This document shows, in pieces, positions 1 through 64,000 of a DNA stretch of 64,000 nucleotides. The DNA comes from Methanohalobium evestigatum Z-7303 (GTDB lineage: Archaea > Halobacteriota > Methanosarcinia > Methanosarcinales > Methanosarcinaceae). Positions within the stretch are counted from its first letter, which is position 1, and every line of letters starts with the position of its first letter. The translations under genes were made by a program, and so were the position numbers. A model generated the notes under the pieces. It had not been told where the DNA came from, made no database searches, and saw nothing but the letters and a program-made list of their open reading frames with translations. The stretch spans positions 1,178,001 through 1,242,000 of the forward strand of contig NC_014253.1 in assembly GCF_000196655.1 (NCBI RefSeq). The letters are read 5' to 3'.

Positions 1-1
1 T

Positions 2-1759
2 TCTAATGGTAATAATATCCATTTTGGATCCCCACCATCGATTGAAATTAACTTAGATGATCATGAAGAAATTGAAAACTGGAAAATTTCTATAGTAAAT
101 GAGGAAAACACCGATCAACAATACCATCATCGACTGGACGAGATTAATGATATTTTGCAATTTAATATAGACGGTACTTGTAAAATACCATTATCATCTG
201 CAAGGTTTAATGATGAACCTCTGTTTGGCAATTTTAAAATCCGTCTGAAAAACAAATTACTAAATGTGGATGAAACATTCAATCTGTGCATTGTTCCACA
301 TTTAGATATCAAGTTCAATAAATCTATATTTTTACCTGAATCAATCATGAATTCTAAAGTCGTAGCGTCTATTGAAACCTCTGATAAAGTAACTTTTAAA
401 GCAAAAAGTCCTGCTAATAAAATAGGCAAAACTGGAAATATATATCAAATAAAGACACATAATTCTCGAGATGTTATACAGGGATATCTAAAATATCAGA
501 TTTCAAGTAACAGTTATATAGAATCACCTCTGGAAATAACTGTGCCAAAAATAACCTGGTATATCGAAGGTTTGCCTGATAAATATTCTAATGTGTATAC
601 TGAAAAAGTTGAGATTCCTGAAAGGATATTAGAAAACTCTGCAGTGAACAATTTACAATTAACAGTTAATATTCCTTATGATATTAATGGTACAAGTGAG
701 TTGTCACTTAGTGGAACCAGCCAATACGTGAAATCAAAAATCAAAAACAAGTCGGTAACTTTCAAATTATCAGTATTTATTGATACTATAAAATCAAGTG
801 CAAACCCCTTAAATGTGTTCAAATTCAGTTTACTTAAAAGTAGAGATTTGAAAGATATCACCCTTTTTTATGTGAAAAAATGGCACGTCAAAAACATAGA
901 ATGCAGTGATAGAAAACAAGATGGCAAACATCTATTCGAAATCTCATGGTCTGAAGAAGGCTATGAAGATAGTAAACATCTCATACTGTGGGATTTAAAA
1001 TATGGGAGTAATGTCTATGAAGAAGAATTAGATGATGGGATTCAATCAACCTCTTTTGAAATAGACGAAGATAAGTTAAAACCAGGTAGATATTTAATTC
1101 ATTTTGGTAAAGGAGATGGATGGGAACCTATAGTGTTCCCTGGTGAAAATGCGTTAAATACGAAAGAAATCTATTTGAATATAAAAGACACCGACATTAT
1201 AGAATACGCAAAAAGAAAATTCAATAATGGTGACTATAAAGAATCTATATTATACTACAAAAGAGCATCTGAGTCTGATAAAAATCTCGAATCTTCATGG
1301 TCGCATAAAATTTATAATAGCTTCATCTATATGGGTGAATATAAAAAAGCAATAGATGTCTATTATTATCTTCTTACAAACGATTCTCATCTAAATGATA
1401 CAGATTGTTCTAATATTTCTTTTGGACTCATTAATATCGCTAAAAATGAAAGATACAATAATACATTGGATATTGAAGATAATATCAATTTACTTTTATT
1501 ATTTTCTTATATATTGAAACATAATAGTTCTTTTAAGAGGTCTGCTTTATGTATCAAAGATAAAAAGAGTATATTATTCAAATTGATTCATGGATTACAG
1601 TATAGATATCCTGAAAAATCTATTATCATAAAAGATGATTTTGAATCAGGAAATTATACTGAAGCGTTTGATACTTTGTACGAATTAGCATACGATTTGG
1701 GTACTGGAAATCCTTTAACTATGCAAATTGTTAATTCTTCGAGTCCAGAGTCAAATTAA
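2..1759 (+). CDS. Unknown beta-sandwich/TPR-like protein, 5' end outside window
   Basis: The frame is open from the first base, so the gene starts upstream of the window; the TTG at 155 is only an internal codon. About 585 residues are visible. The first two thirds are polar, beta-rich sequence with a repeating sandwich-like character. The last third has two TPR-like helical pairs, seen as FNNGDYKESILYYKRAS and YMGEYKKAIDVYYYLL. I recognise no catalytic motif. It ends 15 bp before the large helicase gene on the same strand, so the two are probably one operon and the protein may be the helicase's partner. In two-gene defence modules such as type III Druantia, a large protein of unknown function precedes a DUF1998 helicase; the resemblance is in layout only. 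Confidence 0.8.
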   Translation, partial: SNGNNIHFGSPPSIEINLDDHEEIENWKISIVNEENTDQQYHHRLDEINDILQFNIDGTCKIPLSSARFNDEPLFGNFKIRLKNKLLNVDETFNLCIVPHLDIKFNKSIFLPESIMNSKVVASIETSDKVTFKAKSPANKIGKTGNIYQIKTHNSRDVIQGYLKYQISSNSYIESPLEITVPKITWYIEGLPDKYSNVYTEKVEIPERILENSAVNNLQLTVNIPYDINGTSELSLSGTSQYVKSKIKNKSVTFKLSVFIDTIKSSANPLNVFKFSLLKSRDLKDITLFYVKKWHVKNIECSDRKQDGKHLFEISWSEEGYEDSKHLILWDLKYGSNVYEEELDDGIQSTSFEIDEDKLKPGRYLIHFGKGDGWEPIVFPGENALNTKEIYLNIKDTDIIEYAKRKFNNGDYKESILYYKRASESDKNLESSWSHKIYNSFIYMGEYKKAIDVYYYLLTNDSHLNDTDCSNISFGLINIAKNERYNNTLDIEDNINLLLLFSYILKHNSSFKRSALCIKDKKSILFKLIHGLQYRYPEKSIIIKDDFESGNYTEAFDTLYELAYDLGTGNPLTMQIVNSSSPESN

Positions 1760-1774
1760 TAACGGTGTTTAATA

Positions 1775-4700
1775 ATGTCTATCGACCCTATTGAAGCAAC
1801 AAAACAGATAACTGATAAATATTGTTCATACTTAAGTACCAATTTTTACCTAAACGACACAGAATTACAAGAAAAATTTCAAAACAAACTTGAACCTGAA
1901 ATATTTGTCAAAGGACCCATTTTGGAAGCTACACCTCCTTTTGAGAAAGGAAATACATTAAAAGACTTGATTAATGAGGGATTGTTATCTAAAAAATTCG
2001 AATTATTAGAATCAGAAGATTTGCCACTTGATAGACCTCTTTATAAACACCAGGAAAAAGCTATCAGAAATATAATAAACAAAAACAAAAATGCAGTAGT
2101 TGCTACAGGTACAGGTAGTGGAAAGACAGAAATTTTCATGATTACAATACTTAATTATCTGTTCAAACAACAAGAAAATTCAGAATTAGGTCCAGGTGTA
2201 CGTGCGCTTCTTCTATATCCCATGAATGCATTAGCTAATGACCAGTTGAAAAGAATGCGTACTCTTTTAAAAAACTGTCCTGAAATAACATTTGGTCGTT
2301 ATACAGGTGAAACTGAAGAGAATTATCGAAGTGCAAGAGACAAATATAAGCAAATGTACCATGAAGAGCCACTGGATAATGAGTTTATATCAAGAGACAA
2401 AATGAAAGAAACGCCTCCACACATTTTGCTTACCAATTACGCGATGTTAGAATATTTAATGCTGCGTCCAAGTGATCATATATTTTTCGATGGTTCATAC
2501 GCTGATGACTGGAAATTTATTGTACTCGATGAAGCTCATACATATGACGGTGCTAAAGGTATAGAAATTTCAATGTTAATAAGACGCCTCAAGGACAGGG
2601 TTGTTGGAAATATACCCGGTGAAATAAAGTGTATCGCAACAAGTGCTACTTTAGGAAACAGTGATAGTGACTTCAAGGACGTTGCTGATTTTTCCAATAA
2701 ATTGTTTGGTGAACATTTCGATGAAAATGATGTAATTGGACCCGAAAGAAAAATTGAGAATTTTGATGGTTCATGGGGAAAACCTTCGTATTTGTTGTAT
2801 CAAAGCTGGCAAGATATCATAAATCAAAATGATACAGATAAAATAACAGCTTTAATTGAATCCGGTGTCAATCATAACGTTCCTGTAGATGTACTTGAAG
2901 AATCTCGGAATAGATGTGAAGGTGACTATCAGAAATTTTTATATCATGTCTTAAAAGGTGATGACAACCTGATTTCGCTAAGGAATTTACTGGAAGAAGA
3001 ACCTCATTCTACCGATAACATAGCAAATAAAATATTCCCTGATGTTTCAAATCAAAAAAATGTTCTTGTGTCGTTAGTAGATTTATCCGTTAAAGCAAAA
3101 CACCATAGAGATGATCAATCTTTAATCCCTGCCAGATATCATCTATTTGTTAAAGCTATAGAAGGTGCCTATCTTAGTATTCTCCCTGAAAAAGAAATTT
3201 ATCTGGAAAGACGTGAATACATCGATGATGGTGATAAGAAATACCCTGTATTTGAAATTGCAAATTGCATAAATTGTGGATCTATATATTTGGTAGGTGA
3301 AACTGAAACAGGTATAAATAATAAGAAGATTTTCAAACAACCCGGACAAAAGTATCATGATGATCCAAAAAATCTAGAATATTATTTACTGATTAACAGT
3401 AATGTTGAATTGTTGCCAGATAATGAAGATGAAGAAATAATTCTGAATAATGACCAAAAAAATAACAAACATCTTATCTGTGCTGCTTGTGGATCTATTG
3501 ATAAATCTAATGTAATTAATGATATATGCGATTGTGGTAAAAACAATTATATAGAAGTTGTAAAAGTAAACTCAAAAAATGGAAATGTCCATAAATGTCC
3601 TGCTTGTACAAAGACAAGAACTAAAGGAACAGTGGTCAGACGGTTTTTACAAAGTAAAGATGCGATTGCTAGTGTTTTGGCTACTTCATTATATCAACAA
3701 ATACCTGAAAAGAAGTTATCAAATCCTGGAACAGGTGAACACACTAATATTGATGAATGGGATCCTATTAATAATTCTGTTAACAATTCGAATTCTGATA
3801 CATCTCGACAATTATTGGTTTTCTCTGATAACAGGCAAGATGCAGCTTTTTTTGCACCTTATCTTAACAGGACATACTCAAAAATATTAAGAAGAAGGTT
3901 GATTTTAAAAACACTTGATGAAAACTCAGATAAACTGGTTGATAATGATTGGTGGATAGGTGATTTGGTAAATCCGCTTAAAAAACAATTAAAACAATTC
4001 AATCTATACCCTCATTTAAGTCCTCAGGAACAAGAAAACGAAATTTGGAAGTGGTTACTTTACGAATTACTTGGAATTGACAGTGATATGGGATTACAGG
4101 GTATGGGATTTATCGGTTTTACATTGGTTAAGCCTGACAAGTGGGTGCCCCCTCCTCCTCTTAAAAAGGAACCTTGGAATTTATCTGACGATGAAATATG
4201 GATACTTTATCAGATATTACTGGACAGTTTTAGAAAATATGGAGCTATCCATTTTCCTGATGTTGTAGATCCAAAAGATGAATTCTTTTCACCAAAGAAC
4301 AACGAAAGTTATTTTAGAGAATTTGGCTCGTCTAAAACTAAAAATATTAAAAGTTGGGTTCCAAATTCAGACTCACACCTTAATACAAGGTTAGATTTTT
4401 TGATGCGGTTGTCAAAAAAATTAGGCGTAAACAAAGATAAAAAAGAACTTATTGATTTATTGAAAAATATATGGAAAACACTTGCCTTAAATAAGGCTGA
4501 TAGATCATCTTATCCTTGGTATGATTACTTTAAACCAAAAGAATTGAAAGGTGAAGGTATATCCTATCAATTGGAGCATAAATTTTGGAAAATCAATTAC
4601 ACAAAAGCACATGACACTCAGTGGTATTATTGTGATAAATGCCAAAAACTTACTCTTTTTAATTTGAAAGGGGTTTGTCCTACTTATAGATGTGAAGGTA

Positions 4701-6598
4701 CACTTAGAAAATGTGACCCAGAAGAACTCTATAAAGATAATCATTATTGGAATCTCTACTCAAACTTGGATCCTATGAAACTGATAGCAGAAGAACATAC
4801 TGCACAGTTGACTAACGAAGTTGCTGCAGATTTGCAGACCAAATTCATAAATGGTGAAGTAAATGTTTTAAGTTGTTCAACTACTTTTGAACTTGGAGTC
4901 GATGTTGGTGAACTAGAGTCAGTGTTTATGCGCAATGTACCACCATCAGCAGCAAATTATGTTCAAAGAGCAGGACGTTCTGGAAGACGTACTGATTCAA
5001 CAGCTTTTGTATTGACTTTTTGTAAACGCAGTTCTCATGATATAACACATTTTAACAACCCGATGAAACTGGTATCAGGTGAGATAAAACCGCCATTTTT
5101 TGAGATTGAAAACGAAAAGATAATAAAGAGACACATGTATTCGATAGCACTGGCCAAGTTCTGGAAAATACATAACGATAAATTCAAAAATGTGGATACG
5201 TTTTTCTTTGATAACAAAGGTCCAGAATACTTAAAAGATTACTTAGATTCAAAACCAAAGGATATACAAGACTCTTTGTATAGGATTGTACCTGAAACAT
5301 TACATGATGCAGTAGGTGTAGATGATTGGAGTTGGATTAATGGGTTGCTTGATGATAATAAAGGTGTACTCACTAAAGCTAAACATGAAGTCGAATCTGA
5401 TGTTAACAGTTTAACTCAAGTATGGGATGAAAGATATAAAGAGGGTAAACGTTCAGATTATCTATTAAGAACTATCAACACTATTAAGAAAAAACCATTG
5501 ATTAATTATTTGTCAAGCCATAATGTTCTACCCAAATATGGGTTTCCTGTGGACGTAGTAAACTTAGAGATATTCCACCATTCTGATGAAGCTAATAACT
5601 TGGAACTCAACAGAGACTTGAAAATAGCTTTATCTGAATATGCACCTAGTAATAAAATAGTTGCTGGGGGCAAGTTGTGGACCAGCCGTTATCTAAAAAA
5701 GGTTCCACATAGAGAACTACCAAAATATAAGTATGTAATTTGTAGCAATTGCCATAGATACCAGAGAGTACTTGCAAATTCTAATGAATCATTAGATCAC
5801 TGTAAATCTTGTGATGCTCCATTAACTGGAAATGAAAGGACGTTTGTGATTCCAGAATTTGGTTTCATAGTTAGTAGAAGTAAACCAGAAAAAATAGGTG
5901 AGAAGGAACCGAAAAAAAGTTTCACGACCAGAAATTATTATTCAGGTGAATCTAATAAAAATAATGAGTTAGTTTTACCTTTAAAATCTGCTATCCAATT
6001 GAGAGCGATTTCCGCTTCTCATGCTTGGATGTCAGTTATAAACCATGCAGGTTGGCAGAGTTTCAAAATTTGTAACCGATGTGGATATACTGTATTAGGT
6101 AATGATAAAGTTGATACACACGAAGATCCATGGGGTAAAACCTGCAATGGGAGGTTCATAAAATCTGATCTTGGACATGAATATATGACCGACATACTGC
6201 AAATAAACCTTGAAGGTTATTCCAATGATAACGATGAATTTTGGTTCTCTTTACTCTACGCAATTCTTGAAGGAGCAAGTTCTACGTTGGGAATAGATAG
6301 AAGTGAAATAGATGGCTGTTTATATTCTTATAAAGGTGACCCAACATCTCCTGCTATCTTATTATTCGATGATGTTCCAGGAGGTGCAGGACATGTTAAA
6401 AGGATAACCCAAGATAAAGAAACGATAAGTAATATATTAGAATCCACTTACACAAAGATGTCAAATTGTAACTGTGGAGGAGAAGATGGGAACTCTAGTT
6501 GTTATGCATGTCTTAGAAATTACAAAAACCAATTTTGCCATGATATGTTATATAGAAGCGAAGTCATGCGGTTTTTGGAAAAGTATTTCTTTGACTGA
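1775..6598 (+). CDS. Large DEAD/DEAH-box helicase with C-terminal DUF1998/MZB-like zinc region
   Basis: A 1607-residue superfamily 2 helicase. Visible motifs in order: LYKHQ (Q-motif-like, about 90-94), Walker A TGTGSGKT (111-118), DEAH (252-255), SAT (290-292), and motif VI QRAGRSGRR (1064-1072). Several CxxC pairs punctuate the protein (near 495, 570, 610, 950, 1325 and 1430), and the C-terminus has a dense Cys cluster with CYACLRNYKNQ, as in DUF1998/MZB domains of MrfA, DISARM and Druantia helicases. It probably translocates on nucleic acid using ATP. GGTG about 7 nt before the ATG can serve as ribosome binding site. It follows the unknown gene by 15 bp and precedes a DUF262 nuclease, so a phage-defence role is likely. 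The length and single-protein helicase plus DUF1998 layout fit DruE-like proteins better than DISARM, but this is not settled. Confidence 0.9.
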   Translation: MSIDPIEATKQITDKYCSYLSTNFYLNDTELQEKFQNKLEPEIFVKGPILEATPPFEKGNTLKDLINEGLLSKKFELLESEDLPLDRPLYKHQEKAIRNIINKNKNAVVATGTGSGKTEIFMITILNYLFKQQENSELGPGVRALLLYPMNALANDQLKRMRTLLKNCPEITFGRYTGETEENYRSARDKYKQMYHEEPLDNEFISRDKMKETPPHILLTNYAMLEYLMLRPSDHIFFDGSYADDWKFIVLDEAHTYDGAKGIEISMLIRRLKDRVVGNIPGEIKCIATSATLGNSDSDFKDVADFSNKLFGEHFDENDVIGPERKIENFDGSWGKPSYLLYQSWQDIINQNDTDKITALIESGVNHNVPVDVLEESRNRCEGDYQKFLYHVLKGDDNLISLRNLLEEEPHSTDNIANKIFPDVSNQKNVLVSLVDLSVKAKHHRDDQSLIPARYHLFVKAIEGAYLSILPEKEIYLERREYIDDGDKKYPVFEIANCINCGSIYLVGETETGINNKKIFKQPGQKYHDDPKNLEYYLLINSNVELLPDNEDEEIILNNDQKNNKHLICAACGSIDKSNVINDICDCGKNNYIEVVKVNSKNGNVHKCPACTKTRTKGTVVRRFLQSKDAIASVLATSLYQQIPEKKLSNPGTGEHTNIDEWDPINNSVNNSNSDTSRQLLVFSDNRQDAAFFAPYLNRTYSKILRRRLILKTLDENSDKLVDNDWWIGDLVNPLKKQLKQFNLYPHLSPQEQENEIWKWLLYELLGIDSDMGLQGMGFIGFTLVKPDKWVPPPPLKKEPWNLSDDEIWILYQILLDSFRKYGAIHFPDVVDPKDEFFSPKNNESYFREFGSSKTKNIKSWVPNSDSHLNTRLDFLMRLSKKLGVNKDKKELIDLLKNIWKTLALNKADRSSYPWYDYFKPKELKGEGISYQLEHKFWKINYTKAHDTQWYYCDKCQKLTLFNLKGVCPTYRCEGTLRKCDPEELYKDNHYWNLYSNLDPMKLIAEEHTAQLTNEVAADLQTKFINGEVNVLSCSTTFELGVDVGELESVFMRNVPPSAANYVQRAGRSGRRTDSTAFVLTFCKRSSHDITHFNNPMKLVSGEIKPPFFEIENEKIIKRHMYSIALAKFWKIHNDKFKNVDTFFFDNKGPEYLKDYLDSKPKDIQDSLYRIVPETLHDAVGVDDWSWINGLLDDNKGVLTKAKHEVESDVNSLTQVWDERYKEGKRSDYLLRTINTIKKKPLINYLSSHNVLPKYGFPVDVVNLEIFHHSDEANNLELNRDLKIALSEYAPSNKIVAGGKLWTSRYLKKVPHRELPKYKYVICSNCHRYQRVLANSNESLDHCKSCDAPLTGNERTFVIPEFGFIVSRSKPEKIGEKEPKKSFTTRNYYSGESNKNNELVLPLKSAIQLRAISASHAWMSVINHAGWQSFKICNRCGYTVLGNDKVDTHEDPWGKTCNGRFIKSDLGHEYMTDILQINLEGYSNDNDEFWFSLLYAILEGASSTLGIDRSEIDGCLYSYKGDPTSPAILLFDDVPGGAGHVKRITQDKETISNILESTYTKMSNCNCGGEDGNSSCYACLRNYKNQFCHDMLYRSEVMRFLEKYFFD

Positions 6599-6819
6599 TT
6601 GAGAAATAACCACCATGTAGCAAAGCTGCGATTGTTTCAAAAACTTTTTTACTTAAAAATATAGAATTTATGATTTTAGTTTCTGCTTCAGTTATTTTAT
6701 TATGTCATAGGCCTGAAAAAACTAACATGTGTTGTATGGTTTGTTTTTTCGTTATATTTAGCATACCTTTACTGTTTGCAAAAGTTAAGTTTTAAATATG
6801 TTAAAGAATTGAGTAAAAC
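6599..6819. promoter_or_regulatory. Intergenic spacer before the DUF262 gene
   Basis: 221 bp of AT-rich sequence. TTTAAATATG near 6791 is a weak TATA-like candidate 30 bp before the next start. No strong terminator hairpin or ribosome binding site is evident. Confidence 0.25.
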
Positions 6820-6822
6820 TTG

Positions 6823-8832
6823 ATGATAGCTAAAGAAACCAATCTACACACGTTTTTAAGTGGACCTCAGCAATTCATCGTGCCTATTTATCAGCGTACA
6901 TATAGTTGGGATTTAAAGCACTGCAAGAAACTTTGGGATGATGTCGAAAGGCTTTTGAGTGGGCAGTATGTAAATCATTTTCTGGGTTCTTTTGTTTATA
7001 TAAACAGTGATATTTATCAGGTTTCCAGTGTACCCCAATTGCACATCATCGATGGTCAGCAGCGTTTGACTACCATTTCTCTATTACTGCAAGCTTTGAT
7101 AGATGTTCTGCAAAATCAAGATGTTAAGGTTAAAGGAGTTAGTTCTAACAAGATCAGGAATTATTACCTGATTAATACACTGGAAGAAGAGGAAGAACTG
7201 AGGTACAAATTAGTTCTAAACCGCAATGACAGCGAAACTTATACAAATTTACTGGAAAATAGAGAACTAAATGACAATTATTCACCAAACGTGTATAAAA
7301 ACTACAAATTCTTCAAGGATAAGATAGAAGGATATGAACCCGAATATTTAAGCGAGATACTTAAAACACTCCAAAAACTGATGATCGTGGATATATCGCT
7401 GAACCCTAATGAGGATAACCCGCAACTTATATTTGAAAGTCTGAACTCTACAGGTCTTGATTTGTCGCAATCCGATTTGATCAGGAACTACCTATTGATG
7501 GGTCAGGATCATCAGAGCCAGAAAGAACTGTATAATAATTACTGGTTCAAAATGGAACAAAGTTTCGGCCATGAAAAATATCAGAAAAGGTTCGATAATT
7601 TCATGAGAGATTACCTGACTATCAAATTGAGTAGAATTCCTGTATTTGATGAGATATATGAAGAGTTCAAGCAGTATTACAAAAAGAGCGGCATAACTAC
7701 TGAAGATGTTATAAACGATATATACAAGTATTCAAAACTCTACGTGAAAATCGCTTTTAATATGGAAAAAGATGAAGATTTAAACAACAAATTCAATGAA
7801 ATCACCACCTTAAAAGTTGATGTAGCATATCCTTTCCTGCTGCAAGTATATGATGACTATCAAGAAAACGTGATCGAAAAAAACGATTTCATCAAAATAC
7901 TTGACACAGTGATTTCATACGTTTTCAGAAGAGCTATATGCGGGATTCCAACAAACTCCCTTAACAAAACATTTTCTTCATTGATGGATGAAGTGGATAA
8001 AAACAAATATGTAGAAAGTGTGAAAGCTGCTTTGTCGTTGAAGAAAAGTTATAGGAAGTTCCCGTCTGACGATGAATTCTATTATAAATTGATTAGTATA
8101 GACGTGTACAATCTAAGAAACTGCAAATACCTGTTATCTAAACTGGAAAACTCGCACAAGTGGAAAATTAAAGAACCTATTAATGTAGATAGATATTCGA
8201 TTGAACACATAATGCCGCAAAATCCAAACCTTCCAGATTCTTGGAAAAAAAGATTGGGCAGAGATTATAAACAGGTTCAAAACCAGTATTTGCATACTTT
8301 AGGAAACCTGACACTAACTGTACATAATTCTGAACTGGGCGACATGGATTTTATTGAAAAGAAGGAAGCGTATGATAAAAGTCCACTGTATCTTAATGAT
8401 AGCCTGAAAGGATATGACACGTGGAATGAGGAAACCATAGTTGAACGTACAGAAGAATTAGCCAAGAAAGCACTGGAAGTATGGGCTTATCCCTACCTAG
8501 CACCTGAAACCCTTGAATTTTACAAACAACAATTTGAAAACACAGCATCAAGCTCAAAAGACTTGAATTTGCCTGAAGTTGTAAGTGAGAAAGCAAAAAA
8601 CAGCGAAATGGAGCCTGTTAATGTAAAGGGTCTGAAAACAAGGTATCCAACTGTTTATCCTGAAGATCTTGAAATAGGTGACAAGTTGATACTCGATTAT
8701 GGAGAAACTGCGGATATAGTTGATATCGAACTCAAAGGTCAGAAAACGTATGCTATAACCTTTGAACTTGATAAAACAGGAGAAATCGATATGATAAACA
8801 AATTGGAAACAACGCTGGTGACAATACTCTGA
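6823..8832 (+). CDS. DUF262/DUF1524 (GmrSD-like) nuclease
   Basis: About 670 residues. The N-terminal DUF262 domain has the IYQRTYSW motif near residue 24 and DGQQR at 77-81, the ParB-like nucleotide-binding signature of GmrS. The C-terminal DUF1524 HNH-type nuclease has EHIMPQ at 461-466 and LGNLTL at 493-498. A further ~100 residues form a small beta-rich tail. GmrSD proteins are type IV restriction enzymes that cut modified DNA using nucleotide hydrolysis; single-chain fusions are common. I chose ATG 6823; a TTG lies one codon earlier, and neither has a clear ribosome binding site. It is 220 bp from the helicase gene and likely belongs to the same defence island with its own promoter. Confidence 0.88.
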   Translation: MIAKETNLHTFLSGPQQFIVPIYQRTYSWDLKHCKKLWDDVERLLSGQYVNHFLGSFVYINSDIYQVSSVPQLHIIDGQQRLTTISLLLQALIDVLQNQDVKVKGVSSNKIRNYYLINTLEEEEELRYKLVLNRNDSETYTNLLENRELNDNYSPNVYKNYKFFKDKIEGYEPEYLSEILKTLQKLMIVDISLNPNEDNPQLIFESLNSTGLDLSQSDLIRNYLLMGQDHQSQKELYNNYWFKMEQSFGHEKYQKRFDNFMRDYLTIKLSRIPVFDEIYEEFKQYYKKSGITTEDVINDIYKYSKLYVKIAFNMEKDEDLNNKFNEITTLKVDVAYPFLLQVYDDYQENVIEKNDFIKILDTVISYVFRRAICGIPTNSLNKTFSSLMDEVDKNKYVESVKAALSLKKSYRKFPSDDEFYYKLISIDVYNLRNCKYLLSKLENSHKWKIKEPINVDRYSIEHIMPQNPNLPDSWKKRLGRDYKQVQNQYLHTLGNLTLTVHNSELGDMDFIEKKEAYDKSPLYLNDSLKGYDTWNEETIVERTEELAKKALEVWAYPYLAPETLEFYKQQFENTASSSKDLNLPEVVSEKAKNSEMEPVNVKGLKTRYPTVYPEDLEIGDKLILDYGETADIVDIELKGQKTYAITFELDKTGEIDMINKLETTLVTIL

Positions 8833-8980
8833 AAAAACTTCTATATCTAAAACACAATTTGTCAAAAGATACTGCTGAAATCTCTGGATCTACCTAAATT
8901 CCAGCCAAAATACTGACTTTAGAAAATACAGGATTCAGGATTTTTCAGCTGTTTCTTTGATAAATTATTTCAATGTTATT

Positions 8981-9286
8981 CATCGATTTATACATTTGAT
9001 AATCATACAACATTACCACAACACAACTAATGTTAAGAATTTATATGTTTGTATCATAATTTTTAATAGGTTTTTTAAGGTGATTGTTTTTGTGTGCCGG
9101 TTTATTAATACTCATTTTTCAGTTGCCAGGGTATCAAATAACGCACAAAAAAACCATACAAATTCATGTAATCAACAGCAACGAGGGAATAGGTTGTTGA
9201 TTACAGCGAGCGTGCGTTGGGGAGTTAGATGGGGGTATAGAGGAGCAGGCTAATGGGGAGGAGCCTGTTCCTCTTTTTCATTTTTG
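8981..9286 (+). ncRNA. Candidate structured RNA, element L copy 1
   Basis: A ~300-bp non-coding sequence found again at 11866-12166 and, for its 3' part, at 21985-22160. It has two hairpins. The first pairs GTAATCAACA (9168-9177) with TGTTGATTAC (9195-9204). The second pairs GAGGAGCAGGCT (9240-9251) with AGCCTGTTCCTC (9262-9273) and is followed at once by a T-run, like an intrinsic terminator. Between them lies a conserved GCG...GTTGGGGAGTT segment. The hairpins persist in the other copies, partly through G-U pairs, and no copy has a conserved reading frame, so an RNA is more likely than a protein. It shares AACCATACAAATTCATGTAA with the nuclease-gene leaders, but here the next gene is an antitoxin. 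The rest of the 8833-9383 gap shows nothing else. Confidence 0.6.
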
Positions 9287-9383
9287 ATCTAATTTTTAAT
9301 TAAAATCTAACATTTTATAGGTTAAAATTGCTATTCTGAGATATACAAAACCATTAAATATTATTCTTACATTTCTTACTTAT

Positions 9384-9632
9384 ATGACACTTATCGATTT
9401 CAGAAGCGCTAAGATTACAAAGAAAGGTCAAATATCAATACCTAAAGAAATAAGGGAACTTGAAAATTTCAAAGAAGGTTCTAAAATCGTGATACTTGCA
9501 TACGATGACAGAATAGAGTTGAGATCCATGGACCAGTTGGATGAAAAAATCTCTACAGCATTGGCAAGTGAAAAAGTCCTCAAAAAAGAATGGGATACAG
9601 AAGAAGAGGATGAAGCATGGAAAGACTTGTAA
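9384..9632 (+). CDS. AbrB/MazE-type antitoxin
   Basis: 82 residues. The N-terminal half is a SpoVT/AbrB swapped-hairpin DNA-binding domain, with the typical KITKKGQISIPKEIRE near residues 10-25. The acidic tail (EEEDEAWKDL) probably wraps the toxin. It overlaps the MazF/PemK-like gene by 16 bp, the usual translationally coupled antitoxin-toxin order. Such proteins neutralise the toxin and repress their own promoter. A TATA-like AAATATT lies about 30 bp upstream, near 9355, and there is no ribosome binding site, so the message may be nearly leaderless. Confidence 0.9.
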   Translation: MTLIDFRSAKITKKGQISIPKEIRELENFKEGSKIVILAYDDRIELRSMDQLDEKISTALASEKVLKKEWDTEEEDEAWKDL

Positions 9633-9949
9633 AAGGAGATGTTGTTGTATTACCATTCCCTTTTTCTGATATGAGTAATTCCAAAAAGAGACCTGCTTTT
9701 GTGTTAGCCAAATTACCAGGAGAAGATATAATTCTTTGTATGATTACAAGCGCGGTCAAAACTGATAATTATTCAATAACGTTAAATGATAATGATTTTG
9801 AATCTGGAACTTTACGCAAAAATAGTAACATTCGGCCAAACAGGATTTTTACCGCTGATAAATCATTAATATTATACAAGGTAGGCCACCTAAAAAATGA
9901 TAAAATAGATGAAGTGGAAAATAAGTTAGTTAACATCTTAACTGGGTAA
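9617..9949 (+). CDS. PemK/MazF-family mRNA interferase toxin
   Basis: 110 residues of the PemK/MazF fold: KGDVVVLPFPFSD at residues 6-18, RPAFVLAKL, the TSAVK strand, and the SNIRPNRIFTAD segment, all family hallmarks. These enzymes cleave mRNA at short sequence motifs. AAAGGAGATG supplies a ribosome binding site inside the antitoxin gene. The pair could act in stress response, plasmid or island maintenance, or phage abortive infection. It sits between the GmrSD-type gene and a TnpB element. Confidence 0.92.
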   Translation: MERLVKGDVVVLPFPFSDMSNSKKRPAFVLAKLPGEDIILCMITSAVKTDNYSITLNDNDFESGTLRKNSNIRPNRIFTADKSLILYKVGHLKNDKIDEVENKLVNILTG

Positions 9950-10159
9950 TTATTATTAGTAAGCCTAATAGTTTACGAAGATGGGGCAACAGGGGTACGT
10001 GAAAGCCAACGGTTTCTAATCGTACTCTTTAAATCAAAGATTAAAAGATATCTTTAAACGAAGTTTAAAGAGTGATTAAACAACCCCGTTGGTTATTGAT
10101 TTATTAACCATAATTATTTTATTCTATCAGCCCGTATCTTTTAACAGAGGCGATGATAT

Positions 10160-11164
10160 TTGATACTAACTTATAAAATCAAACATAATCGGGATTTCTC
10201 TGAAGAACTTGCAAAAGCTAAGCAAGTAGCCGAATATGGTGTCAAATATCGTACCCGTTCATCTAAAGATGTCAAGCATATCGGATTGAAATCGGCTATT
10301 TCAAACCAGATTCTCAAGAAATATGCTAAAGACAAATCCGCTAAAAAGGTAACTAGTGTTAAACTGACAATACCTAACCAGAGTGTAAAGTTAAACAGGA
10401 ATGAGAGAAAAATAAGGATAACTCCTCTTAAACTTGATTTGAGGTATTATTTTCCTGATGATTTTGAAAAAATCAACCAGATTGAAGTCGGTGAAAAATA
10501 CGTTTATGTATCGGTGACCGTACCTGAAAGAGAGCAAATCGAACCAGAGAATTATCTGGGTGTCGATTTGAATACAACCGGACATATAGCTGTGATGTCG
10601 AACCCAAAGACTGGTAAAATCTGGAAACTGGGTAAAAAAGCACAGCATATACATCTGAAATATAAAAACGACCGTAGGAAACTACAGGTCAAAGGAAAAT
10701 ACAAGAAGGTTAAACAGGTCAAGGACAGAGAGTCAAGGATTGTCAGGGATCTGAACCATAAACTCAGTTCCAAGATTGTGGAAACCGCTGCTGCCAATAA
10801 CTGTGGTATCAGGATGGAGAACCTGAAAGGTATAAGGGACTCTGCGAAATGTAAAAATACGTTCAAATACTCCCTGCACAGCTGGTCGTTCTATCAACTA
10901 CAATTTATGTTGGAATACAAAGCCAGGCTGCTTGGAGTCAAAATTGAATTTGTAGAACCCGAATATACTTCGCAGGACTGCAGTAGGTGCGGTTATCTGG
11001 GTATTAGAAATGGAGATTCATTCAAGTGTCCTCATTGTGGACACGTTGACCATGCGGACGCAAACGCGGCGTTCAATATAGCTATGCGTTCCGGTGATCA
11101 ATGCGGTGCAGACAGTGATGCATCGTACGGGAGTACTGGCGCCCCGCAAGTGGCAACGGTGTGA
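10160..11164 (+). CDS. tnpB: TnpB RNA-guided nuclease (IS200/IS605 OrfB)
   Basis: 334 residues, slightly short for TnpB but with the key parts intact. The RuvC residues are D136 (GVDLNTTG), E220 (MENLKGI) and D300 (HADANAA). A zinc ribbon is formed by C274, C277, C290 and C293. TnpB cuts DNA guided by an omega RNA made from the 3' end of its own element, helping the element persist. TTG 10160 is chosen because GAGGCGAT lies about 8 bp upstream and no ATG is in frame. The N-terminus (MILTYKIKH) matches the usual TnpB start. Confidence 0.93.
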   Translation: MILTYKIKHNRDFSEELAKAKQVAEYGVKYRTRSSKDVKHIGLKSAISNQILKKYAKDKSAKKVTSVKLTIPNQSVKLNRNERKIRITPLKLDLRYYFPDDFEKINQIEVGEKYVYVSVTVPEREQIEPENYLGVDLNTTGHIAVMSNPKTGKIWKLGKKAQHIHLKYKNDRRKLQVKGKYKKVKQVKDRESRIVRDLNHKLSSKIVETAAANNCGIRMENLKGIRDSAKCKNTFKYSLHSWSFYQLQFMLEYKARLLGVKIEFVEPEYTSQDCSRCGYLGIRNGDSFKCPHCGHVDHADANAAFNIAMRSGDQCGADSDASYGSTGAPQVATV

Positions 11165-11210
11165 CGCCCACCGACCACAGAACCCCACGGATTTATCCGT
11201 GGGTGTACGT
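11150..11210 (+). ncRNA. Right end of the TnpB element / probable omega RNA 3' part
   Basis: The end of tnpB overlaps a GC-rich stretch followed by a CCCACGG-ATTTAT-CCGTGGG hairpin near 11185-11204. This is the position and form of IS605-group right ends, from which omega RNA scaffolds are transcribed. Boundaries are inferred from the hairpin and the start of the interrupted gene. Confidence 0.55.
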
Positions 11211-11574
11211 CAGCAGATGGATTTACCTTTGTAAGTTCAACAGGAGCCTTTAGTGCAGAGGTGAATGGAAACCAAGCTACTTTTACTGTGATGGGTTCAA
11301 ACAGTATAACCTATACAGTAGAAGCACCAGATATAGAAGGAAATGAAATTTATAATTTCACGGGTGCAATCACTAATGAGAACAAAAAAACATTTGATGT
11401 AACTGGTGACACGGAGATACAGGTTTATCAAGAATTTTGGATGAAATATGACATAAATAACAATGGAGATATCGAGAAGAGCGAGGTAATGAACGCAATA
11501 AATGACTACTTTGCACAAGGATCGGACATGACCAAAGACAATGTCATGAATGTGATAAACAAATTCTTTGGTTA
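11208..11574 (+). pseudogene. 3' fragment of a dockerin-type surface protein gene
   Basis: From the edge of the TnpB element the frame runs without a stop to TAA 11572-11574. It encodes about 120 residues: a beta-rich segment (ADGFTFVSSTGAFSAEVNG) and then a dockerin/EF-hand-like repeat pair, YDINNNGDIEKSEVMNAI and MTKDNVMNVINKF. Such Ca-binding dockerin repeats end many Methanosarcinales secreted proteins. There is no start or signal peptide, and the 5' part is not found left of the element, so this is a truncated remnant. Confidence 0.75.
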
Positions 11575-11637
11575 AGGTGAGGACATGAAGGAGCAAACTG
11601 CTTCCCCTCCATAACCCTATTATTTATTGAAGGCGGA

Positions 11638-11697
11638 TACTGTTTAGTTAATGAATATTTCCCATTGATAAGGAGTATATAATTTAAGAGCTTGATG
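11638..11697 (-). mobile_element. End fragment of the IS seen at 52.9 kb
   Basis: The sequence matches 52867-52925 almost base for base. On the minus strand it encodes the last residues of that transposase (LKLYTPYQWEIFIN, then stop). Only this end remains. Confidence 0.7.
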
Positions 11698-11860
11698 GTG
11701 ATCTGGAAGCACATATCATTTCACTGAGTTGTTCCGACCCAGCACAAAGTCGTAGTCAATGGTCATTGCGATTATTAGCAGACAAGGTAGTAGAATTAGA
11801 ATACATAGATAGCATTTCATATGAATCGATAAGGAGAGTTTAAAAAAACGAACTTAAATG
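11689..11860 (+). pseudogene. IS630-family transposase fragment
   Basis: The plus strand encodes LEAHIISLSCSDPAQSRSQW and then SLRLLADKVVELEYIDSISY, the N-terminal helix-turn-helix region of IS630-type transposases. It ends in an in-frame TAA just before KNELK, where the family normally reads LKKNELKP. There is no start and no catalytic domain. It abuts the previous IS scrap and element L copy 2. Confidence 0.75.
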
Positions 11861-11865
11861 CTATC

Positions 11866-12166
11866 TATCAATTTATACGTTTGATAACCATACAACAGCA
11901 CCACAACAAACTAATTTTAAGAATTTATGTTTATATGTCATAATTTTTAACAGGTTTTTTCAGGTAATTGTTTTTTTGTGCCGGTTTATTAATAATTATT
12001 TTTCATTTGCCTGGGTATCAAATAACGCATAAAAATAACCATACATATCCATGTAATCAACAGCAATAGGTAAATGTTGATTGTAAGAGCGTGTGTTGGG
12101 GAGTTCATTGGGGGTATGGAGGAGCAGGCTAACGGGAAAGTGCCTGTCCCTCTTTTTTATTTTTTC
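11866..12166 (+). ncRNA. Candidate structured RNA, element L copy 2
   Basis: Second copy of the element at 8981-9286. Hairpin 1 pairs GTAATCAACA (from 12053) with TGTTGATTGT (to 12084), keeping the stem through G-U pairs. Hairpin 2 pairs GAGGAGCAGGC with GCCTGTCCCTC (about 12120-12152) and ends in a long T-run. The intervening GTGTTGGGGAGTT is conserved. It lies directly upstream of the first nuclease cassette. The terminator-like end suggests a separate small RNA or an attenuated leader rather than simple read-through. Confidence 0.6.
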
Positions 12167-12199
12167 TATGTTGAGTACTTGCTATGACTTGATTTTTCC

Positions 12200-12305
12200 A
12201 GTTGCTTCTGTTCTCCAAACTACTAGAAAAAATAACCATACAAATCCATGTAATTAACGGCAACAGGAAACTAGCTGTTAATTGCAAGAGCGGGTAATTG
12301 TAGAA
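12200..12305 (+). promoter_or_regulatory. Leader motif with hairpin before cassette gene A
   Basis: Contains the shared string ATAACCATACAAATCCATGT, then a hairpin pairing GTAATTAAC (12250-12258) with GTTAATTGC (12277-12285), then AGAGCGGGTAATTG. The second cassette has the same block at 22200-22300, where the stem is GCAATTAAC/GTTAATTGC, so the pairing is preserved despite the base change. It resembles hairpin 1 of element L without the terminator hairpin. Confidence 0.5.
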
Positions 12306-12397
12306 AATATAGAATCCTGAGATCTTTTGAAATTAACAGGAAAAAGAGCTGCAGGACCTATTACCCAGATTTAAATCGAATATAAAGGAGGATTAAA

Positions 12398-13144
12398 TTG
12401 GAACAAGTAGAAAATAAAGAAAAATTAAAAGATATAACTGTAAAACCGCTGATAGAAAGTATGCTATCGACAGACGATCACAGCACCAAAAAAGATATTG
12501 AAGGTTGCCTGGTGGGTCTGGAACATCTGGCAGCAGATACAATCATTGAACACCTGTATCATGATGGATACAATCAGGACCTAGAAAATATCCTCATACA
12601 GATAGGACAACCGGCTGTTGATTGTCTGTCAGAAAAGATAAACTGTTACCATAATAAATCTGGAGACATCCAGCAGATGCAGTTGATACTGGACCGCATT
12701 GAAGATTGCATCGAAAATCCAGATAGCTCCGATTCGAAGAACCAGAATCAAAAGGTACAATCGTCTGCTTCATCTGGTAATTCTACGCAGAATAATAACC
12801 TGGACAAGATGTCATGGAAAGAACTCGAAGAACTTCTCGTGTCGATGTACAGAGATAAAGGATATCTGGTTGAAAGTGTTGGAACAAAAGACATGGGTGC
12901 GGATTTTGTCATAACTGAATACGGAGTCGAGAGGACCGCGGTTCTTATAAAACATCTAAACCAAGGTCAAAAAGTCACGAGAAATGCTGTTCAGGAAGTT
13001 GCTGCAGCAAAAGACTACTACCAGTGTAACGGTGCCATGGTTATTTCCAACCAGGAGTTCACACAGAAGGCACTAATACTGGCGGAATCGAACGATGTAT
13101 CTCTAATTGGCAGAGAACAGCTGGAAGACATGGTCAATCAGTAA
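12398..13144 (+). CDS. HEAT-like plus Mrr-type nuclease, cassette 1 gene A
   Basis: 248 residues. The first ~100 form HEAT/armadillo-like helices (LIQIGQPAVDCLSEKI). A Gln/Ser/Asn-rich linker follows, then a C-terminal Mrr-like PD-(D/E)xK domain (about 140-248) with GAD (D169), E178 and IK (K185). The usual QxK is LIK here, so the Gln is replaced but the Lys kept. The ending VQEVAAAKDYYQCNGAMVIS is typical of Mrr_cat. The TTG start follows AAAGGAGGATTAAA, a strong ribosome binding site. Mrr proteins cut methylated or foreign DNA. It is about 80% identical by eye to gene A of the second cassette at 22397. Confidence 0.85.
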   Translation: MEQVENKEKLKDITVKPLIESMLSTDDHSTKKDIEGCLVGLEHLAADTIIEHLYHDGYNQDLENILIQIGQPAVDCLSEKINCYHNKSGDIQQMQLILDRIEDCIENPDSSDSKNQNQKVQSSASSGNSTQNNNLDKMSWKELEELLVSMYRDKGYLVESVGTKDMGADFVITEYGVERTAVLIKHLNQGQKVTRNAVQEVAAAKDYYQCNGAMVISNQEFTQKALILAESNDVSLIGREQLEDMVNQ

Positions 13145-13191
13145 TGATACAATATTAGATCAATTTCCGGTTTTAGGCCAGTGTTGTTTGG

Positions 13192-13220
13192 TCCATGCTC
13201 TTGCATGGATTTTATTTTTT
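13192..13220 (+). terminator. Hairpin plus T-run between genes A and B
   Basis: TCCATGC pairs with GCATGGA, followed by TTTTATTTTTT. The same hairpin sits at the same place in cassette 2. Confidence 0.6.
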
Positions 13221-13242
13221 CTGGCTTTGTAATATTAATTTT

Positions 13243-13312
13243 CTCAGTTGTTTTTGCTCTCGAAATTACTGCACAAAAAACCATACAATCCATTGAATTT
13301 TATAAAAATCTA
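13243..13312 (+). promoter_or_regulatory. Leader motif before cassette gene B
   Basis: Carries GTTGTTTTTGCTCTC and then ACAAAAAACCATACAATCCA, the string shared by all six cassette leaders. There is no long stem here, unlike the gene A leader. Confidence 0.45.
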
Positions 13313-13335
13313 AATAAAAAATCGGAGGTAAAAAA

Positions 13336-14502
13336 GTGGACAAAATTGAAAAGATATCCATATAGCCACTTATAAAAGAATTAACTGATGAAAATAACGA
13401 TATGGAGGACAAAGAAGAAATCAAAGAAATTCTTGTTAATCATGGAGAAAAAGCAGTAGAACCTCTTATTAATTGTCTCAAGGAAACATACCCGAATTTG
13501 GATATAAAACAAACATTGGCTGGTATCGGAGAACCTGCAGTTGCACGGGTTATAGAAGAAATGAGAAAAGATGATAATCCAGAGGAATTGGTACTGGAAC
13601 TTTTAAATATTCTTGAGGATACAGATTCTGCAGCACTATATGTATTCCACGAACTTAGAGACAAACTGCCAAAATTAGATATGCTTCATCACAGGAATAT
13701 CATATTTACTTACAAACTAATATTAAATAGGCACAGCAGGTATACTGCAAATCTGATTATTGATTATTTGCATTATGATGAAAATGAAATAATCAAAAAA
13801 CCTTCACAAGTCGTGTATTTCCGGGAACCTGTGAAAGAAGAACGCGATATCCTCATAGAAATATTCCAGGAGTTAGAACCTGAAGCAATCGACCCGATTA
13901 TTAATGGTCTCAATGAAAATTGGAGTCCTGAAATAAAGGAACTGCTGGAAGATATGTTGAAAGACGAAGATTTTGAAGACCGACTTCAAGAATACCTAAA
14001 AAATACAGAAGACCTTGAGTTCAAATGTCAAATCGCTGAAATAATCCATGAAATAGGGAATACACCATTAAAAGATCTATTGCAACTTATGAACAGCGAT
14101 GTTGAGGATGAAGAATTACCCGACAATCCGGATAAACTGACACCTAAACAACTTGAGCTGGCAGTATGCAAAATCTACAGGGAGAAAGGGTATTACGCTA
14201 TTAGAACTAAAAATACCAATGATAAAGACCAGGGTGCAGATGTAATATTGACCAAACTTGGATCAGAACGTGTTGCTGTGCAGGTTAAACAATCTGGTTC
14301 AAAAGTGGGAAACAGTGCAGTTCAGGAAGTGGTTGCTTCAGTGCGGTATTATCTTTGCAATTCAGCGATGGTGGTTACAAATAATTACTACACACCTGAA
14401 GCTGTTGACCTTGCAAATGCAAATGATGTTAAATTGGTAAACAGAGATGAACTTCGAAACCTGATAATATCGCATTACAAACTGTTTAAAAAAGAAGATT
14501 AA
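13336..14502 (+). CDS. HEAT-repeat Mrr-type nuclease with in-frame TAG, cassette 1 gene B
   Basis: Read from GTG 13336, preceded by a strong GGAGGTAAAAAA ribosome binding site, the frame gives MDKIEKISI, TAG at 13363-13365, then PLIKELTDENND and on to 14502 (389 codons). Gene A reads KDITVKPLIES at the same place, so the TAG falls on a lysine codon. If TAG is read as pyrrolysine the whole gene is intact; if not, translation could start only at ATG 13402, which has no good ribosome binding site. HEAT/PBS-lyase-like repeats (LAGIGEPAVARVIEEM) span about 25-260. The C-terminal Mrr domain has GAD (D302) and canonical QVK (Q316, K318). Its counterpart at 23324 has no TAG. Confidence 0.8.
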
Positions 14503-14624
14503 ACAATTGATTCAATCTATGGTAGATAATATTAACCATTGGTTGTTTCGATGTGGTTTTTGATCTATTTCCATGTTTTTCTTTTTTCATTAATAAATAT
14601 TTAATACAGTTTTTCGATTCCCGG

Positions 14625-14690
14625 AGATTTTGCTCTTTTTCAGAATTCAGCGATAAAAGGACCATACGAACTCATGTAATTTATTTACTC
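14625..14690 (+). promoter_or_regulatory. Leader motif before cassette gene C
   Basis: GATTTTGCTCTTTTTCAG, then AGGACCATACGAACTCATGT, matching the other cassette leaders. Ends about 15 bp before the GGAGGTTAAAG ribosome binding site. Confidence 0.45.
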
Positions 14691-14715
14691 AGGAATAAAA
14701 ATTGGAGGTTAAAGT

Positions 14716-15075
14716 TTGAAAACAAATTATCAGAATTTTGAATTAATATCCTGGATAAAATTGCTGCAGGAAGTGGAAATATACTATAAAACTAGAGGAT
14801 ATCATGTCGAAAGAACTCCAGGTACAGATTCTGGAGCAGACCTCATAGCAACTTTTTTAGGTGTCGAAAAGGTAGCTGTTAAGATATGTTCCAGAGGTTT
14901 TGTTTTATTTTCATCCGTCCATGAAGTTTCTTATGCTAAAATCTATTATCGATGCGACAGAGCTGAAGTAATAAGCTTGGGATTTTTCAGCAAAGACGCA
15001 GAATTACTGGCTAAAATTATCGATGTAAAATTGATAAATAGATATGAGCTTGAAAAGATTATTGAAAAATATTGA
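14716..15075 (+). CDS. Stand-alone degenerate Mrr domain, cassette 1 gene C
   Basis: 119 residues consisting of an Mrr-like domain alone. The acidic residue is kept (SGAD, D42), but the QVK motif has become VKIC (K56, I57, C58), so the catalytic Lys and Gln are both lost. The same change occurs in the cassette 2 copy. The fold otherwise looks intact: VHEVSYAKIYYRCDRAEVIS and the DVKLINRYELEKI end. It probably binds DNA or a partner nuclease without cutting. The TTG start has GGAGGTTAAAGT upstream. It could regulate or protect against genes A and B; that is inference. Confidence 0.8.
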   Translation: MKTNYQNFELISWIKLLQEVEIYYKTRGYHVERTPGTDSGADLIATFLGVEKVAVKICSRGFVLFSSVHEVSYAKIYYRCDRAEVISLGFFSKDAELLAKIIDVKLINRYELEKIIEKY

Positions 15076-15097
15076 ACTGGCTGGATGGTATTAAAAG

Positions 15098-15350
15098 TAA
15101 ATCTCTGCTCTCCTTTTTTACCCTAGAGTATAGAACCAAAACCCTGAAGCTAATGTTTAAAATTGAAATAAAGTTTTTAGAATCAAATTATCCAGTTTGA
15201 TTTTTTTTGATTTACTGTAGATTTTGAAATCGTTTAGCCGGGTTCAAATATAATTTTGTCTGGATTTTATAACTATTTTATTTAATTTCGATTTTTGATG
15301 TTACATGAAACATCAAAATTTCAGAATTATCATAATCTCTGTTCGGTTGA
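15098..15350 (+). repeat. Intergenic repeat D, copy 1
   Basis: AT-rich block after gene C, recurring at 17555, 20045 and 25012. Shared pieces are TCCAGTTTG, TGATTTACT(A/G)TAGATTTT and CCGGGTTCAAATATAAT. It holds the inverted repeat TTTTGATGTT-ACATGA-AACATCAAAA (15293-15318), with perfect 10-bp arms. The remaining bases to 15483 show nothing else. Confidence 0.7.
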
Positions 15351-15483
15351 AAATAAATAGGGATTAATCCTCTATTTGAATCTGGATGAAAAACCGATAA
15401 GTTACAGAGAGTGCATTACAGGTTCCTATGAGTAAAATAAGCAAAGAGGAAGTGGAATCGCTTCCTCAACTGTTCATGTTTAA

Positions 15484-17118
15484 TTATCTCTGTTCTCTTC
15501 TCAGGAACAAAAGCATGGCAATTCCAAGCACTCCAATCAGAAGTACTGGATTCGTAGCAGGCACACCAGCCCAGTGGTCGTATCCTAATCCAGAATAATG
15601 ACTTGGGTCGCTGTCACTTATCTGACTTGTTGGGATTTCGGCACACAGGTCATCCTTGTATTCAGCAGTGACATTACCAAGATTGGAATATTGACCTGAC
15701 TGAGCGCTACCAGTTTTAGTGCAGACCATCGATTCACCAGGTTTAAGAGAGCTATTTGGACATGAAATTTCTCCCAGTTTATCGTCAGTGACTGTAATAT
15801 TGTATAAAATGACACTGCCGGTGTTTGTGATATTATACGTCCAGGTTACCTGGCTACCCATCTGGATGGTTGGACCTTCTGGTTCATCCGCATCTTCACC
15901 GTTGGTGTACTTTTCGATATCAACGGATGCATTGATTGTAAGTGGCAGAGAATCGTTATTGTTTTCAGCGATGTTAAACTCTGAATCACAGAACCCATCG
16001 TTGTTTGCATCGGTGCAGGTTTGACTAAATCCAGTACCATCAGGATGTGCCCAGTAGTTGCCACCTATGTAAGGTCCACCCACAATGTTTGGACCTGGTG
16101 TCTTGGTGATGTTCCACTTATTAACTGTGACGGAACTGGCAGTAATTCGTGTATTGTTCTCATTGTTGAAGATATTGTTATATATAGTATTGTCCTCGCT
16201 AGAAGGAAATTCAAACCCAAGATCAGTGTTATTACAGATGATATTACTTTTCAATATGTTATTTTTGCTTACAAAAATACTGATACCAACATTTTTGTTG
16301 TTTGATACAGTATTGTTATTCAGTTTGTTGTTGTCAGAACCAGAAATACCGATACCATCATCTTTGTTGTTTAATACAGTGTTGTTATTCAGTGTGTTAT
16401 TGCTACTGTAATCAGAAAGAATAATGCCTTCTTCTCTGTTGTACGATACAGTGTTGTTGTTCAGTGTATTATTGTTGCTTTCAGAAAAGTAAATGCCTTC
16501 TCTGTTGTACGACACATTGTTTTTGTTCAGGTTGTTGTTGTTGGATTCATAAAGACTTATACCATCAACGTTGCTGTTAAAATTCGCATTATTGTTATTC
16601 AGTTTATTGCTACTGGAATTATAAAGATTAATGCCGTCATTGTTGTTATTTGATGCGGTGTTGTTATTCAGTGTGTTAATATCGGAATTTAACAAGCGAA
16701 GACCTTGATAATTATTAGATATTTTATTGTTGCTGATATTGTTGTTCTTAACTTCATCTAGGAAGATTCCTGCCTTCTCGAAAACTGTAGCACCTGTTAT
16801 ATTGAAACCACTGATCGTAACATTATCTCTGGTAACGTTAAATACATGATCGCTTGTAGAAGCAGCCTGAACTTTAGTATCATCTGGATTCCCGGATTCC
16901 GATAGGATGGTTACTGATTTGTTAACGTCCACATTTTCTGTATATGTTCCATTATATACAATAATGGTGTCACTGTCACTTGCTGCGTTTATTGCATTCT
17001 GTATTTTCTGGTAGTTCATACCAGGATCATCATCCACAGTGATAGTATCCGCTAATGCTGTGCCTGAAAACATTATCATTAAAACGAAAGTTATTACAAG
17101 ATATAGTTTGATTCTCAT
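15484..17118 (-). CDS. NosD-like beta-helix surface protein with C-terminal sorting-type anchor
   Basis: 544 residues. A signal peptide (about 1-23) precedes a right-handed beta-helix made of roughly twelve ~22-residue Asn-rich turns (NNTLNNNTVSYN and similar), as in NosD/PbH1 proteins. A DUF11-like beta domain (about 410-500, VTWTYNITNTGSV) follows, then ATNPVLLIGVLGIAMLLFLRREQR, a short motif, one membrane helix and a basic tail. This end looks like an archaeosortase-processed signal. It is probably a surface adhesin or carbohydrate-binding protein. It is transcribed opposite to its neighbours and lies between the two cassettes. Confidence 0.85.
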   Translation of the reverse strand: MRIKLYLVITFVLMIMFSGTALADTITVDDDPGMNYQKIQNAINAASDSDTIIVYNGTYTENVDVNKSVTILSESGNPDDTKVQAASTSDHVFNVTRDNVTISGFNITGATVFEKAGIFLDEVKNNNISNNKISNNYQGLRLLNSDINTLNNNTASNNNNDGINLYNSSSNKLNNNNANFNSNVDGISLYESNNNNLNKNNVSYNREGIYFSESNNNTLNNNTVSYNREEGIILSDYSSNNTLNNNTVLNNKDDGIGISGSDNNKLNNNTVSNNKNVGISIFVSKNNILKSNIICNNTDLGFEFPSSEDNTIYNNIFNNENNTRITASSVTVNKWNITKTPGPNIVGGPYIGGNYWAHPDGTGFSQTCTDANNDGFCDSEFNIAENNNDSLPLTINASVDIEKYTNGEDADEPEGPTIQMGSQVTWTYNITNTGSVILYNITVTDDKLGEISCPNSSLKPGESMVCTKTGSAQSGQYSNLGNVTAEYKDDLCAEIPTSQISDSDPSHYSGLGYDHWAGVPATNPVLLIGVLGIAMLLFLRREQR

Positions 17119-17317
17119 TTATGAACCCCATGTCTAATTTCTGAATGGTTAGTAAATAATCTTAGATGGTATTGTCTGTTTGAATATATTATATAACATT
17201 GGAAACAATGTTTCTAAAATTAATTTAGAATTAATCGTAGCTGATTCACTCTTTCATGAAATGATTCAAAAAATACAGATCAAAAAAGGAAAAGAGTAGT
17301 AGAAATGGTATATGACT

Positions 17318-17475
17318 AATTATACCTTATTTCTGCTCTCTTCTCAGGAACAACAAAATTGCGATACCAAGTATGCCTACCAGCAGTACAGGATTTGCTG
17401 TTGTTACACCAGCCCAGTGGTCATATCCGAAATAATGACTTGGATCGCTGTCATTCACCTGGATTCTTCAAATTC
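17318..17475 (-). pseudogene. C-terminal remnant of a second NosD-like surface protein
   Basis: On the minus strand the frame reads NDSDPSHYFGYDHWAGVTTA and then NPVLLVGILGIAILLFLRRE, ending in TAA: nearly the last 45 residues of the gene at 15484. Upstream the frame breaks. The repeat plus downstream sequence suggests tandem duplication followed by deletion. Confidence 0.8.
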
Positions 17476-17489
17476 GGCAGTAACCCTGA

Positions 17490-17770
17490 TATATAGAAAC
17501 TAGCTTGAAACAATTATCGAAAAATATTGAGCTGCCTGGATGATGGATAAGGTCGAGGATATTAGATGAAATAAATAAATCCTCTTCTCTATCTTTTAGT
17601 CTAAAGTATAGGATCAAAACCCAGAAGCAAATGTTTAAAATTGAAATACTGTTTTTTAGAACCGGATCATCCAGTTTGTTCTTTTTGATTTACTATAGAT
17701 TTTGAAACCGGACAGCCGGGTTCATATATGATTAAGTCAAAATTTCAAGACTGATTTATTCTAGTTTTGT
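17490..17770 (+). repeat. Remnant of cassette gene C tail plus repeat D copy 2
   Basis: Bases 17498-17540 (AGCTTGAAACAATTATCG, then AAAAATATTGAGCTG) match the last codons and stop region of gene C at 15045-15085. They are followed by the same downstream block (GATCAAAACCCAGAAGC, TTTACTATAGATTTTGAAA, AGCCGGGTTCA). This suggests a third, mostly deleted cassette. From 17770 to 17905 I see nothing further. Confidence 0.6.
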
Positions 17771-17905
17771 ATTATTGAGAAAATTTTTCTATAAACCTTG
17801 TTTATCGAATAATCGAAAATATCCATTAACCTTTTTTGAATGCGTATATTTTCGGATATTGTACATTACAAATGACCTATCAGTTTTTTGAAGATTACTT
17901 ATAGA

Positions 17906-18868
17906 TTAGTAAACCACATCCTCCACATGTCTTCTTTGTGATCTTGGAAGTGGCTGACCGTACCCGATACGAAGTAACAGTTGAGGGTGTTTGTTGCCGA
18001 TTGATAATATTTCTTGTAATTTTTCTTTGAGTTGAGGAATTTCGCAGGGCTGGTTAAGATGTGCATTTTTGATGTTCAAAGCAGTAGCATTTAGAACAAG
18101 TCGTTCAAAACTGCGGCCTATATCAACCCATGCAATTTTACTATTATCATCTGACATGATTACTAATAGAGAAGAAGAACTTCTGATATTTATTTCATCT
18201 TTTTTTGATTGAGCTTTGTCAGTTGCAATATATTTTATAAAAAATCTGCCAAACCAACTGGGTATAGATGGCGAACCCATCGTTTTTGAGCTAAGACCAT
18301 CAAGATGTTTTTTTGTATCAGAATCATTGAAACGTATCCACGAGGTTAATTCCTTTTTAAAGTTCTCATCGTTCATCTGTATCTTGTTACCCATCCTGAC
18401 AAGGTCTATTATAGCTTCTATTTTATCATCATCAGTAATAAAAAGTGAAGATATTCCATCCTCCATTATTACCGACTTGAGCTTATCTAGATCGTCATCA
18501 GGGATGGAGTTACCATCATATTTACTTCTGGTGGTCTGCCTTTGTGGGATTGCATCGTACAATATATCATTTTCTTTTATACCATCAGTATCTAGTACAA
18601 CAGAAATGAAATCTTCACCATTCCCGTCAAAAGAATATTCCACATTAGTACTATAACCATTATGTTCAGCTACAATCAAAAGATTTTCCAGTGCACATCC
18701 AAGACTAATAAACAGTTCACGGTCATCAGGGTCTACAGCTGGAAGCCTTCTAGAATAATCTGGAAAGATTTTGATCTGGTTTTTCTCTAGATAGAATTTC
18801 CATGGTTGGGTATTATGTCCTGAAGGGGCAAGTGTAGCATAACGAATTATTTCATTAATATTCTCCAT
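17906..18868 (-). CDS. Nitroreductase-family (Acg-like) flavoprotein
   Basis: 320 residues. The opening INEIIRYATLAPSGHNTQPW is the FMN-binding signature of the nitroreductase fold. LFISLGCALENLLIVAEHNG and DIGRSFERLVLNATAL match the paired helices of Acg-type, duplicated nitroreductases. The C-terminus has LLLRIGYGQPLPRSQRR, a common family ending. Such proteins bind FMN and act as NAD(P)H-dependent or sequestering flavoproteins; the substrate cannot be told. The gene stands alone, with no operon partner. Confidence 0.85.
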   Translation of the reverse strand: MENINEIIRYATLAPSGHNTQPWKFYLEKNQIKIFPDYSRRLPAVDPDDRELFISLGCALENLLIVAEHNGYSTNVEYSFDGNGEDFISVVLDTDGIKENDILYDAIPQRQTTRSKYDGNSIPDDDLDKLKSVIMEDGISSLFITDDDKIEAIIDLVRMGNKIQMNDENFKKELTSWIRFNDSDTKKHLDGLSSKTMGSPSIPSWFGRFFIKYIATDKAQSKKDEINIRSSSSLLVIMSDDNSKIAWVDIGRSFERLVLNATALNIKNAHLNQPCEIPQLKEKLQEILSIGNKHPQLLLRIGYGQPLPRSQRRHVEDVVY

Positions 18869-19004
18869 TTTATCTTCCTTATGACCTTATATTTTTGGAT
18901 CTACAATATAAAATGCTATCTAATCCAGAGAATTTCCACACTAAAACAAGGGATATTATTTACCTGATATAGAATTAATCACTCCAATGATTTCAATTTT
19001 CATG

Positions 19005-19871
19005 TTAGCTCTTTCTCGTAAAATTCGATATATCCTTTGAACCATAACCCAAAAACCCTCTGGTCATAGTGATAAGTATTATAACACTTATAAGAAGCAC
19101 CCCTACCTGTATTATCAGGAGGTTTGTATAATTTGGACCAAAGACAATTTCATCGGCAAAAGGCACCAGATGTATAGTAGCAGTATTGAAACCTCCATGT
19201 AACAACATCATGAGTAGAACACTTCCAGTATGATTGAATATCCAGGTGTAAAAAAATGTATATAACACAATTCCAACAGCTGTAAGTAACACTAATCCTC
19301 CAAGAATTATAGGGTCAGTGATACCGTGAGATGACCTTGGATCTACGAAGAATACTGGTATGTGCCAGAAAGCCCAGAGAATTCCCAGTAAAAATGTTGC
19401 ATTCAGGGGACCATATTGTTCTTGTAATCTGGGAAGAGCAAAACCACGCCATCCGGGTTCTTCTCCCAAACCTGCCAATAAAGAGAGACCTATGAGTGTG
19501 GGAATGAAAGTCAAAACAGGGTCAGGTAATTTTGAAAGCAATGGTTCATAACCCAGGAGTATAAACCCTAAACTGGTTGCACCAAATACAAAGATTGGAA
19601 AAACTAAGGTTATTATCCACCATTTGAGAGGTACACGCCAATGAATAATACTGCCAACCCATTCGCGGATCGGTCCACCAGTATACCATATAATCAATCC
19701 GCCTGCAATTGCAGGACCGAATTGAGCTACCAACAGGTTCAGTCCACCAAAACTTTCATCGATATCCAATATTGACGGGAGAAAACCGAGCCATGATATC
19801 ATGTAGGCTAAAAGGAAAAATGATACCACAGGATGATGTATTACCCTCTCTCGTATACTTTTTTGTTCCAT
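19005..19871 (-). CDS. CPBP-family (Abi/CAAX-like) intramembrane metalloprotease
   Basis: 288 residues with about eight hydrophobic segments. The family motifs are visible: EEPGWRGFALPRLQ (EExxxR, about 141-154), FWHIPVFF (the FxxxH-type motif) and LLHGGFNTA (HxxxN/B). Members are membrane proteases related to Rce1; in prokaryotes some protect against bacteriocins or tune surface proteins. Start ATG 19871. The 18869-19004 gap holds nothing clear. Confidence 0.88.
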   Translation of the reverse strand: MEQKSIRERVIHHPVVSFFLLAYMISWLGFLPSILDIDESFGGLNLLVAQFGPAIAGGLIIWYTGGPIREWVGSIIHWRVPLKWWIITLVFPIFVFGATSLGFILLGYEPLLSKLPDPVLTFIPTLIGLSLLAGLGEEPGWRGFALPRLQEQYGPLNATFLLGILWAFWHIPVFFVDPRSSHGITDPIILGGLVLLTAVGIVLYTFFYTWIFNHTGSVLLMMLLHGGFNTATIHLVPFADEIVFGPNYTNLLIIQVGVLLISVIILITMTRGFLGYGSKDISNFTRKS

Positions 19872-20044
19872 TTTACCTACTTACTTAATGAATTTTAACA
19901 ATAACCATTAGAAAATAAAAAACTAAAAAACAGATTAGAATAATTTATCTAACCTTATATAAGGTTTCTTCTTATTTCCGGGTTATCAAGAATCTTTCAT
20001 TTTCAATTTTGTTGTTTAAAACCGCCTTTTAAACTGATGATTGA

Positions 20045-20314
20045 TATGTTTTTACATTTTTAGTCAATAACATAGTATCAAAACCTTGCAATATATTTTT
20101 TGAACTGAAATCAGCTTTTCTGAATAGTATCTTCCAGTTTGTTCTTTAGCATTTACTATAGATTTTGAAAGAGGTTCACCGGGGTTCAAATATAATAATA
20201 GTCGGTTTTGTTACTATTCAATTTCAATCTCGATTTTCAGTGTGACATGACACATTGAAATTCTCAAATACTTGAAAATTAGATCTCTCCAGTCTTTTTT
20301 GATTCGTATTTAAA
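20045..20314 (+). repeat. Repeat D copy 3 with ACATGA inverted repeat
   Basis: Shares long stretches with 25012-25290, including TTTACTATAGATTTTGAAAG and TCTCAAATACTTGAAAAT. The inverted repeat TTTCAGTGTG-ACATGA-CACATTGAAA is at 20235-20260. It lies directly upstream of a promoter. Bases 19872-20044 are AT-rich with nothing else recognised. Confidence 0.7.
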
Positions 20315-20315
20315 A

Positions 20316-20366
20316 CTTTGAAAACCTGTTGACCGGTTCGCTCAATATCGATTAATCTTATAAACC
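20316..20366 (+). promoter_or_regulatory. Promoter P1 of the LDCIK-family gene
   Basis: CTTTGAAAACCTGTTGACCG followed by ATTAATCTTATAAACC; the CTTATAAA (20357-20364) is a good archaeal TATA box. The same arrangement precedes the paralogues at 25.5 and 26.3 kb. Confidence 0.65.
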
Positions 20367-20491
20367 TTCTAATCAATCTTCTTAATGGGACTTCTAAAAA
20401 GAACCTTTAAAATTGAACCAGCTTAAACCAATAATACCGGTTCGTACTGGGGTATTACAAGTCTATTGGAATCAAAAACGGAGATGTTAAC

Positions 20492-21001
20492 ATTCAAATC
20501 AATACTAATTCTGAATCTACAATAAATCTGGACTGTATAAAAAGAATTAACAACAGAGGAGAATTCCTCGCAGCGCCGAATGACATTATGAAAAGATTGT
20601 GTCCTGAAACCTACTCTCGTCTGCACGGCGGCTGGTTCAGAAAGGTGGACAACCTGAATCAGGAATATACGAATGGATACTCGATCATTGGACAATTTTA
20701 CAGCGACAGAAGGCGCCAGTGGCTGGCTCCAGGATTATATGTCGACTGTTCAAAAAACGGGGATAACAAGAAAAAAGTTATCTACCATACACTTATAAAA
20801 TTAAATTTTGACGGTACAGTTGAGCTGCTGGAACAAACCCGCAACAACCCGAGCTGGGCAACTGATCTGTGGGATCCGATAGAAAAGTTTTTGCCAGAAT
20901 TCAAACCCGATAAAGAGATTCTCCATGAAGAAAAAACGTACCTTGAATGCCGACTCGATGAAATAAATCACAAATTGGAGAATCTAGATAAGAATCAATA
21001 A
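20492..21001 (+). CDS. LDCIK-family protein, paralogue 1 (non-canonical start)
   Basis: Unknown family with paralogues at 25498 and 26339. Conserved blocks are LDCIKxxxxRGEFL, GGWFRKVDNLNQEY, YSIIGQFY, LAPGLYVDCSK, SLIKLNxDGT and WDPIEKFLPEFK, with a coiled-coil-like acidic end. Conservation begins at LDCIK (20528), well before the first ATG (20588). No ATG, GTG or TTG lies in frame between the stop at 20432 and 20588. ATT 20492 follows GGAG by 8 nt and gives 170 residues, the family length. The ATG at 20484 is in another frame, so a frameshift is the alternative. The function is unknown; the conserved Trp and Cys suggest a compact globular domain. Confidence 0.7.
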   Translation: MQINTNSESTINLDCIKRINNRGEFLAAPNDIMKRLCPETYSRLHGGWFRKVDNLNQEYTNGYSIIGQFYSDRRRQWLAPGLYVDCSKNGDNKKKVIYHTLIKLNFDGTVELLEQTRNNPSWATDLWDPIEKFLPEFKPDKEILHEEKTYLECRLDEINHKLENLDKNQ

Positions 21002-21002
21002 C

Positions 21003-21233
21003 TTACATCAAACCATATTCTCTCTTTAACTCATCATGAGTGTACAGTCTCCCCTTTTTGATGTCCTCTAATGCTTCTTCGATACCCTGGATAGCTTCAT
21101 CACTTAATTCATCTTCATCTACAGACATAATTATCAACCTTTCAATAATGGAATTATAAGATTTCTGTGGGAATCTCCGCAAACTGTCTAATTTTTCTTT
21201 AGTCCGGGGTACTATGCTGATTGTAGTACTCAT
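21003..21233 (-). CDS. Antitoxin-like small protein
   Basis: 76 residues. The first half (TTISIVPRTKEKLDSLRRFP, then SYNSIIERLI) is a ribbon-helix-helix or RelB/DUF7557-like DNA-binding region. The second half is acidic and ends DELKREYGLM, as in antitoxins that wrap a RelE/ParE partner. No toxin is adjacent; it lies 140 bp downstream of the RelE/antitoxin pair on the same strand and could be a solitary antitoxin or an anti-addiction factor. The stop codons of this gene and the convergent LDCIK gene are almost touching. Confidence 0.7.
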   Translation of the reverse strand: MSTTISIVPRTKEKLDSLRRFPQKSYNSIIERLIIMSVDEDELSDEAIQGIEEALEDIKKGRLYTHDELKREYGLM

Positions 21234-21373
21234 TTGTGCCTTGAAGTATATTAGAAAAAGTAATATAAAGCATGGAAAAATCTTTGAGTGAGCCCAATGA
21301 TTATCGGTTAAACCTATAGCAGCATATGTATTATGTTATTCAAAAAGGACGTGTCTATGTGCCTGTTCACTCA

Positions 21374-21652
21374 TTACAGCCATTTATATCCTTTCTCTCT
21401 ATGGATAATATCTGTAATCAATATGGTTTCATCTTCAATAGTATATATAACTCGATAGTTACCTACCCTTAACCTATAAAAACTCTTTCTGCCTTTTGTA
21501 CCTTTTAATTTTTTAATATCTGTTCTGGGGTTTTCAGGATATGGTTTATCGCTAAGTGTTTCAATACTTTCTTTGATCCTTGCTTTGGTATTAGAATCAA
21601 GAGACTTGAGATATTTTGCCACTCCTGGATGCAACTTGATGTCATAGGTCAT
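21374..21652 (-). CDS. relE: RelE/ParE-superfamily toxin
   Basis: 92 residues with the RelE layout: LHPGVAKYLKSLDSNTKARI, SDKPYPENPRTDIKKLKGTK, FYRLRVGNYRVIYTI and an EDETILITDIIHREKGY end. The Arg/Lys-rich beta sheet is the ribosome-dependent mRNA-cleaving site. It overlaps the upstream antitoxin stop by one base, the typical antitoxin-first operon. Confidence 0.92.
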   Translation of the reverse strand: MTYDIKLHPGVAKYLKSLDSNTKARIKESIETLSDKPYPENPRTDIKKLKGTKGRKSFYRLRVGNYRVIYTIEDETILITDIIHREKGYKWL

Positions 21653-21843
21653 TAAATATCATCCAGTGATACAAAATACTCTCTATCTTCTAACCGTTTA
21701 TATTGGCGTTCCATGAATGATTCATAATCAATTTCATCCATCAACCGGGTTAGGATTTGGCTGTATGTTTCACCTTTTGAACCATAACTCTTTAGCCTGT
21801 CTCTAACTGCTTTGGTAGTGGGAATTGTTGTTGTTTCTTTCAT
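21652..21843 (-). CDS. Antitoxin partner of the RelE toxin
   Basis: 63 residues. The N-terminal TTTIPTTKAVRDRLKSYGSK resembles the DUF7557/VapB-like archaeal antitoxin family. The acidic C-terminus (DYESFMERQYKRLEDREYFV) would bind the toxin. It is translationally coupled to the toxin. A TATA-like TTTATAAC lies within the 50 bp upstream (minus strand), in AT-rich DNA. Confidence 0.85.
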   Translation of the reverse strand: MKETTTIPTTKAVRDRLKSYGSKGETYSQILTRLMDEIDYESFMERQYKRLEDREYFVSLDDI

Positions 21844-21984
21844 AATTGCTGATAATATTTATCAATATCATTTGTATTTATAACTTGTTATAAGATGTTA
21901 AATTCATAAAAAATTTTCATGGTTTTATATTTTATTTTTTTTATTGTTTTTTTCGTGATGATTCTGCTTGTCGATTTCCATAAA

Positions 21985-22160
21985 TATATTTTTACTATTG
22001 TCTAGGTATCAAAACAACGCACAAAAAAACCAAACAAATTCATGTAATCAACAGCAACGAGGAAATTGGTTGTTGATTACGAGAGAGCGTGTTGGGGAGT
22101 TCAATAAGGGGTATACAGAGGAGCGGGCTAACGGGGGAGTGCCTGGTCCTCTTTTTCATA
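21985..22160 (+). ncRNA. Candidate structured RNA, element L copy 3
   Basis: The 3' half of element L. Hairpin 1 pairs GTAATCAACA (22044-22053) with TGTTGATTAC (22071-22080). Hairpin 2 pairs GAGGAGCGGGC (22118-22128) with GCCTGGTCCTC (22141-22151), followed by TTTTT. The GTGTTGGGGAGTT spacer is kept. It lies just upstream of cassette 2, as copy 2 does of cassette 1. The upstream ~110 bp of copies 1 and 2 are missing or diverged. Confidence 0.6.
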
Positions 22161-22199
22161 TTTTATATGTTGATTACTGGATATGATCAGATTATTCCA

Positions 22200-22300
22200 G
22201 CTGCTTTTGTTCTCTAAACCACTACAAAAAATGACCATACGAACCAATGCAATTAACGGCAACAGGAAACTAGCTGTTAATTGCAATAGCGGGTAATTGT
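22200..22300 (+). promoter_or_regulatory. Leader motif with hairpin before cassette 2 gene A
   Basis: Matches 12200-12305. The stem GCAATTAAC (22249-22257)/GTTAATTGC (22276-22284) is fully Watson-Crick here. It is preceded by ATGACCATACGAACCAATGC. Confidence 0.5.
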
Positions 22301-22396
22301 AGAAAATATAGATTGCTAAACTCTTTTGAAATCAACAGGAAAAAGAGCTGCAGGAACTATTACCCGGATTTAAATCAAATATAATGGAGGATTAAA

Positions 22397-23134
22397 TTGG
22401 AACAAGTAGAAAATAAAGAAGATTTGATAGACAGTGCAGTAGAATCGATGTTAGAAGTAATGTTGACGACTGACAGCCACTGTACCAAAAAGGAGATCGA
22501 AGACTGTTTGATTAGGATGGAACATCTGGCAGCAGATACAATCATCGAACACCTGTATCATGACGGATACAACCAGGACCTTGAAAACGTTCTCTTACAG
22601 ATCAAACAACCGGCTGTCGATTGTCTGTCAGAAAAGATAAAACAGTACCAGAATCGATATGGAGACACCCATCAGCTGCAGTTGATACTGGACCGAATCG
22701 AGGAAAACATCGAAAACCAGGATAGTCCTGATTCGAGGAACCAGAATCAAAGGATACAGACATCTGGTAATTCTCAGCAGAATAATAACCTAGACGAAAT
22801 GTCATGGAAAGAACTTGAAGATTTTCTCGAGTCGATGTACAAAGATAAAGGATATCTGGTCGAAAGAACCGGTATCACAGACATGGGTGCCGACCTGATT
22901 ATAACCAGTTATGGAGTCGAGCGAACTGCAGTTGTTATAAAACATCTAAATTCCGATCAAAAAGTCACAAGAAATGCTGTCCAGGAAGCTGCTGCTGCAA
23001 TGAACTACTACCATTGCAATGGTGCCATAGTCGTTTCCAATCAGGAATTCACAGAACAGGCAGTAAAACTGGCAGAATCGAATGATGTTTCCCTGATTGA
23101 CAGGAAACAACTGGAAGAAATGGTTAGTCTGTAA
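22397..23134 (+). CDS. HEAT-like plus Mrr-type nuclease, cassette 2 gene A
   Basis: 245 residues, collinear with the gene at 12398: HEAT-like N-terminus (QIKQPAVDCLSEKI), Asn/Gln/Ser linker, and Mrr domain with MGADLIIT and VVIKHL in place of QVK. Lys is kept; Gln is Val. The TTG start follows ATGGAGGATTAAA. Many third-position differences from cassette 1 with few amino-acid changes suggest both copies have been under selection since duplication. Confidence 0.85.
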   Translation: MEQVENKEDLIDSAVESMLEVMLTTDSHCTKKEIEDCLIRMEHLAADTIIEHLYHDGYNQDLENVLLQIKQPAVDCLSEKIKQYQNRYGDTHQLQLILDRIEENIENQDSPDSRNQNQRIQTSGNSQQNNNLDEMSWKELEDFLESMYKDKGYLVERTGITDMGADLIITSYGVERTAVVIKHLNSDQKVTRNAVQEAAAAMNYYHCNGAIVVSNQEFTEQAVKLAESNDVSLIDRKQLEEMVSL

Positions 23135-23177
23135 AGAAATAGATTTGGATAGTTTCCGGTTTTAAATCAGTTTTTAG

Positions 23178-23208
23178 TCCATGCTCTATGCATGGATTTT
23201 ATTTTTTC
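23178..23208 (+). terminator. Hairpin plus T-run between genes A and B, cassette 2
   Basis: TCCATGC pairs with GCATGGA, followed by TTTTATTTTTT, identical in design to cassette 1. Confidence 0.6.
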
Positions 23209-23229
23209 TGGATTTGTGAAATCATTTTA

Positions 23230-23290
23230 CTCAGTTGTTTTGTTCTCGAAATTACTGCACAAAAAAACCATACAATCTATTGAATTTATA
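23230..23290 (+). promoter_or_regulatory. Leader motif before cassette 2 gene B
   Basis: TTGTTCTCGAAATTACTGC followed by AAAAACCATACAATCTATTG, nearly identical to 13243-13312. Confidence 0.45.
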
Positions 23291-23323
23291 AAAATTTTAA
23301 AATAAAATTATGGAGGTAAAAAA

Positions 23324-24445
23324 TTGAAATCTAACAATTATAGCAAAGAAGAAATTATATCTTCTTTAGTAGAAAATCTATTGATTACTGAGGAATATAA
23401 TGAGAAAGAAGAAACTAAAGACATACTTGTAGGATTTGGAGAAAAATCAATCAAACCATTGGTTGAAAAATTAGGAGAAGATGTTGGTATATCGAATGAA
23501 AGGGAGATAGGAAGCGTTCTGAAAAGAATAGGCATGCCATGTATACCGTACATCATGAATGAACTTTATAATAAATACTTGCCAAATAGATACTTCACTG
23601 CTTCATTAACTGTTTCAGAAATCATAGAAAGCATCGGCGAACCAGCTGTACCTTATCTGATTGATTACATCTGCGAATATCAAGTACTTGACGGAAGAGA
23701 AGAAAGTTGTCGCAGATTGAGAGAATTCGTATCCTTGCATGAAGAAAAAGCTGTAGATTGTGTGTTAAAAAGATTAAGCAGAGAGTATCTTAATGAAGAC
23801 TGCTGGCAAGAATTGACTAGTATCTTGGTATTCTTGGGAGAAATTTCAGTAGAAAAATTGTTCCAGGGTATAATAAACATCAATCATAAACACATAGACT
23901 ACGATGATGCTGTAAATATTATAACTGAACATGATAATGATGACGCAAAAAATGTCTTGAACAGGTACTTAAAATATGGATCATATGAAGAAAAGCTAAT
24001 TGCAGCCAGAATCCTGGACAAATTCAATGATACTGATGCAGAAAGTACTATACAGGTTCTTTATAACGAACCAGAATCGAAAATGTTGTACGACCTGTAT
24101 AATATATCCTGGGAAGAACTAGAATTAGGCTTGATGAACCTATATGAAAAAATGGGTTATAAAGTGGAAAAAACTCCAAAAAATAGCGACTATGGAGCTG
24201 ACTTTATAGCAACTCAGTGGGGGAGTGAGAGAATAGCGGTGCAGGTAAAGCACCTAAATAATACAACATCGCCTAGTGCAGTTCAGGAAGTTGTTGCAGC
24301 AAAGATGTATTATATATGTTCTAAAGCAGAAGTCGTGAGCACAAACAATTTCAGCAAACAAGCAAAGAACCTGGCAGATATAACAGGAGTAAATCTCATC
24401 GACAGAGATAAGCTCAAATGGTTAATTGAAAAATATAATTGGTAA
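23324..24445 (+). CDS. HEAT-repeat Mrr-type nuclease, cassette 2 gene B
   Basis: 373 residues. The N-terminal ~270 residues are HEAT-like repeats (LKRIGMPCIPYIMNEL, IIESIGEPAVPYLIDYI, EEKAVDCVLKRL). The C-terminal Mrr domain has YGAD (D293), QVK (Q307, K309), and VQEVVAAKMYYICSKAEVVS. It is intact, with a TTG start behind TGGAGGTAAAAAA and no in-frame stop, unlike gene B of cassette 1. The repeat region differs much more from cassette 1 gene B than the Mrr domain does, suggesting that the sensing part evolves faster than the nuclease. Confidence 0.87.
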   Translation: MKSNNYSKEEIISSLVENLLITEEYNEKEETKDILVGFGEKSIKPLVEKLGEDVGISNEREIGSVLKRIGMPCIPYIMNELYNKYLPNRYFTASLTVSEIIESIGEPAVPYLIDYICEYQVLDGREESCRRLREFVSLHEEKAVDCVLKRLSREYLNEDCWQELTSILVFLGEISVEKLFQGIININHKHIDYDDAVNIITEHDNDDAKNVLNRYLKYGSYEEKLIAARILDKFNDTDAESTIQVLYNEPESKMLYDLYNISWEELELGLMNLYEKMGYKVEKTPKNSDYGADFIATQWGSERIAVQVKHLNNTTSPSAVQEVVAAKMYYICSKAEVVSTNNFSKQAKNLADITGVNLIDRDKLKWLIEKYNW

Positions 24446-24548
24446 TTTCTGCTTTCAGGGCGCTGAGTTCCAGAGATTATATAAGAAAATGGCAGGTCAA
24501 TTGTGTACCTGTCCATACTATTTTTTGATCTAATAATTTGATGGTATT

Positions 24549-24610
24549 GATTTTGCTCTTTTTCAGGAATTCGGGATGAAAGAACCATACAAACTCTCGT
24601 GCTTTATTTA
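24549..24610 (+). promoter_or_regulatory. Leader motif before cassette 2 gene C
   Basis: GATTTTGCTCTTTTTCAGGA then AAGAACCATACAAACTC, as in cassette 1. An AGGAGGTTAAAAC ribosome binding site follows. Confidence 0.45.
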
Positions 24611-24639
24611 CTTTAAAATAAAAAAAAGGAGGTTAAAAC

Positions 24640-25005
24640 TTGAAAACAAATTATCAGAATTTTGAATTAATATCCCGAGAAGAATTGTTGCAGGAGGTGG
24701 AAATATACTACAAGACCAGAGGTTATCAGGTTGAAAGAATTCCAGATATAGGTTCTGGAGCAGACCTTATAGCAACGTCTTTAGGTGTCGAAAAGGTAGC
24801 TGTTAAGATATGTTATGGAGGTGTTGCTTCAATTTCAACCGTTCATGGAGTTTCTTCTGCTAAAATCTATTATAGATGCGACAGGGCTGAAATAATATGC
24901 ACAGGATATTTTAATAAAGATGCAGAATTATTGGCTAAAATCATCGATGTTAAATTGATAAACAGGGATGATCTTGAAGAGAGTAACATTACAAGGGGCA
25001 GTTAA
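24640..25005 (+). CDS. Stand-alone degenerate Mrr domain, cassette 2 gene C
   Basis: 121 residues, about 80% identical to the gene at 14716. SGAD (D42) is kept, and the catalytic QVK is VKIC (K56, C58), the same change as in cassette 1. The C-terminus differs (DDLEESNITRGS), probably from a late frameshift. The TTG start follows AAAGGAGGTTAAAAC. Retention of the same inactive motif in both copies argues for a non-catalytic role rather than random decay. Confidence 0.8.
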   Translation: MKTNYQNFELISREELLQEVEIYYKTRGYQVERIPDIGSGADLIATSLGVEKVAVKICYGGVASISTVHGVSSAKIYYRCDRAEIICTGYFNKDAELLAKIIDVKLINRDDLEESNITRGS

Positions 25006-25011
25006 TTAAGG

Positions 25012-25284
25012 TTTCTCTGCTCTACATTTTTAGTTAATAATATTGAATCAAAACCTTGAATCTACTTTTTAGAATTTGGATAATGTTTTCCAAAATAGTA
25101 TCGTCCAGTTTGATCTTTTTGATTTACTATAGATTTTGAAAGATGTTTACCGGGGTTTAAATATAATCATGTCTGGGTTTTGTTATTATTTTATTCATTT
25201 TCGATTTTCAGTGTGACATGACACATTGAAATTCTCAAATACTTGAAAATCAGATCTCTCCAGTCTTTTTTAATTCGTATTCAA
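25012..25284 (+). repeat. Repeat D copy 4 with ACATGA inverted repeat
   Basis: Follows gene C as in cassette 1. The inverted repeat TTTCAGTGTG-ACATGA-CACATTGAAA at 25206-25231 is identical to the one at 20235. The last ~130 bp are nearly identical to those before the 20.5-kb gene. Confidence 0.7.
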
Positions 25285-25285
25285 A

Positions 25286-25336
25286 CTTTGAAAACCTGTT
25301 GACCGGTTCGCTCAATAGTGATTAATCTTATAAACA
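25286..25336 (+). promoter_or_regulatory. Promoter P2 of the LDCIK-family gene
   Basis: CTTTGAAAACCTGTTGACCG then ATTAATCTTATAAACA; TATA box at 25327-25334. Almost a copy of P1. Confidence 0.65.
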
Positions 25337-25497
25337 TCCTTACCAATCTTATTTATGGAAATTTGTAAAATCCCTTTTGTATCGAAATAATCTCTACCAG
25401 TACTATTGAACCTATTTTATCCATTTATCTAACTAATTCTTACAGGGGTTTTACAGAGTCCATATATAATCACCATAAAAAAAACGGTCGTGATAAA

Positions 25498-25998
25498 ATT
25501 AGTAACGATGAAAACCCATCGAAAGAATTGAACTGCATAATAGACAAGAACGAGCGGGGAGAGATCCTCGTGGAACCTAAAAAATTGATGAAACAAATCA
25601 CACCTCTTATTTTCACCCGCGATGGTGGTGGCTGGATGAGGAAAGTGGAATCTCTGGACAAAAAATACACAAATGGATACTCTCTCGTTGGTCCTTTTTA
25701 TAATGTATCTAAAAAACAATGGCTAGCTCCAGGGCTGTATATAGACTGTTCCAAAAGTGATGAAAATGGAAAGATAAGGTACTGCTGTACATTGGTTAAA
25801 CTAAATTATGACAGTACTGTTAAAATCCTAGACCAGCAATGCAATAATCAAAGCTGGGCTGTTGACATGTGGGATGTTATTGAAAAACATCTGCCAGAAT
25901 TCAAATCTCATGAAGTAATTCTCAAAGAAGAGAGAAAACAGCTCTCTGACCGTATCAGGGAAATCGATGAGGAATTGAAAAACCTCGATGATATCTGA
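25498..25998 (+). CDS. LDCIK-family protein, paralogue 2 (non-canonical start)
   Basis: Blocks conserved with the paralogues: LNCIIDKNERGEILVEP, GGGWMRKVESLDKKYTNGYS, LAPGLYIDCSK, LVKLNYDST and WAVDMWDVIEKHLPEFKS, plus an acidic coiled-coil-like end. TTG 25528 would place the start exactly inside the conserved LNCI block, which is unlikely. ATT 25498 follows GTGAT by 3 nt and gives a 10-residue polar lead, like the other copies. No in-frame ATG or GTG lies upstream. The function is unknown. Confidence 0.7.
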   Translation: MSNDENPSKELNCIIDKNERGEILVEPKKLMKQITPLIFTRDGGGWMRKVESLDKKYTNGYSLVGPFYNVSKKQWLAPGLYIDCSKSDENGKIRYCCTLVKLNYDSTVKILDQQCNNQSWAVDMWDVIEKHLPEFKSHEVILKEERKQLSDRIREIDEELKNLDDI

Positions 25999-26034
25999 TA
26001 AAAACAAAGATAACTACTTTCTAATTTTTGACGC

Positions 26035-26063
26035 CCCTGCAGTTTTTCTGCAGGGTATTTTTT
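26035..26063 (+). terminator. Terminator after LDCIK paralogue 2
   Basis: CCCTGCAG/CTGCAGGG perfect 8-bp stem with a TTTTT loop, then TATTTTTTC. Confidence 0.8.
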
Positions 26064-26127
26064 CTTATCTAAATAACCATATCTACTGCTGTTTTATTGT
26101 GTTTTTAGAATTGAGTTAGTCAAATGA

Positions 26128-26177
26128 ACTTTGAAAACCTGTTGACTGACTAACTTAATACTAAGAAGTCTTATAAA
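26128..26177 (+). promoter_or_regulatory. Promoter P3 of the LDCIK-family gene
   Basis: CTTTGAAAACCTGTTGACTG, then AGAAGTCTTATAAATG; TATA box about 26169-26176. GTTAGTCAA and TTGACTGACTAAC around it form an imperfect inverted repeat, a possible operator. The same leading string occurs in P1 and P2. The rest of the 25999-26338 gap (terminator and 5' UTR) shows nothing else. Confidence 0.6.
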
Positions 26178-26338
26178 TGTTCAAACTGTTTTCCCGTCTG
26201 AATGGCTCTTACAAACCACTGTACACTTCAAAAGCACGTTGAAAATGACTAAATCAAATCAATTAGTCGTATACATGCTTAAAATTGTATGATTGGTTTC
26301 TAGAGAGCCTCGTTATAGAAAAACAATAAAAAACGGTG

Positions 26339-26845
26339 ATGATTCATATAACACAGGAAAACAGATCTAAAATCAAGCTGGACTGTATAAAAGAAGAAAA
26401 CGGTAGAGGAGAATTCCTCATTAATCCAACTATAATGCTCAGGACGTTAATATCTGGAACCTACACCCGCTATAACGGCGGATGGTTGAGAAAAATAGAT
26501 GGATTGAACAAGGAACACGCCAACGGATATTCTCTGATTGGTGAATTCTATGGTGGCTGGAAAATACAGTGGCTTCCACCTGGACTATATGTCGATTGTT
26601 CAAAAGGAGGAAGCCGGAAAAATCAGAAATTCTATTATTCATTGATAAAACTGAACCCAGATGGAACCGCAGAAGTTCTTAAACAAATATATAATGACCC
26701 AAGCTGGGCTGTTGAATTCTGGGACGAGATTGAAAAACATCTACCAGAATTTAAAACCAGAGAACAAATCTTACTCGATGAACAAGAACTAATCAGTATT
26801 CGTTTCGAGGAAATAAACAAAGAACTGGAAAAAGCATCACAATAA
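26339..26845 (+). CDS. LDCIK-family protein, paralogue 3
   Basis: About 168 residues: LDCIKEENGRGEFLINP, GGWLRKIDGLNKEHANGYSL, LPPGLYVDCSKGG, SLIKLNPDGT, WAVEFWDEIEKHLPEFKT and an acidic helical tail (EEINKELEKASQ). An ATG exists at 26339, but it overlaps the GGTGAT that would be the ribosome binding site; ATA 26348, 7 nt further, would match the lead length of paralogue 2. The function is unknown. It lies 137 bp before the Orc1/Cdc6 gene. Confidence 0.75.
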   Translation: MIHITQENRSKIKLDCIKEENGRGEFLINPTIMLRTLISGTYTRYNGGWLRKIDGLNKEHANGYSLIGEFYGGWKIQWLPPGLYVDCSKGGSRKNQKFYYSLIKLNPDGTAEVLKQIYNDPSWAVEFWDEIEKHLPEFKTREQILLDEQELISIRFEEINKELEKASQ

Positions 26846-26856
26846 CCACAAAAATG

Positions 26857-26881
26857 GTCTCACGGTTTATACTGTGGGACA
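26857..26881 (+). terminator. Hairpin after LDCIK paralogue 3
   Basis: GTCTCACGGT pairs with ACTGTGGGAC (two G-U pairs) around TTAT, followed by AT-rich DNA without a clean T-run. Confidence 0.4.
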
Positions 26882-26981
26882 CTATATATTATACTAATAA
26901 TGATTGGACCCACATTAATCTATCCAAACAAATTCTCGATAATCCAATTCAATTATATAATATCAAAAAACGGTGATCAAC

Positions 26982-28328
26982 TTGAAAAACGGAACAATTT
27001 CGAATAACATATTCAAAGATGTAAATCTTAATAACATCATATACAAGAATCGAGAATCGCTTAAAAACGGGTATCTATTAGACCCTGATAATATCTACTA
27101 CAGAGAAGATGTACTGGAAGAATTAAAAGATTCCCTGATGCCTGCCCTAAGAGGAGAAACCCCTGACAATGTGCTTATAGATGGGAATCACGGCACAGGC
27201 AAGACATTACTCACAAGAATAGTCATGGAAAATCTGGAAAACCTGACAAAATCAGATGTATATACAGATGTTTATACACTTCATGTTAACTGCAGCCAGA
27301 CCGGTACAAAATTCTCTATCGTGAAAACATTGATATCAGACCTTGAAAAGAAAGGAAATGTCAGTAGCCAGACGCTTGTCAACTCATATGACAGTTACAT
27401 CGAAAGGTTCTTCGACCTGGTGAACGTGTTGGATGGCGTTGTGATAGTAGTTTTTGATGAACTCGATCAAATACAGGAAGACACAGTAGTAAATGACATC
27501 CTGCGGTCTGTTGAAAATATGAAAACATATAGAGGAATCTGTGTGGTTGGTATCACAAACGACCACAGATATAGCTATTACCTTAACAGGAAAACCCTGG
27601 ATGTGTTCAATCCGGTTAAGATTAAATTCACCACATACACATCAAATCAGATGAAACAGATCCTGTCAAGAAGGGCTAAATTAGCTTTTACTGATGAAAT
27701 GATTGAGAATACAGACCTGTCATCAGTTATCAATGAATGCTGCAAATATACTCTGCAAGATAGAAACAGTATACGATATGCACTTGACCTTCTGCTGGAA
27801 GTTGGTGATCTTGCATACAGGGAAAACAGCGACTACATAGACTCTGATTTTGTATCAGAAGCGAAAGAAATACTGGACAACAAGAACATCAAAAAGGTTT
27901 TGATACAGCTTCCAAGAACAGATAAAATGATATTGCTATCACTGTCTTACCTGTCGTTTGTCTATCCAAAAATCTGTGAACAATTGGAAAGACGTGGAAA
28001 GGACACAGAAAGGTTTGACAGGATAAGGAGCAGAGATGTGTATAATATCTATGAAAAAGTTTGTAGAGACAACGAGATCGAACCTGTTGGTGACCACAGG
28101 AAATGGGAATCAATCAGGCATCTATCAGAACTCGATGTTATCGATACAATCAAGACGTCTCTTGGTAGAAACCAGGGTGTAGATACTGTGTTAAAACCTA
28201 CTATGTCCTATAAATTCATAATGAATACGCTGGGAGATGATGATGACCTCTGTCTGGATGTAATAAAATATTTCAAATACAACGATGGTTCACTAAGAAC
28301 CTTTATTATTCATGGGATAGATAACTAA
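26982..28328 (+). CDS. cdc6: Orc1/Cdc6-family replication initiator
   Basis: About 448 residues of AAA+ plus winged-helix architecture. Walker A is GNHGTGKT (68-75), Walker B VVFDELDQ (about 155-162), and sensor 1 VVGITND (about 188-194). The usual GDxRxALDLL sensor-2 segment is replaced by QDRNSIRYALDLL. The C-terminal winged helix would bind origin repeats. I chose TTG 26982, with GGTGATC 4-5 nt upstream; GTG 26973 would place the start inside that ribosome binding site. It lies immediately next to the repeat-flanked AT-rich region, so it is very likely the initiator for that origin. It is divergent for a main chromosomal Orc1, so a secondary or acquired origin is plausible. Confidence 0.9.
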   Translation: MKNGTISNNIFKDVNLNNIIYKNRESLKNGYLLDPDNIYYREDVLEELKDSLMPALRGETPDNVLIDGNHGTGKTLLTRIVMENLENLTKSDVYTDVYTLHVNCSQTGTKFSIVKTLISDLEKKGNVSSQTLVNSYDSYIERFFDLVNVLDGVVIVVFDELDQIQEDTVVNDILRSVENMKTYRGICVVGITNDHRYSYYLNRKTLDVFNPVKIKFTTYTSNQMKQILSRRAKLAFTDEMIENTDLSSVINECCKYTLQDRNSIRYALDLLLEVGDLAYRENSDYIDSDFVSEAKEILDNKNIKKVLIQLPRTDKMILLSLSYLSFVYPKICEQLERRGKDTERFDRIRSRDVYNIYEKVCRDNEIEPVGDHRKWESIRHLSELDVIDTIKTSLGRNQGVDTVLKPTMSYKFIMNTLGDDDDLCLDVIKYFKYNDGSLRTFIIHGIDN

Positions 28329-28350
28329 ATTATCTATCTTTTTCCTCTTT

Positions 28351-28455
28351 TGATACACACAAGTAAAATCAGATGAAGTGAATAGATACATTTGAATTTG
28401 ATTTGGTGGGAACATTGGTTTGTTGATACACACACCTCCAGTCAGATGAAAAGGA
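28351..28455 (+). repeat. Origin type 2 repeats, left side
   Basis: Two units, TGATACACAC...TCAGATGAA at 28351 and 28424. The core is GATACACACA followed about 10 nt later by TCAGATGAA. Confidence 0.7.
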
Positions 28456-28492
28456 ATTTTTAGTCAAATTGGTTTTTTGAAACAGTGCTCGT

Positions 28493-28716
28493 ATACACAG
28501 ACACACCTTTGTTAATGAGTTCTGGAATATCCAATAAGATGTTTTGTTATCTACACAGACACACCTTCATTAACGAGTTCTGGGATATCCAATAAGATGT
28601 TTTGTTATCTACACAGACACACCTTCATTAACGAGTTCTGGGATATCCAATAAGATGTTTTGTTATCTACACAGACACACCTTTGTTAATGAGTTCTGGG
28701 ATATCCAATAAGATCT
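28493..28716 (+). repeat. Origin type 1 repeats, 58-bp direct array
   Basis: Four units with exact 58-bp period (CACAG at 28496, 28554, 28612, 28670), nearly identical, the last truncated. Each contains CAGACACACCTT, then TTAA(C/T)GAGTTCTGG and ATATCCAATAAGAT. Confidence 0.9.
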
Positions 28717-28729
28717 TAAAAATAATAAT

Positions 28730-29460
28730 TCAAAACAAAACGATGATGATTCGAAGAAATAGACATAATTTTTCTATGATTAAGTTGTATCTAGGTTAGA
28801 TTTACTTTAGATTTCTTTTAATTTTTATACATTTTTAATAAATGATTAATGTTTTGAGAAAAAAGAAATTAGAAATGATGAGTATTGAATTGTTTGAGAT
28901 TGAGTTGTTTGAGAAAAAGATTAGAGGTTGAACTCTTGATACAATTGATCTTTTGATTTGATTATTCTATTTTTTTTAATTTTTATATTATTTTTATTTT
29001 TATATTATTTTAATTTTCTATATAATTAGTATATTTTTAATAATATATAAATTTATTCTTCTATAAAACAATTATTTTTTTATTAAAAGTGAAAATTAAT
29101 TAGAAATAATAAAATATATAAATAATGAAATACATAAAAAATCCACATGATTTTCAAAAATAATATAATAATAAAAAGAAAGACAAAAAAATCTAGAGTA
29201 AATAATAAAAAACAACTTACAAAAATAAAAACTTCAAAAACAAAAAAACTCTATTCTAAAAAACCTAACTTGAAATCATCATATCATCATATCAATTCTG
29301 TAACAAAACGTATCAAGAAAATTACACAAATCATTAGAAAACGTCTATATGTATATTATAATGATTAATCTCAATCCGAATTATAATAACAATCAAAAAA
29401 GAAATCGAATATATCATATATTATTATAATAACGAACATCTCAATCCTAACTTTGGTTCA
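28730..29460. other. AT-rich core, candidate DNA unwinding element
   Basis: Over 700 bp of extremely AT-rich DNA, with long A and T runs from 28980 to 29140. It lies between the two inverted repeat arrays. No credible gene is present; a Lys-rich frame at 29147-29368 is a composition effect. Confidence 0.65.
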
Positions 29461-29491
29461 AATATCTTTAACTTATTCTTAACTTGTTGGT

Positions 29492-29764
29492 ATATCAGAA
29501 CTCATTGAGAAAGGTGTCTGTGTGTTGACTAATTTCTGATACCATTATATCACTATTACCTGATTTTATAAACTTCATATAACTTTAAAAAATAACAGAC
29601 TAATTATAATGAGCTATCGAAATCTTATTTTTTTATTCTAACAATTTTAAACTCATTGACATATTAGAACTCATTGAAAAAGGTGTGTGTCTGTTAGAAA
29701 TGATTATAATCCATGTTATCTTATCAATATATTAGAACTCATTAGAAAAGGTGTCTGTGTGTTA
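29492..29764 (-). repeat. Origin type 1 repeats, inverted right side
   Basis: Three units (29492-29526, 29662-29695, 29729-29764) reading AGAACTCATTGAGAAAGGTG then TCTGTGTGTT, the reverse complement of the left-side units. Spacing is irregular (170 and 67 bp), unlike the left array. Confidence 0.8.
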
Positions 29765-29815
29765 ACGCTTATGCTATCTTATTTAGATATAATCCGTACT
29801 TGATTTTTTGGTAGA

Positions 29816-30027
29816 TTTCATCTGATTAGATGTGTGTATGTATTTCCACTTTACATCATACAACATTTTTCTTAAAAAAATTATTAATAATTGTTCATAC
29901 TACTTATCAATCATCTAAGCCACCATATTCAATTGTTTTCATCTGATTTAATGTGTGTATGTGCCTTTGGATTATCATTTCCAATCATTCCAGATATAGT
30001 TTTCAACTGATTGAAGGTGTATGTATT
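29816..30027 (-). repeat. Origin type 2 repeats, inverted right side
   Basis: Three units, at 29816, 29937 and 30000, reading TTCATCTGATTAGATGTGTG; the third is diverged. They are reverse complements of the left outer units. Confidence 0.7.
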
Positions 30028-30118
30028 ATAATTTTGAATTTCTGGAAGATATATTGAATATCTAAGATTTGCAATTTTAGCTATAAAAACTTCAGTAAGT
30101 TCGGTTAATCAGTACAAA

Positions 30119-30440
30119 ACTCCATTTTTCCAGAAAAAGTTATTCTGAGGATCTCTTTCAAATTGTTCGAAAACACTCGGGTAAAGGCCCGGATATTTAG
30201 CTTCCTCTAGAGGTATACAAAACATCCTTTCAGGATTATCAGGTTCTCCTCCAAGGCCAATCACAACAAAAACCGGTATATCGTTCTTTTGAATACTGCC
30301 TGTACCGTTTCAATTGGTCAGGTTTTGACCACTGAAATTTACCCTGATATCGCATAACAAGGTCCGGGTTGCTGTCAGCTTCTACATAACAGCCCCTTTT
30401 CCAGGACACGTCGTGATCCAACTCACACAGCTTCGTTTTC
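30119..30440 (-). pseudogene. Frameshifted nuclease-like hypothetical gene
   Basis: Two overlapping minus-strand frames together give one protein. The first reads KLCELDHDVSWKRGCYVEAD, then GKFQWSKPDQLKRYRQYSKE. After a frame change near 30260 the second reads VFVVIGLGGEPDNPERMFCI, PLEEAKYPGLYPSVFEQFER and NNFFWKN. The pattern (acidic residue, beta strands, VIGLGG) resembles small PD-(D/E)xK restriction-like proteins, but I cannot name the family. There is no start codon or complete domain, so it is a broken gene at the edge of the origin. Confidence 0.6.
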
Positions 30441-30554
30441 TGTTAATATCTCATATATTTTAGATGCGTTTTTTGATTTCTGTCTAAAAATCCTATCATT
30501 GAAATTCTTAATTACTTTTTATAGTTTACTTATTCTTCCTTTTCTACAAATCTA

Positions 30555-30778
30555 TTTAACATTTATCTTAAATCTTTTATCCTAAATCCTTTATCTTAAA
30601 TCCTTTATCTTAAATCTTTATCCTAAACCCTTTATCTTAAATCCTTTATCTTAAATCCTTTATCTTAAATCCTTTATCTTAAATCCTTTATCTTAAATCC
30701 TTTATCTTAAATCCTTTATCTTAAATCCTTTACCTTAAATCCTTTACCTTAAATCTTTTATCCTAAATCCTTTATCTT
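30555..30778 (+). repeat. 14-bp tandem repeat (minisatellite)
   Basis: About fifteen tandem copies of a CCTTTATCTTAAAT unit, with variants such as CCTTTACC and CTTTATCC at the two ends and identical units in the middle. There are no spacers, so it is not CRISPR. It lies 0.5 kb beyond the origin. The rest of 30441-31111 is AT-rich sequence with nothing recognised. Confidence 0.9.
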
Positions 30779-31141
30779 TTCTCATCGCTCCGATATTAGA
30801 ATTAAATCCAATTATATCTTTTTTTTATTATTGGAAAATTATGAAAATTTAGATTAAATATAATAGTTTAAGTGATAAATCTTAAAACTTAAAAGATTTA
30901 ATATAAATCTTAAATGATAAATATTCGAATTTTATTACTTATTTTCTTATTTTATAATTTATAAATGTCTACTTTATGATTTTATAATTTATAACTGTCT
31001 ATTTTCTAATTTTAAGATTTATAAAAGCTTGATTATGGGAAAAATTTATTAATGAAATCATCAATAGGTAATTACAATCTGGATTTGTATCAATTTGGAT
31101 CCAGATATATATAAAAAATAAAAAACCAAGAGAGGGTTTTT

Positions 31142-31333
31142 ATACAAAATAAAAACAGAAGACAAAACGACCCAACATCTGGTTATAAAGAAGCCAGGAA
31201 AGTTGTAAGTATAGTGATAGAAAAAAACCAAGCAAATGATGCCAAACCGATGAAGGCAAAAGCTTTCATGCATTTTTCAATAAATGGAGAATCAAATCAA
31301 CTGGCATCAGAACGTTTGGATGCATATGTATGA
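31142..31333 (+). CDS. Small unknown protein, uncertain
   Basis: The frame is open from 31115 to TGA 31331-31333 and reads SGYKEARKVVSIVIEKNQAN, then KAKAFMHFSINGESNQLASE. It looks coding because of its helix-forming pattern and codon use, unlike the surrounding AT-rich DNA. No ATG lies near the 5' end; AGAGGG is followed 6 nt later by ATA 31142, the same layout as the TPR genes further on. It may instead be the tail of a decayed gene. It ends 7 bp before element S copy 1. Confidence 0.35.
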   Translation: MQNKNRRQNDPTSGYKEARKVVSIVIEKNQANDAKPMKAKAFMHFSINGESNQLASERLDAYV

Positions 31334-31339
31334 AAGGCA

Positions 31340-31636
31340 AAAAATGAAGCAAAGAAGCATTTAGGGTCTATAACTTTGATTTGCTTAGTAATTCAATCTT
31401 GAACTGGTTATTGGACTTACGTCTTATGATTGAACTACTTTTTACAAAGTCATAGCATGTCGCTTCTTGCTCCATTGCCGAAAATTGTGGGATAGGTTAG
31501 ACCCTTTCCACAATTCTATTCGTATATATCGAATAGAAATACCCAAACAGTTGTTTGGTTAACCTCTTATTAGGTATAGCTATTATAACTGTTTTTTGGG
31601 TATCGCAACTTCATAAAGATATACTCTAATGGAGGA
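31340..31636 (+). ncRNA. Structured element S copy 1, likely 5' leader of the TPR gene
   Basis: About 300 bp that is over 90% identical to 34160-34462. Stems: AATTGTGG/CCACAATT; CTATTCG/CGAATAG; and a long stem pairing ATACCCAAACAGTT with AACTGTTTTTTGGGTAT, with AACC/GGTT pairing inside its loop. The element ends in TAATGGAGG, the ribosome binding site of the TPR gene, so it would form that gene's 5' untranslated region. There is no conserved frame. It could be a cis-regulatory RNA. Confidence 0.6.
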
Positions 31637-31641
31637 ATATT

Positions 31642-34134
31642 ATAACCTCAAAAAAGAAAAAAACAGATTCAAACATCTATAATAAGGTAAATACTAAAGA
31701 TACCCCAAAGATTGATAACATCTTGTTTGAACTTAATAATAAGTTGCCAGACAAAAGTGTACCATTTGCTGAAAAGCTTGAAGATATTGAGAACGCCCTT
31801 GAGATGGAAAATCTCGATGATGACCTCAAACAAAGACTTTTGTACTTTAAAATAGAACTCTATAAGTCAGCAAATGATTTCCAGACAGCTAACCAAATAG
31901 AAAATTCATTGTCAATGAGTTTTGATGATGAAGCAACATGGTATTATAGAGCATTTATAGCATCCTTAATGGGAAACCATGTAACCTCCCTGGAATATCT
32001 AAATAACATTGTAAAAAATAATGACGAAATGAAGTATTGGTTATTGAAAGCTGCTAACTTAGATTTTATAGGTCATTATAAAGAAGCAGTAGAATGTTGC
32101 AATAAAGCATTGAAATTGAAAAATGACCCAGGAATTCAAATCAAAAAAGGTGAACTGCTCAAAAAACAAGGGTTGTTCAAAAAAGCAAGGATTGCTTATG
32201 GTAAAGCATTGGAAAATGATAACTATAAACATGATATTGAATTGTTAAAGGACTATTCTCATGCTTATCAAATGGAAGGCAAGGTAAATGAAGCTCTTAA
32301 AGTGATCAAGAGAGCTAAAAATCTAAATCTCTTTGACAAAGAAACGCTGCATATGCAAGCAGATATGCTGGCAGAGTCAGGTCATCGTAAAGAAGCTGTC
32401 GAAGTCATTAACATGATACTTGAAATAAATCCTGATGATTTCGAAGCTGCTTTCATGAAACTGGAATTGTTGCTAATCATGAAACGCTATAAGGAAGCTG
32501 AAAATCTTGTCAGTTACATCTTTAATTCAAATCCTGATACAGGTGACCAATGGTTGTACAAAGCAAAAATATTGTCAACCTATGGTTACTATACTGAAGC
32601 AGATGAAGCTATCAATGAAGCAGAGAAATTGAACCCGGTACTTGCAAATATTTCATTAATCAAAGCAAATCATTACTCAAATTTGGGTGAGTACGATAAG
32701 GCTATTGATATATGCAGTAGAGCATTAGAAGTAGATGAGGATGTGAATACATATTCATCTAGATCAGAGGCATATGCCAAAAAAGGTGATCTCAAAAACG
32801 CCTTGAGGGATATAAATAATGCTATAAATTTAAATGATGATGTCATTAATTTTTGGAATCAGAGAGGAGAAATACTTTGGGCCTTGGGTGATTTAAGAGG
32901 AGCTCTTGAATCATTTAGAAAAGCACTGAAAATCGATGACAATGATAGTACTGCTTTGAAACATGGATCTAAACTACTTCACAATTTGGGCGATCACAGT
33001 GAAGCTGTAAATCTTATGGATAAATACCTTTCCAACTATCCAGAAGATGTCGAAATATTAGGGTTAAAGGGAAGTTCCAAAGCAAAGACCGGGAACTGTG
33101 AAGAAGGACTCAAATGGGTTAACAAAGCATTGAAACTAAAAGAAAATTATCCAGATGCCTGGGATATAAAATCAGCAATATATACAGAAATGGGAAAACA
33201 TGAAGCATCACTGGATGCTGCAGAATACGGTTTGTTCTATGACCCAGAGAATCCAGAGCTGATGTACAAAAAAGGCTGCACCTTAATAAATCTGCAAAGG
33301 TACGAAGAGGCATTTGATTGTATAAATCAGGCTTTGGGTAAAAAAGAAGATGTTGATATGTTGGTCAACAAGGCTCGTCTTGAATCCTTACTCGGAAAGA
33401 TAGAAGATGCAGTAAAGACCTATAATCGAGCAATCGAACTGGAACCAAGATACGAAGCATTGAATGCTAAAGTGGCTTGTCTCATAACACTTGAAAGATT
33501 TGAAGAGGCAATGGACATAATCGACCAGGTAGACCCTAATTATTTGAACCGGTTTGAATTTTGGATGAACAAAATTATGTGCTTTATTAAGCTTAACAGG
33601 TATGATGAAGCACTTGAATGCATAGATAATTTCGGCAATAATGTTCCTGATGAAATCAAAGAATATATGTTCCAAACATTATCTGAAACATTAGATACCG
33701 ATAATGTGGATCAAGAAGATGAACCTAAATTGATGCTTTTAAAAGGAGCTATTTTGTTCGAATTTGGTAAAGATGGCGCAGTGGAGGTATTCTACTCTGT
33801 TGCAGAGAAATGGATGGATAGCAATCCGAAAGATGCATTGGAATCATTGAATAGAACCTTATCTATAAACCCCGATGATGTAGATGCATTACGCATGAAA
33901 GCTGATCTCCACTACAATTTGTCTGATTACAAAAAATCCCTGAAAACTATTGATAAAGCTTTGGAGATAGAAGGTGATAATGCTCGGTTGTGGTTGATGA
34001 GAAGTTATGTCCTCGATTCGCTTGGAAAAACAAGTGATGCGTTAGAATCACTTGAAAAAGCTCATAACCTTTCACCGGATGACAATGACGTCTTGAATTA
34101 CAAGATAATCGTGGAGGCTAAAATAGGACAGTGA
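31642..34134 (+). CDS. TPR-repeat protein 1 (non-canonical start)
   Basis: About 830 residues, almost all TPR repeats of ~34 residues, more than 18 units (e.g. ALKLKNDPGIQIKKGELLKK, YTEADEAINEAEKLNP, YEEAFDCINQALGKK). It is a scaffold for protein contacts and has no enzyme motif. After GGAGG 31631-31635 the frame runs AAT ATT ATA ACC TCA AAA AAG; no ATG, GTG or TTG other than GTA/ATT-like codons occurs until TTG 31723. ATA 31642 lies 6 nt from the ribosome binding site and is the best start. The lead is Lys/Asn/Thr-rich. It is related to the TPR genes at 35.5 and 36.4 kb. Confidence 0.8.
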   Translation: MTSKKKKTDSNIYNKVNTKDTPKIDNILFELNNKLPDKSVPFAEKLEDIENALEMENLDDDLKQRLLYFKIELYKSANDFQTANQIENSLSMSFDDEATWYYRAFIASLMGNHVTSLEYLNNIVKNNDEMKYWLLKAANLDFIGHYKEAVECCNKALKLKNDPGIQIKKGELLKKQGLFKKARIAYGKALENDNYKHDIELLKDYSHAYQMEGKVNEALKVIKRAKNLNLFDKETLHMQADMLAESGHRKEAVEVINMILEINPDDFEAAFMKLELLLIMKRYKEAENLVSYIFNSNPDTGDQWLYKAKILSTYGYYTEADEAINEAEKLNPVLANISLIKANHYSNLGEYDKAIDICSRALEVDEDVNTYSSRSEAYAKKGDLKNALRDINNAINLNDDVINFWNQRGEILWALGDLRGALESFRKALKIDDNDSTALKHGSKLLHNLGDHSEAVNLMDKYLSNYPEDVEILGLKGSSKAKTGNCEEGLKWVNKALKLKENYPDAWDIKSAIYTEMGKHEASLDAAEYGLFYDPENPELMYKKGCTLINLQRYEEAFDCINQALGKKEDVDMLVNKARLESLLGKIEDAVKTYNRAIELEPRYEALNAKVACLITLERFEEAMDIIDQVDPNYLNRFEFWMNKIMCFIKLNRYDEALECIDNFGNNVPDEIKEYMFQTLSETLDTDNVDQEDEPKLMLLKGAILFEFGKDGAVEVFYSVAEKWMDSNPKDALESLNRTLSINPDDVDALRMKADLHYNLSDYKKSLKTIDKALEIEGDNARLWLMRSYVLDSLGKTSDALESLEKAHNLSPDDNDVLNYKIIVEAKIGQ

Positions 34135-34159
34135 TATCAGAGCGTCTGAATAATAGTTG

Positions 34160-34462
34160 TAAAAATGAAGCTAAGAAGCTTTTAGAATCTATAACTTTGA
34201 TTTGCTTAGTAGTTCAATCTTGGACAGGGTATTGGATTTATGTCTTATGATTGAACTACTTTTTACAAAGTCATAGCATGTCGCTTCTTGCTCCATTGCC
34301 GAAAATTGTGGAATAGGTTAGACCCTTTCCACAATTCTATTCGTATATATCGAATAGGAAATACCCAAAACAGTTGTTTTGGTTAACCTACTGTTAGGTA
34401 TAGCTGCTATAACTGTTTTTGGGTATTTCAACTTGCTAAATGCAGAATATACACTAATGGAG
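34160..34462 (+). ncRNA. Structured element S copy 2
   Basis: Second copy of 31340-31636. Stems: AATTGTGGAA (34304-34313)/TTCCACAATT (34327-34336); CTATTCG (34337-34343)/CGAATAG (34351-34357); and AATACCCAAAACAGTT (34360-34375) with AACTGTTTTTGGGTATT (34411-34427). It ends CTAATGGAGATATTAA, but no TPR gene follows, so either the gene was lost or the element acts on its own. Confidence 0.6.
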
Positions 34463-34642
34463 ATATTAATATAATATAGATAAAAATGTTTGAAAAGTTC
34501 TATAGATTTCAAATAGCTAACATGCTCTTGAAAAGATCAATTCGGTCTTAAATTGTTAATAAAATCCTCATAAAACTTGGATATCGAATACTTGGGTACT
34601 GGATATCAGGTCTCCATATATAGTTTTTATATGGATTTTCAA

Positions 34643-34792
34643 TTTCAATGTGTCATGTCACACTGAAAATTGAAGTAATCAGGTTATTATAAGGTTTTAA
34701 ATTTTAAATGTGTGATGTCACACTGAAAATTAGTAATATTATCATCTAATATTACCTTATTAGCCAAAATAAGACCGTTAATCTTATAAATT
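34643..34792 (+). promoter_or_regulatory. Two inverted repeats plus TATA box
   Basis: TTTCAATGTG-TCATGT-CACACTGAAA (34643-34668) and AAATGTG-TGATGT-CACACT (34706-34724), then AAGACCGTTAATCTTATAAA (TATA 34783-34790). The same design recurs near 37.4-37.55 kb. A likely promoter with operator-type sites for the gene at 35.0 kb. The remaining gap to 34981 includes a short frame 34912-34962 that I do not regard as a gene. Confidence 0.55.
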
Positions 34793-34981
34793 CAGAAATA
34801 ATTTACGCAAATAAGTGTATTAATTACACCTAAAATATATTAAAAAATGAAAAACAGAGGTGAAAAAAGTATAATCCACAGTTGTTTACTGTCAATCATA
34901 CACCTAAAATGGTGTGTTTGCCAGAACAAGCAAAAGAAATTGGCCATAAACAAAAATAAGTTTCACAAAGGAACTTAGCAG

Positions 34982-35317
34982 TTGGATTGTATAATCACCA
35001 TGATGGAAATAAAAAATGGAAAACGTTACAACACGGAAACCGCAACAGAACTTGCAGAATACAAAAACATGGGTGACACAAGTAATGTGTTCTATATGAG
35101 GGAGACCCTCTATAAAACACCCAAAGGCAACTACTTCATAGTAGGTTTCGGTAGAGGTATGAGTAAATACGGAATACGTCCCGGTCCTGGACCCGGTTGT
35201 ATCGAAGATACAAAGCTTATACCACTAACACAAGCTGAAGCTTTCGCATGGTGTGAGAAAACAGGCAACTATGACGTCATCGAAAAAGAATTCAATGACG
35301 TCCTTGAAGATGCCTGA
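34982..35317 (+). CDS. Small hypothetical protein
   Basis: 111 residues from TTG 34982 or 104-105 from ATG 35000/35003. The core reads IKNGKRYNTETATELAEYKN, YMRETLYKTPKGNYFIVGFG, then LIPLTQAEAFAWCEKTG, a pattern I associate with a small uncharacterised family in accessory regions; no function known. AAAGGAAC lies about 8 nt before the TTG, which favours it slightly. The 5' UTR is about 170 nt from the TATA box at 34783. A strong terminator follows. Confidence 0.75.
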   Translation: MDCIITMMEIKNGKRYNTETATELAEYKNMGDTSNVFYMRETLYKTPKGNYFIVGFGRGMSKYGIRPGPGPGCIEDTKLIPLTQAEAFAWCEKTGNYDVIEKEFNDVLEDA

Positions 35318-35335
35318 AACATAGAATAGCCAGCA

Positions 35336-35393
35336 ACTATAGAAGGTAAATGAAACCGGATAATACTACTATAATTTTTACCTTCTATAGTTT
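35336..35393 (+). terminator. Long-stem hairpin after the hypothetical gene
   Basis: ACTATAGAAGGTAAA pairs perfectly with TTTACCTTCTATAGT over 15 bp, with a ~26-nt loop. T-rich sequence follows. Confidence 0.6.
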
Positions 35394-35454
35394 CTACTTT
35401 CGAATAATAAAACATGGATTATAAAAAATAAACGAAAAAATTAGAGGTGTAATT

Positions 35455-36240
35455 ATTTCAGAAAAAACGAAAAATAATAGCAAACTTTCAAACTTAGAAA
35501 ACAAAAACAAACCCAGTTTGTTAATAGGAACAGAATACGAAGATACACAAGTAACGGATATAAGTACAATCAGAGCAAAGGCCCATATACAGCACCCATT
35601 CTTTATACAGTCTATTAGTGCAAACCCATTTGGTGAATTTCAATGGTTAGAAGATGGTCTTGCTTTCGTTAATGAGGAAGAACTTGAGTATGAACCATAT
35701 AACATTGAATCATTGTACAAGAAGATGGTAACTCTCGAATTACTTGGACGTCCTGATGAAGCCGATGAAATCGCCGAACTTATAATAGAACTGGGTACTA
35801 TGAACCGCCGGTTCTTGATGTTCAAAGCAGAAGTATTGTCGAGTAAAGGACGATATGAAGATGCAGTTGAATTGTTCGAAGAAGCTGAAAAACGTGATTC
35901 TCCTGATGATGCTCCCTTGGCAAAAGCGGTCCATCATATACGCTATGGTGAACCTGAGCAAGCTATCGAAGTTTGTAATGATTTGTTGAAGTGGCATCAG
36001 TGTCATGAGGTGTACTATGTCAGAGCATACGTTTATGCTGTAATAGGAAACCTTGAACAGGCTCTGGAAGATATAGATACTGCACTCTATATCAGGGATG
36101 AACTCTGTAACAGCTGGAACTTCAGAGGACTGATAATGGAAAAGATGGGTGACAGAAAGGGAGCAGTAGAATCTTTCAAATATGCTCTAGGAATTGATTC
36201 CGAAAATACAATGGCAACTAGTCATTTAGCAAAATTATGA
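35455..36240 (+). CDS. TPR-repeat protein 2 (non-canonical start)
   Basis: About 261 residues. A Lys/Asn-rich lead is followed by QVTDISTIRAKAHIQHP and five TPR-like units (YKKMVTLELLGRPDEADEIA, YEDAVELFEEAEKRD, PEQAIEVCNDLLKW, LEQALEDIDTALYI, RKGAVESFKYALGID). No ATG, GTG or TTG is in frame between TAA 35422 and TTG 35518, which would cut off the lead. AGAGGTG 35443-35449 is followed 5 nt later by ATT 35455. About 60% similar by eye to the next gene, so a tandem duplication. Confidence 0.8.
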   Translation: MSEKTKNNSKLSNLENKNKPSLLIGTEYEDTQVTDISTIRAKAHIQHPFFIQSISANPFGEFQWLEDGLAFVNEEELEYEPYNIESLYKKMVTLELLGRPDEADEIAELIIELGTMNRRFLMFKAEVLSSKGRYEDAVELFEEAEKRDSPDDAPLAKAVHHIRYGEPEQAIEVCNDLLKWHQCHEVYYVRAYVYAVIGNLEQALEDIDTALYIRDELCNSWNFRGLIMEKMGDRKGAVESFKYALGIDSENTMATSHLAKL

Positions 36241-36249
36241 TTAACATTG

Positions 36250-36335
36250 AAGCGAAGGAGTATTTTGAATATACATCTCAACTCCTTCATAGTAGATATG
36301 TGGAACAGGTTCTATCACCTGTTCTACATTTTATC
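36250..36335 (+). terminator. Double hairpin after TPR gene 2
   Basis: GAAGGAGT/ACTCCTTC, then TGGAACAGGT/ACCTGTTCTACA around TCTATC, followed by TTTTAT. Confidence 0.6.
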
Positions 36336-36379
36336 TATCTAAATAATCTGGATTGAAAAACGAATATGGAGGAATTAAT

Positions 36380-37162
36380 ATAAAAAAACACGAAATGTTG
36401 AAAAACAAAAAACAGACCGATCCAAGGATAGAAAACGACAAATCCAATTTGATATCAAGAATAGTTAAAGAAGACCGACAGGTAACCCATATAAGTTCAA
36501 TAAGAGTAAAAGCCCATTTATACAATTCAAAGTATGAACAACGTCCAGGAGAAGCAATTTTCAATATGTTTCAATTGTTAGAAGAAGGTATTGAAACCGC
36601 TGATGAGGAACTTGAGTCAGACCCAAATAACATTGAAACATTGTACAGGAAAATGACAAATCTTGAATTACTTGAACGCCTAGATGAAGCTGATAAAGTT
36701 GCAGAAGATATACTGTCTCTGAATCCTAAAGACCGCCGGCAAATGATGCTCAAAGCAGATGTGTTGTCGGGTAAAGGCCAGTACAATGATGCAGTTGAAC
36801 TGTTCAAAGAAGCTGAAAAGATGAAATCCTATGCTGATGCTCCTTTGGCAAAAGTGGTTCATCATCTACGTTATGGCGAACATGACCAGGCACTGGAAAT
36901 CTGCAACAATCTTTTGGAAATTGAACAGAATCCTAAAGTATACTATGTCAGAGCATACATTTATACTGTAATCGGAAACTTTGAACAGGCGTTAGAAAAC
37001 ATAAATTCTGCAATCAATTTCAGAGATGGGATCAGTAGCTACTGGAACCTTAAAGGATTGATACTGGAAAATATGGGATACAGGTTGGAAGCAAAAGGAT
37101 GTTTCATGTACACCAAGGGAGTAGATGTTGACAATTCAATGGCAGGTATACATCTAATTTAA
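36380..37162 (+). CDS. TPR-repeat protein 3 (non-canonical start)
   Basis: About 260 residues, paralogous to the previous gene: QVTHISSIRVKAHLYN lead, then TPR units (YRKMTNLELLERLDEADKVA, YNDAVELFKEAEKM, HDQALEICNNLLEI, FEQALENINSAINF). GGAGG lies at 36368-36372. ATA 36380 is 7 nt downstream and gives a Lys-rich lead like TPR 2; ATG 36395 is 22 nt away, and TTG 36353 is upstream of the ribosome binding site. ATA is therefore preferred, with ATG 36395 as the conservative alternative. Confidence 0.8.
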   Translation: MKKHEMLKNKKQTDPRIENDKSNLISRIVKEDRQVTHISSIRVKAHLYNSKYEQRPGEAIFNMFQLLEEGIETADEELESDPNNIETLYRKMTNLELLERLDEADKVAEDILSLNPKDRRQMMLKADVLSGKGQYNDAVELFKEAEKMKSYADAPLAKVVHHLRYGEHDQALEICNNLLEIEQNPKVYYVRAYIYTVIGNFEQALENINSAINFRDGISSYWNLKGLILENMGYRLEAKGCFMYTKGVDVDNSMAGIHLI

Positions 37163-37556
37163 ATTGCAACTGGAATTTGATGCACAGAAGCTTTTGGATA
37201 TACCATTAGTTTGAATCAATTTCAAACGGGTTGTAGTATATTGTTTCTTGCATCTCAAAAATTGATATGTGGGATTTTTACACATATTCCACATTTTTAT
37301 TTTTTCGACCTGAGTACTGAACCTGAGTACTGATAATCAAATATCAATTTATACCTTAGTTAGCTATCATTAGTATTTGTATCTCTGGTTCTTATTTAAC
37401 TTTCAATTTCAATGTTTCATGTAACACTAAAAATAGAGTTAAATCAGGATATCATAATACTTTATAATTTCAATGTTTGATGTCACATAGAAAATGAGCA
37501 AAAATAAATCCTGATATTAATTAATTATCCAAAATAAGGCCATTAATCTTATAAAT
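37163..37556 (+). promoter_or_regulatory. Intergenic: degenerate S-like hairpin, inverted repeats and TATA box
   Basis: AGAAGCTTTTGGATATACC and the following ~110 bp weakly resemble element S and end in a TATGTGG/CCACAT hairpin with T-run (to about 37305). Then come TTTCAATGTT-TCATGT-AACACTAAAA (37407-37432), a second site at 37468-37494, and GGCCATTAATCTTATAAATC (TATA 37548-37555). Same module as at 34.65 kb. Confidence 0.45.
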
Positions 37557-37632
37557 CTGGCAATCATATCATATAATAATTCTAATACAGAATAAATATA
37601 TTATATAATAATAAAAAAACGGAACATCGTTA

Positions 37633-37764
37633 ATGTATATCGTAGTCAAAAAACATTCAACAATCAAATATCTTAACTATAACAATAACAATAACAGCTG
37701 TAGAAACAAAAATACCAATTCAGGTAAAGAAACCGGTTCTTCATATATACATCACCAGGTATAA
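37633..37764 (+). CDS. Possible 43-aa peptide before the zinc-ribbon gene
   Basis: ATG 37633 to TAA 37764, MYIVVKKHSTIKYL then Asn-rich. It is the first ATG after the TATA box at 37548, with AAAACGGAAC 10-12 nt upstream. Low-complexity composition makes it doubtful; it may be an upstream reading frame that affects the next gene. Confidence 0.3.
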   Translation: MYIVVKKHSTIKYLNYNNNNNSCRNKNTNSGKETGSSYIHHQV

Positions 37765-37784
37765 ACAGTTTAGGGGGTTTTAAA

Positions 37785-38114
37785 ACGAAAAAACATCATA
37801 ATAGGAACTCAAGGAAACAGTACCCCACCGAAAAAAAATCAAAAATAACTGCTAAAAAACTGACTGATGCACTTGATAGAGCATTCCTATATTATCTTAA
37901 CGATTTTCGCCGCAAAACTGAGAAATATAAACAGATGGAATGTCCAGAATGTGGAACCCTGAGCGATTGCAACTACACCGAGCTAACTAATAATTTCGAA
38001 GTAATCGGCAGCTGGTCATGCACAAATTGCGGAAGAGAATTCAAGAAAAAAGCATTTAAACAAGATTTGAAAGATGATTTCAGGAAAGCTTTGTTGAGGG
38101 AAATTCCTGACTGA
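37785..38114 (+). CDS. Small zinc-ribbon protein (non-canonical start)
   Basis: Frame ends at TGA 38112-38114. The C-terminal part has MECPECGTLSDCNYTEL, SWSCTNCGREFKKKA and DDFRKALLREIPD: two CxxC knuckles about 25 residues apart, a zinc ribbon. The N-terminal part is basic (TEKKSKITAKKLTDALDRAF, LYYLNDFRRK). ATG 37935 gives only 59 residues and has no ribosome binding site. GGGGG 37773-37777 is followed 7 nt later by ACG 37785, the only near-cognate codon at the right place; the frame is closed by TAA 37725 upstream. Possibly a DNA- or RNA-binding protein. Confidence 0.55.
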   Translation, partial: TKKHHNRNSRKQYPTEKKSKITAKKLTDALDRAFLYYLNDFRRKTEKYKQMECPECGTLSDCNYTELTNNFEVIGSWSCTNCGREFKKKAFKQDLKDDFRKALLREIPD

Positions 38115-38733
38115 TTATTAAATCTTTAGTAGATCTTGACAAATCCAGACAGGAATTCATTAGCAAAGATGTGTCAGGGTTTCTGATCTACTATAGATTT
38201 TTGATACCTTTGGTTTATTTTTGAATATATCCCTCTTAATTCAAATTATCCTGTAAAATATTTGGTATGTCTCCTGTCAGCTCATAAATTAAATTATATC
38301 GGAAATCGTATTGTTGGTTATTCGTTGTTCTTCATGGTGTTTTGACAACTGGTGTTTGTGTATCTTGCAATTATTAGAACCAATCTTCAATTTGCTAAGT
38401 TTCCTCTGCAGCACCTTTAATCTCACAATCGAATCAATTTTTAATGTTTGATGACACATAGAAAATAAAAATGGAGATGAAATATATTATTGTGTATTAT
38501 CTGTAATGTCCATAAAAATCATTCTTGCCTTTAATTTTACTTTTAATATATTTGTAAGTAACATAAATATTCTATTAAGTTCTACAAGTAACAACACAAC
38601 CCCAAAATAATTGAAATCCTGCTTATTCAAGTTCCTACCTATTTTTGAACATCAAACAATCATATTATTCAGAATCGAATCAATAAACAATCAAAATTAA
38701 TATATCCCTTGTTGTTTTTTAGATAGGAATATA
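38115..38733. promoter_or_regulatory. Intergenic region before the glycan locus
   Basis: 619 bp of AT-rich sequence. GTAGATC (near 38131) can pair with GATCTAC (near 38198), and AATGTTTGATG-ACACAT (38440-38466) is a further half-conserved ACATGA-type inverted repeat. No gene is visible. Confidence 0.4.
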
Positions 38734-40176
38734 ATGCGCGAGTATAAGCTGTTTGCCCAGAGGATAATACTGGTAGGACTTACCAGATTCGTGAACAATT
38801 TCAAGGGAGTCATACTGTTGCCTGTACTAACAAAGAACCTCCCTATCCAGGATTACGGTATCTGGGCGCAGGTCATGGTGACCATCGGTATCGTCCCGGG
38901 AATCATGAGCCTTGGATTGCCGGGTGCCATGGCCAGGTTCATGCCCTCTGTTAAGGTCAAAGAAAAGTTCCAGGACATGTTCTACTCGTTTCTATCTGTT
39001 GCTGCTGTAACAGGCATGTTTGCAGCTTTTCTGATATATCTGGCTTCAGGTCCGATTGCCGACCTACTCTTTGACGGCAACGCATTCATAGTTAAATTGC
39101 TCTCGATTGTAGTGTTTTTTGAAACGATTGAGAAGGTGCTGTTTAACTACTTCCGGGCGACTGAACAAATCAAAAAAGACTCAATTTTGCGGTTTTCCAA
39201 GAATTTCCTGATGGTGGTTCTGGTGTCCATATTCGTGCTGCAGGGTGGCGGTCTGCTAGGTGCGATTGCAGGTCTGCTGGCAAAATCGGTTGTTGTGTTT
39301 TTGATGGCGTTTGTTATAATCGTATCACAGCTTGGATTCAAACTACCGAAGTTTGGTGGTCTGAAAGGATACTTAAAATATGGTATACCACTGGTTCCCA
39401 GTAGAATGTCCAGCTGGATTGTAAGGTCCAGTGACCGGTATGTCATCGGAGGTTATCTGGGTACTTCTGCTGTTGGATATTACTCGCCGGGGTATACCCT
39501 CGGCAATATCGTCCAGATGTTTGTAGCACCACTTAATTTCATATTGCCTATGGTCCTTTCTAGACACTACGATGGGGACAACCTTGACGAGGTCAAGAAG
39601 TATCTGGGATACTCCCTGAAATATTTCCTAGCCGTGGCAATACCAGCGGTTTTCGGTTTATCTCTACTTTCAAAACCGATGCTTGTCATCCTGTCAACAC
39701 CTGAAATCGCGGAACAGAGTTATATCATTACTCCTTTTGTAGCTCTTAGTGCACTGCTGTTTGGAGTGTTTGCGGTGTTCAACAAGGTTGCCATGCTTGT
39801 CAAAAAGACCCAAGTCATCGGGATCATCTGGCTGATAGCTGCGGTGCTGAATCTCGGGCTGAACCTGATTCTTGTACCCTATATCGGAATCATCGCAGCC
39901 GCTACTACGACACTATTATCTTTTATTGTGGTGCTTGCTTTCATGGCCTATTATTCCCTGCGGTTTTTCCAGTTTGACATGAATTTCAGATTTATTGTAA
40001 AGAGTCTGGTAGCCTCTCTTTTGATGTCTGGAATTATTTTGATGTGGAGTCCGACAGGTGTATTAAGTACTCTTGCTATAATTGGAGTGTGTGCTGTGTC
40101 TTATTTTGCAGTTCTGGTGCTGTTAAAAGGGTTCAGGAGAGAGGAGATTGAGTTTTTCAAGAGCTTCATACGCTAA
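38734..40176 (+). CDS. Polysaccharide flippase (Wzx/MATE-like)
   Basis: 480 residues with about 14 membrane helices. The N-terminal LVGLTRFVNNFKGVILLPVL, TKNLPIQDYGIWAQ pattern and a central RSSDRYVIGGYLGTSAVGYY loop are standard for polysaccharide-biosynthesis (Wzx-type) flippases. It would move lipid-linked glycan precursors to the outer face. GC content is clearly higher than in genes on either side, so it may be a core gene beside acquired ones. It is the first gene of the glycan locus. Confidence 0.9.
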   Translation: MREYKLFAQRIILVGLTRFVNNFKGVILLPVLTKNLPIQDYGIWAQVMVTIGIVPGIMSLGLPGAMARFMPSVKVKEKFQDMFYSFLSVAAVTGMFAAFLIYLASGPIADLLFDGNAFIVKLLSIVVFFETIEKVLFNYFRATEQIKKDSILRFSKNFLMVVLVSIFVLQGGGLLGAIAGLLAKSVVVFLMAFVIIVSQLGFKLPKFGGLKGYLKYGIPLVPSRMSSWIVRSSDRYVIGGYLGTSAVGYYSPGYTLGNIVQMFVAPLNFILPMVLSRHYDGDNLDEVKKYLGYSLKYFLAVAIPAVFGLSLLSKPMLVILSTPEIAEQSYIITPFVALSALLFGVFAVFNKVAMLVKKTQVIGIIWLIAAVLNLGLNLILVPYIGIIAAATTTLLSFIVVLAFMAYYSLRFFQFDMNFRFIVKSLVASLLMSGIILMWSPTGVLSTLAIIGVCAVSYFAVLVLLKGFRREEIEFFKSFIR

Positions 40177-40301
40177 ATATGTGGCTACTATCCAGATAGA
40201 AAATATTTTTATAAAAGCAAAATTTTATTAATTGCTATTGGTTAAAACTAAGTGAGTCAATATTACCATTATTATGATGAAAAAGTAGAGGAGATGAAAC
40301 T

Positions 40302-41726
40302 ATTAAATCTATTATTCTTGCAGGTGGTTCAGGGACGCGTCTATGGCCACTTAGTCGTGAACAGTATCCAAAGCAGTTCTTAAAACTGGGTGAAACATCG
40401 CTATTTCAGGATACTGTTATTAGATGTTTTAAAGTATCAGATATATCCGAAATCTTTGTTGTAACTAAAAAATCCCAAAAATTTTTTGTATTGGGCCAGA
40501 TTAATGAGCTAGGTTATGAGATCCCTGAAGATAATTTGTTGATAGAACCTGAAGGTAAAAATACACTCCCTGCAATCTATTATGGGGCTCAGGAGATTGA
40601 GAGAAAGTTTGGAAAATCAATTGTTGGAGTATTCCCTTCAGACCATATATTGGACGATGGAGCGATGCAGACAATTTCAGATGTACAGGTATTAACTTCA
40701 GATTATCTTTTAACTTTTGGAATTGTTCCAGATTCACCACAGACCGGTTATGGGTACATAAAACCAGAAGAAGAAATCGATTCTAGAGTTTCTGGATTCA
40801 GAGTTTCTGAATTTAGAGAAAAACCTGATATAGAATACGCTCAACGTTACATGAATGAGGGATGCCTCTGGAATAGTGGTATATTTTTGTTCGACACAGC
40901 TGTGTTCTTTGATGAAGTGATAAAACATGCTCCAGAAATATCCGATACATTCGAATCAAATATTGATTTAGAGGTTATTTATCAACAGGTTCCTTCGGTA
41001 TCTATTGATTATGAAATAATGGAAAAATCAAATAAAGTTGCTGTTGTTAAACTCAACAAAAAATGGAATGATTTAGGTGATTTCAACTCAATATATAATG
41101 AGTTTGAAAAGGATTACAAAGGTAATGTGGTTTATGAATGTGATGATTTTTCAATTGGTTCAACTGATAATCTAATATATTCTGAAAAGAACAAAGCTGT
41201 TTCATTAATCGATGTCAATAACATGGTTGTTGTGGATACTTCGGACGCACTGCTTGTCTGCCCTAAAGAGAGCAGTCAGAAAGTAAAAGAGATTGTAAAT
41301 GGGTTAAAGGAAAGAAATGATGAAAGAGCTTATCTTCACAAATATGTTTACCGTCCTTGGGGTTCATATACTGTAATGGAATCATCTGAAACGCATAAAA
41401 TCAAAAATATAACTGTGATACCGCAGAAATCTCTGAGCATGCAGCTTCACCACCACCGCAGTGAACATTGGGTAGTGGTAAAAGGAATGGCATCTGTAAA
41501 GGTCGATGGTCAGGAATATTTTTTAAGACAGGGTGAGAGTACATTTATTAGGGCAGGTGTAAAACATCGGCTATCAAATCCTGGTAAAGTGCCGCTTGAA
41601 ATCATCGAAGTACAGCTTGGAGAATATGTGGGAGAAGATGATATCGTCCGGTTTGATGATGATTACGGAAGGGAAAATGTAACTTACCCAAATTTTAGTA
41701 TAAATAGGAAAAATGTACATAATTAA
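40302..41726 (+). CDS. manC: Mannose-1-phosphate guanylyltransferase (ManC/AlgA type II), ATT start
   Basis: 475 residues. Makes GDP-mannose for glycan assembly. From ATT 40302 the frame reads (M)KSIILAGGSGTRLWPLSREQ, the nucleotidyltransferase signature that begins essentially every ManC/AlgA. The next canonical start, TTG 40491, would delete that site. TGA 40278 closes the frame upstream, and no ATG, GTG or TTG lies between. GAGGAGAT ends 7-8 nt before the ATT. The pyrophosphorylase domain spans 1-270 (FREKPD, GCLWNSGIFLFD). The C-terminal cupin with VYRPWGSYTVME and QLHHHRSEHWVVVKG is the phosphomannose-isomerase-type domain of bifunctional enzymes. Confidence 0.9.
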   Translation: MKSIILAGGSGTRLWPLSREQYPKQFLKLGETSLFQDTVIRCFKVSDISEIFVVTKKSQKFFVLGQINELGYEIPEDNLLIEPEGKNTLPAIYYGAQEIERKFGKSIVGVFPSDHILDDGAMQTISDVQVLTSDYLLTFGIVPDSPQTGYGYIKPEEEIDSRVSGFRVSEFREKPDIEYAQRYMNEGCLWNSGIFLFDTAVFFDEVIKHAPEISDTFESNIDLEVIYQQVPSVSIDYEIMEKSNKVAVVKLNKKWNDLGDFNSIYNEFEKDYKGNVVYECDDFSIGSTDNLIYSEKNKAVSLIDVNNMVVVDTSDALLVCPKESSQKVKEIVNGLKERNDERAYLHKYVYRPWGSYTVMESSETHKIKNITVIPQKSLSMQLHHHRSEHWVVVKGMASVKVDGQEYFLRQGESTFIRAGVKHRLSNPGKVPLEIIEVQLGEYVGEDDIVRFDDDYGRENVTYPNFSINRKNVHN

Positions 41727-41774
41727 CCTTAATTAAGAATTATTAGACCAATTGTTCCATGTAAAAACATAAAT

Positions 41775-42617
41775 AATTGGCTCTGTAGAAACCAGGTTCT
41801 GATAAAACTCTCTAATTCTGAAATGATTTAAGATAAATTACTCCTTTTTGGTTTTAAGCCAAAATAAAAAAGGAGCAATTATGAAGAAAAAGAACATATA
41901 CCTTAAATTTATCGATGAAACTTTAAAAATCATTCGTAGAAATAGGCTTCCATTGTATTCAAGTAAGTACTCGAAACAGGATTATAACCAGCACCAGTTA
42001 ATGGTGATGGTGCTGTTTAAAGATTACATAGTTACCGATTACAAGAGATTTACCCAATTACTAGAACTCATGTATCCAGTTATAGACAAACTGGAACTCG
42101 AAAAAAGTTCCTTTTTTACTATCACAAAAAATTATTATCTTGGATACCTCCTTCAAATTCGGATGGATACTCCAACCAAATAATGAAATTGTTCTATAAA
42201 CGGGGTGATAGCCCCTGTATAGTAGTAGCAGATGCTTCAGGTATAACTAGCTGTTATGCTGTTCATTACTATTCATGGAGAACTGATTTATATCGGAAAA
42301 TTTTCCTGAAATCTTTTATAGCAGTTGATACTGACAAGCAGATTATAATAAAAGGTAAAATCATCAAAAAACCCACAAATGACTCCTAACATGCAAAAAC
42401 TCTGCTTAAACAATGTAAAAGGGTTAAAAAACCATATTATTATGTCATGGATAAAGCTTATGATTTAGATTATATCCATGAACTGATAATAGATGAATTA
42501 GGTTCTTCTGCTATTATTCCTTTAAGAAACAAATCTAGGAAGAAAATCAACGGTAAATATAGGAAAGAGATGTACATAGATTTTAGAGGATTTCGATTAA
42601 CCACTGATTTTTACTAA
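41775..42617 (+). pseudogene. Degenerate DDE transposase, interrupted by an IS5-type element
   Basis: From ATG 41881 the frame gives KQDYNQHQLMVMVLFKDYIV and then ends at 42181. A second frame (from 42183) gives VVADASGITSCYAVHYYSWR, and a third stretch gives YYVMDKAYDLDYIHELIIDE and IIPLRNKSRKKINGKYRKEM. Together these are a DDE_Tnp_1 (IS5/IS4-like) transposase with two breaks. The C-terminal part stops at about 42587, where the next element begins. Confidence 0.7.
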
Positions 42618-43718
42618 TTTTGTGACTTTAGAGATATTTAAGGTTAATTTGTATTTCTAACAGTTGATTTTTAGCTATTTTGATGTTGATTTAACCATGG
42701 GCTAGTGTCCGCTATCCCATGGTTAAATCACTCCTTTGCTCCTTAATGTACTCAATTGATACAGGTTGAATCCGAAGGCCGTAAACAGCATTTTTAGGTT
42801 CACTCGTTTCATAGTAGTAACGAGTGTGGTTCCTGCTTTGAATACTCCTTTTGTAACCGCATATACCCTTTCACCGGTTACTCTAATAGCGCTGATTCTA
42901 CTGTTTCTTAATATTTCTCTCTGCATAGTAGCATCGTAACCCTGAGGGTTTGTACCGAAGTATCCCTTATCTCTATACACAACCTCATCCTCTCTTGAAA
43001 GATCGACTTTGTTATCATGGACTGTTGCTGTTGTGGTTTCGAATCTTCTAATCAGTTGATAATCCGTATCGATGATTGTATGTAGCTTGTAACCGAAATG
43101 AGATTTACCACTCTTCTTAGCCCATGTACCATCTTTGCTTCGTCTGGTCTTTGCTTCATTCCCACGGGGCTTGTCAGCCCCGGCATGTCCTGGGTCGGAA
43201 TGAATGAACGTGGCGTCCTGGATCATTCCTTTCTTGATCTTGAGTCCAAGCGAATCGAGTTGTCTCTGCAACTCTCTCCATACCTCTTTTTCCTTGTTAG
43301 TATCGATGATCCTCTTCCTGAACAACCAGACAGTTGTACTGTCTGGTATGTATTCAGGGAATTTGAGGAAATGTCTGAACGAAATCCTGTCGATACACTG
43401 TTTCTCAATCTCCTGATCAGATAACCCATGCCACTGCTGAAGTATCAGCATCTTGAGCATGACGATAACGTCAGCTTCGGGTCTACCGCCCGAAGCCGAC
43501 CTGTTGGTATACATCGATTCCAGTATAGGTCTGAATTTCTTCCAATCGATCAAAGCTTCAACTTCAGCAAGCTTATCCCCTACAGCAATAAGACGTTTAT
43601 ATTCTTCGTTAAGAGCAAAATCAGTAAATGTATCCATATTAAATATTTCAAATCAATTCTATATAAAGTTAACAGAATTCAATCCATGTTAATGATAGTT
43701 TATCGAAATCCTCTATAG
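42587..43718 (-). mobile_element. IS5-family insertion sequence
   Basis: About 1.13 kb bounded by inverted ends TAGAGGATTTCGATTAA (left) and TTTATCGAAATCCTCTA (right). It carries one intact transposase on the minus strand and inserted into the older transposase to its left. Exact ends and target duplication need alignment. Bases 43719-43998 (280 bp) right of it hold no clear gene; a 37-codon frame at 43805-43918 is not recognised. Confidence 0.75.
42723..43637 (-). CDS. IS5-family transposase
   Basis: 304 residues, full length. N-terminal DUF772-type region (SDQEIEKQCIDRISFRHFLK, DSTTVWLFRKRI), then the DDE catalytic core: QDATFIHSDPGHAG (first Asp), EVVYRDKGYFG (second Asp), and the GERVYAVTKGVFK region carrying the Glu. 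The C-terminus is RVNLKMLFTAFGFNLYQL. No breaks, so potentially active. GC content is higher than in the flanks. Confidence 0.93.
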   Translation of the reverse strand: MDTFTDFALNEEYKRLIAVGDKLAEVEALIDWKKFRPILESMYTNRSASGGRPEADVIVMLKMLILQQWHGLSDQEIEKQCIDRISFRHFLKFPEYIPDSTTVWLFRKRIIDTNKEKEVWRELQRQLDSLGLKIKKGMIQDATFIHSDPGHAGADKPRGNEAKTRRSKDGTWAKKSGKSHFGYKLHTIIDTDYQLIRRFETTTATVHDNKVDLSREDEVVYRDKGYFGTNPQGYDATMQREILRNSRISAIRVTGERVYAVTKGVFKAGTTLVTTMKRVNLKMLFTAFGFNLYQLSTLRSKGVI

Positions 43719-44001
43719 AGTTTTCAAAGAAACTCAAAGCTTTATATGACTAAATAAGGTTCTAATCCACTTATTTTAACTTCTGCAGAGGACATGCTGG
43801 ATTGATGAAAAAAGGTACTAGCAAAAGTGCAGCTGCTCAAGAATCTGGAATTGTTGAAAATAAATGGACTTTGAAACAACCATTGCTTTTTAGACCTGTC
43901 AAAACTTCAACTTGTTAATAATGGACTACCGAGTTTTTCGAAATCTTTTATATAATATTTAATCAATGTTTAATTGCCTAAAAAGTGTAGAGGTATAGGT
44001 G

Positions 44002-44892
44002 ATGGACAAAAATAATGACAAATTAAAAGTTATTTATATTATGGGATCAGGTCACACTGGATCCACACTTCTTGATTTATGTATAGGAGCTCACCCAAAA
44101 ATTCAGAGTTGTGGAGAATTTAAACCTCATCTTTTTTGGGGAAATTATCAAAAAAATAAACTATGTGGATGTGGAATAAGTAGTCAAAGTTGTCCATTTT
44201 GGAGTCAAGTTATAAATGATTGGAAGTCTAAAACAGGAATTTATGATTTGAACGTTATGAAAAATTCCCAGGACAAGTTTGAAAATATCTCCATAAACCA
44301 AAGAATTAATCTAGATTCTTATGAAACGGAATTCTATAGTTATCTAATATATAATCAAGAATTATTGTATAGCATAAGTTACATTAGTGATAAACCTATT
44401 TTAGTTGATTCAACCAAAAATTCAATACGTGCACTAAACTTATCTTTAATGCCTAATATAGAATTGATTTTAATACATTTAGTCCGTAATGGAAATGCTG
44501 TGACTTGGTCTAATATGAAAAAGGATCGATCGGTTAAATCATCTTCAAAAAACTGGTTGATATCTAATTTGAGGTCAGAAATAGTTTATCATAAAATTAA
44601 AACAAAAAAACTTCGGATTAGATACGAAGATTTTATTAATAATCCTACAGATACATTAAATTCAATAGGAAATTTATTAGGACTCGATTTTTCAAACATT
44701 TCTAAAAATTTAATTAACGGTACAGGGATTGAAATAAATAGCCATTTATTAGCAGGGAATAGGAAAGTGTTTTCATCTAGTAATTTAAAGTTGAATCCAG
44801 ATAATACATGGAAACAAAAAATGTCTTACAAAAATCGTATTTATAGTAAATTATTAACATTCCCTCTAGCAATAAAATATGGATACCTTTGA
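44002..44892 (+). CDS. Sulfotransferase-like protein 1
   Basis: 296 residues. The N-terminal IMGSGHTGSTLLDLCIGAHP is the 5'-phosphosulfate-binding loop of PAPS sulfotransferases. HLVRNGNAVTWSNMKKDR matches the 3'-phosphate site (R-x7-S region), and LRIRYEDFINNPTDTL is the family's conserved YEDF stretch. It probably sulfates a sugar of the cell-surface glycan. Start ATG 44002; GTG lies one codon before, and TATAGGTG acts as ribosome binding site. Confidence 0.85.
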   Translation: MDKNNDKLKVIYIMGSGHTGSTLLDLCIGAHPKIQSCGEFKPHLFWGNYQKNKLCGCGISSQSCPFWSQVINDWKSKTGIYDLNVMKNSQDKFENISINQRINLDSYETEFYSYLIYNQELLYSISYISDKPILVDSTKNSIRALNLSLMPNIELILIHLVRNGNAVTWSNMKKDRSVKSSSKNWLISNLRSEIVYHKIKTKKLRIRYEDFINNPTDTLNSIGNLLGLDFSNISKNLINGTGIEINSHLLAGNRKVFSSSNLKLNPDNTWKQKMSYKNRIYSKLLTFPLAIKYGYL

Positions 44893-44933
44893 TTAAACTA
44901 AGCTTTGTTTTTACAATTTTTTATTAAATGAAT

Positions 44934-46055
44934 TTAGCTTGATAAAATATCATCTATTATCTTTATTATTTGTGACCAATCATGCTTTTTTGCCCAATAA
45001 ATGCTGTTTTTACTTATATATTCTCTTTTTATATTATTATTCATTAAGATTTCTATTCCATTTTTAATGCTTTTCACTGTTGGTTCGACTAATAATCCTG
45101 TTTCATTATCTTTAACAGCAGATGCTACACCATATATATCTGTACCTATTACAGGTTTACCTGCTGCATTTGCTTCAAGGTAGGCAATACCAAAACCTTC
45201 AACATCTTTTTCACTTGGTTGACCTGTCATAATGAAAATATCACAAGTTTGGTAATAATTTGGTAAATCATCATCGTTGACATATCCTAAAAAATCCACT
45301 TTATCATTTATGTTTAAACTTGATGCATATTGTTTTAATAAATCTTCTTCATAGCCTTTTCCTATTATCAAATAATGTACATTATCCATTTTTGAAATAG
45401 CGTCCATAACAAGTCTATGACCTTTCCTTGGATGGAGCCTTGATACTGTAAGGAGAATTGTATCACTTTTGCAAATGTTTAGCTCATTCCTTAAATTATT
45501 ATTGACATATGTAGAAAAATTGTAAAAATCTATGCCCGGATGAACAATATGTACTTTATTTTCATTTGCTCCATTTTCGATAAGTTTGTTTTTTGACCAT
45601 TCACTTACAGCAATAAGCTTATAAGTTAGGTTCAAATTCAATTTAAATTTTAAGTTCTCCCAGAAGGTTCTTAATATTGGAAATTTGCCTCCTGTAGTTT
45701 TTAAACCATTTTTTATCAATTCTGATCCGTGTGCATGTGATATTACTTTTTTACCTAAAATGTATGCGACCAATCCTATTATTGAATCATTCAATCTTGA
45801 TAAATAAATAACATCGTATTTTTTTCTATTAATTAATAAAAAATAAATAACGGATAGTTCTCCAGTTATTCCTTTAAGGTTTCTTCGTATTATTCCAAAA
45901 CTAAAATTATTATCAAATTTAGAATTTATACTAGAATGTATGTTAGTAAGCACATCAATTTCATGGCTTGAATGTTCAGCAATATCCTTCATTAAATTTT
46001 GTATACCACCTAAACTTGGAGGAAATAAGGGAGAAATTAATAATATTGAAGTCAT
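44934..46055 (-). CDS. Glycosyltransferase family 4
   Basis: 373 residues, GT-B fold. N-terminal LLISPLFPPSLGGIQNLMKD; acceptor-domain GSELIKNG; donor domain LTVSRLHPRKGHRLVMDAIS, IIGKGYEEDLLKQYA, and the retaining motif EGFGIAYLEANAAGKPVIGT (the E-x7-E pair). It transfers a sugar from a nucleotide donor; the donor is unknown. Convergent with the sulfotransferase gene. Confidence 0.92.
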   Translation of the reverse strand: MTSILLISPLFPPSLGGIQNLMKDIAEHSSHEIDVLTNIHSSINSKFDNNFSFGIIRRNLKGITGELSVIYFLLINRKKYDVIYLSRLNDSIIGLVAYILGKKVISHAHGSELIKNGLKTTGGKFPILRTFWENLKFKLNLNLTYKLIAVSEWSKNKLIENGANENKVHIVHPGIDFYNFSTYVNNNLRNELNICKSDTILLTVSRLHPRKGHRLVMDAISKMDNVHYLIIGKGYEEDLLKQYASSLNINDKVDFLGYVNDDDLPNYYQTCDIFIMTGQPSEKDVEGFGIAYLEANAAGKPVIGTDIYGVASAVKDNETGLLVEPTVKSIKNGIEILMNNNIKREYISKNSIYWAKKHDWSQIIKIIDDILSS

Positions 46056-46199
46056 GTTATCATTTTTATCTCTATAAATTAAGCGTTTAGTACAAAAATT
46101 GGCTTTACTTGTATTGTAAGAAATATCCGTTCTAAATTAAAAGTTTTACTACAGGTAAATAAATAATAATTTAGGTTTACCAATTAATAAAATTTGTAA

Positions 46200-46895
46200 T
46201 CATTTTCGAATAATTTGTTTTATGAATTTGTTAATACCAATATGTTTAGATTGTTTTTTATCTAAAAAATTCTTTAAAAATAATTTATATCTATTAGTGT
46301 TTACATCTTTACGTAATTCTTTGTTGAGTTGAAAATGACTTAGCCCTAATAATTGAAAAATACTATTTATATAGTTTTGTTCTTCATAAATAAGTGCCTC
46401 CAAAGATACAAAATAAAAAGGAATATTATATTTGTTAATTATTGAAAATAAATATTTGTAACTTTCCCAATATTGATTTTTGGAATTTTCAAATAGTCCA
46501 TTACTAGAAGCTCTTTCATAGGTCCAAGATATGAGGTTAGGAACAACACTTCTTGTTGTGATTAACAGAATCAATGGTAAATTTTTTAATTGGCAAGTTT
46601 CATAAAAATTTTCTAGGTTTGGAAATTTCATATATTCAGCTGGTTTATTATCCTTTCCATGTGGAATTGACCTTCTAGTTAATATATATTTGTGTTCGGT
46701 ATTAATTGGCAATATTTCAGATGCATCTGTTATACAATCATTTTCGACTAAGTCCCAAACTTGGTCCATGTGGTCTACATGTGTAGTTGCATTTTCAGTG
46801 CCTAATATATCTGGATGTTGTGAAAAAATTTCTGTAAATAATCGTGTGCTTGTACTTTCAGGACCTATTAATAAAATTAAACATTTTTTATTCAT
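46200..46895 (-). CDS. Sulfotransferase-like protein 2
   Basis: 231 residues. CLILLIGPESTSTRLFTEIF resembles the phosphate-binding loop of sulfotransferases (GPESTSTR in place of GxxRTGTT), followed by HPDILGTENATTH. RSIPHGKD and LLITTRSVVPNLISWTYERA fit the 3'-phosphate-binding strand, and FYFVSLEALIYEEQNYINSI is the YE-like segment. It is more divergent than the other two. Likely modifies the same surface glycan. Confidence 0.7.
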   Translation of the reverse strand: MNKKCLILLIGPESTSTRLFTEIFSQHPDILGTENATTHVDHMDQVWDLVENDCITDASEILPINTEHKYILTRRSIPHGKDNKPAEYMKFPNLENFYETCQLKNLPLILLITTRSVVPNLISWTYERASSNGLFENSKNQYWESYKYLFSIINKYNIPFYFVSLEALIYEEQNYINSIFQLLGLSHFQLNKELRKDVNTNRYKLFLKNFLDKKQSKHIGINKFIKQIIRK

Positions 46896-47285
46896 TAAAA
46901 CACCTTATATTATTTTTTCTATTGAAGGAATATTATTATGAATTTTGTTGTATTAGTTCAGATTATTAAATATTTTTGACGCTAATATCAGTTCTACTAT
47001 TACTACAAAATTTTATTTATCACATCTTAGTTTATATTAAAAAGTTAATCATAATGTATAATCATGACTATTATACTTTTTAGGTTAAAATCAGCTAATA
47101 TAATTATATTAATTATTGTAAAAGAATTCTACAATCCAATTAATATTTTCTATAAATATAATCTTTCCAAAATTTTTATCCAGTTAGTGACTACTTTTTA
47201 TCGATTCTATAATTTTATTTGTGAATCTGTTTTCATTTAAGTCATTACTATATACATTAAAATTAAGGATTATAGCTGATTTCTA
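46896..47285. other. AT-rich intergenic region
   Basis: 390 bp between two minus-strand genes, very AT-rich. I see no gene, hairpin terminator or recognisable repeat. Confidence 0.5.
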
Positions 47286-48878
47286 TTAGTTTTTATTACT
47301 ATATGATATTTTGTAAATCTTATACTTAATAACTTTATTATTAAAATTACTAGTATAAACTTGCTTTTCAAACGTTTTTACAGGTTTTAAGTTCAATAAT
47401 GACTTATTAAGCTTTTCAATCTCATTAGGTGGGTCAATAATAAAAGCAATATTGTTTTTCATCATATAACCTGTGATGTTACCTTTCTTCATTGCTTTAA
47501 GCGCTTTAGGGTTCATAACACCATCTAAATTTATAACATTATGTTTCGGAGTGTAATATTGATATATACCAGTATTAAAAGAACCTATTGTATTATTAGG
47601 TGATATATTATTATTAACGTAATTACCTATTCTCCATTTTAGTTCTTCCTGGGGATGTTGACCCTCTTTATATTGCACAAATCCCCCAAATGAAAACGAA
47701 AAAATAAGGATAAAAATAACTAATATGTAAGCTAATTGGCGTTTTTTAGGTTTAAGTTCTTGTATTAATTTAACTATTATTGCCGAAAATAATATTGTTA
47801 ATAAAAAGTATGTATAAATGGTGTACCAACTTCTAAAACCAATTTCATAAAACCAATAAAATAAAAAGTAGATAATTGATGAAATAACCAAAAAGTCAAA
47901 GGTATAAATTAATTTAAAAACAATTCTATCTCTTTTTAATGTAAGAATTAAAATTGGTACGAATAAGAAAAAGAATAAGGATAAATATCCTGTTCCAGAA
48001 TATTCTAAATTTAAAAAGAAATGAGCTACGGATGATAACGTAGAATATATAGAATTAAATACTAGATCTGGGTAAGTATTAGAATTTAATCTTAATATAC
48101 GGAGAGCTTCACCGCTTATAGGGGTTATTCTATTTAATTTTATGAAGCTCCACATCAACCAGGGTACTACAGTTAAAGAAGCAGTAGATATAATTGCTAT
48201 TAAACTTTTGGTTTCTAACTTATTTTGCTTAAAGTTTCTTAATACAAGTGCACTAATGACTCCAATACCTATAAAAACTCCATCCATTCTACTCAAAAAA
48301 ATAAGGCCTATTAATAAACCTATTATTGCAGATTCTTTAATAGATAACTTAGGGATATTTGATTTAGATACTATGTAATATGTTAAAAGTGAAATGAAGA
48401 AAATTTGTATTGGGGTTTCCATTGCTGATAACGTCACAAATAATATATTAGGATTAAACAGCCATATAAAAGCAGCAAGTAGTCCAGCTTTTTTGTTTAA
48501 CACATTTTTCATGATTAAATATATTATTATAGATGTCCCAATACTAAATATTATCATAAGGATTAAAGATGCATAAACCGGAGCGTTAATTCCTAATGGA
48601 TAAAGTAGTTTAAATAGAGGTATAAGTATAATAACATATAGCGGATGAAAACCATTCGTAGGAATACCATAATTAAAAACAATCCCTTTACCATCAATTA
48701 TGTTCCTAACTAAAGAGTAATAATAATATGTATCATCAGCAAGAAATTTATTTAAAATTGTATTAATATCTTGGTGTATTAACAATAACTTAAATATGAA
48801 ACTAATTGATATGATTAGTAATAATAATTTGTCATATATATCTAAACTTAAAATAAAATTAGTTATACGCTTTACCAT
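47286..48878 (-). CDS. PMT/GT39-like membrane glycosyltransferase
   Basis: 530 residues, about 12 membrane helices. The first extracytoplasmic loop has LADDTYYYYSLVRNIIDGKG and TNGFHPLYVIILIP, with the acidic pair seen in lipid-phosphate-sugar-dependent (GT-C) enzymes. A soluble C-terminal domain of ~120 residues follows. It would add a sugar from a dolichyl-phosphate donor on the outer side. It stands alone, 210 bp upstream (by strand) of nothing shared. Confidence 0.8.
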   Translation of the reverse strand: MVKRITNFILSLDIYDKLLLLIISISFIFKLLLIHQDINTILNKFLADDTYYYYSLVRNIIDGKGIVFNYGIPTNGFHPLYVIILIPLFKLLYPLGINAPVYASLILMIIFSIGTSIIIYLIMKNVLNKKAGLLAAFIWLFNPNILFVTLSAMETPIQIFFISLLTYYIVSKSNIPKLSIKESAIIGLLIGLIFLSRMDGVFIGIGVISALVLRNFKQNKLETKSLIAIISTASLTVVPWLMWSFIKLNRITPISGEALRILRLNSNTYPDLVFNSIYSTLSSVAHFFLNLEYSGTGYLSLFFFLFVPILILTLKRDRIVFKLIYTFDFLVISSIIYFLFYWFYEIGFRSWYTIYTYFLLTILFSAIIVKLIQELKPKKRQLAYILVIFILIFSFSFGGFVQYKEGQHPQEELKWRIGNYVNNNISPNNTIGSFNTGIYQYYTPKHNVINLDGVMNPKALKAMKKGNITGYMMKNNIAFIIDPPNEIEKLNKSLLNLKPVKTFEKQVYTSNFNNKVIKYKIYKISYSNKN

Positions 48879-49088
48879 CTATATCCACCAAGTGTATTTA
48901 TCATGGTTTATATCATATTAATATAATATAAATATATTTTCTACTTTTCTTTCTATATTTAAGATATACGCAAATTATGTTAATTTGTATAATTAATATA
49001 TTAAAAATAATTGTTTTATTTAGGCTATAACTTAACTTTTATGCAACAATTTATAATTTCACTAAAATATTTATAAAAAAGTATTGAT

Positions 49089-50036
49089 TCAGTTGATTTT
49101 TTCAAGTTTGTTTTGGTAAAAAAGTACAACTATGATACCTACAACCACACCAAACCAGAGAGTACAAAAACGGATAATCAATGCTGACCCTGTAGCCGTT
49201 GCTTTAGATACATCCATGGTCAAAAGCAAACCAACAATACTCCCCTCCGCTACACCTAAACCTCCAGGAAGCATCGATACTGCTCCTGCAACAGAAGAGA
49301 AAGCAAATACAAATGTAGCAACAAGCATAGACAAGTCTAATCCAAACCCTTTAAATACATACCACATTGCAATACATTCAAAAAACCATGAAACGATACT
49401 TAGTAATATCGTAATTGAAAGAGGTCTAAATTTAAGAAGAATATATGCGCTTTCATACAACTCATGAAGATGATGTGCGAATTTGGATATAAATGGTAGC
49501 TTTTCACCAAATTCGATCAATTTCAACGATAATTTTCTGGATTGAATTATTGAAACTACAGCAGAAATGATTAATAATGTAACAACCATCACAGATATGC
49601 CATATTGGTATATAACTACACCTACAGATGATAATATAATTAAACCTACAATATCTGTTAGACGTTCAGCAAAAACGACAGGAGCAGTTCTGCTGATACT
49701 TACATCATTAGTCTGTTTTAAAAGATAGGATTTCAAAACTTCCCCCAATTTACCAGGAGTGATTGACATAATTAACCCACTAAAAAAAACAATTGCGCTA
49801 TTTTTTTTACCAATGTCTACACCAATAGTGGATAAATAGAAATCCCATTTATAAAACCTTACTATGTAGTTAAAAACAGTTAATATTAATATAATTGGAA
49901 GATATATCCATCCAAAATCCACAAATGCAGATATTATACTATTAAAATCCGCATAAATCAAAAGACCAAGTACTACTACAGCAGCAAATATTATAGAATA
50001 TAAAATCCGTTTTTTGAGTTTATCGATAAGTGACAA
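49089..50036 (-). CDS. YbhN/UPF0104-type flippase-like membrane protein
   Basis: About 315 residues with eight membrane helices. Motifs VRFYKWDFYLSTIGV, SGLIMSITPGKLGEVLKSYL, and LPGGLGVAEGSIVGLLLTMD are typical of the LPG_synthase_TM family, whose archaeal members (AglD-linked) sit in N-glycan loci. GGAGTAAAGATT precedes TTG 50036, the preferred start; ATG 50072 would create a 53-bp overlap with the PHP gene. Last gene of a four-gene minus-strand operon. Confidence 0.88.
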   Translation of the reverse strand: MSLIDKLKKRILYSIIFAAVVVLGLLIYADFNSIISAFVDFGWIYLPIILILTVFNYIVRFYKWDFYLSTIGVDIGKKNSAIVFFSGLIMSITPGKLGEVLKSYLLKQTNDVSISRTAPVVFAERLTDIVGLIILSSVGVVIYQYGISVMVVTLLIISAVVSIIQSRKLSLKLIEFGEKLPFISKFAHHLHELYESAYILLKFRPLSITILLSIVSWFFECIAMWYVFKGFGLDLSMLVATFVFAFSSVAGAVSMLPGGLGVAEGSIVGLLLTMDVSKATATGSALIIRFCTLWFGVVVGIIVVLFYQNKLEKIN

Positions 50037-50685
50037 AATCTTTACTCCATTTACGAATTTTTGTTCTTGCATGATTCATTAACGATGATTTTTTACCTCT
50101 AATATTAATTTTTGATTTTTCAAGTGCATACATCATATTATCTCTAGTTAAATCATCAACCCAAAAAAAATCAGTATACCCAAGACCGACTTCATTCAAA
50201 TAGTGAGCATCGCTACCACCGACCATCAAAAGGTTATTTTTATTTGCAAATCTTCTAGCAGCTTCATTACTCTTTTCTTTTATACATCGTGAATTGAATA
50301 CTTCAATTGCATCTATCTGTTTGTAATATTCTGATAAACTACTGAACCTTTTGGACCTATACTCATCAAAGGGATGAGGGACTACTACAATACCACCTTG
50401 ATTATGAATATCTTCAATAACATCTTCAGGGCTTGTAGATGTTATTTCATCCTGCAAAAACAAACCAATTAATTCACCTTTATCAGTACTTACTTCACAT
50501 CCGATGATAACTCCAAAATCAGGCGTTTCAAATTTTTTAGCTTCTAATGCACCTTTTATAGTGTCGTGATCAGTTACTGCAATCCCATCAAGACCTTTTT
50601 TGATTGCGGTATTCACGAGTTTTTTAGGTTCTGTGACTCCACACCTTGGCGAATATTTAGTATGAGTATGCAAATCATATTTCAT
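50020..50685 (-). CDS. PHP-domain metal-dependent phosphoesterase
   Basis: 221 residues. MKYDLHTHTKYSPRCG has the DLHTHTxxS motif 1; AVTDHDTIKGALEA is motif 2; VVVPHPFDEY and GGSDAHYLNEVGLGY give the further metal ligands. PHP proteins hydrolyse phosphoesters. In this operon it follows the DPPR-synthase-like UbiA gene by one base, so it may remove the 5-phosphate from decaprenol-type phosphoribose; that is inference. Confidence 0.9.
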   Translation of the reverse strand: MKYDLHTHTKYSPRCGVTEPKKLVNTAIKKGLDGIAVTDHDTIKGALEAKKFETPDFGVIIGCEVSTDKGELIGLFLQDEITSTSPEDVIEDIHNQGGIVVVPHPFDEYRSKRFSSLSEYYKQIDAIEVFNSRCIKEKSNEAARRFANKNNLLMVGGSDAHYLNEVGLGYTDFFWVDDLTRDNMMYALEKSKINIRGKKSSLMNHARTKIRKWSKDFVTYR

Positions 50686-50686
50686 C

Positions 50687-51586
50687 TTAGATACCTACAT
50701 TATTTAAAATATAGATTAAATTTGTACTTCCATCTGGGACAAAATATAATACTACTGCTACTAAAATAGCCCATATAGAAATAGAAAATAACATACCTTT
50801 GTCTTTAAACAGCATTTCAGGCTCGCCACCAAAATCTTGAGAATGAACCAGAAGGAGATATCTGAATAAACCATAGACCAAAAATGGAATAGTTACCATC
50901 ATATAATGAGTACTGGCAAAGAAAGTGTATAAAAGGTATGATACTATAAGTGCGGATGTGACTATAAGGGTCATTTGTTCCAATAATGGAACCGTGTATT
51001 CATCAAGAATTTTTCTGTGGTTTTTCGCATCATCTCCAAGCAGTACAAGTTCATGTCTTCTTTTTCCAAAAGCAAGGAACAATGCTAGTAAAAATGTGCA
51101 GATTATAAGCCATGGTGATATTGATACCGTGAGTGCTACTGCTCCTGCTATTGCACGAAGCACAAAGCCTGCTGATATTGTTAAGACATCTACCAACACA
51201 ATATATTTTAGTTTCAGATTATAGGCAAAAAGCAATACAAAATATAAGACAGATATTAAAAGGAATGCATAATTAACTATTGATGAGATATAAAGAGAAC
51301 CAGATAATAGTACAATGAATATAAAAAAAGCATGAGATTTTTTAAGTTCCCCAGACGCAATTGGGCGTTTACATTTAACAGGATGTTTCTTGTCATCTTC
51401 TGCATCCATAATATCATTCATCAAATATAAACTTCCAGACAGCATACAAAAGATAACAAAAGCAGTTATTGAATCCATCCACGCCATTGGGTTCATAAGA
51501 TTGTGAGAAAAAATCAACGCCAGAAAGATTATAAAATTTTTATACCACTGGCTTGGACGTAAAGACCTCATAATCGCTTTAAACAT
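50687..51586 (-). CDS. UbiA prenyltransferase, decaprenyl-phosphate phosphoribosyltransferase-like
   Basis: 299 residues, nine membrane helices. LRPSQWYKNFIIFLALIFSH and YLMNDIMDAEDDKKHPVKCK (NDxxDxxxD), then KRPIASGEL, the DPPR-synthase variant of the UbiA signature; YNLKLKYIVLVDVLTISAGF is the second Asp motif. DPPR synthase joins PRPP to polyprenyl phosphate to start arabinose/ribose-lipid donors. With the PHP and flippase genes this suggests a pentose or phosphoribose donor for the archaeal glycan. Confidence 0.88.
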   Translation of the reverse strand: MFKAIMRSLRPSQWYKNFIIFLALIFSHNLMNPMAWMDSITAFVIFCMLSGSLYLMNDIMDAEDDKKHPVKCKRPIASGELKKSHAFFIFIVLLSGSLYISSIVNYAFLLISVLYFVLLFAYNLKLKYIVLVDVLTISAGFVLRAIAGAVALTVSISPWLIICTFLLALFLAFGKRRHELVLLGDDAKNHRKILDEYTVPLLEQMTLIVTSALIVSYLLYTFFASTHYMMVTIPFLVYGLFRYLLLVHSQDFGGEPEMLFKDKGMLFSISIWAILVAVVLYFVPDGSTNLIYILNNVGI

Positions 51587-51606
51587 TCATTTACCTCTAA
51601 ATTAGA

Positions 51607-52671
51607 TTAATATTTAGAAAACAATTTACCCCATTTGGTTTCCATAAATTCGTTGACGTATTTTTTACCAATTACTGGGTACCAAAAACGGTCATGATAA
51701 GTAGAAGATGCTAATATCGGTATTTTGAAAAGTGGAGTATGGAACAGCAGTGGTTCTAAAAATTTTAATCCTCCTTTCCTGAACAATTTATCTCCACTTA
51801 CAACAAGACTTTCTCCTACTTCGAAATTATAATTGACATCACTTATATCTTCACCAACAATCTTGATGTTGTCAAGGTTCCCACTTCCTAATCCAAGTTC
51901 ATCTGCCATCTTTATTTTATCTATTGACATCGGGTCAAAACCCATCATTTTGGCACTTACAGCATCAATTGAAACCTGGTCATAGCTTGCAAGAATGTAA
52001 TCTTTAATTTTTGGAGTCATTGTCCTTGGACCTGCACCATCACCACAAACAGTACCATCCATTACTGCGAATATACCTGGATGAATTTCTTTTTGTATTT
52101 TCAACAAATCTACAAGAACTTCATGAATGTATTTATGGGAATGATGTCTGCGTTCGTTTAATAACCCTCCAAACGCATTTTTCATTGCACCAGTTATCGT
52201 GGTGTGACCATGCGTTTTTTGTGTAGGTAGATGCAATACATTTGCCCCTATGAAAGGTTCAGGTATCTGAAAACCATCAGGAAAAACTTTGTCCATTCCT
52301 ACCATTTCTGTTGAAGGGTTATAATCTAACCATTTAACATCGGTAAGTGGCACAAAATCCACATCATATTTATCGAGAATAGATAACCATTTATTCTGTT
52401 TTGCACCTTTTATAGGATTGGTGACAACTGTTTTATTTTCCATTGCAACAATATCTTTATAACCATCTTCTTTTAGTGTTTTTAAAACTGCTTCAAGCTG
52501 CCAAGGTTCAGTAGAACATGCTGGATAATAAAGAGACCATGAAAGGTTTAATTTTATAATAGTGGTTTTATCCTTGGGGAGATAGTCTTGATATTTAACA
52601 CTGCGCATTAATTTACTGTAGTCTTCCAGTACTGTTTCAGGGCTGGTTTTTAAAACTGAAACTTGGGACAT
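51607..52671 (-). CDS. DUF362 protein
   Basis: 354 residues. HGHTTITGAMKNAFGGLLNE, HEVLVDLLKIQKEIHPGIFA, VMDGTVCGDGAGPRTMTPK and YDQVSIDAVSAKMMGFDP are the DUF362 core. No Fe-S cysteine cluster is present. The domain is uncharacterised and common near archaeal redox or glycan genes. First gene of the operon DUF362-UbiA-PHP-flippase, 20 bp from UbiA. Confidence 0.85.
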   Translation of the reverse strand: MSQVSVLKTSPETVLEDYSKLMRSVKYQDYLPKDKTTIIKLNLSWSLYYPACSTEPWQLEAVLKTLKEDGYKDIVAMENKTVVTNPIKGAKQNKWLSILDKYDVDFVPLTDVKWLDYNPSTEMVGMDKVFPDGFQIPEPFIGANVLHLPTQKTHGHTTITGAMKNAFGGLLNERRHHSHKYIHEVLVDLLKIQKEIHPGIFAVMDGTVCGDGAGPRTMTPKIKDYILASYDQVSIDAVSAKMMGFDPMSIDKIKMADELGLGSGNLDNIKIVGEDISDVNYNFEVGESLVVSGDKLFRKGGLKFLEPLLFHTPLFKIPILASSTYHDRFWYPVIGKKYVNEFMETKWGKLFSKY

Positions 52672-52864
52672 AGTTCAACCTTTGTAAAATTAATGGACTA
52701 ACGTATTAAACATTATTATTTATAATTAATGGACTAATAAATATAATAATAAATAAATTATGTATTATTAACCCATTGTTTGGTTATTGGAAAAATCAAA
52801 CTTTGTATCTATTATTGATAATTTAAGGTTTTAAAATTATTTATAAAGGTTTTTGCTTGCCATT

Positions 52865-53570
52865 TTAGTACTGTTCAGTTAATGCATGTTTCCCATTGAT
52901 AAGGAGTATATGATTTAAGAGCTTGATGTTTTCTGATATAATTATGATACGTGATGTACATATCAATCCAGTTATTGATATGCTGAACAAACCCCATTTT
53001 ATGTGGAAAGTATTTATCAAAGACCTTGATCCTTCTTTTAAAAGCTTTAAACCACATTTCGATATAATTCCTGATATCACTGGAGATTACAACCCTTTTA
53101 ATATCGAGTTTTTCCAGAGCTTTGTACCATGGTCCACTATCTACAACTGCCATATGGGGCAGTTCCCCTACATTTTCTTCAAATCCTTAAGAAAGACTTT
53201 GTAGTCAGGTGGTTTCTTGTAGGATAGATTCTAGCATAGACTATCTTTTTAGAATCGGGGTTTATAGCCGCGTATATAACTAGTTCTCACTACCAAGCTG
53301 TACATTAGTTTCATCCACCACTATGGTGTCTGGCAATTCACCATCATAAAGCTACACACACCATGAACCTCTACTCAGTAATGTACCCCCATAATTTATA
53401 GGTTCAGACTTATACGATAGTAGCTTTGAAGTTCTCCTCAAACTTAATCCTTGCTGGTACAGAAGTATAGACAATGCTAAGGCTTTTACATCATTTCTTT
53501 TCCTTTCCACAAAAGATTTAATATCTACCAGTATCAAATCTAATAATGCCTCTAAGTTCATCATTCATCC
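52865..53570 (-). pseudogene. Degenerate IS6-like DDE transposase
   Basis: Minus strand from 53564: MNLEALLDLILVDIKSFVER, NDVKALALSILLYQQGLSLR, then breaks in frame. The C-terminal half reads VVDSGPWYKALEKLDIKRVV, IEMWFKAFKRRIKVFDKYFP and LKSYTPYQWETCIN. The DSGPWY Asp and the IEMWF Glu are of the DDE triad. Typical of archaeal IS6/IS240-like elements. Several frameshifts; the same end is found as a scrap at 11638. Confidence 0.8.
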
Positions 53571-53682
53571 TCCTTAAATAGAGGGAATGAATCTCCCTAT
53601 TTATTTCTTAATTGAATAGTACCTTGTAATAGCGTAGAAATTTTTATAATACTTGATTTCTTTTTATTTGATAAGAGTAATT

Positions 53683-54876
53683 ATGGGAAAAGTAGTAGCT
53701 CTATTTGTAAATACCCTGAAAAATGGTGGAGCTGAGAGAGTTACATCTAACTTATCACTTAACCTATCTAATGATTATAATAAAAAATTAATCTTATATA
53801 ATAAAGACCAAATTGATTATCCTTATGATGGAGATATAATTGATTTGAATATAGATCAATCTAACCCTGTTAAAATAACTGTAAATAATATATTTCTCAA
53901 AACATACCGATTTTTGAAAGTAATGCTAAAACTTAAAAAGGTAAAAAAAGAGCATAATATAAGTACTACTATAAGTTTTTTAAATAATCCTAATATACTA
54001 AACCTGTTTTCTAAATATGATGACAAAACTATAATATCTGTAAGAAATTATAATTCAAAATTATTATCAGGTTTTGATGGTAAAATTTACAGTGTATTAA
54101 TAAAATTGTTTTATAACAGAGCTGATCTAGTTGTTGCAGTTTCAGAGGGTGTTAAAAGAGACCTCATTGATAACTTCAAAATAAACCCTGATAAAATTAA
54201 AGTAATTTACAACCCTTATGAAATAAGCAAAATTCAAGAAATGATGAATGAAAGTATAGAAGTAGAATACAGAGATTTGTTCAATTCACCTGTCATCATA
54301 AATGTTGCTAGGTTAGTGGAGCAAAAAGGCCAGAAAAATTTGATTAAAGCTTTCAGTCAAGTAAAAAAAGAAATAGTGAATGCAAAATTAGTAATCCTTG
54401 GAAAAGGGGAACTTGAAGATGATTTGAGAACAATGGCTAAAGAATACAAATTGGAAAATGATATATTCTTTATTGGTTTCCAAAAGAACCCTTTTAAATT
54501 TATTAAAAAATCTTCTGTTTTTGTATTATCCTCGTACAACGAAGGTTTTCCTAATACCCTAGTAGAAGCCATGTCATGTGGAACCCCTGTAATATCTACA
54601 GATTGTAAATCAGGTCCAAGGGAAATACTCGCTCCAGATACAGATATAAATTTTGAAACCAAATCTATTGAATATTCTCGTTATGGTATACTTACACCTG
54701 TTTGTAACATAAATAATAGCAATAACTTGACAAAAAATGAATATATGCTCTCAGAATCTATAACTAGAATTTTAAAAGATAATGAATTAAATAAAAAATA
54801 TGGAGCACTTGCAAAAAAAAGAGCATATGATTTTGATATAGAAAATATAATTCCTTTGTGGGAACAAAATTTGTAA
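53683..54876 (+). CDS. Glycosyltransferase family 4, paralogue 1
   Basis: 397 residues. LFVNTLKNGGAERVTSNLSL at the N-terminus; donor domain NVARLVEQKGQKNLIKAFSQ, VILGKGELEDDL, and EGFPNTLVEAMSCGTPVIST. Residues about 120-340 are nearly identical in DNA to the gene at 57074, while both ends differ. Start ATG 53683, about 10 codons after an upstream TTG. Confidence 0.92.
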   Translation: MGKVVALFVNTLKNGGAERVTSNLSLNLSNDYNKKLILYNKDQIDYPYDGDIIDLNIDQSNPVKITVNNIFLKTYRFLKVMLKLKKVKKEHNISTTISFLNNPNILNLFSKYDDKTIISVRNYNSKLLSGFDGKIYSVLIKLFYNRADLVVAVSEGVKRDLIDNFKINPDKIKVIYNPYEISKIQEMMNESIEVEYRDLFNSPVIINVARLVEQKGQKNLIKAFSQVKKEIVNAKLVILGKGELEDDLRTMAKEYKLENDIFFIGFQKNPFKFIKKSSVFVLSSYNEGFPNTLVEAMSCGTPVISTDCKSGPREILAPDTDINFETKSIEYSRYGILTPVCNINNSNNLTKNEYMLSESITRILKDNELNKKYGALAKKRAYDFDIENIIPLWEQNL

Positions 54877-55017
54877 ATTTATTAAAAGGTTTTAAAAAAG
54901 ATATTTTTGGAAAAATAACTCAATTTCAGACAAATTTAAAATACATTAAATTTTGAGATTAACTGGTTTATTTATAGATTACTTATAAACATTTCTAAAT
55001 ATTTTGTAGTGATTGTT

Positions 55018-55845
55018 ATGAAAGATAAATATGGAAGAACTTACGAAGCTATTAAAAACCATTACGATGTAGAAAAACAGATAGCAAACAAACTTAAAAA
55101 GTCTACAAGAGAAGAGAGAACAGAAATATATAGAAATATGTATGATGAATTATTTTCTAAAGTTCCCAATCATCCTAGATTATTGAAACGAAATAATGAG
55201 GAAGAAAGAAAAAAATCAATTAATAATAAGCTAAATTTTTTGCTTGAATTTGTAAATGATAGTGATACTTTTTTGGAAGTTGGTCCGGATGATTGTAGAT
55301 TAGCTTTTGAAGTATGTAATTATGCACAATATGTATATGGACTAGATATATCTGACCAGATAGGTGATTATCCTAAAGAAAAAATACCTGCTAATTTCGA
55401 GCTATTAATATATGATGGTTATAATTTGAATATGGATGATGAAAAAATAGATGTTTCATATAGCGACCAAATGATAGAACATTTGCATCCTGATGACATA
55501 GAATTACATTTCCAAATGATAAATAGAATTCTTAAACATAATGGTTGTTATATTTTAGAAATACCCCATAATTTTAAAGGTCTCCATGATGTATCAAAAT
55601 GATTTTCCGAGGTCCCTGAAGGATTTCATTTAAAAGAATACACTTATAAAGAAATCATAAATATCTTAAAATATACAGGATTTTCAAATTGGAAATGTTA
55701 TAGATTAATCAAAGGTTATAATATCAAAACTCCAACATCTATTATTACATTCATGGAAAAAATTATGAACCCTTTGCCAAAAAAAATGAAAAAAATAGTA
55801 TCATCATTATTATTTCCAAATATTGTAATTGTTGCATATAAATAA
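55018..55845 (+). pseudogene. SAM-dependent methyltransferase with in-frame TGA
   Basis: From ATG 55018 the frame gives FLEVGPDDCRLAFEVCNYAQ, GLDISDQIGD, DVSYSDQMIEHLHPDDIELH (motifs I-IV of class I methyltransferases), YILEIPHNFKGLHDVSK, then TGA 55600-55602. The same frame continues FSEVPEGFHLKEYTYKEIIN to TAA 55845. The tail is the expected C-terminus, so the TGA replaces one codon, probably Trp. Either a recent nonsense mutation or a sequencing error. A glycan methyltransferase would fit the context. Confidence 0.75.
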
Positions 55846-56017
55846 TATTAACCATATTTCTTGCAAAGAATTATAGGTTATATTATAATTTTCAGTAAAT
55901 GTTACATTAAATGATTATTAGCTATTATAACTTTTGAAATAATCAGATAATTTAATAAAGAAGTATTCAAATTATATATTCATTATATGTTTTAGGATAA
56001 TTATAGTTACGATTAAT

Positions 56018-57073
56018 ATGAAAATACTTATAACAGGTACTGCTGGATTCATAGGCTTCCATCTAGTTAAAAAATTAGTTAATTCTGAACATGAAATTAT
56101 TGGATTGGACAATATCAATGATTATTATGATGTTAACCTAAAATATGGGAGATTAGAAGAAACAGGGATAAATTCAAAAAAAATTGAATACAATAAATTT
56201 GTACAAAGCGATTTATATCCAAATTACAGTTTTATTAAACTAAACCTTGAAGATAAAGAAAATATAAAATTTTTGTTTGAAAACGAGAAATTTGTTGTTG
56301 TTTGCCACCTAGCAGCCCAAGCAGGGGTAAGATACAGTATAACCCATCCTTATTCATACATACAGAGTAATATCGTAGGATTTTTAAATATACTTGAAAG
56401 TTGCAGATACAACAACATCAAACATCTGGTCTATGCCAGCAGTTCAAGCGTTTATGGGCTTAATAAAAAAATGCCATTTTCTACACAGGACAATGTCGAC
56501 CACCCCATAAGTTTGTATGCTTCAAGCAAAAAATCCAATGAACTGATGGCGCACACTTATAGTTATCTTTATAATATACCTACTACAGGATTGAGATTTT
56601 TCACAGTGTATGGTCCATGGGGTCGTCCAGATATGGCGTATTTCAAGTTCACAAAATCAATACTTGATGATAGACCGATTAATGTCTATAATTATGGTGA
56701 TATGCAGAGAGATTTCACCTACGTGGATGATGTAGTTGATGGTCTCATTAAAATTTTAGATAATGAACCACCATCTGGAAATAGTGATTGGTCCGGTGAG
56801 AAACCAGACCCATCCAGTTCCACAGCTCCATATAGGGTCTACAATATTGGGAATAATAATCCTGTCAATTTGATAGATTTTATCAATGCAATCGAGAAGG
56901 CAACTGGAAAAGAAGCTAAAAAAAACTATAAGCCACTACAACCAGGTGATGTTATTTCTACCTGGGCGGATATAGATAATTTAATAAAAGATTTTAATTA
57001 TGAGCCTAATACACCTGTTGAAAAAGGTATTAAGAAATTTGTAGGTTGGTACAGGAATTTTTATAATGTCTAA
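56018..57073 (+). CDS. NAD-dependent epimerase, UDP-glucuronate 4-epimerase-like
   Basis: 351 residues, extended SDR. ITGTAGFIGFHLVKKL is the NAD-binding GxxGxxG; LDNINDYYDVNLKYGRLEET and AAQAGVRYSITHPYSYIQSN are typical of CapI/UDP-GlcA 4-epimerases; YASSSSVYG and YASSKKSNE give the catalytic S and YxxxK. Likely interconverts UDP-glucuronate and UDP-galacturonate for the glycan. Its stop is followed immediately by the next ATG. Confidence 0.9.
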   Translation: MKILITGTAGFIGFHLVKKLVNSEHEIIGLDNINDYYDVNLKYGRLEETGINSKKIEYNKFVQSDLYPNYSFIKLNLEDKENIKFLFENEKFVVVCHLAAQAGVRYSITHPYSYIQSNIVGFLNILESCRYNNIKHLVYASSSSVYGLNKKMPFSTQDNVDHPISLYASSKKSNELMAHTYSYLYNIPTTGLRFFTVYGPWGRPDMAYFKFTKSILDDRPINVYNYGDMQRDFTYVDDVVDGLIKILDNEPPSGNSDWSGEKPDPSSSTAPYRVYNIGNNNPVNLIDFINAIEKATGKEAKKNYKPLQPGDVISTWADIDNLIKDFNYEPNTPVEKGIKKFVGWYRNFYNV

Positions 57074-58297
57074 ATGATTTCAAACTTGATATTTATGAGT
57101 AGAAGAATTGCTTTTTTAATACCTACCTTGAGTAATGGTGGAGCAGAGAAGGTTATATCTAATCTTTCGCTTAATCTCTCTCATGAATATGATAAAATTA
57201 TTCTTTTATATGATAGTAAACAGATAGACTATCAATATGATGGTGAAATCGTTGACTTAAATATTAATCAAATAGATACAAATAAAACCATATTTGAAAA
57301 ATTAATTATTAAATTATATAATACTATTACATCTACTAGAAAGGTAAAAAAAATAAAAAAAATGTATGGCATCCAAACAACTGTAAGTTTTCTTACCGAT
57401 TCTAATATTTTAAACATATTTTCTAAGTTAAATGATAAACTTATAATATCAGTAAGGAATTATAATTCAAAATTGTTGTCAGGTTTTGATGGTAAAATTT
57501 ACAGTGTATTAATAAAATTGTTTTATAACAGAGCTGACGCAATAGTAGCAGTTTCAAAAGGTGTTGAAAAAGATCTGGTAGACAATTTCAAAATAGATCC
57601 TGATAAAATTAAAGTAATTTACAACCCTTATGAAATAAGTAAAATTCAAGAAATGATGAATGAAAGCATAGAAGTAGAATACAGAGATTTGTTCAATTCA
57701 CCTGTCATCATAAATGTTGCTAGGTTAGTAGAGCAAAAAGGTCAGAAACATCTGATTAAAGCTTTCAGTCAAGTAAAAGAAGAAATAGTGGATGCAAAAT
57801 TAGTAATCCTTGGAAAAGGGGAACTTGAAGATGATTTGAGAACAATGGCTAAAGAATACAAATTGGAAAATGATATATTCTTTATTGGTTTCCAAAAGAA
57901 CCCTTTTAAATTTATTAAAAAATCTTCTGTTTTTGTATTATCTTCTTACAATGAAGGTTTTCCTAATACGCTAGTAGAAGCTATGTCTTGTGGAACCCCA
58001 GTAATATCTACAGACTGTAAATCAGGCCCAAGGGAAATACTCGCTCCAGATACAGATATAAATTTTGAAACCGAATCTATTGAATATTCTCGTTATGGTA
58101 TACTTACACCTGTTTTTGATAAATGCAAATTTAATAAAAATGACCTTTTAACTGAAAATGAAAAATTGCTTGCAAGTAGCCTTGTAGAGCTTTTAAAAAA
58201 TAATAAATTAAGGGAAGATTACGCATTATTAGCTCTACAAAGAGCACAAGATTTTGAAATCAAAAACATAATGTCACAATGGGAAGGAATCCTTTAA
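57074..58297 (+). CDS. Glycosyltransferase family 4, paralogue 2
   Basis: 407 residues from ATG 57074; ATG 57095 (MSRRIAFLIPTLSNGGAEKV) is an equally good start. Donor domain NVARLVEQKGQKHLIKAFSQ and EGFPNTLVEAMSCGTPVIST. About 660 bp in the middle are almost identical to the gene at 53683; the first ~110 and last ~50 residues are diverged. It directly abuts the epimerase and is probably cotranscribed. Confidence 0.92.
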   Translation: MISNLIFMSRRIAFLIPTLSNGGAEKVISNLSLNLSHEYDKIILLYDSKQIDYQYDGEIVDLNINQIDTNKTIFEKLIIKLYNTITSTRKVKKIKKMYGIQTTVSFLTDSNILNIFSKLNDKLIISVRNYNSKLLSGFDGKIYSVLIKLFYNRADAIVAVSKGVEKDLVDNFKIDPDKIKVIYNPYEISKIQEMMNESIEVEYRDLFNSPVIINVARLVEQKGQKHLIKAFSQVKEEIVDAKLVILGKGELEDDLRTMAKEYKLENDIFFIGFQKNPFKFIKKSSVFVLSSYNEGFPNTLVEAMSCGTPVISTDCKSGPREILAPDTDINFETESIEYSRYGILTPVFDKCKFNKNDLLTENEKLLASSLVELLKNNKLREDYALLALQRAQDFEIKNIMSQWEGIL

Positions 58298-58308
58298 ATT
58301 ACTTAAAT

Positions 58309-59289
58309 TTAAATCAAAGCTTTTACAGTATCTCTAATACTTTTTTCTGAATTATAAGTGGGTTCCCATCCAAGATTTTTAAGTTTATCTATCGACAACA
58401 TCATTTTTGGTACATCTCCTTTCCATCCTCTTGAACCACCTGTATAATTGAATTCTACATTTTTAAGACCCATTTCATCAACAACAATTTCTGCAATTTC
58501 TGTAACATTAATAGTATCTTCAGACCCTATATTATATATATTAACCGTATTATTGCTTTTATTAATAGAATATAAAATAGCATTTACACAATCATGTACG
58601 TGTAAATATGATTTCCTTTGCTGACCATCACCTAGTATTTCAAGTTGATTAGGGTTGATTTTTAATTTTTTTATAAAATCAAAAATTACTCCATGATTAC
58701 TACGGTTTCCTACTATATTTGCAAATCTAAATATCCATGACTGCATATCAAACGTATGACAAAATGAGGAAATCAAACCTTCGCATGAAAGTTTAGAAGC
58801 ACCATAGAGAGAAATGGGTACAAGTGGTCCATAATTTTCAGGTGTGGGTATTATATCAGCTTCTCCATATATAGTCGATGTAGATGTGAAAGCTATTTTT
58901 TTCACATTGTTTTTACGCATTGATTCAAGTAAATTGTATGTAGCTTTTATATTCTGATCAAAGTGGACTTTAGTATTTTCTGAACCTAATTTAACATCAG
59001 GATTAGCTGCTATGTGGAAAACAAAATCTGTTTCTTCACATGCTGAATCAATTTCTTTAAAATTAAGAAGGTTTCCATCAATAAACTTAAAGTTATTTTT
59101 GTTGATATGATGTTTAATAAAATTTTCATTACCCGAGCTTAAATTATCGAAAATTAAAATCTCATTATCATATTCCATTAATAGGTCTAGAATATGGCTT
59201 CCAATAAATCCGGCACCACCTGTTATTAATATTTTAGTTTTTGATGGTATATTTAGATTTGTTTGAAACATTAAATACCACAATTCCAA
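58309..59289 (-). CDS. NAD-dependent epimerase/dehydratase (GalE-like)
   Basis: 326 residues; ATG 59271 is an alternative start nearer the GGAGFIGSHILDLLMEYDNE NAD-binding motif. AFTSTSTIYGEADIIPTPEN and YGASKLSCEG give the catalytic residues. Likely UDP-glucose/galactose-type 4-epimerase or related. It lies 6 bp downstream of the GT4 gene at 59296, in one minus-strand operon. Confidence 0.9.
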   Translation of the reverse strand: MELWYLMFQTNLNIPSKTKILITGGAGFIGSHILDLLMEYDNEILIFDNLSSGNENFIKHHINKNNFKFIDGNLLNFKEIDSACEETDFVFHIAANPDVKLGSENTKVHFDQNIKATYNLLESMRKNNVKKIAFTSTSTIYGEADIIPTPENYGPLVPISLYGASKLSCEGLISSFCHTFDMQSWIFRFANIVGNRSNHGVIFDFIKKLKINPNQLEILGDGQQRKSYLHVHDCVNAILYSINKSNNTVNIYNIGSEDTINVTEIAEIVVDEMGLKNVEFNYTGGSRGWKGDVPKMMLSIDKLKNLGWEPTYNSEKSIRDTVKALI

Positions 59290-59295
59290 ATTTGT

Positions 59296-60480
59296 TCATT
59301 TGTAATATTTATCTACTTTTTTGAATAGGTTTCCAAGTTTATCAGTTTCTTTATCGATATTAAATTTATTAACAATAATTTGTCTTCCTTTAATTCCCAT
59401 TTTTTTTCTTTCATCTGGATTTTTGCAAAGCCTTATAATAGCATTTGTTAATTGTTTAACGTTTTTTTCAGGGATTATTAGCCCAGTATTTTCATTTTCT
59501 ACCAACTCTGGAATTCCTGATACATTTGTAGATATTACAGGTAATTCCATTGACATCGCTTCCATCATAGCTACTGGTATACCATCGCGATCACCATTTT
59601 TATCTATTACACATGGTAAAACAAATATGTCAGCAGTATTGTAATATTCTATTAGTTCATAGTCTGTGACATCACCTACAAAATTAACATATTCTTTTAT
59701 ATTCAATTCTTCAACTAATTTTTTTAGTTCATTCTCAAGTTCGCCACTTCCCACGATAATGAATTCACAATTAGTACAATGTTTAATAACTTCTGGTATA
59801 GACCTTATTAAATATATATGTCCTTTTTTTTCAATAAGTCTAGATACTGACAAAATTTTTACCCTTGAGCTATTATTTTGCTTATTTGTGGGTTTGAATT
59901 TTTCATAATCGATTCCGCATCTGATGACATTAATATTATTATTTGAACCTATAACATTTTTCATGTAATTTTTATTGTACTCAGATATTGTGATATTATA
60001 TTCAGCATCATCTAATGTTCTTTTTAAATGACTGATATTTGGATTACGATATAAATCATAAGCATGTGCTGTTAGAGTATAACTTAATCCAAAAATATTA
60101 CTCAGTACTCTTGCATGAGCAGCTTTTGTCGCAAAATGAGCATGTATATGATTAATATCAATCTTTTCAATAATTATTGAAAAATATGCCATTTTAGTTG
60201 CATGCAGTGGTAATCTTTTATCTAATAATTCTTTAATAATATATTTTAAATAATATTTAATGAATTTTGGTAAGTTCTTTAAAACATATGTAATATCAAA
60301 GTAATAGGTTTTGTTCAATAGTTCATTGTCTAGTTCATCATGAACAATTGACTCTGAAGGCTTGTATATAGAGAAAATATAAATATCAAAGCCTTTCCTT
60401 TTAAGGTTAAAAATTTCATTTAATATAAAGGATTCAGATAATTTTGGAAATTTAGATAATAAATATACTATTTTCACCAT
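59296..60480 (-). CDS. Glycosyltransferase family 4, third type
   Basis: 394 residues. YLLSKFPKLSESFILNEIFN opens the protein, as in colanic-acid WcaL-type and exopolysaccharide transferases; HIHAHFATKAAHARVL and LTAHAYDLYRN give the acceptor domain; SVSRLIEKKGHIYLIRSIPE, VGSGELENELKKL and DGIPVAMMEAMSMELPVIST the donor site. First gene of the operon with the downstream epimerase. Confidence 0.92.
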   Translation of the reverse strand: MVKIVYLLSKFPKLSESFILNEIFNLKRKGFDIYIFSIYKPSESIVHDELDNELLNKTYYFDITYVLKNLPKFIKYYLKYIIKELLDKRLPLHATKMAYFSIIIEKIDINHIHAHFATKAAHARVLSNIFGLSYTLTAHAYDLYRNPNISHLKRTLDDAEYNITISEYNKNYMKNVIGSNNNINVIRCGIDYEKFKPTNKQNNSSRVKILSVSRLIEKKGHIYLIRSIPEVIKHCTNCEFIIVGSGELENELKKLVEELNIKEYVNFVGDVTDYELIEYYNTADIFVLPCVIDKNGDRDGIPVAMMEAMSMELPVISTNVSGIPELVENENTGLIIPEKNVKQLTNAIIRLCKNPDERKKMGIKGRQIIVNKFNIDKETDKLGNLFKKVDKYYK

Positions 60481-60689
60481 ATCACCAAGATATTAGGTAT
60501 TTGATTTTTAGTTTTAATATTATGAATATATGGATTTAATTTTTAAAATTATTATGTTTTTTCCAAAATACTTATATCCCAACCTACCTGTAGTTTAATT
60601 ATCTAAAAAGGTATCTCATTTGCTGTATAATTAAAATATATTTATAGGAACATCATCTGAATATCTGAACTTATTAAATTTGTGATATT

Positions 60690-61523
60690 ATGTTATATAT
60701 ACATATAGGATTACCAAAGACCGGAACTACTTTTTTACAAGTTGAAATTTTTCCAAAATGGAACGGGATAAAATATCTTGGTGGTAGGAAAAAAGAAATA
60801 ACATTGAAGGAATTAGTCGAGATAGATGATAATCAAACATATCTTATATCTAAAGAATATCTAGCAGGTGAACCAAAAATTGTTAATTTAGCTAAGCTGT
60901 TTCCTGAAGCAAAAATAATGGTCAGTTTTAGAAAACATGATAAATGGGTAACTTCTAGGTATAAACAATATATTCAGGATATTAATTGTTCCACCTTAAG
61001 TTTCAAAGAATTTTTTGATATAGAAAACAATAATGGGTATTTCAAAAAAGAAAACCTTAACTACAGAAAAAAGATAAAAACTATAGAAGAATCTTTTAAC
61101 CAGAAACCTTTCGTTTTTTTACAAGAAGAACTTACAGATAACCTTGATGGAGTTCTAAAAGATATGGAATACTTCATGGGCGGAAGAGCTCCTAAAATTG
61201 ATAAATTGGGGGATAATAAATCTAACAAAGGTTTAGGTTATTACCAATCGATTGTAATGATGAATGTTAATAAATTATTTAAATGTCCAAAAAACCCTAG
61301 TGGCATCATTCCCTATAACCAATATACGTGGTTTGTAAGAAAAGTTATAAGATATATACTTCAAAATCCTTTAGCATCAGTACCCAAAAGATCAATAAAA
61401 ATGGATGAGAAACAAAAAAAATTAACTGAAGAATATTATAAAGATGACTGGAATTTTGTTTTGAATTACATTAAAAATGAATGTACTTACCGATATAATT
61501 TCGATGATTCAAGATATCGGTAA
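60690..61523 (+). CDS. Sulfotransferase-like protein 3
   Basis: 277 residues. IHIGLPKTGTTFLQVEIFPK at residues 5-24 is the classic phosphosulfate-binding loop; MVSFRKHDKWVTSRYKQYIQ gives the 3'-phosphate-binding Arg and Ser, and VFLQEELTDNLDGVLKDM the family YE-like segment. Probably transfers sulfate to a sugar hydroxyl. It directly precedes AglB. Confidence 0.85.
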   Translation: MLYIHIGLPKTGTTFLQVEIFPKWNGIKYLGGRKKEITLKELVEIDDNQTYLISKEYLAGEPKIVNLAKLFPEAKIMVSFRKHDKWVTSRYKQYIQDINCSTLSFKEFFDIENNNGYFKKENLNYRKKIKTIEESFNQKPFVFLQEELTDNLDGVLKDMEYFMGGRAPKIDKLGDNKSNKGLGYYQSIVMMNVNKLFKCPKNPSGIIPYNQYTWFVRKVIRYILQNPLASVPKRSIKMDEKQKKLTEEYYKDDWNFVLNYIKNECTYRYNFDDSRYR

Positions 61524-61617
61524 CCTAATATCTAACATCAAAAATCTTTTCTCAAAACACTTATATTCCATCCTAAAGAATAACTTGCAGAACTAAAAAT
61601 TAAAGCGAGTGGAATAC

Positions 61618-64000
61618 ATGACCGGTGAGGAAAAGAAAAATAAACTCATAAACAGCCTATCGTATTTCATAGGAGTAATAGCTTCATTTCTGGTAGCGTT
61701 CTATATAAGGACTATCCCGAAAGCTGGAGTATTTATATCCGAGAACTTTGTGCGATTTGGTGGGAATGACCCTTGGTACCATTTAAGGAACGTAGAAAAT
61801 ATTTTGCATAATTTCCCTGACATGTTATGGTTCGATGCTTATACACAATTTCCAAATGGTACAGAACAGGTATTTGCACCACTTTTTGACATGATTCTTG
61901 CATTTATCTTATGGATAATAGGTCTAGGTGATCCTAGCCAGAGCTTAATTCATACGTTCAGTGCTTATTATCCCACTATACTGGGTGCACTTGTAGTAAT
62001 ACCTACATATTTTGCAGGTAAATGGCTGTATGATAGAAGAGTAGGGTTACTATCAGCTATCCTTGTTGCAATTGCACCAGGACAATTCCTTTCAAGGTCG
62101 ATGATTGGATTCAACGACCACCACATCGCAGAAACACTTTTCAGCACAATTGTTGCTGCTCTTTTAATAATAGCTATTGTAAAAGCACGCCAGCATAACA
62201 TTAGCTTCGAAAACCTCAAAAACAAAAACTTCAGCGAATTTAAACAAGCAATCCCATATTTCATCTTTACCGGTATAGCACTTGGCCTCTATACACTTTC
62301 ATGGAAAGGAGCACTTTTCTTCAGCTTCATAATCGGTGTTTATATAACCATCCAGCATATCATAGACCATCTGCATGGTAGAAGTACCGATTATCTAGCA
62401 ATTGGCGGAATTACAATTTTCTTTGTAACTTTGATAATGGTTTTAATCACACCAGAACTTGGTGGTTCGAAATCCTTGAATATTAAAGGTTTACTCGGTG
62501 GAATTTTAGCGTTCCCGATACTTACAGGTATATCCATTGCGCTTAAAAACAAAGACCTGAAAAGATATTATTATCCGTTTGCAGTAGCTGCATTTTTCAT
62601 AGCAGGAATAGGACTGGCTAGACTATTCTCACCTTCAGCCTATCAATTGGTAACCAATGTTGGTGGCTATTTCATGCGAACCGGCGGAGCACTCACAATC
62701 GCAGAAGCATCACCACTTCTAAATATGGGCGGTCAATTTTCATTTGCACCACTCTGGTTCAACTTTGGAACACTCGCATTAATCTCCTTCTTAGCACTGG
62801 CATTCCTTGCCTACAAATCGACAAAAGAAAACACACCAGAGAGAACTTTCCTGATAATCTGGTCGATAATGGTCATCTGGGCCATGCTCCAGCAGAACAG
62901 GTTCGCTTACTACTATTCAGTTAACGCATCATTACTCAGCGCATTCATCGGTATCAAAATACTGGATTTTGCAGGCTGGCAAACTCTAACCGACAATTTC
63001 AGAGAAAAACTCCACTCGTCCAAAGAAAAACTTAATTTCGGTAGTTTTCTGAAAAATAATCTTGGAATCTGGCACATAATAGCTTTTGTGATAGTAATTC
63101 TGGTACTTATTGTTCCAACTGCGAATGAAACCATGAACCAGACACGTGGTGTCGGTGGTCCACAGGGACAGTGGATAGAAGGACTGCAGTGGCTGGAATA
63201 CAACACACCAGACCCTGGGCTGGATTATTACGAGAGTTATGAGATACCTGAAGACGGCAGTTATGATTATCCGGATGAAGCCTATGGTGTAATGTCCTGG
63301 TGGGACTACGGCCACTGGATAGAGGTCATCGGACACAGGATTCCTAATGCTAACCCATTCCAGCAAGGTATCGGTGGTCGTAGAGGTTCGATAAACGATG
63401 AAGCAATGCCGGGTGCATCCACTTTCTTCACAGCACCATCTGAAGAGAAAGCAACAGAAGTGCTGGAAGAAATACATCCAGACCCGGATAAAGCCGGTGC
63501 AAGATATGTAGTATCCGATGCACAAATGGCAACCGGTAAATTCTACGCAATGGCTGCATGGACTTTAGATACAAAAGATTACTATGTACAGGTCCAGACC
63601 CAGCAGGGACAGCAAAGAGTTCCGGGTGAGCGATACTACAACTCCATGGAAGCGAGACTGCACATCTTTGACGGTGACGGGCTCGAACAATACCGCATGG
63701 TGCACGAGACCAGACCAGGAAATTCACCTGAGAGAGGTTACAAGCAGGTTTACAACGTACTCCACGGCGGAAACCTGGAACTTCAGGACACCGGGTTTGT
63801 CAAGATATTCGAATATGTAGAAGGTGCAAAGGTACAAGGTACAGCACCTGAAGATACAAAAGTTACAATCAGTGTACCGATTCGAACCAGTCAAGGACGT
63901 ACATTCGAGTATTCACAGACAACTACCTCGGACGGTACATATTCATTCACAGTACCTTACTCTACAGAAGGACCTATACAGGGTGAGACCCAGTTCGATA
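61618..64000 (+). CDS. aglB: AglB oligosaccharyltransferase (STT3 family), 3' end outside window
   Basis: About 794 residues are visible, open to the window edge. FGGNDPWYHLRNVENIL carries the first-loop acidic residue, SRSMIGFNDHHIAETLF the second, then ~13 membrane helices and the periplasmic WWDYG catalytic motif at 561-565. AglB transfers lipid-linked oligosaccharide to Asn in surface and archaellum proteins. The glycan genes before it make that oligosaccharide. Start ATG 61618, preceded by GCGAGTGG as a weak ribosome binding site. GC is higher than in the accessory genes. Confidence 0.95.
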   Translation, partial: MTGEEKKNKLINSLSYFIGVIASFLVAFYIRTIPKAGVFISENFVRFGGNDPWYHLRNVENILHNFPDMLWFDAYTQFPNGTEQVFAPLFDMILAFILWIIGLGDPSQSLIHTFSAYYPTILGALVVIPTYFAGKWLYDRRVGLLSAILVAIAPGQFLSRSMIGFNDHHIAETLFSTIVAALLIIAIVKARQHNISFENLKNKNFSEFKQAIPYFIFTGIALGLYTLSWKGALFFSFIIGVYITIQHIIDHLHGRSTDYLAIGGITIFFVTLIMVLITPELGGSKSLNIKGLLGGILAFPILTGISIALKNKDLKRYYYPFAVAAFFIAGIGLARLFSPSAYQLVTNVGGYFMRTGGALTIAEASPLLNMGGQFSFAPLWFNFGTLALISFLALAFLAYKSTKENTPERTFLIIWSIMVIWAMLQQNRFAYYYSVNASLLSAFIGIKILDFAGWQTLTDNFREKLHSSKEKLNFGSFLKNNLGIWHIIAFVIVILVLIVPTANETMNQTRGVGGPQGQWIEGLQWLEYNTPDPGLDYYESYEIPEDGSYDYPDEAYGVMSWWDYGHWIEVIGHRIPNANPFQQGIGGRRGSINDEAMPGASTFFTAPSEEKATEVLEEIHPDPDKAGARYVVSDAQMATGKFYAMAAWTLDTKDYYVQVQTQQGQQRVPGERYYNSMEARLHIFDGDGLEQYRMVHETRPGNSPERGYKQVYNVLHGGNLELQDTGFVKIFEYVEGAKVQGTAPEDTKVTISVPIRTSQGRTFEYSQTTTSDGTYSFTVPYSTEGPIQGETQFD

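What the first reader, a model, noticed from the sequence alone, without database searches (positions are those of the whole stretch)
11866..25340. Duplicated three-gene Mrr cassette with RNA-like leaders: candidate new defence system
Two cassettes about 10 kb apart each carry, in order: element L, leader-A hairpin, gene A (HEAT plus Mrr), a terminator hairpin, gene B (longer HEAT plus Mrr), gene C (Mrr only, inactive motif), repeat D. The layout is conserved while sequences have diverged, so the unit is selected as a whole. A trace of a third copy is at 17.5 kb. Each gene has its own leader and ribosome binding site. I know of no described system with this composition.
Basis: partly seen in the sequence, partly recalled or inferred. 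Interest (0 to 1): 0.8.

Follow-up and report, generated by a model that had tools for sequence, protein, structure and literature searches.

The report
Duplicated archaeal nuclease cassette with RNA
A salt-loving methane-making archaeon carries several copies of a three-gene cassette (one apparently working DNA-cutting enzyme and two crippled relatives) beside a small structured RNA, in neighbourhoods full of anti-virus genes, and the working enzyme appears to be read through a stop signal as the rare amino acid pyrrolysine.

Summary
The duplication is real (12.1-15.1 and 22.1-25.0 kb). All six proteins carry Mrr_cat nuclease domains; B adds a HEAT solenoid and A a short helical N-domain. More A-B cassettes lie on the host's second replicon and in a second Methanohalobium genome; none was found in 236 other genomes of the class. 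Corrections: only B keeps the catalytic D...QxK. A has lost the Q/E in all four copies, and C has lost Q and K, yet all three genes are under purifying selection. A1/A2 and C1/C2 are 73-75% identical but B1/B2 only 28%. Element L is a ~130-nt structured RNA gene ending in a terminator, sharing promoter and 5' hairpin with A; it lies before A, before MazEF, after a lone HEAT-Mrr gene and before a NERD-UvrD helicase. Neighbours are Druantia, GmrSD, MazEF, ParE-like toxin and type I restriction genes, so defence is likely but untested. B1 is mis-started: its ribosome-site start lies 66 nt upstream and is followed at codon 10 by an in-frame TAG conserved in three homologues, inside the first HEAT repeat, in a pyrrolysine-coding host. 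Best reading: a mobile, genus-restricted Mrr-type defence module with pseudonuclease partners and a dedicated RNA, its nuclease probably containing pyrrolysine.

The parts
9150..9280 (+). L RNA copy upstream of MazEF (5' hairpin, G-runs, intrinsic terminator)
   Evidence: R1 146.9 bits; 83% DNA identity to the L before A1
9384..9949 (+). MazE-like antitoxin (9384-9632) and MazF/PemK toxin (9617-9949); lies between GmrSD remnant and L-A on the plasmid too
   Evidence: PF04014 8.7e-10, PF02452 7.5e-12; plasmid copies
12035..12159 (+). L RNA upstream of A1
   Evidence: R1 126.9 bits
12234..12397 (+). A1 structured leader: hairpin homologous to L plus a domain closed by GGGUAAU/AUUACCC, then SD
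   Evidence: fold_alignment A7; pair counts
12398..13144 (+). Gene A1: short helical N-domain + Mrr_cat, catalytic Q/E lost (GAD...LIK)
13190..13211 (+). intrinsic terminator after A1
13336..14502 (+). Gene B1: HEAT solenoid + intact Mrr_cat (GAD...QVK); in-frame TAG at codon 10 (13363-13365)
14716..15075 (+). Gene C1: lone Mrr_cat domain, catalytic Q and K lost (GAD...KIC)
15129..15320 (+). repeat D downstream of C1
   Evidence: blastn 78% over 194 nt
17480..17707 (+). remnant: C-gene tail followed by D (the third-copy trace)
20053..20388 (+). repeat D without C, upstream of unknown gene family E (20588-21001)
   Evidence: blastn 86%
22026..22158 (+). L RNA upstream of A2
   Evidence: R1 150.5 bits
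22233..22396 (+). A2 structured leader
22397..23134 (+). Gene A2: helical N-domain + degenerate Mrr_cat (GAD...VIK)
23176..23198 (+). intrinsic terminator after A2
23324..24445 (+). Gene B2: diverged B with intact Mrr_cat (GAD...QVK), no TAG; 28% identical to B1
24640..25005 (+). Gene C2: lone degenerate Mrr_cat
25021..25400 (+). repeat D downstream of C2, upstream of gene family E (25528-25998)
1775..8832 (+). Defence-island context: DruE-like helicase (1775-6598) and GmrSD type IV restriction enzyme (6820-8832)
   Evidence: PADLOC DruE1 2.8e-194; GmrSD_N 3.7e-37

Best explanation
A mobile, genus-restricted Mrr-family (type IV-like) DNA-restriction module. B is the only catalytically complete nuclease: a HEAT solenoid, inferred to bind partner, DNA or trigger, joined to a PD-(D/E)xK Mrr domain. 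A and C are pseudonuclease paralogues kept by selection; I infer that they assemble with B (other PD-(D/E)xK restriction enzymes work as multimers) and gate or position its cut. L is a separate structured RNA gene under the same promoter motif; I infer that it regulates or binds the module. B is translated through UAG as pyrrolysine, so full-length nuclease would need charged tRNA-Pyl. Shown by sequence: domains, motif loss, selection, RNA fold, synteny, TAG conservation. Inferred: hetero-complex, DNA target, defence role, L function, actual pyrrolysine insertion.
For: Mrr_cat hits to all six proteins. B keeps D...QVK in 5/5, A loses Q/E in 4/4, C loses Q and K in 4/4. dN/dS about 0.17-0.34 for A, B and C. 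Cassette 1 lies by DruE, GmrSD and MazEF; the plasmid copy by a GmrSD remnant and MazEF; cassette 2 by a ParE-like toxin gene; lone B3 by a type I-like restriction gene set; one L by a NERD-UvrD helicase. L: 10-bp hairpin in eight divergent copies, 98.8% paired, 5 pairs changed on both sides, 0 of 2000 shuffles as good. TAG: PylS at 366 bits; mtmB control carries one TAG; of 70 ORFs only the three B genes need an extension through a stop to reach an SD start, always through TAG; TAG ends 1 of 55 long ORFs; HEAT homology spans the TAG.
Against: No functional data. No homologue outside Methanohalobium, so co-occurrence with defence genes rests on few loci in one strain plus one 3.9-kb metagenome contig. 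Genes B and C also occur singly. Structure models are weak (mean pLDDT 54 and 64) and Foldseek gave no hit below E 0.001. The three TAG-bearing B genes are close relatives (78-82% identical).
Confidence: 0.5

Rival explanations
1. RNA-controlled toxin-antitoxin-like module: L RNA, made from its own promoter and terminator, restrains a toxic Mrr nuclease (comparable in logic to type III toxin-antitoxin), and the cassette persists by addiction rather than by restricting invaders.
For: L-terminator-protein gene order before A; L also beside MazEF; a divergent L follows lone B3; the cassette is on the second replicon.
Against: L has no tandem-repeat antitoxin units; L also lies beside a NERD-UvrD gene with no Mrr gene seen nearby; A, the gene next to L, looks catalytically dead; in the G001 contig L is absent and the A leader abuts a TnpB end.
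Confidence: 0.2
2. Passenger gene family spread by plasmid integration and IS/TnpB activity: paralogues accumulate in a variable region and A and C are on their way to loss, with no joint function.
For: Orc1/Cdc6-type genes near cassette 2 and the plasmid copy; TnpB inserted in or next to C in two copies; C remnants; single B3 and C4.
Against: dN/dS 0.17-0.34 in all three genes, including A and C with lost catalytic residues; constant A-B-C order; conserved terminator, leader fold and promoter motif.
Confidence: 0.2
3. The TAG in B is a true stop: a nine-codon leader peptide regulates B, which restarts downstream. (This concerns the pyrrolysine step only.)
For: B1 has an ATG 12 codons after the TAG; short attenuating leader ORFs are known in general.
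Against: No SD-preceded restart in any of the three; the B1 ATG is not conserved (the aligned codon of G001 is ATA); HEAT homology and a continuous reading frame span the TAG; the G001 B has a second TAG at codon 299 with the downstream Mrr domain still constrained (dN 0.05-0.08, dS 0.27-0.57).
Confidence: 0.12
4. Housekeeping DNA repair or resolvase function unrelated to defence.
For: The Mrr fold resembles archaeal Holliday junction resolvases (weak hits); Orc1-type genes nearby.
Against: Not conserved even within the family; located in defence islands and on a plasmid-like replicon.
Confidence: 0.06

Closest known systems
Mrr_cat (PF04471) type IV-like restriction endonucleases
   Same: All six proteins carry the domain; B keeps the full D...QxK motif.
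   Different: HEAT or short helical N-domain; tandem with two catalytically degenerate paralogues and an RNA gene.
PADLOC candidate PDC-S02 (single-gene predicted defence nuclease)
   Same: The C-terminal Mrr domains of B1, B2 and B3 match it (1e-13 to 5e-12).
   Different: Only the C-terminal third aligns; here the nuclease is one of three Mrr genes.
Zorya ZorD C-terminal Mrr domain
   Same: Mrr domain match of A, B and C (down to 3e-20).
   Different: No SNF2 helicase part in these proteins.
NA-iREase1 (PF22722), NACHT-associated inactive REase
   Same: Inactive REase relatives; A and B match above the Pfam cut-off, C below it.
   Different: No NACHT ATPase gene seen; A, B and C are standalone genes.
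Type III toxin-antitoxin (ToxIN)
   Same: Small RNA with terminator directly upstream of a nuclease-domain gene.
   Different: No tandem-repeat antitoxin RNA; RNA also beside non-Mrr genes; nuclease domain is DNA-type Mrr.
Pyrrolysine proteins (MtmB, MtbB, MttB; a few transposases and a TetR regulator)
   Same: In-frame TAG in a PylS-bearing methanogen.
   Different: A restriction-type nuclease; the residue lies on a HEAT helix, not in an active site. The 2013 screen that included this species (PMC3639795) names no such gene in its main text.

Membership tests
Mrr-type restriction endonuclease | Mrr_cat domain | tested here: met
   A, B and C all above the Pfam cut-off
Mrr-type restriction endonuclease | catalytic D...(Q/E)xK | tested here: inconclusive
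   met in all B (QVK); not met in A (L/V-I-K) or C (K/R-I/V-C)
Mrr-type restriction endonuclease | N-terminal winged-helix DNA-binding domain of E. coli Mrr | tested here: not met
   B has HEAT repeats (phmmer to alphaRep; solenoid model); A all-helical N-domain; C none
Mrr-type restriction endonuclease | cleaves modified DNA / restricts incoming DNA | not testable with these tools
   needs biochemistry or challenge assay
PDC-S02 | full-length match to model | tested here: not met
   best match of B1 covers only model positions 191-315 of 334
Zorya | ZorA, ZorB and helicase neighbours | tested here: not met
   PADLOC hits limited to the ZorD C-terminal Mrr region; no ZorA/B hit among the neighbours tested
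Type III toxin-antitoxin | tandem-repeat antitoxin RNA | tested here: not met
   no tandem repeat in L beyond a weak 24-nt match at its edge
Type III toxin-antitoxin | RNA inhibits the toxin protein | not testable with these tools
   needs binding and toxicity assays
Pyrrolysine-encoding gene | host has PylS and TAG-bearing mtmB | tested here: met
Pyrrolysine-encoding gene | in-frame TAG conserved, homology on both sides | tested here: met
Pyrrolysine-encoding gene | Pyl residue detected in the protein | not testable with these tools
   needs mass spectrometry
Known Rfam RNA family | match to any of 4227 models | tested here: not met
   no match at E<=1 over 8500-26500

The most novel reading that the evidence does not exclude
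A new kind of RNA-associated archaeal immune module: a dedicated ~130-nt RNA family (L) works with or controls HEAT-Mrr nucleases assembled from one active and two dead subunits, and synthesis of the active nuclease is gated by pyrrolysine, tying defence to the host's expanded genetic code.
Probability: 0.2. Interest if true: 0.88.

Novelty: new variant of a known kind. Interest (0 to 1): 0.6.

Why it matters
If right, it adds a multi-subunit, RNA-accompanied form of Mrr restriction with maintained dead-nuclease partners, and gives the first case known to me of a restriction-type nuclease predicted to contain pyrrolysine. That would make testable whether archaea recruit their expanded code to control immune genes or keep them host-bound. 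The L RNA, found beside unrelated defence genes, is a handle for finding further RNA-linked defence loci in methanogens.

Tried and rejected
Rfam for L and leaders: no hit. Viral-contig scans with A and B: none. Plasmid collection search of cassette 1: none (the host's own records may be left out). L model in 112 genomes of the family: only the genus. HEAT-Mrr cassette in other Methanosarcinia: the Mrr genes inspected are membrane-, TPR-, J-domain-like or other fusions, not this architecture. G-quadruplex folding of L: ViennaRNA with G-quadruplexes enabled gave no change. Trans-pairing of L with the A leader hairpin: disfavoured by inspection, since every L has C-G and every A leader U-A at one stem position, giving a C-A mismatch. 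Sigma-70-type promoter scan is not applicable to an archaeon. NCBIfam: no match for A, B or C except one sub-threshold TIGR01766 hit. A blastn of the window against the plasmid locus inside the last script gave no output, so the MazEF/L synteny rests on reading the translations, the DNA search with L and the sequence. MAFFT misaligned the terminator of the NERD-linked L, so the hairpin arms were aligned by hand.

Full report
Host. The window lies at 1178001-1242000 of contig 1 of a two-contig genome of 2,242,317 + 163,915 bases. From memory these sizes are those of Methanohalobium evestigatum Z-7303 and its plasmid; the only other genome with the cassette and placed in the same genus is a named Methanohalobium MAG.

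The cassettes. The two cassettes are real and co-linear. A1/A2 are 73% and C1/C2 75% identical in protein, but B1/B2 only 28%, so the layout is constant while B has been exchanged or has run away. A third A-B pair lies on the second replicon and a fourth, with a truncated C, in the Methanohalobium MAG; in both, the same TnpB-type element sits in or next to C. A lone B-like gene (B3) and a lone C-like gene (C4) lie elsewhere on the chromosome. The full A protein was found in no other of 238 Methanosarcinia genomes. A scan of GTDB species genomes with B returned the MAG and otherwise matches covering mainly the Mrr domain.

Nuclease status. The motif GAD...QVK is intact in all five B proteins (GGD in B3), is GAD...LIK or VIK in all four A proteins, and KIC/RVC in C. 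Despite that, dN/dS computed is about 0.17-0.31 for A, 0.19-0.24 for B and 0.28-0.34 for C. A and C therefore look like maintained pseudonucleases, not debris. B carries a HEAT solenoid: residues 7-80 match alphaRep HEAT proteins (best whole-sequence E 2.7e-10) and the AlphaFold model shows a helical solenoid (9-252) followed by a PD-(D/E)xK domain (shallow alignment, moderate confidence). Its weak Foldseek hits include MspJI and AspBHI modification-dependent restriction enzymes and archaeal resolvases.

Context. Cassette 1 follows a DruE-like helicase (PADLOC 2.8e-194), a GmrSD type IV enzyme and MazEF. The plasmid copy repeats a GmrSD remnant, L, MazEF, L, A, B. Cassette 2 lies beside a ParE-like toxin gene and precedes an Orc1/Cdc6-type gene; the plasmid cassette also has a Cdc6 C-terminal ORF nearby. 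B3 has type I-like restriction-modification genes within a few kb.

Element L. A covariance model from five near-identical L copies finds them, the A leaders (which share the 5' half), and two divergent copies: one 29 nt after the stop of B3 (40.6 bits) and one upstream of a NERD-UvrD helicase gene (28.7 bits, E 0.0026). All have AAAAAACCATACAA or a close variant, a 5' hairpin, conserved G-runs and an intrinsic-type terminator hairpin with a G-run in its loop. The hairpin is 98.8% paired over eight divergent copies with five doubly changed pairs; no shuffle of 2000 matched it (arms were aligned by hand, and relatedness of the copies is not removed by shuffling). The exact 14-mer occurs eight times in the genome: at B1, B2, B3, three L copies, one degenerate L remnant on the plasmid and one unrelated gene. 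L is therefore best read as a small RNA gene family; its function is unknown and any regulatory or partner role is my inference.

Pyrrolysine. B1's only good ribosome-binding site leads to GTG 13336; codon 10 is TAG. The plasmid and MAG B genes have the same TAG at codon 10, and the MAG B has a second TAG at codon 299 where the others have CAG. Of 70 ORFs of 200 codons or more (stop to stop) in the loci held, these three are the only ones that lack an internal SD start and gain one by crossing a stop, and all three cross TAG, none TAA or TGA. TAG ends only 1 of 55 long ORFs against about 20% of stop trinucleotides in the window. The host has PylS and a TAG-bearing mtmB. The TAG lies in 'SI-TAG-PLIKEL', aligned to the 'AVEPLIKAL' helix of HEAT repeats, so the repeat is complete only if TAG is read as an amino acid. 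The alignment was made with TAG read as lysine; that reading was my choice, but the flanking match does not depend on it.

Verdict. Defence is the best-supported role by context (about 0.6) but is untested; the mechanism of A, C and L is inferred.

Noticed in passing
window 20588-21001, 25528-25998, 26336-26845: Three tandem paralogues of an unknown small protein family (no significant Pfam, PADLOC or NCBIfam match), each preceded by part or all of repeat D, followed by an Orc1/Cdc6-type gene at 26973-28328.
   Followed up: partly
window 34641-34730 and 37405-37509 (minus strand): Short pieces (33-52 nt, up to 97% identical) of repeat D recur near TPR-protein genes.
   Followed up: no
G000 C1:344632-344712 (L119 2560-2713, minus): Divergent L-like RNA with very G-rich single strands and a GGGGG terminator loop upstream of a NERD-UvrD helicase gene.
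   Followed up: partly
G000 C2:117121: Degenerate remnant of an L-like element (promoter motif and hairpin 5' arm only) on the second replicon.
   Followed up: partly
window 10160-11164; L021 2128-3330; L025 3716-3896: TnpB/Cas12f-like genes repeatedly inserted at or next to the cassettes; the same TnpB type disrupts C in the plasmid and MAG copies.
   Followed up: partly
L025 codon 299 of B (2947-2949): Second in-frame TAG right before the catalytic GAD in the MAG copy, where the others have CAG.
   Followed up: partly
window 11261-11850: Fragment of a dockerin-like surface-protein tail and of an IS630-type transposase between TnpB and the L of cassette 1 (read by eye).
   Followed up: no
window 15484-17118: NosD-like beta-helix surface gene with internal 69-72-nt repeats between cassette 1 and the C-tail remnant; its tail is duplicated at 17327-17431.
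   Followed up: no

What the first reader, a model, noticed from the sequence alone, without database searches (positions are those of the whole stretch)
13336..13402. In-frame TAG at a lysine position: candidate pyrrolysine codon in a nuclease gene
The gene has a strong ribosome binding site and GTG start, nine sense codons, TAG, then continuous coding. The flanks ISI-stop-PLI align with ITV-K-PLI of cassette gene A. Methanosarcinaceae decode TAG as pyrrolysine, a lysine derivative. This would be a pyrrolysine outside methylamine methyltransferases, and in a defence-type protein; read-through would couple nuclease level to pyrrolysine supply.
Basis: partly seen in the sequence, partly recalled or inferred. 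Interest (0 to 1): 0.7.

Follow-up and report, generated by a model that had tools for sequence, protein, structure and literature searches.

The report
In-frame TAG in archaeal restriction-type nuclease
A restriction-type nuclease gene of the methane-making archaeon Methanohalobium carries a 'stop' codon ten codons in that is almost certainly translated, most likely as the rare amino acid pyrrolysine; this looks like one case of a genome that reads TAG as an amino acid in many genes, not a special switch.

Summary
In detail: SD GGAGGT, GTG 13336, nine codons, TAG 13363-13365, then an open frame to TAA 14502. Read-through is strongly supported. Two homologues at 77-82% aa identity, one on the same organism's 164-kb plasmid and one in a second Methanohalobium species, keep the TAG at the same codon, the SD and the start. 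All three copies are 388 codons, align without gaps and are under purifying selection (dN/dS about 0.2). The rival start, ATG 13402, is ATG/ACA/ATA in the three. No start codon after codon 1 is shared before codon 145. The residues around the TAG form one HEAT repeat, which recurs later in the same protein with Glu or Asp at that place. The genome has complete pylTS and pylBCD. So pyrrolysine is the likely residue, though no peptide has been seen. The site is a charged position (K or E), not specifically lysine. TAG also sits inside CO dehydrogenase, GmrSD, IscB-like and histidine-kinase genes here, and rarely terminates genes (30 of 843). Nothing shows that TAG itself is selected or regulatory. 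Verdict: a new member of a known kind.

The parts
13276..13335 (+). 5' leader, A+T-rich, ending in the SD; conserved in the plasmid and sister copies and shared with the paralogue at 23324
13324..13329 (+). Shine-Dalgarno GGAGGT
   Evidence: conserved in all three copies
13336..13338 (+). GTG start codon (GTG on the plasmid, ATG in the sister)
   Evidence: the only start-codon position shared by all three before codon 145
13336..14502 (+). CDS of the HEAT-repeat + Mrr nuclease, 388 codons with TAG read as sense
   Evidence: dN/dS about 0.2, no gaps, no TAA or TGA in any copy
13354..13488 (+). first HEAT-like repeat (residues 7-51), whose first helix contains codon 10 (TAG)
   Evidence: internal repeats; alphaRep matches starting at residues 7-8; low-confidence AF2 helix 9-16
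13363..13365 (+). in-frame TAG, codon 10, candidate pyrrolysine
   Evidence: conserved in the plasmid and sister-species copies
13402..13404 (+). ATG of the standard-code ORF; not the conserved start
   Evidence: ACA and ATA in the other two copies; no SD upstream
14131..14466 (+). Mrr_cat nuclease domain with conserved D302 and QVK316-318
   Evidence: (E=8e-25)
12398..13144 (+). upstream partner gene A (short N-terminal region + Mrr_cat); K (AAA) at the position of the TAG
14716..15075 (+). downstream stand-alone Mrr_cat gene C
23324..24445 (+). distant paralogue B' (29% aa), similar leader and SD, TTG start, no in-frame stop

Best explanation
The gene starts at GTG 13336 and encodes a 388-residue HEAT-repeat + Mrr-type nuclease. 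Its tenth codon, UAG, is decoded by tRNA-Pyl(CUA) charged by PylS, most likely inserting pyrrolysine at a charged position at the start of the first HEAT helix. Methanohalobium treats UAG largely as a sense codon: UAG rarely terminates genes, and point mutations to UAG from CAG, GAG or TTG are tolerated in several ordinary, mobile and defence genes. The codon here probably arose by such drift from a Lys, Glu or Gln codon before the chromosomal and plasmid copies and the two species diverged. Shown by sequence: the conserved TAG, the conserved start, purifying selection on the whole frame, and a complete pyl gene set. Inferred: that the inserted residue is Pyl, that the protein is made at useful levels, and that the origin was neutral.
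For: Three copies keep TAG at codon 10, the SD and the start, align over 388 codons without gaps, and show dN/dS 0.125/0.642, 0.106/0.436 and 0.118/0.602. Codon 23 (ATG 13402) is ATG/ACA/ATA; after codon 1 the first start-codon position common to all three is codon 145. ISI-TAG-PLIKEL recurs as KAV-E-PLINCL and EAI-D-PIINGL in the same protein, and designed alphaRep repeats align from residues 7-8, across the TAG. pylS (698 bits, cut-off 550), PylB, PylC and PylD over their NCBIfam cut-offs; tRNA-Pyl(cta); the sister species also has pylS and tRNA-Pyl. Positive control: two mtmB copies with TAG in GMGL-O-GPETS. TAG ends 30 of 843 ORFs of 80 aa or more. Among in-frame stops with coding-like sequence on both sides, 4 of 7 TAG cases lie within one protein, against 0 of 16 TAA/TGA cases tested (p=0.004).
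Against: No peptide or ribosome data. Only three orthologous copies exist in what was searched, and the sister is a metagenome-assembled genome. The AF2 model is weak (mean pLDDT 64). UAG could in principle be read by a near-cognate tRNA, or only rarely.
Confidence: 0.86

Rival explanations
1. The true start is ATG 13402 (or another downstream start) and the GTG-TAG stretch is untranslated or a nine-residue leader peptide.
For: The standard-code ORF begins there.
Against: ATG 13402 is ACA in the plasmid copy and ATA in the sister; no SD upstream; no start codon common to all three between codon 1 and codon 145. Codons 11-22 are part of the first HEAT repeat.
Confidence: 0.05
2. Regulated Pyl gate: UAG at codon 10 is kept by selection so that the nuclease is made only when pyrrolysine is plentiful (growth on methylamines).
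For: The TAG is early, so termination would leave only nine residues; it is conserved in three copies and two species. In the bacterium Acetohalobium UAG decoding depends on the carbon source (reported in PMC8211752).
Against: Retention is not improbable under neutrality (P about 0.14; 71% of residues are identical in all three anyway). The sister gene gained a second TAG at codon 299. TAGs lie at scattered positions in unrelated genes. No strong downstream RNA structure.
Confidence: 0.08
3. Pseudogenes: the TAG is an inactivating nonsense mutation inherited by all copies.
For: Some TAG cases elsewhere (for instance CO dehydrogenase, where the 97% identical sister has TTG) could be recent nonsense mutations.
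Against: dN/dS about 0.2 over 388 codons without gaps or other stops, with the Mrr residues D302 and QVK intact. Single-protein interruptions were seen for TAG and not among the 16 TAA/TGA cases tested.
Confidence: 0.03

Closest known systems
Methylamine methyltransferases MtmB/MtbB/MttB (in-frame UAG = Pyl)
   Same: In-frame UAG, conserved across copies, read through in a genome with pylTSBCD; mtmB of this genome has it
   Different: There Pyl is catalytic and at an invariant site; here it is at a variable charged position of a HEAT repeat
Thg1, transposases and a TetR regulator with UAG in Methanosarcina (PMC8211752, PMC3639795)
   Same: UAG outside methyltransferases; for Thg1 a neutral origin was proposed (title of Heinemann et al. 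2009, cited in PMC8211752)
   Different: Different protein family; here the TAG is shared by two species and by plasmid and chromosome copies
Archaeal 'Pyl code' (Kivenson et al., Science 2025; recalled from memory, not in the library searched)
   Same: TAG used as a sense codon across many proteins of some archaea
   Different: Could not check whether Methanohalobium or this gene is listed there
Mrr-type restriction endonucleases (Pfam PF04471; C-terminal part of ZorD1, PADLOC)
   Same: Mrr_cat domain with D...QxK; near other defence-type genes
   Different: HEAT-repeat N-terminus; UAG at codon 10

Membership tests
Pyrrolysine-encoding gene | Genome encodes tRNA-Pyl(CUA), PylS and PylBCD | tested here: met
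Pyrrolysine-encoding gene | In-frame UAG with conserved coding on both sides | tested here: met
Pyrrolysine-encoding gene | UAG conserved at the same codon in orthologues from Pyl-decoding organisms | tested here: met
   plasmid paralogue and sister species
Pyrrolysine-encoding gene | Homologues with a sense codon at the site | tested here: met
   gene A AAA (K); C1:161795 GAA (E); only distant paralogues
Pyrrolysine-encoding gene | Pyl detected in the protein | not testable with these tools
   needs mass spectrometry
Pyrrolysine-encoding gene | PYLIS-like structure after UAG (not required, and so not defining, according to PMC9499178) | tested here: not met
   consensus fold only -1.9 kcal/mol on three sequences
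Genome-wide use of UAG as sense codon (Pyl code) | UAG strongly depleted as terminator | tested here: met
   30 of 843 ORFs in 913 kb
Genome-wide use of UAG as sense codon (Pyl code) | UAG inside many unrelated conserved proteins | tested here: met
   CODH, GmrSD, histidine kinase, IscB-like, HEAT-Mrr; sample of 38% of the genome
Genome-wide use of UAG as sense codon (Pyl code) | All UAGs decoded as Pyl in the proteome | not testable with these tools
   needs proteomics
Mrr-type nuclease | Mrr_cat domain with catalytic D...QxK | tested here: met
   E=8e-25, D302 and QVK316-318 conserved
Mrr-type nuclease | Nuclease or restriction activity | not testable with these tools
   biochemical assay needed

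The most novel reading that the evidence does not exclude
The early UAG is a selected gate on a defence nuclease: the enzyme is made only in pyrrolysine-replete cells, and the plasmid-borne copy can work only in hosts that decode UAG, tying a mobile restriction gene to the Pyl genetic code.
Probability: 0.08. Interest if true: 0.75.

Novelty: new member of a known kind. Interest (0 to 1): 0.42.

Why it matters
It adds nuclease genes (HEAT-Mrr, GmrSD, IscB-like) to the list of probable pyrrolysine proteins and supports the view that some Methanosarcinaceae read UAG as an ordinary sense codon. Standard annotation will start this gene at the wrong ATG or split such genes in two. It also means that these plasmid-borne defence genes could be expressed only in hosts that decode UAG.

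Tried and rejected
Downstream start at ATG 13402: rejected (ACA and ATA in the other copies, no SD). Pseudogene: rejected (dN/dS, no gaps, TAA/TGA control). TAG kept by selection: no support (neutral P about 0.14). PYLIS element: no strong structure. More orthologues: none among 111 family genomes beyond the genus, in genome contigs beyond the sister, in viral contigs or in plasmids, where the tool says that own records may be left out. My first alignment of L003 used the wrong strand and was discarded. AF2 with three sequences gave a weak model, used only as mild support. The Pyl-code paper was not found in the library.

Full report
OBSERVATION. The sequence is as described: SD GGAGGT at 13324-13329, GTG 13336, codons DKIEKISI, TAG 13363-13365, PLIKELTDENND, ATG 13402, open to TAA 14502. 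The standard-code ORF starts at 13402. Pfam finds Mrr_cat (E=8e-25) at the C-terminus and a weak HEAT match.

THE GENOME. The window lies at C1:1178001-1242000 of a genome with contigs of 2,242,317 and 163,915 bases. The one other genome of its genus that carries this gene is a record titled Methanohalobium sp. (NZ_JAHENT010000097.1), and the contig sizes match M. evestigatum Z-7303 from memory. pylS with tRNA-Pyl(cta) is at C1 about 298.8-300.3 kb and pylBCD at C1:894223-897219; PylS, PylB, PylC and PylD pass their NCBIfam cut-offs. The split pylTS / pylBCD layout is the one reported for M. evestigatum (PMC9499178). The sister has pylS and tRNA-Pyl too.

CONSERVATION OF THE TAG. A search of 111 family genomes finds two full-length close relatives: a copy on the 164-kb contig (77% aa) and one in the sister species (82%), both with TAG inside. 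At codon level all three read GTG/GTG/ATG, (D/N)KIEKISI, TAG, PLI(K/K/Q)EL. The 388 codons align without gaps; dN/dS is 0.125/0.642 (window-plasmid), 0.106/0.436 (window-sister) and 0.118/0.602 (plasmid-sister). The window and sister copies are closest, which suggests that the plasmid copy split off earlier and that the TAG is older than the species split. The ATG at 13402 is ACA in the plasmid copy and ATA in the sister, and no start codon after codon 1 is common to all three before codon 145. The leader and SD are conserved and shared with paralogue B' at 23324.

WHAT THE CODON REPLACES. ISI-TAG-PLIKEL is a HEAT-repeat motif that recurs in the same protein as KAV-E-PLINCL and EAI-D-PIINGL. 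Designed alphaRep repeats (RAVEPLIKALKDED) align from residues 7-8 onwards, across the TAG; single-repeat scores are low, and the significance comes from the summed repeats. Gene A has AAA (K) at this place and the paralogue at C1:161795 has GAA (E). The ancestral residue was therefore probably charged, K or E. A low-confidence AF2 model has helix 9-16 there.

IS IT SPECIAL? In a 913-kb sample (38% of the genome) TAG ends 30 of 843 ORFs of 80 aa or more. Seven TAG-interrupted ORFs have coding-like composition on both sides. Four of these are single proteins: mtmB (the known Pyl gene), CO dehydrogenase (C1:1841650-1843551, TAG codon 86, TTG in the 97% identical sister), GmrSD on the plasmid (TAG codon 177, GAG in the window homologue 6820-8832) and a plasmid histidine kinase (TAG codon 453, TCT in the 88% identical chromosomal copy). 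Of the 17 TAA or TGA cases that passed the same filter, 16 were scanned and none has a Pfam domain across the stop; they look like neighbouring genes in the same frame. Fisher p = 0.004. A cruder count, 7 of 30 TAG against 17 of 813 TAA+TGA, gives p = 8e-6. An IscB-like gene outside that filter also has a TAG (codon 174; CAG in a 99% identical copy), and another copy has a different TAG (codon 324). The sister HEAT-Mrr gene gained a second TAG at codon 299 (CAG in the plasmid copy). The best reading is that UAG is largely a sense codon here and enters genes by point mutation. Some individual cases could still be nonsense mutations or sequencing errors.

FUNCTION. The protein is a HEAT-repeat + Mrr nuclease with D302 and Q316-V-K318 conserved. 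PADLOC relates its C-terminus to ZorD1 and PDC-S02. It sits with Mrr genes A and C, a DruE-like helicase and GmrSD. A defence role is inferred from this context, not shown.

REGULATION. Nothing points to a selected switch: under full neutrality the chance that codon 10 stays unchanged across the three copies is about 0.14, and the downstream region folds weakly (-1.9 kcal/mol). Regulation is not excluded.

NOVELTY. Pyl outside methyltransferases is known (PMC8211752; PMC3639795, a screen that included the M. evestigatum chromosome; the parts read do not mention this gene). Genome-wide Pyl decoding in archaea was, as I recall, published in 2025 (Kivenson et al.); I could not check it here. The conserved TAG in this nuclease and the further TAG genes listed here are therefore new members of a known kind.

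Noticed in passing
G000 C1:1841650-1843551 (L083 11650-13551, - strand): CO dehydrogenase/prismane gene with an in-frame TAG at codon 86; the 97% identical sister gene has TTG and other relatives have Leu there.
   Followed up: partly
G000 C2:60343-62010 (L037 15343-17010, - strand): Plasmid GmrSD-type restriction gene with TAG at codon 177; the window homologue 6820-8832 has GAG.
   Followed up: partly
G000 C1:774839-776059 and C1:1287150-1288376: Two of five closely similar IscB-like (RRXRR+HNH) copies carry an in-frame TAG, at different codons (174 and 324).
   Followed up: partly
G000 C2:84276-86486 (L086): PAS histidine kinase with TAG at codon 453; the 88% identical chromosomal copy has TCT.
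   Followed up: partly
G000 C1:1469862-1471208 (L065): Third MtmB homologue without any TAG, with Met at the pyrrolysine site (GLAL-M-GPGTP).
   Followed up: no
L007 about 2395-2397 (codon 299): The sister-species HEAT-Mrr gene has a second in-frame TAG beside the Mrr catalytic motif (CAG in the plasmid copy).
   Followed up: partly
window 6820-15075 and G000 C2:55-62 kb: A block of defence-type genes (GmrSD, a 110-aa gene at 9617 and its plasmid copy, Mrr genes A and B) is present on both chromosome and plasmid, in diverged copies (GmrSD 70% aa, gene B 77% aa).
   Followed up: no
window 1775-6598: DruE-like helicase (PADLOC E=3e-194) upstream of GmrSD: defence island.
   Followed up: no
L072 10166-11152 (- strand), C1 about 580 kb: 329-residue ORF without a Pfam match, TAG at codon 258, coding-like on both sides.
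   Followed up: no

Follow-up and report, generated by a model that had tools for sequence, protein, structure and literature searches.

The window analysed here is a stretch of 64,000 nucleotides (G000:C1:1178001-1242000) from Methanohalobium evestigatum Z-7303 (Methanosarcinaceae), an archaeal genome of 2,406,232 bases in two contigs, and positions below refer to this window unless another record is named. Its plus strand carries, in a row, three genes that we call TPR1 (31642-34134, 830 codons from ATA to stop, with TPR repeats throughout), TPR2 (35455-36240, 261 codons from ATT to stop) and TPR3 (36380-37162, 260 codons from ATA to stop, with an alternative ATG at 36395). On the same strand lies manC (mannose-1-phosphate guanylyltransferase / mannose-6-phosphate isomerase; 40302-41726, 474 codons from ATT). 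All four have a Shine-Dalgarno sequence at start-codon spacing: GGAGG at 31631-31635, 6 nt from the ATA of TPR1; AGAGGTG at 35443-35449, 5 nt from the ATT of TPR2; GGAGG at 36368-36372, 7 nt from the ATA of TPR3; and GAGGAGATGA at 40288-40297 (+) for manC. Rfam recognises no RNA element close to these starts.

Upstream of TPR1 is a leader (31340-31600, +) with a second copy at 34161-34423; the copies are 92-94% identical, and the genome holds no others. Behind the second copy, at 34457-34496 (+), lies what remains of another start region of TPR type, ATGGAGATATTAATATAATATAG, which has no long frame and belongs to repeat family D15. Taken together, the leader copy and the broken start region (34161-34496) look like a fourth paralogue that has decayed. 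The window holds other repeats as well. Two tandem repeats, an array of 14-nt units, TTTATCTTAAATCC, and a repeat of 58 nt, lie in the non-coding stretch before TPR1 (30562-30790 and 28494-28775). A near-palindromic motif, CAATGTGTCATGTCACA, occurs in 8 copies with at most 2 mismatches, against 0.18 expected (15299, 20241, 25212, 34646, 34706, 37410, 37471 and 38442). Several of these are paired about 60 nt apart between genes, and the motif may be an operator or belong to a mobile repeat.

The initial annotation placed ATA, ATT and ATA 5-7 nt behind the Shine-Dalgarno sequences of the three TPR genes, and this is confirmed base for base. The start region of TPR1 reads TAA TGGAGG AATATT ATA, with the ATA at 31642, and an upstream start is ruled out because of the in-frame TAA at 31627-31629. 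The ATT at 31639 is in frame too, yet it is just 3 nt from the GGAGG. The first in-frame canonical start is the TTG at 31723, 81 nt downstream, with only TGAT ahead of it. The TPR2 region reads AGAGGTG TAATT ATT, with the ATT at 35455; its first canonical start is the TTG at 35518, which lies exactly 63 nt on, as had been reported, and lacks a Shine-Dalgarno. The TPR3 region reads GGAGG AATTAAT ATA, with the ATA at 36380. It was also right that none of the three has a canonical start at the spacing set by its Shine-Dalgarno; the in-frame ATG of TPR3 at 36395 is 15 nt past the ATA and 22 nt from the GGAGG. Because of this ATG and of an in-frame TTG at 36353, which is 27 nt upstream of the ATA and also upstream of the Shine-Dalgarno, TPR3 is the weakest case of the three, and it could still start at ATG 36395. 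TPR1 and TPR2 have no usable in-frame canonical start and the codon use of their leads is coding-like. We consider starts at AUH (AUA, AUU or AUC) to be well supported for both. The leads of TPR2 and TPR3 are nearly equal in length up to the AUH codon. With a per-codon background of about 7%, the chance of finding AUH in three of three TPR genes is about 3e-4, a figure to be taken as a guide only since the window is not a random one.

A search of 111 genomes of the family turned up no orthologues of the TPR genes, just generic TPR matches at an identity of about 35% or below. For want of close relatives of these genes, the idea was examined on conserved genes, among them manC, which the initial annotation had cited alongside the TPR genes. 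Here GAGGAG lies at 40288-40293 and the ATT at 40302, in the frame ...AGA GGA GAT GAA ACT ATT AAA TCT ATT ATT CTT GCA GGT GGT TCA GG, which gives (I)KSIILAGGSG. The first canonical start, the TTG at 40491, would remove the nucleotide-binding motif LAGGSGTR. The start column across 54 distinct archaeal contexts holds ATA 29 times, ATT 11, ATC 3, ATG 10 and GTT once, so ATH accounts for 43 of 54; across 29 genomes of the family it holds ATA 18 times, ATT 5, ATC 3, ATG 2 and GTT once. These loci are the best-scoring ones rather than a random draw, and related genomes are not independent. The ATH contexts come from the Methanosarcinaceae and from Methanoperedens (ANME-2d), where named records of Candidatus Methanoperedens have ATA or ATT at the column. 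ATG stands at the identical column in the Methanomicrobiales and a small number of relatives, the records being those of Methanomicrobium mobile, a Methanospirillum MAG, Methanococcoides seepicolus and the ANME-2 MAG B4-08. The single context with GTT has an ATT ahead of it at good Shine-Dalgarno spacing.

Conservation of the ManC protein starts at the AUH codon. At each codon from -8 to -1 no residue is shared by more than 38% of the 54 contexts, whereas from codon 0 onwards the most frequent one accounts for 79-100%. Between the upstream stop and codon +5, 19 of the 54 contexts have no usable in-frame ATG, GTG or TTG. Many Methanosarcina genes are ambiguous, having an in-frame ATG that abuts the GGAG.

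An unbiased comparison covered 330 orthologue pairs, taking 862 kb from M. evestigatum (38% of the chromosome) and 1.6 Mb from another member of the family (64% of this second genome), with ORFs chosen by codon use. An earlier screen that admitted every ORF gave mainly shadow frames and was dropped. The comparison yielded two more genes with an AUH start, those for a CDP-alcohol phosphatidyltransferase and for cbiG, and with manC included an AUH start appears in both genomes in 3 of the 330 pairs, about 1%. The start column of the phosphatidyltransferase holds ATT 11 times, ATG 10 and ATA 6 in 27 contexts, 12 of which have no usable canonical start; the next one would delete a conserved N-terminal segment. 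In two genomes (loci L231 and L236) an in-frame stop lies two codons before the ATT, which leaves almost no other choice of start. Thus AUH is found where relatives carry AUG both in manC and in the phosphatidyltransferase. An internal isoleucine would not alternate with methionine at one column, nor would ATT serve as an ordinary start. As read from these alignments, an AUH start for the two genes is nearly compelled. In cbiG all 26 distinct contexts have ATA, behind GGAGGTC and 7 nt after GGAGGT, and 25 of the 26 have no canonical start. This ATA falls where the upstream gene, read in another frame, has its conserved 3' end, and its invariance is partly due to the overlap.

Counting codons 5-8 nt behind a strong Shine-Dalgarno, where the first canonical start is at least 12 codons away, and comparing them with control spacings shows more AT[ACT] than chance would give. 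Over the 862 kb sampled from M. evestigatum, AT[ACT] accounts for 7 of 28 codons against 11 of 158 at control spacings (Fisher p = 0.008); the second genome gives 9 of 50 against 21 of 265 (p = 0.03). Both p values are modest. The seven cases in M. evestigatum are cbiG, TPR1, TPR2, manC, a HisKA_2 kinase, a large protein of 1290 codons whose signal-peptide-like N-terminus begins at GGAGG-N7-ATA, and a short doubtful frame. Plain codon counts after Shine-Dalgarno-like 6-mers in all frames were dropped because internal sites swamped the signal. The second genome holds further candidates with a Shine-Dalgarno and ATA, ATT or ATC at G022 C1:36544-38958, 120064-121482, 121448-122128, 126342-126854 and 361206-362552: an MMPL transporter, a CxxCH-rich (cytochrome-like) protein, an FMN reductase, a rubrerythrin and a radical SAM protein resembling lysine aminomutase.

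A few other genes may use still other codons. A corrinoid (B12-binding) protein of the second genome (L119:9267-9941; G022 C1:49267-49941) has GGAGGTTGTAAC followed by ACG, a possible start, and no ATG, GTG or TTG until 46 codons past it. A SepSecS-like / class-V aminotransferase protein on the minus strand (L130:2958-4178; G022 C1:262958-264178) has AGGAGG with CTG at start spacing and its first canonical start 27 codons past the CTG. Two orthologous small proteins (G000 C1:387793-388179 and G022 C1:797416-797772) both have CTG, behind GAGGAATTAAT or CGAGGAATTAAT, at their first conserved residues (LANYxSNMRK), possibly a conserved CUG start, with an ATG 7 codons on. Besides the three pairs with AUH starts, one more of the 330 may start at CTG.

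We think it likely, judging from these comparisons, that intact genes making up about 1% of the total are initiated at near-cognate AUH codons under the lead of a Shine-Dalgarno. TPR1-3 and manC would be such genes. A strong Shine-Dalgarno 5-8 nt upstream would bring the AUH codon into the P site, where the ordinary initiator tRNA (anticodon CAU) would pair with the A and the U and leave the third base mismatched. Methionine would most likely still be inserted, and efficiency would presumably fall below that of AUG. We infer that the TPR genes behave like manC and start at AUH. The use of AUH would be common to manC, the phosphatidyltransferase and probably cbiG across the family, and in manC would extend to Methanoperedens. 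The initial annotation's suggestion that the genome or region may really make use of near-cognate initiation draws support from the start columns of manC and the phosphatidyltransferase. The comparison also widens it beyond the region: the property is common to the Methanosarcinaceae and, for manC, reaches Methanoperedens. The machinery itself looks normal. A change in the initiator tRNA or in aIF1, which the initial annotation had raised, is not borne out: a search for an altered initiator tRNA or an extra aIF1 found neither, the anticodon arm, GGGCTCATAACCC, being normal and the tRNA present in one copy here, and aIF1 being an ordinary single-copy gene. To our knowledge archaea have no IF3. 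Because no special factor was found, the tolerance would most likely lie in the ordinary machinery.

The alternation of AUH with AUG among relatives fits such tolerance, while the retention of AUH across genera, at columns where GUG and UUG are nearly absent, hints at selection. This raises the idea that AUH starts are a regulatory device repressed by a fidelity factor such as aIF1, which would refine the preferred reading rather than exclude it. AUH has been kept in manC across genera though one or two base changes would give a canonical start. In Sulfolobus aIF1 favours discrimination against non-canonical starts (PMC6237735), and the conserved GTC start of Streptomyces sigR is repressed by IF3 (PMC5472188). 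Against this, the alternation in manC and the phosphatidyltransferase fits tolerance equally well, and aIF1 is a single copy. We regard regulation as a rather doubtful extension of AUH initiation.

It could be argued instead that the TPR genes are decaying, that their start codons were lost by mutation, and that manC is a separate oddity. The TPR genes are unique to this genome, the region at 34457 is a decayed start of the same type, and the comparison of TPR2 with TPR3 (dS 0.64, dN 0.37, dN/dS about 0.58) indicates only moderate constraint. However, TPR2 and TPR3 differ by no stop or frameshift, and all three TPR frames are intact over about 1350 codons despite 674 possible single-base changes (about 5.5%) that would create a stop. 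These are not the marks of pseudogenes. Decay that took just the third base of the start codon from each of the three genes, and spared the Shine-Dalgarno and its spacing, would have followed an unlikely path, and the ATH start of manC is conserved in at least two families. We find decay improbable.

We give equally little credence to the idea that these genes start at canonical codons up- or downstream that lack a Shine-Dalgarno, such as TTG 31723, TTG 35518 and ATG 36395. That ATG is only 15 nt past the ATA of TPR3, and UUG is a frequent start here (27 of 108 strong-Shine-Dalgarno starts). But none of the three codons has a Shine-Dalgarno, those that are present point at AUH, and moving to the next canonical start costs manC its nucleotide-binding motif and the phosphatidyltransferase its conserved N-terminal segment. 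The initial annotation had left open that downstream starts or decay could undo its idea; both fail for these two genes, many genomes having no usable canonical start, and for the TPR genes the argument is indirect. Translational coupling, in which ribosomes ending an upstream gene reinitiate at a nearby weak AUH or shift frame into it, would suit cbiG, which overlaps its upstream gene, and the phosphatidyltransferase of L231 and L236, whose start probably does too as the sequence reads, but it is very unlikely as a general account given the long non-coding stretch ahead of TPR1, the 126 nt between manC in the window and the preceding gene, and the terminator-like hairpin ahead of TPR3, which starts 140 nt beyond the end of TPR2.

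Near-cognate AUH initiation therefore looks like a real and overlooked feature of protein synthesis in this group of archaea rather than gene decay. If about 1% of the genes in the order start this way, then N-termini are misannotated and some intact genes will be taken for pseudogenes. The order includes the main genetic models for methanogens as well as nitrate-dependent methane oxidisers. If true, it also offers a natural gene set in which to study the selection of start codons by aIF1 and aIF2. A bolder claim would be that ribosomes of the Methanosarcinales use AUA, AUU and AUC as regular low-level starts in conserved genes including manC, the phosphatidyltransferase and cbiG, with an output that depends on fidelity factors. 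We put this forward as a tentative possibility.

The archaeal literature that we found, so far as its accessible parts go, admits only AUG, GUG and UUG as starts, and we found no report of AUA, AUU or AUC starts in the Methanosarcinales in the open-access literature. A review of archaeal initiation gives AUG, GUG and UUG (PMC7531240), and Ribo-seq of unannotated small ORFs in M. mazei gives ATG, TTG, GTG and 5% CTG (PMC11456600), as far as the sections available to us go. Initiation in those accounts resembles what we describe in being led by a Shine-Dalgarno and in the common use of UUG and GUG; it differs in that AUA, AUU and AUC go unmentioned in the same sections of both. Closer parallels come from the Bacteria. 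IF3 represses its own gene through a non-canonical infC start, AUU in E. coli and AUC in Streptomyces (PMC5472188). A conserved AUH start codon is common to infC and to our genes, but infC is a single, bacterial, autoregulated translation-factor gene, whereas ours are archaeal metabolic and TPR genes. The sigR gene of Streptomyces has GTC in 32 of 34 cases and GTT in 2, behind a strong AGGAGGTG Shine-Dalgarno (PMC5472188). It shares with our genes a clade-conserved non-canonical start and a strong Shine-Dalgarno, and differs in being one regulatory gene with a non-AUN codon that was tested by experiment, where ours are known from sequence. Together, infC and sigR show that conservation of non-canonical starts and their control by initiation factors are both possible.

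Follow-up and report, generated by a model that had tools for sequence, protein, structure and literature searches.

Which codon starts translation when a reading frame offers none of the usual start codons? The question is raised by manC of Methanohalobium evestigatum Z-7303, which lies in the window analyzed here (the whole stretch of DNA, 64,000 nucleotides). A preliminary description of the window proposed that manC starts at ATT 40302, 7-8 nt after a Shine-Dalgarno (SD) sequence. Our results support this proposal, as the ATT lies 7 nt from the SD register and orthologues share the position. The features concerned are collected in Table 1. We write ATH for ATA, ATT, or ATC (AUH in mRNA) and “codon 0” for the codon aligned with ATT 40302.

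Table 1. Positions in the window of manC, its leader, and other features discussed in the text
Feature	Position	Strand	Remark
manC, mannose-1-phosphate guanylyltransferase / mannose-6-phosphate isomerase	40302..41726	+	ATT start; TAA 41724-41726 end
Proposed start codon ATT	40302..40304	+	non-canonical codon in 110/128 orthologues; SD register 7 nt off
Shine-Dalgarno GAGGAG	40288..40293	+	pairs with own 16S 3' end GGATCACCTCCT
In-frame stop TGA upstream of manC	40278..40280	+	
First canonical in-frame codon of manC, TTG	40491..40493	+	63 codons past ATT 40302
ATG overlapping the manC SD, out of frame	40294..40296	+	at -8 or -9 in many orthologues
Candidate ORFs with strong SD	31642 ATA, 35455 ATT, 20492 ATT	+	first canonical codon 21-32 codons further
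DUF772/DDE transposase near manC	42723-43637	-	

The manC reading frame and its orthologues

The 474-codon manC frame is intact, and its product matches TIGR01479 (GMP_PMI) with 466.4 bits against a cut-off of 372.95, over profile positions 2-467 of 467; the NTP_transferase domain match begins at residue 2. The gene is the only manC copy in the 2.4-Mb genome that carries the window, and its closest named relatives are found in Methanosarcinaceae and Methanoperedens records. As the preliminary description stated, the frame contains no ATG, GTG, or TTG between the upstream TGA and TTG 40491, the codons after the stop being AAA AGT AGA GGA GAT GAA ACT ATT. It was also right that a start at this TTG would cost the protein its nucleotide-binding site, because the GGSGTRLWP signature would go. 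The GGAG of the leader occupies 40290-40293, which places the sixth base of the AGGAGG register at 40294, and the SD matches the organism's own anti-SD. Given the SD spacing, the lack of a canonical alternative, and the finding that orthologues have ATH, ATG, or GTG in the same position, ATT 40302 is the best-supported start. We consider it very likely that manC translation begins there, and the whole explanation, in which this start belongs to a wider practice of AUH initiation, is also highly probable.

The evidence from orthologues comes from a related-locus search with manC (80 loci; 31 archaeal loci inspected first, 50 bacterial). The aligned codon was mostly ATA, ATT, or ATC in the 31 archaeal loci. 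Using different E-value limits, manC was found in 88/111 genomes of the family and in 124/185 genomes of the order. We then compared N-terminal regions across the order, where 118 genomes supplied 128 distinct manC genes after exclusion of L154, L166, and L169 (without the N-terminal motif), duplicates, and partial matches lacking the N-terminus. Codon 0 is ATA in 68 genes, ATT in 31, ATC in 8, GTT in 2, GTC in 1, ATG in 17, and GTG in 1, i.e., it is non-canonical in 110 (107 ATH and three GTT/GTC) and canonical in 18. Therefore, the alignment of related strains that the preliminary description suggested as a check does not restore ATG in most relatives. Since GlmU, used as a negative control (n = 30), has ATG in 26 cases, TTG in 4, and a non-canonical codon in none, the manC pattern exceeds chance. 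The three GTT or GTC codons (L091, L093, and L149) lie 7 nt past GGAGG and, being two mismatches from AUG, would be awkward for initiation by tRNA-Met. On a manC protein tree built by a quick method with codon 0 left out, and with several long branches flagged, codon 0 changes class (canonical or non-canonical) no fewer than nine times.

Of the 110 genes with a non-canonical codon 0, 46 lack any canonical in-frame codon back to the preceding stop; such a codon lies no more than 12 nt upstream in 40 genes and farther away in 24. The 46 start-less genes represent 45 genomes and 13 genus codes. We scored each leader against the anti-SD and measured the spacing from the SD register to the codon. 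For the 46 start-less genes, this spacing is 7 nt (37 genes), 8 nt (7), or 9 nt (2), so that all fall within 7-9 nt. In 32 of the 40 genes with a near upstream start, that start would sit on top of the SD register, at -1 nt (24 genes) or +1 nt (8 genes), and codon 0 of the same 40 genes lies 7-8 nt from the register in 33 cases. In addition, the tree (88 scored rows) shows at least seven changes between a 7-nt and an 8-nt spacing. Within genus code g13, 20 genes carry the leader ATG in frame (at -9) and 6 carry it out of frame (at -8), and the genes are intact either way. As each such 1-nt indel would be a frameshift in a coding spacer, the segment between SD and codon 0 is not coding.

These counts bear on two other explanations of the missing start codon. 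Errors of sequencing or assembly, or decay into a pseudogene with loss of the ATG, could be suspected given the nearby transposase and the lack of a manC match in the one other genome of the genus compared, but the gene gives a full-length family match in an intact frame and shares its codon class with 110/128 orthologues, including 11 start-less genes in genomes of one or two contigs, which leaves this explanation extremely improbable. (A plasmid search with ManC gave weak bacterial ManC matches only.) The other explanation holds that codon 0 is an internal Ile codon and that translation starts upstream at a still less usual codon or without a start-codon signal. In its favor, codon 0 varies mainly among synonymous Ile codons, and bacterial ManC proteins, which have longer N-termini, carry Ile, Leu, or Val at this position in 31/31 rows (31 of the 50 loci, kept by a motif and length filter). 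Ile could thus be tolerable as an internal residue here, although the 46 genes that lack an upstream start escape this argument. Codon usage does not decide the matter: ATA is above and ATC below expectation at codon 0 (ATA/ATT/ATC 68/31/8 vs 35/38/34 expected), but Ile codon 3, an ordinary internal residue, is likewise skewed to ATA. What speaks against an internal Ile is that in-frame stops lie close by, at -9 in manC (L184 and L187) and at -3 or -6 in rfcS, the second gene described below, that the SD spacing indicates codon 0, and that this very codon is ATG, GTG, or TTG in relatives. We therefore regard an upstream start of this kind as very unlikely for manC of the window.

The proposed start at codon 0 need not hold for every orthologue, as an upstream canonical start is probably in use in some of the 64 manC genes that possess one. 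Specifically, the gene has no SD and an ATG at -9 or -6 in a Methanoperedens-like group (L197, L209, L212, and L213), and in L116, an ATG at -9 has its own properly spaced SD; the upstream start is probably used in these five. Given such starts in some archaea and the Ile, Leu, or Val in bacteria, a second gene matters.

rfcS and a survey for further ATH starts

We surveyed 464 kb of the same genome (402 coding ORFs) for a strong SD followed by ATH, requiring a coding-like N-terminus and a distance of at least 12 codons to the first canonical codon. The survey found six ATH genes, whereas control codon classes yielded 0-3; in two relatives, the numbers were one (controls 0-2) and three (0-2). 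The excess over control codons is only modest.

The top match of the survey is rfcS, present in 107/111 genomes of the family; its product, the small subunit of replication factor C, matches NF001679 with 533 bits over model positions 4-318 of 322. In a sample of 77 parsed genomes (80 loci, less two from duplicate genomes and one unparsed), rfcS codon 0 is ATT in 33, ATA in 18, ATC in 11, ATG in 5, TTG in 3, and CTN in 7. An AUH-type start codon is thus conserved in both genes (ATH in 107/128 for manC and 62/77 for rfcS). Of the 62 ATH-type rfcS genes, 61 have the SD at a distance of 6-8 nt, among them all 32 that lack a canonical upstream start. Counting both genes, an SD at normal distance with no canonical alternative is found in 46 manC and 32 rfcS genes. 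In five genomes (G006, G018, G066, G117, and G132), a stop codon lies 3 or 6 nt 5' of the rfcS ATH; consequently, no upstream canonical codon can read into it in frame. The ATG or TTG found at exactly this codon in eight relatives fixes the start position. In Methanoperedens-like genomes, rfcS instead has its ATG at -3, immediately before codon 0, which itself encodes Leu or Ile. Of the two genes, rfcS is the stronger case for an ATH start.

A class-wide DNA pattern (GGAG, 4-11 nt, ATH, and codons for I-W-I-E-K-Y-R) matched 161/237 class genomes, many of them in a family beyond the order (f7). A genome missed by the pattern need not have ATG; the reversed control pattern gave no match in the 237 genomes. 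The preliminary description had called AUU starts very rare outside infC-type cases. Such starts are normally treated as a rare exception, but with rfcS as a second gene, framing the manC start as an isolated rarity is too narrow, and the AUH start looks like an old habit of this methanogen group.

Other genes gave more limited results. In cofG, ATT follows a conserved CAGGTGT leader in 29/30 loci by pattern (codes g13 and g5; the last by eye), with the caveat that 9/30 loci also have a GTG just 5' of the TYSKN motif; elsewhere, cofG has ATG in four parsed loci (of six) of other genera. A Rieske-type gene of the same genome needs an ATA start to include its whole Pfam domain (from residue 4), and three further ORFs of the window are candidates (Table 1). 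Three further candidates were set aside. PfpI has ATA in one genome only (L445), a one-species variant, as the other 26 of 27 parsed loci have ATG (17), TTG (7), CTG (1), or TGT (1), with 3/30 loci unparsed; its ATA in L445 (G081) corresponds to ATG in the 97% identical L446 (G096) and to CTG in L463. The ATT of L299 (methanogenesis marker 11) is probably spurious, with the model starting at residue 27, beside a GTG, and the ATC of L257 was dropped for its non-coding score.

Altogether, we conclude from these sequence comparisons that AUH codons probably initiate translation in a conserved gene set of this group. Class-wide AUA, AUU, and AUC starts behind an SD appear borne out for rfcS and manC and partly for cofG. 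The importance of the locus exceeds the first reading, in that conserved AUH codons would start two genes in a class of methanogens and their relatives, and one of the two encodes a clamp-loader subunit. Gene callers that accept only ATG, GTG, and TTG will cut, lengthen, or miss such proteins, and among those affected is this subunit, which 107/111 genomes of the family carry.

An NTG overlapping the manC SD

The manC leader has a further feature, the out-of-frame ATG 40294 within the SD, of which the preliminary description made no mention. Of the 94 non-canonical manC genes that have GGRG, 74 have an NTG immediately after it, and in 59 of the 94 this is ATG; at other SD sites, used as a control, ATG comes after GGAG in 2/160. 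Where the ATG is at -8 (36 genes), its frame closes after three codons in 21 genes, the stop overlapping the manC start codon, and after six codons in nine. Leaders without ATG at this site have CTG at -8 (eight genes) or -9 (five), or such sequences as GGAGGAATT and GGAGAGAAAAAC. Because it is present in both frames and in three families, the overlapping NTG is not the manC start; it looks selected, however. Local folding gave no interpretable result. A tiny ORF, ATGATGAAAAAGTAG, occupies 40274-40288 and closes just 5' of the SD.

The alternative is that this ATG starts manC, directly in those relatives that have it in frame at -9 and through a programmed -1 shift in genes that have it at -8, the window's own manC among them. 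The site is evidently conserved for some reason, and such a start would yield MKT-IKS or MTG-IKS; however, the ATG would overlap its own SD (register -1), the -8 frame usually ends within six codons, many manC leaders have no ATG there, and rfcS leaders show none at -8 or -9 by eye. A programmed frameshift from ATG 40294 was rejected, since no slippery run is shared by the classified manC rows (by eye) and the AUG toggles between -8 and -9. We consider this alternative very unlikely and retain ATT 40302 as the start.

Proposed mechanism and comparison with known systems

In the mechanism we propose, the strong SD GAGGAG would position the 30S subunit on the manC mRNA, and initiator tRNA-Met (anticodon CAU) would accept AUU 7 nt downstream, with the third-position mismatch tolerated. 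The product would then begin Met-Lys-Ser-Ile-Ile-Leu-Ala-Gly-Gly, with Met presumably inserted at the AUU. The genome has one initiator-type tRNA-Met(CAU), with A1-U72, among 44 tRNA matches (150/203 candidates scored), and no special initiator tRNA with an NAU anticodon was seen in this set. A tRNA-Pyl (CTA) is present in the same genome (L488, G000 C1 near 300260).

The AUH codon may be kept since a weak codon lowers output or ties it to initiation fidelity through aIF1/aIF2. Archaeal aIF1 has been reported to disfavor non-AUG complexes (PMC6237735), and AUH-started genes would therefore be expected to respond to initiation fidelity, which could plausibly explain why AUH is retained even though one transition makes AUA into AUG. 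The same machinery would need to accept AUH, and the SD of P. abyssi aEF1A, GGAGGUGAU at -13 to -5, is similarly spaced (PMC6237735). What differs is that aIF1 acts against non-AUG in this system, and the parts of that study concerned with it do not describe natural non-AUG genes. On balance, we suggest only tentatively that AUH serves throttling or fidelity control. A broader reading, in which AUA, AUU, and AUC form a standing second start-codon class, selected against AUG, for fidelity control of a small gene set (rfcS, manC, and others), and the SD-embedded AUG of manC adds a second, frame-independent regulatory element, is speculative and rather doubtful. If AUH is kept on purpose across the class, it would offer a natural system for studying third-position mismatch tolerance by archaeal aIF1/aIF2.

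The closest known case is infC, the bacterial IF3 gene, which has an AUU start behind a strong SD, a conserved codon of the AUH kind, and no canonical start nearby; its AUU holds output low or makes it fidelity-sensitive. The two archaeal genes are alike in all these features of the start site. They differ in belonging to another domain of life, in being more than one gene, and in their products: neither ManC nor the replication factor C small subunit is an initiation factor acting against its own start, and direct autoregulation by the product is therefore not expected.

Searches of open PMC papers turned up no description of AUH starts being conserved in manC or rfcS. The start codons given in the relevant passages of an M. 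mazei Ribo-seq study are ATG, TTG, GTG, and CTG only (PMC11456600). An archaeal precedent is an Asgard tubulin gene, for which an ATT start was inferred from a missing N-terminal strand and the SD distance (PMC13394414). As described there, that case concerns a single gene in one genome, whereas manC and rfcS make two genes, spread over an order or class, and have relatives with ATG or TTG at the same codon.
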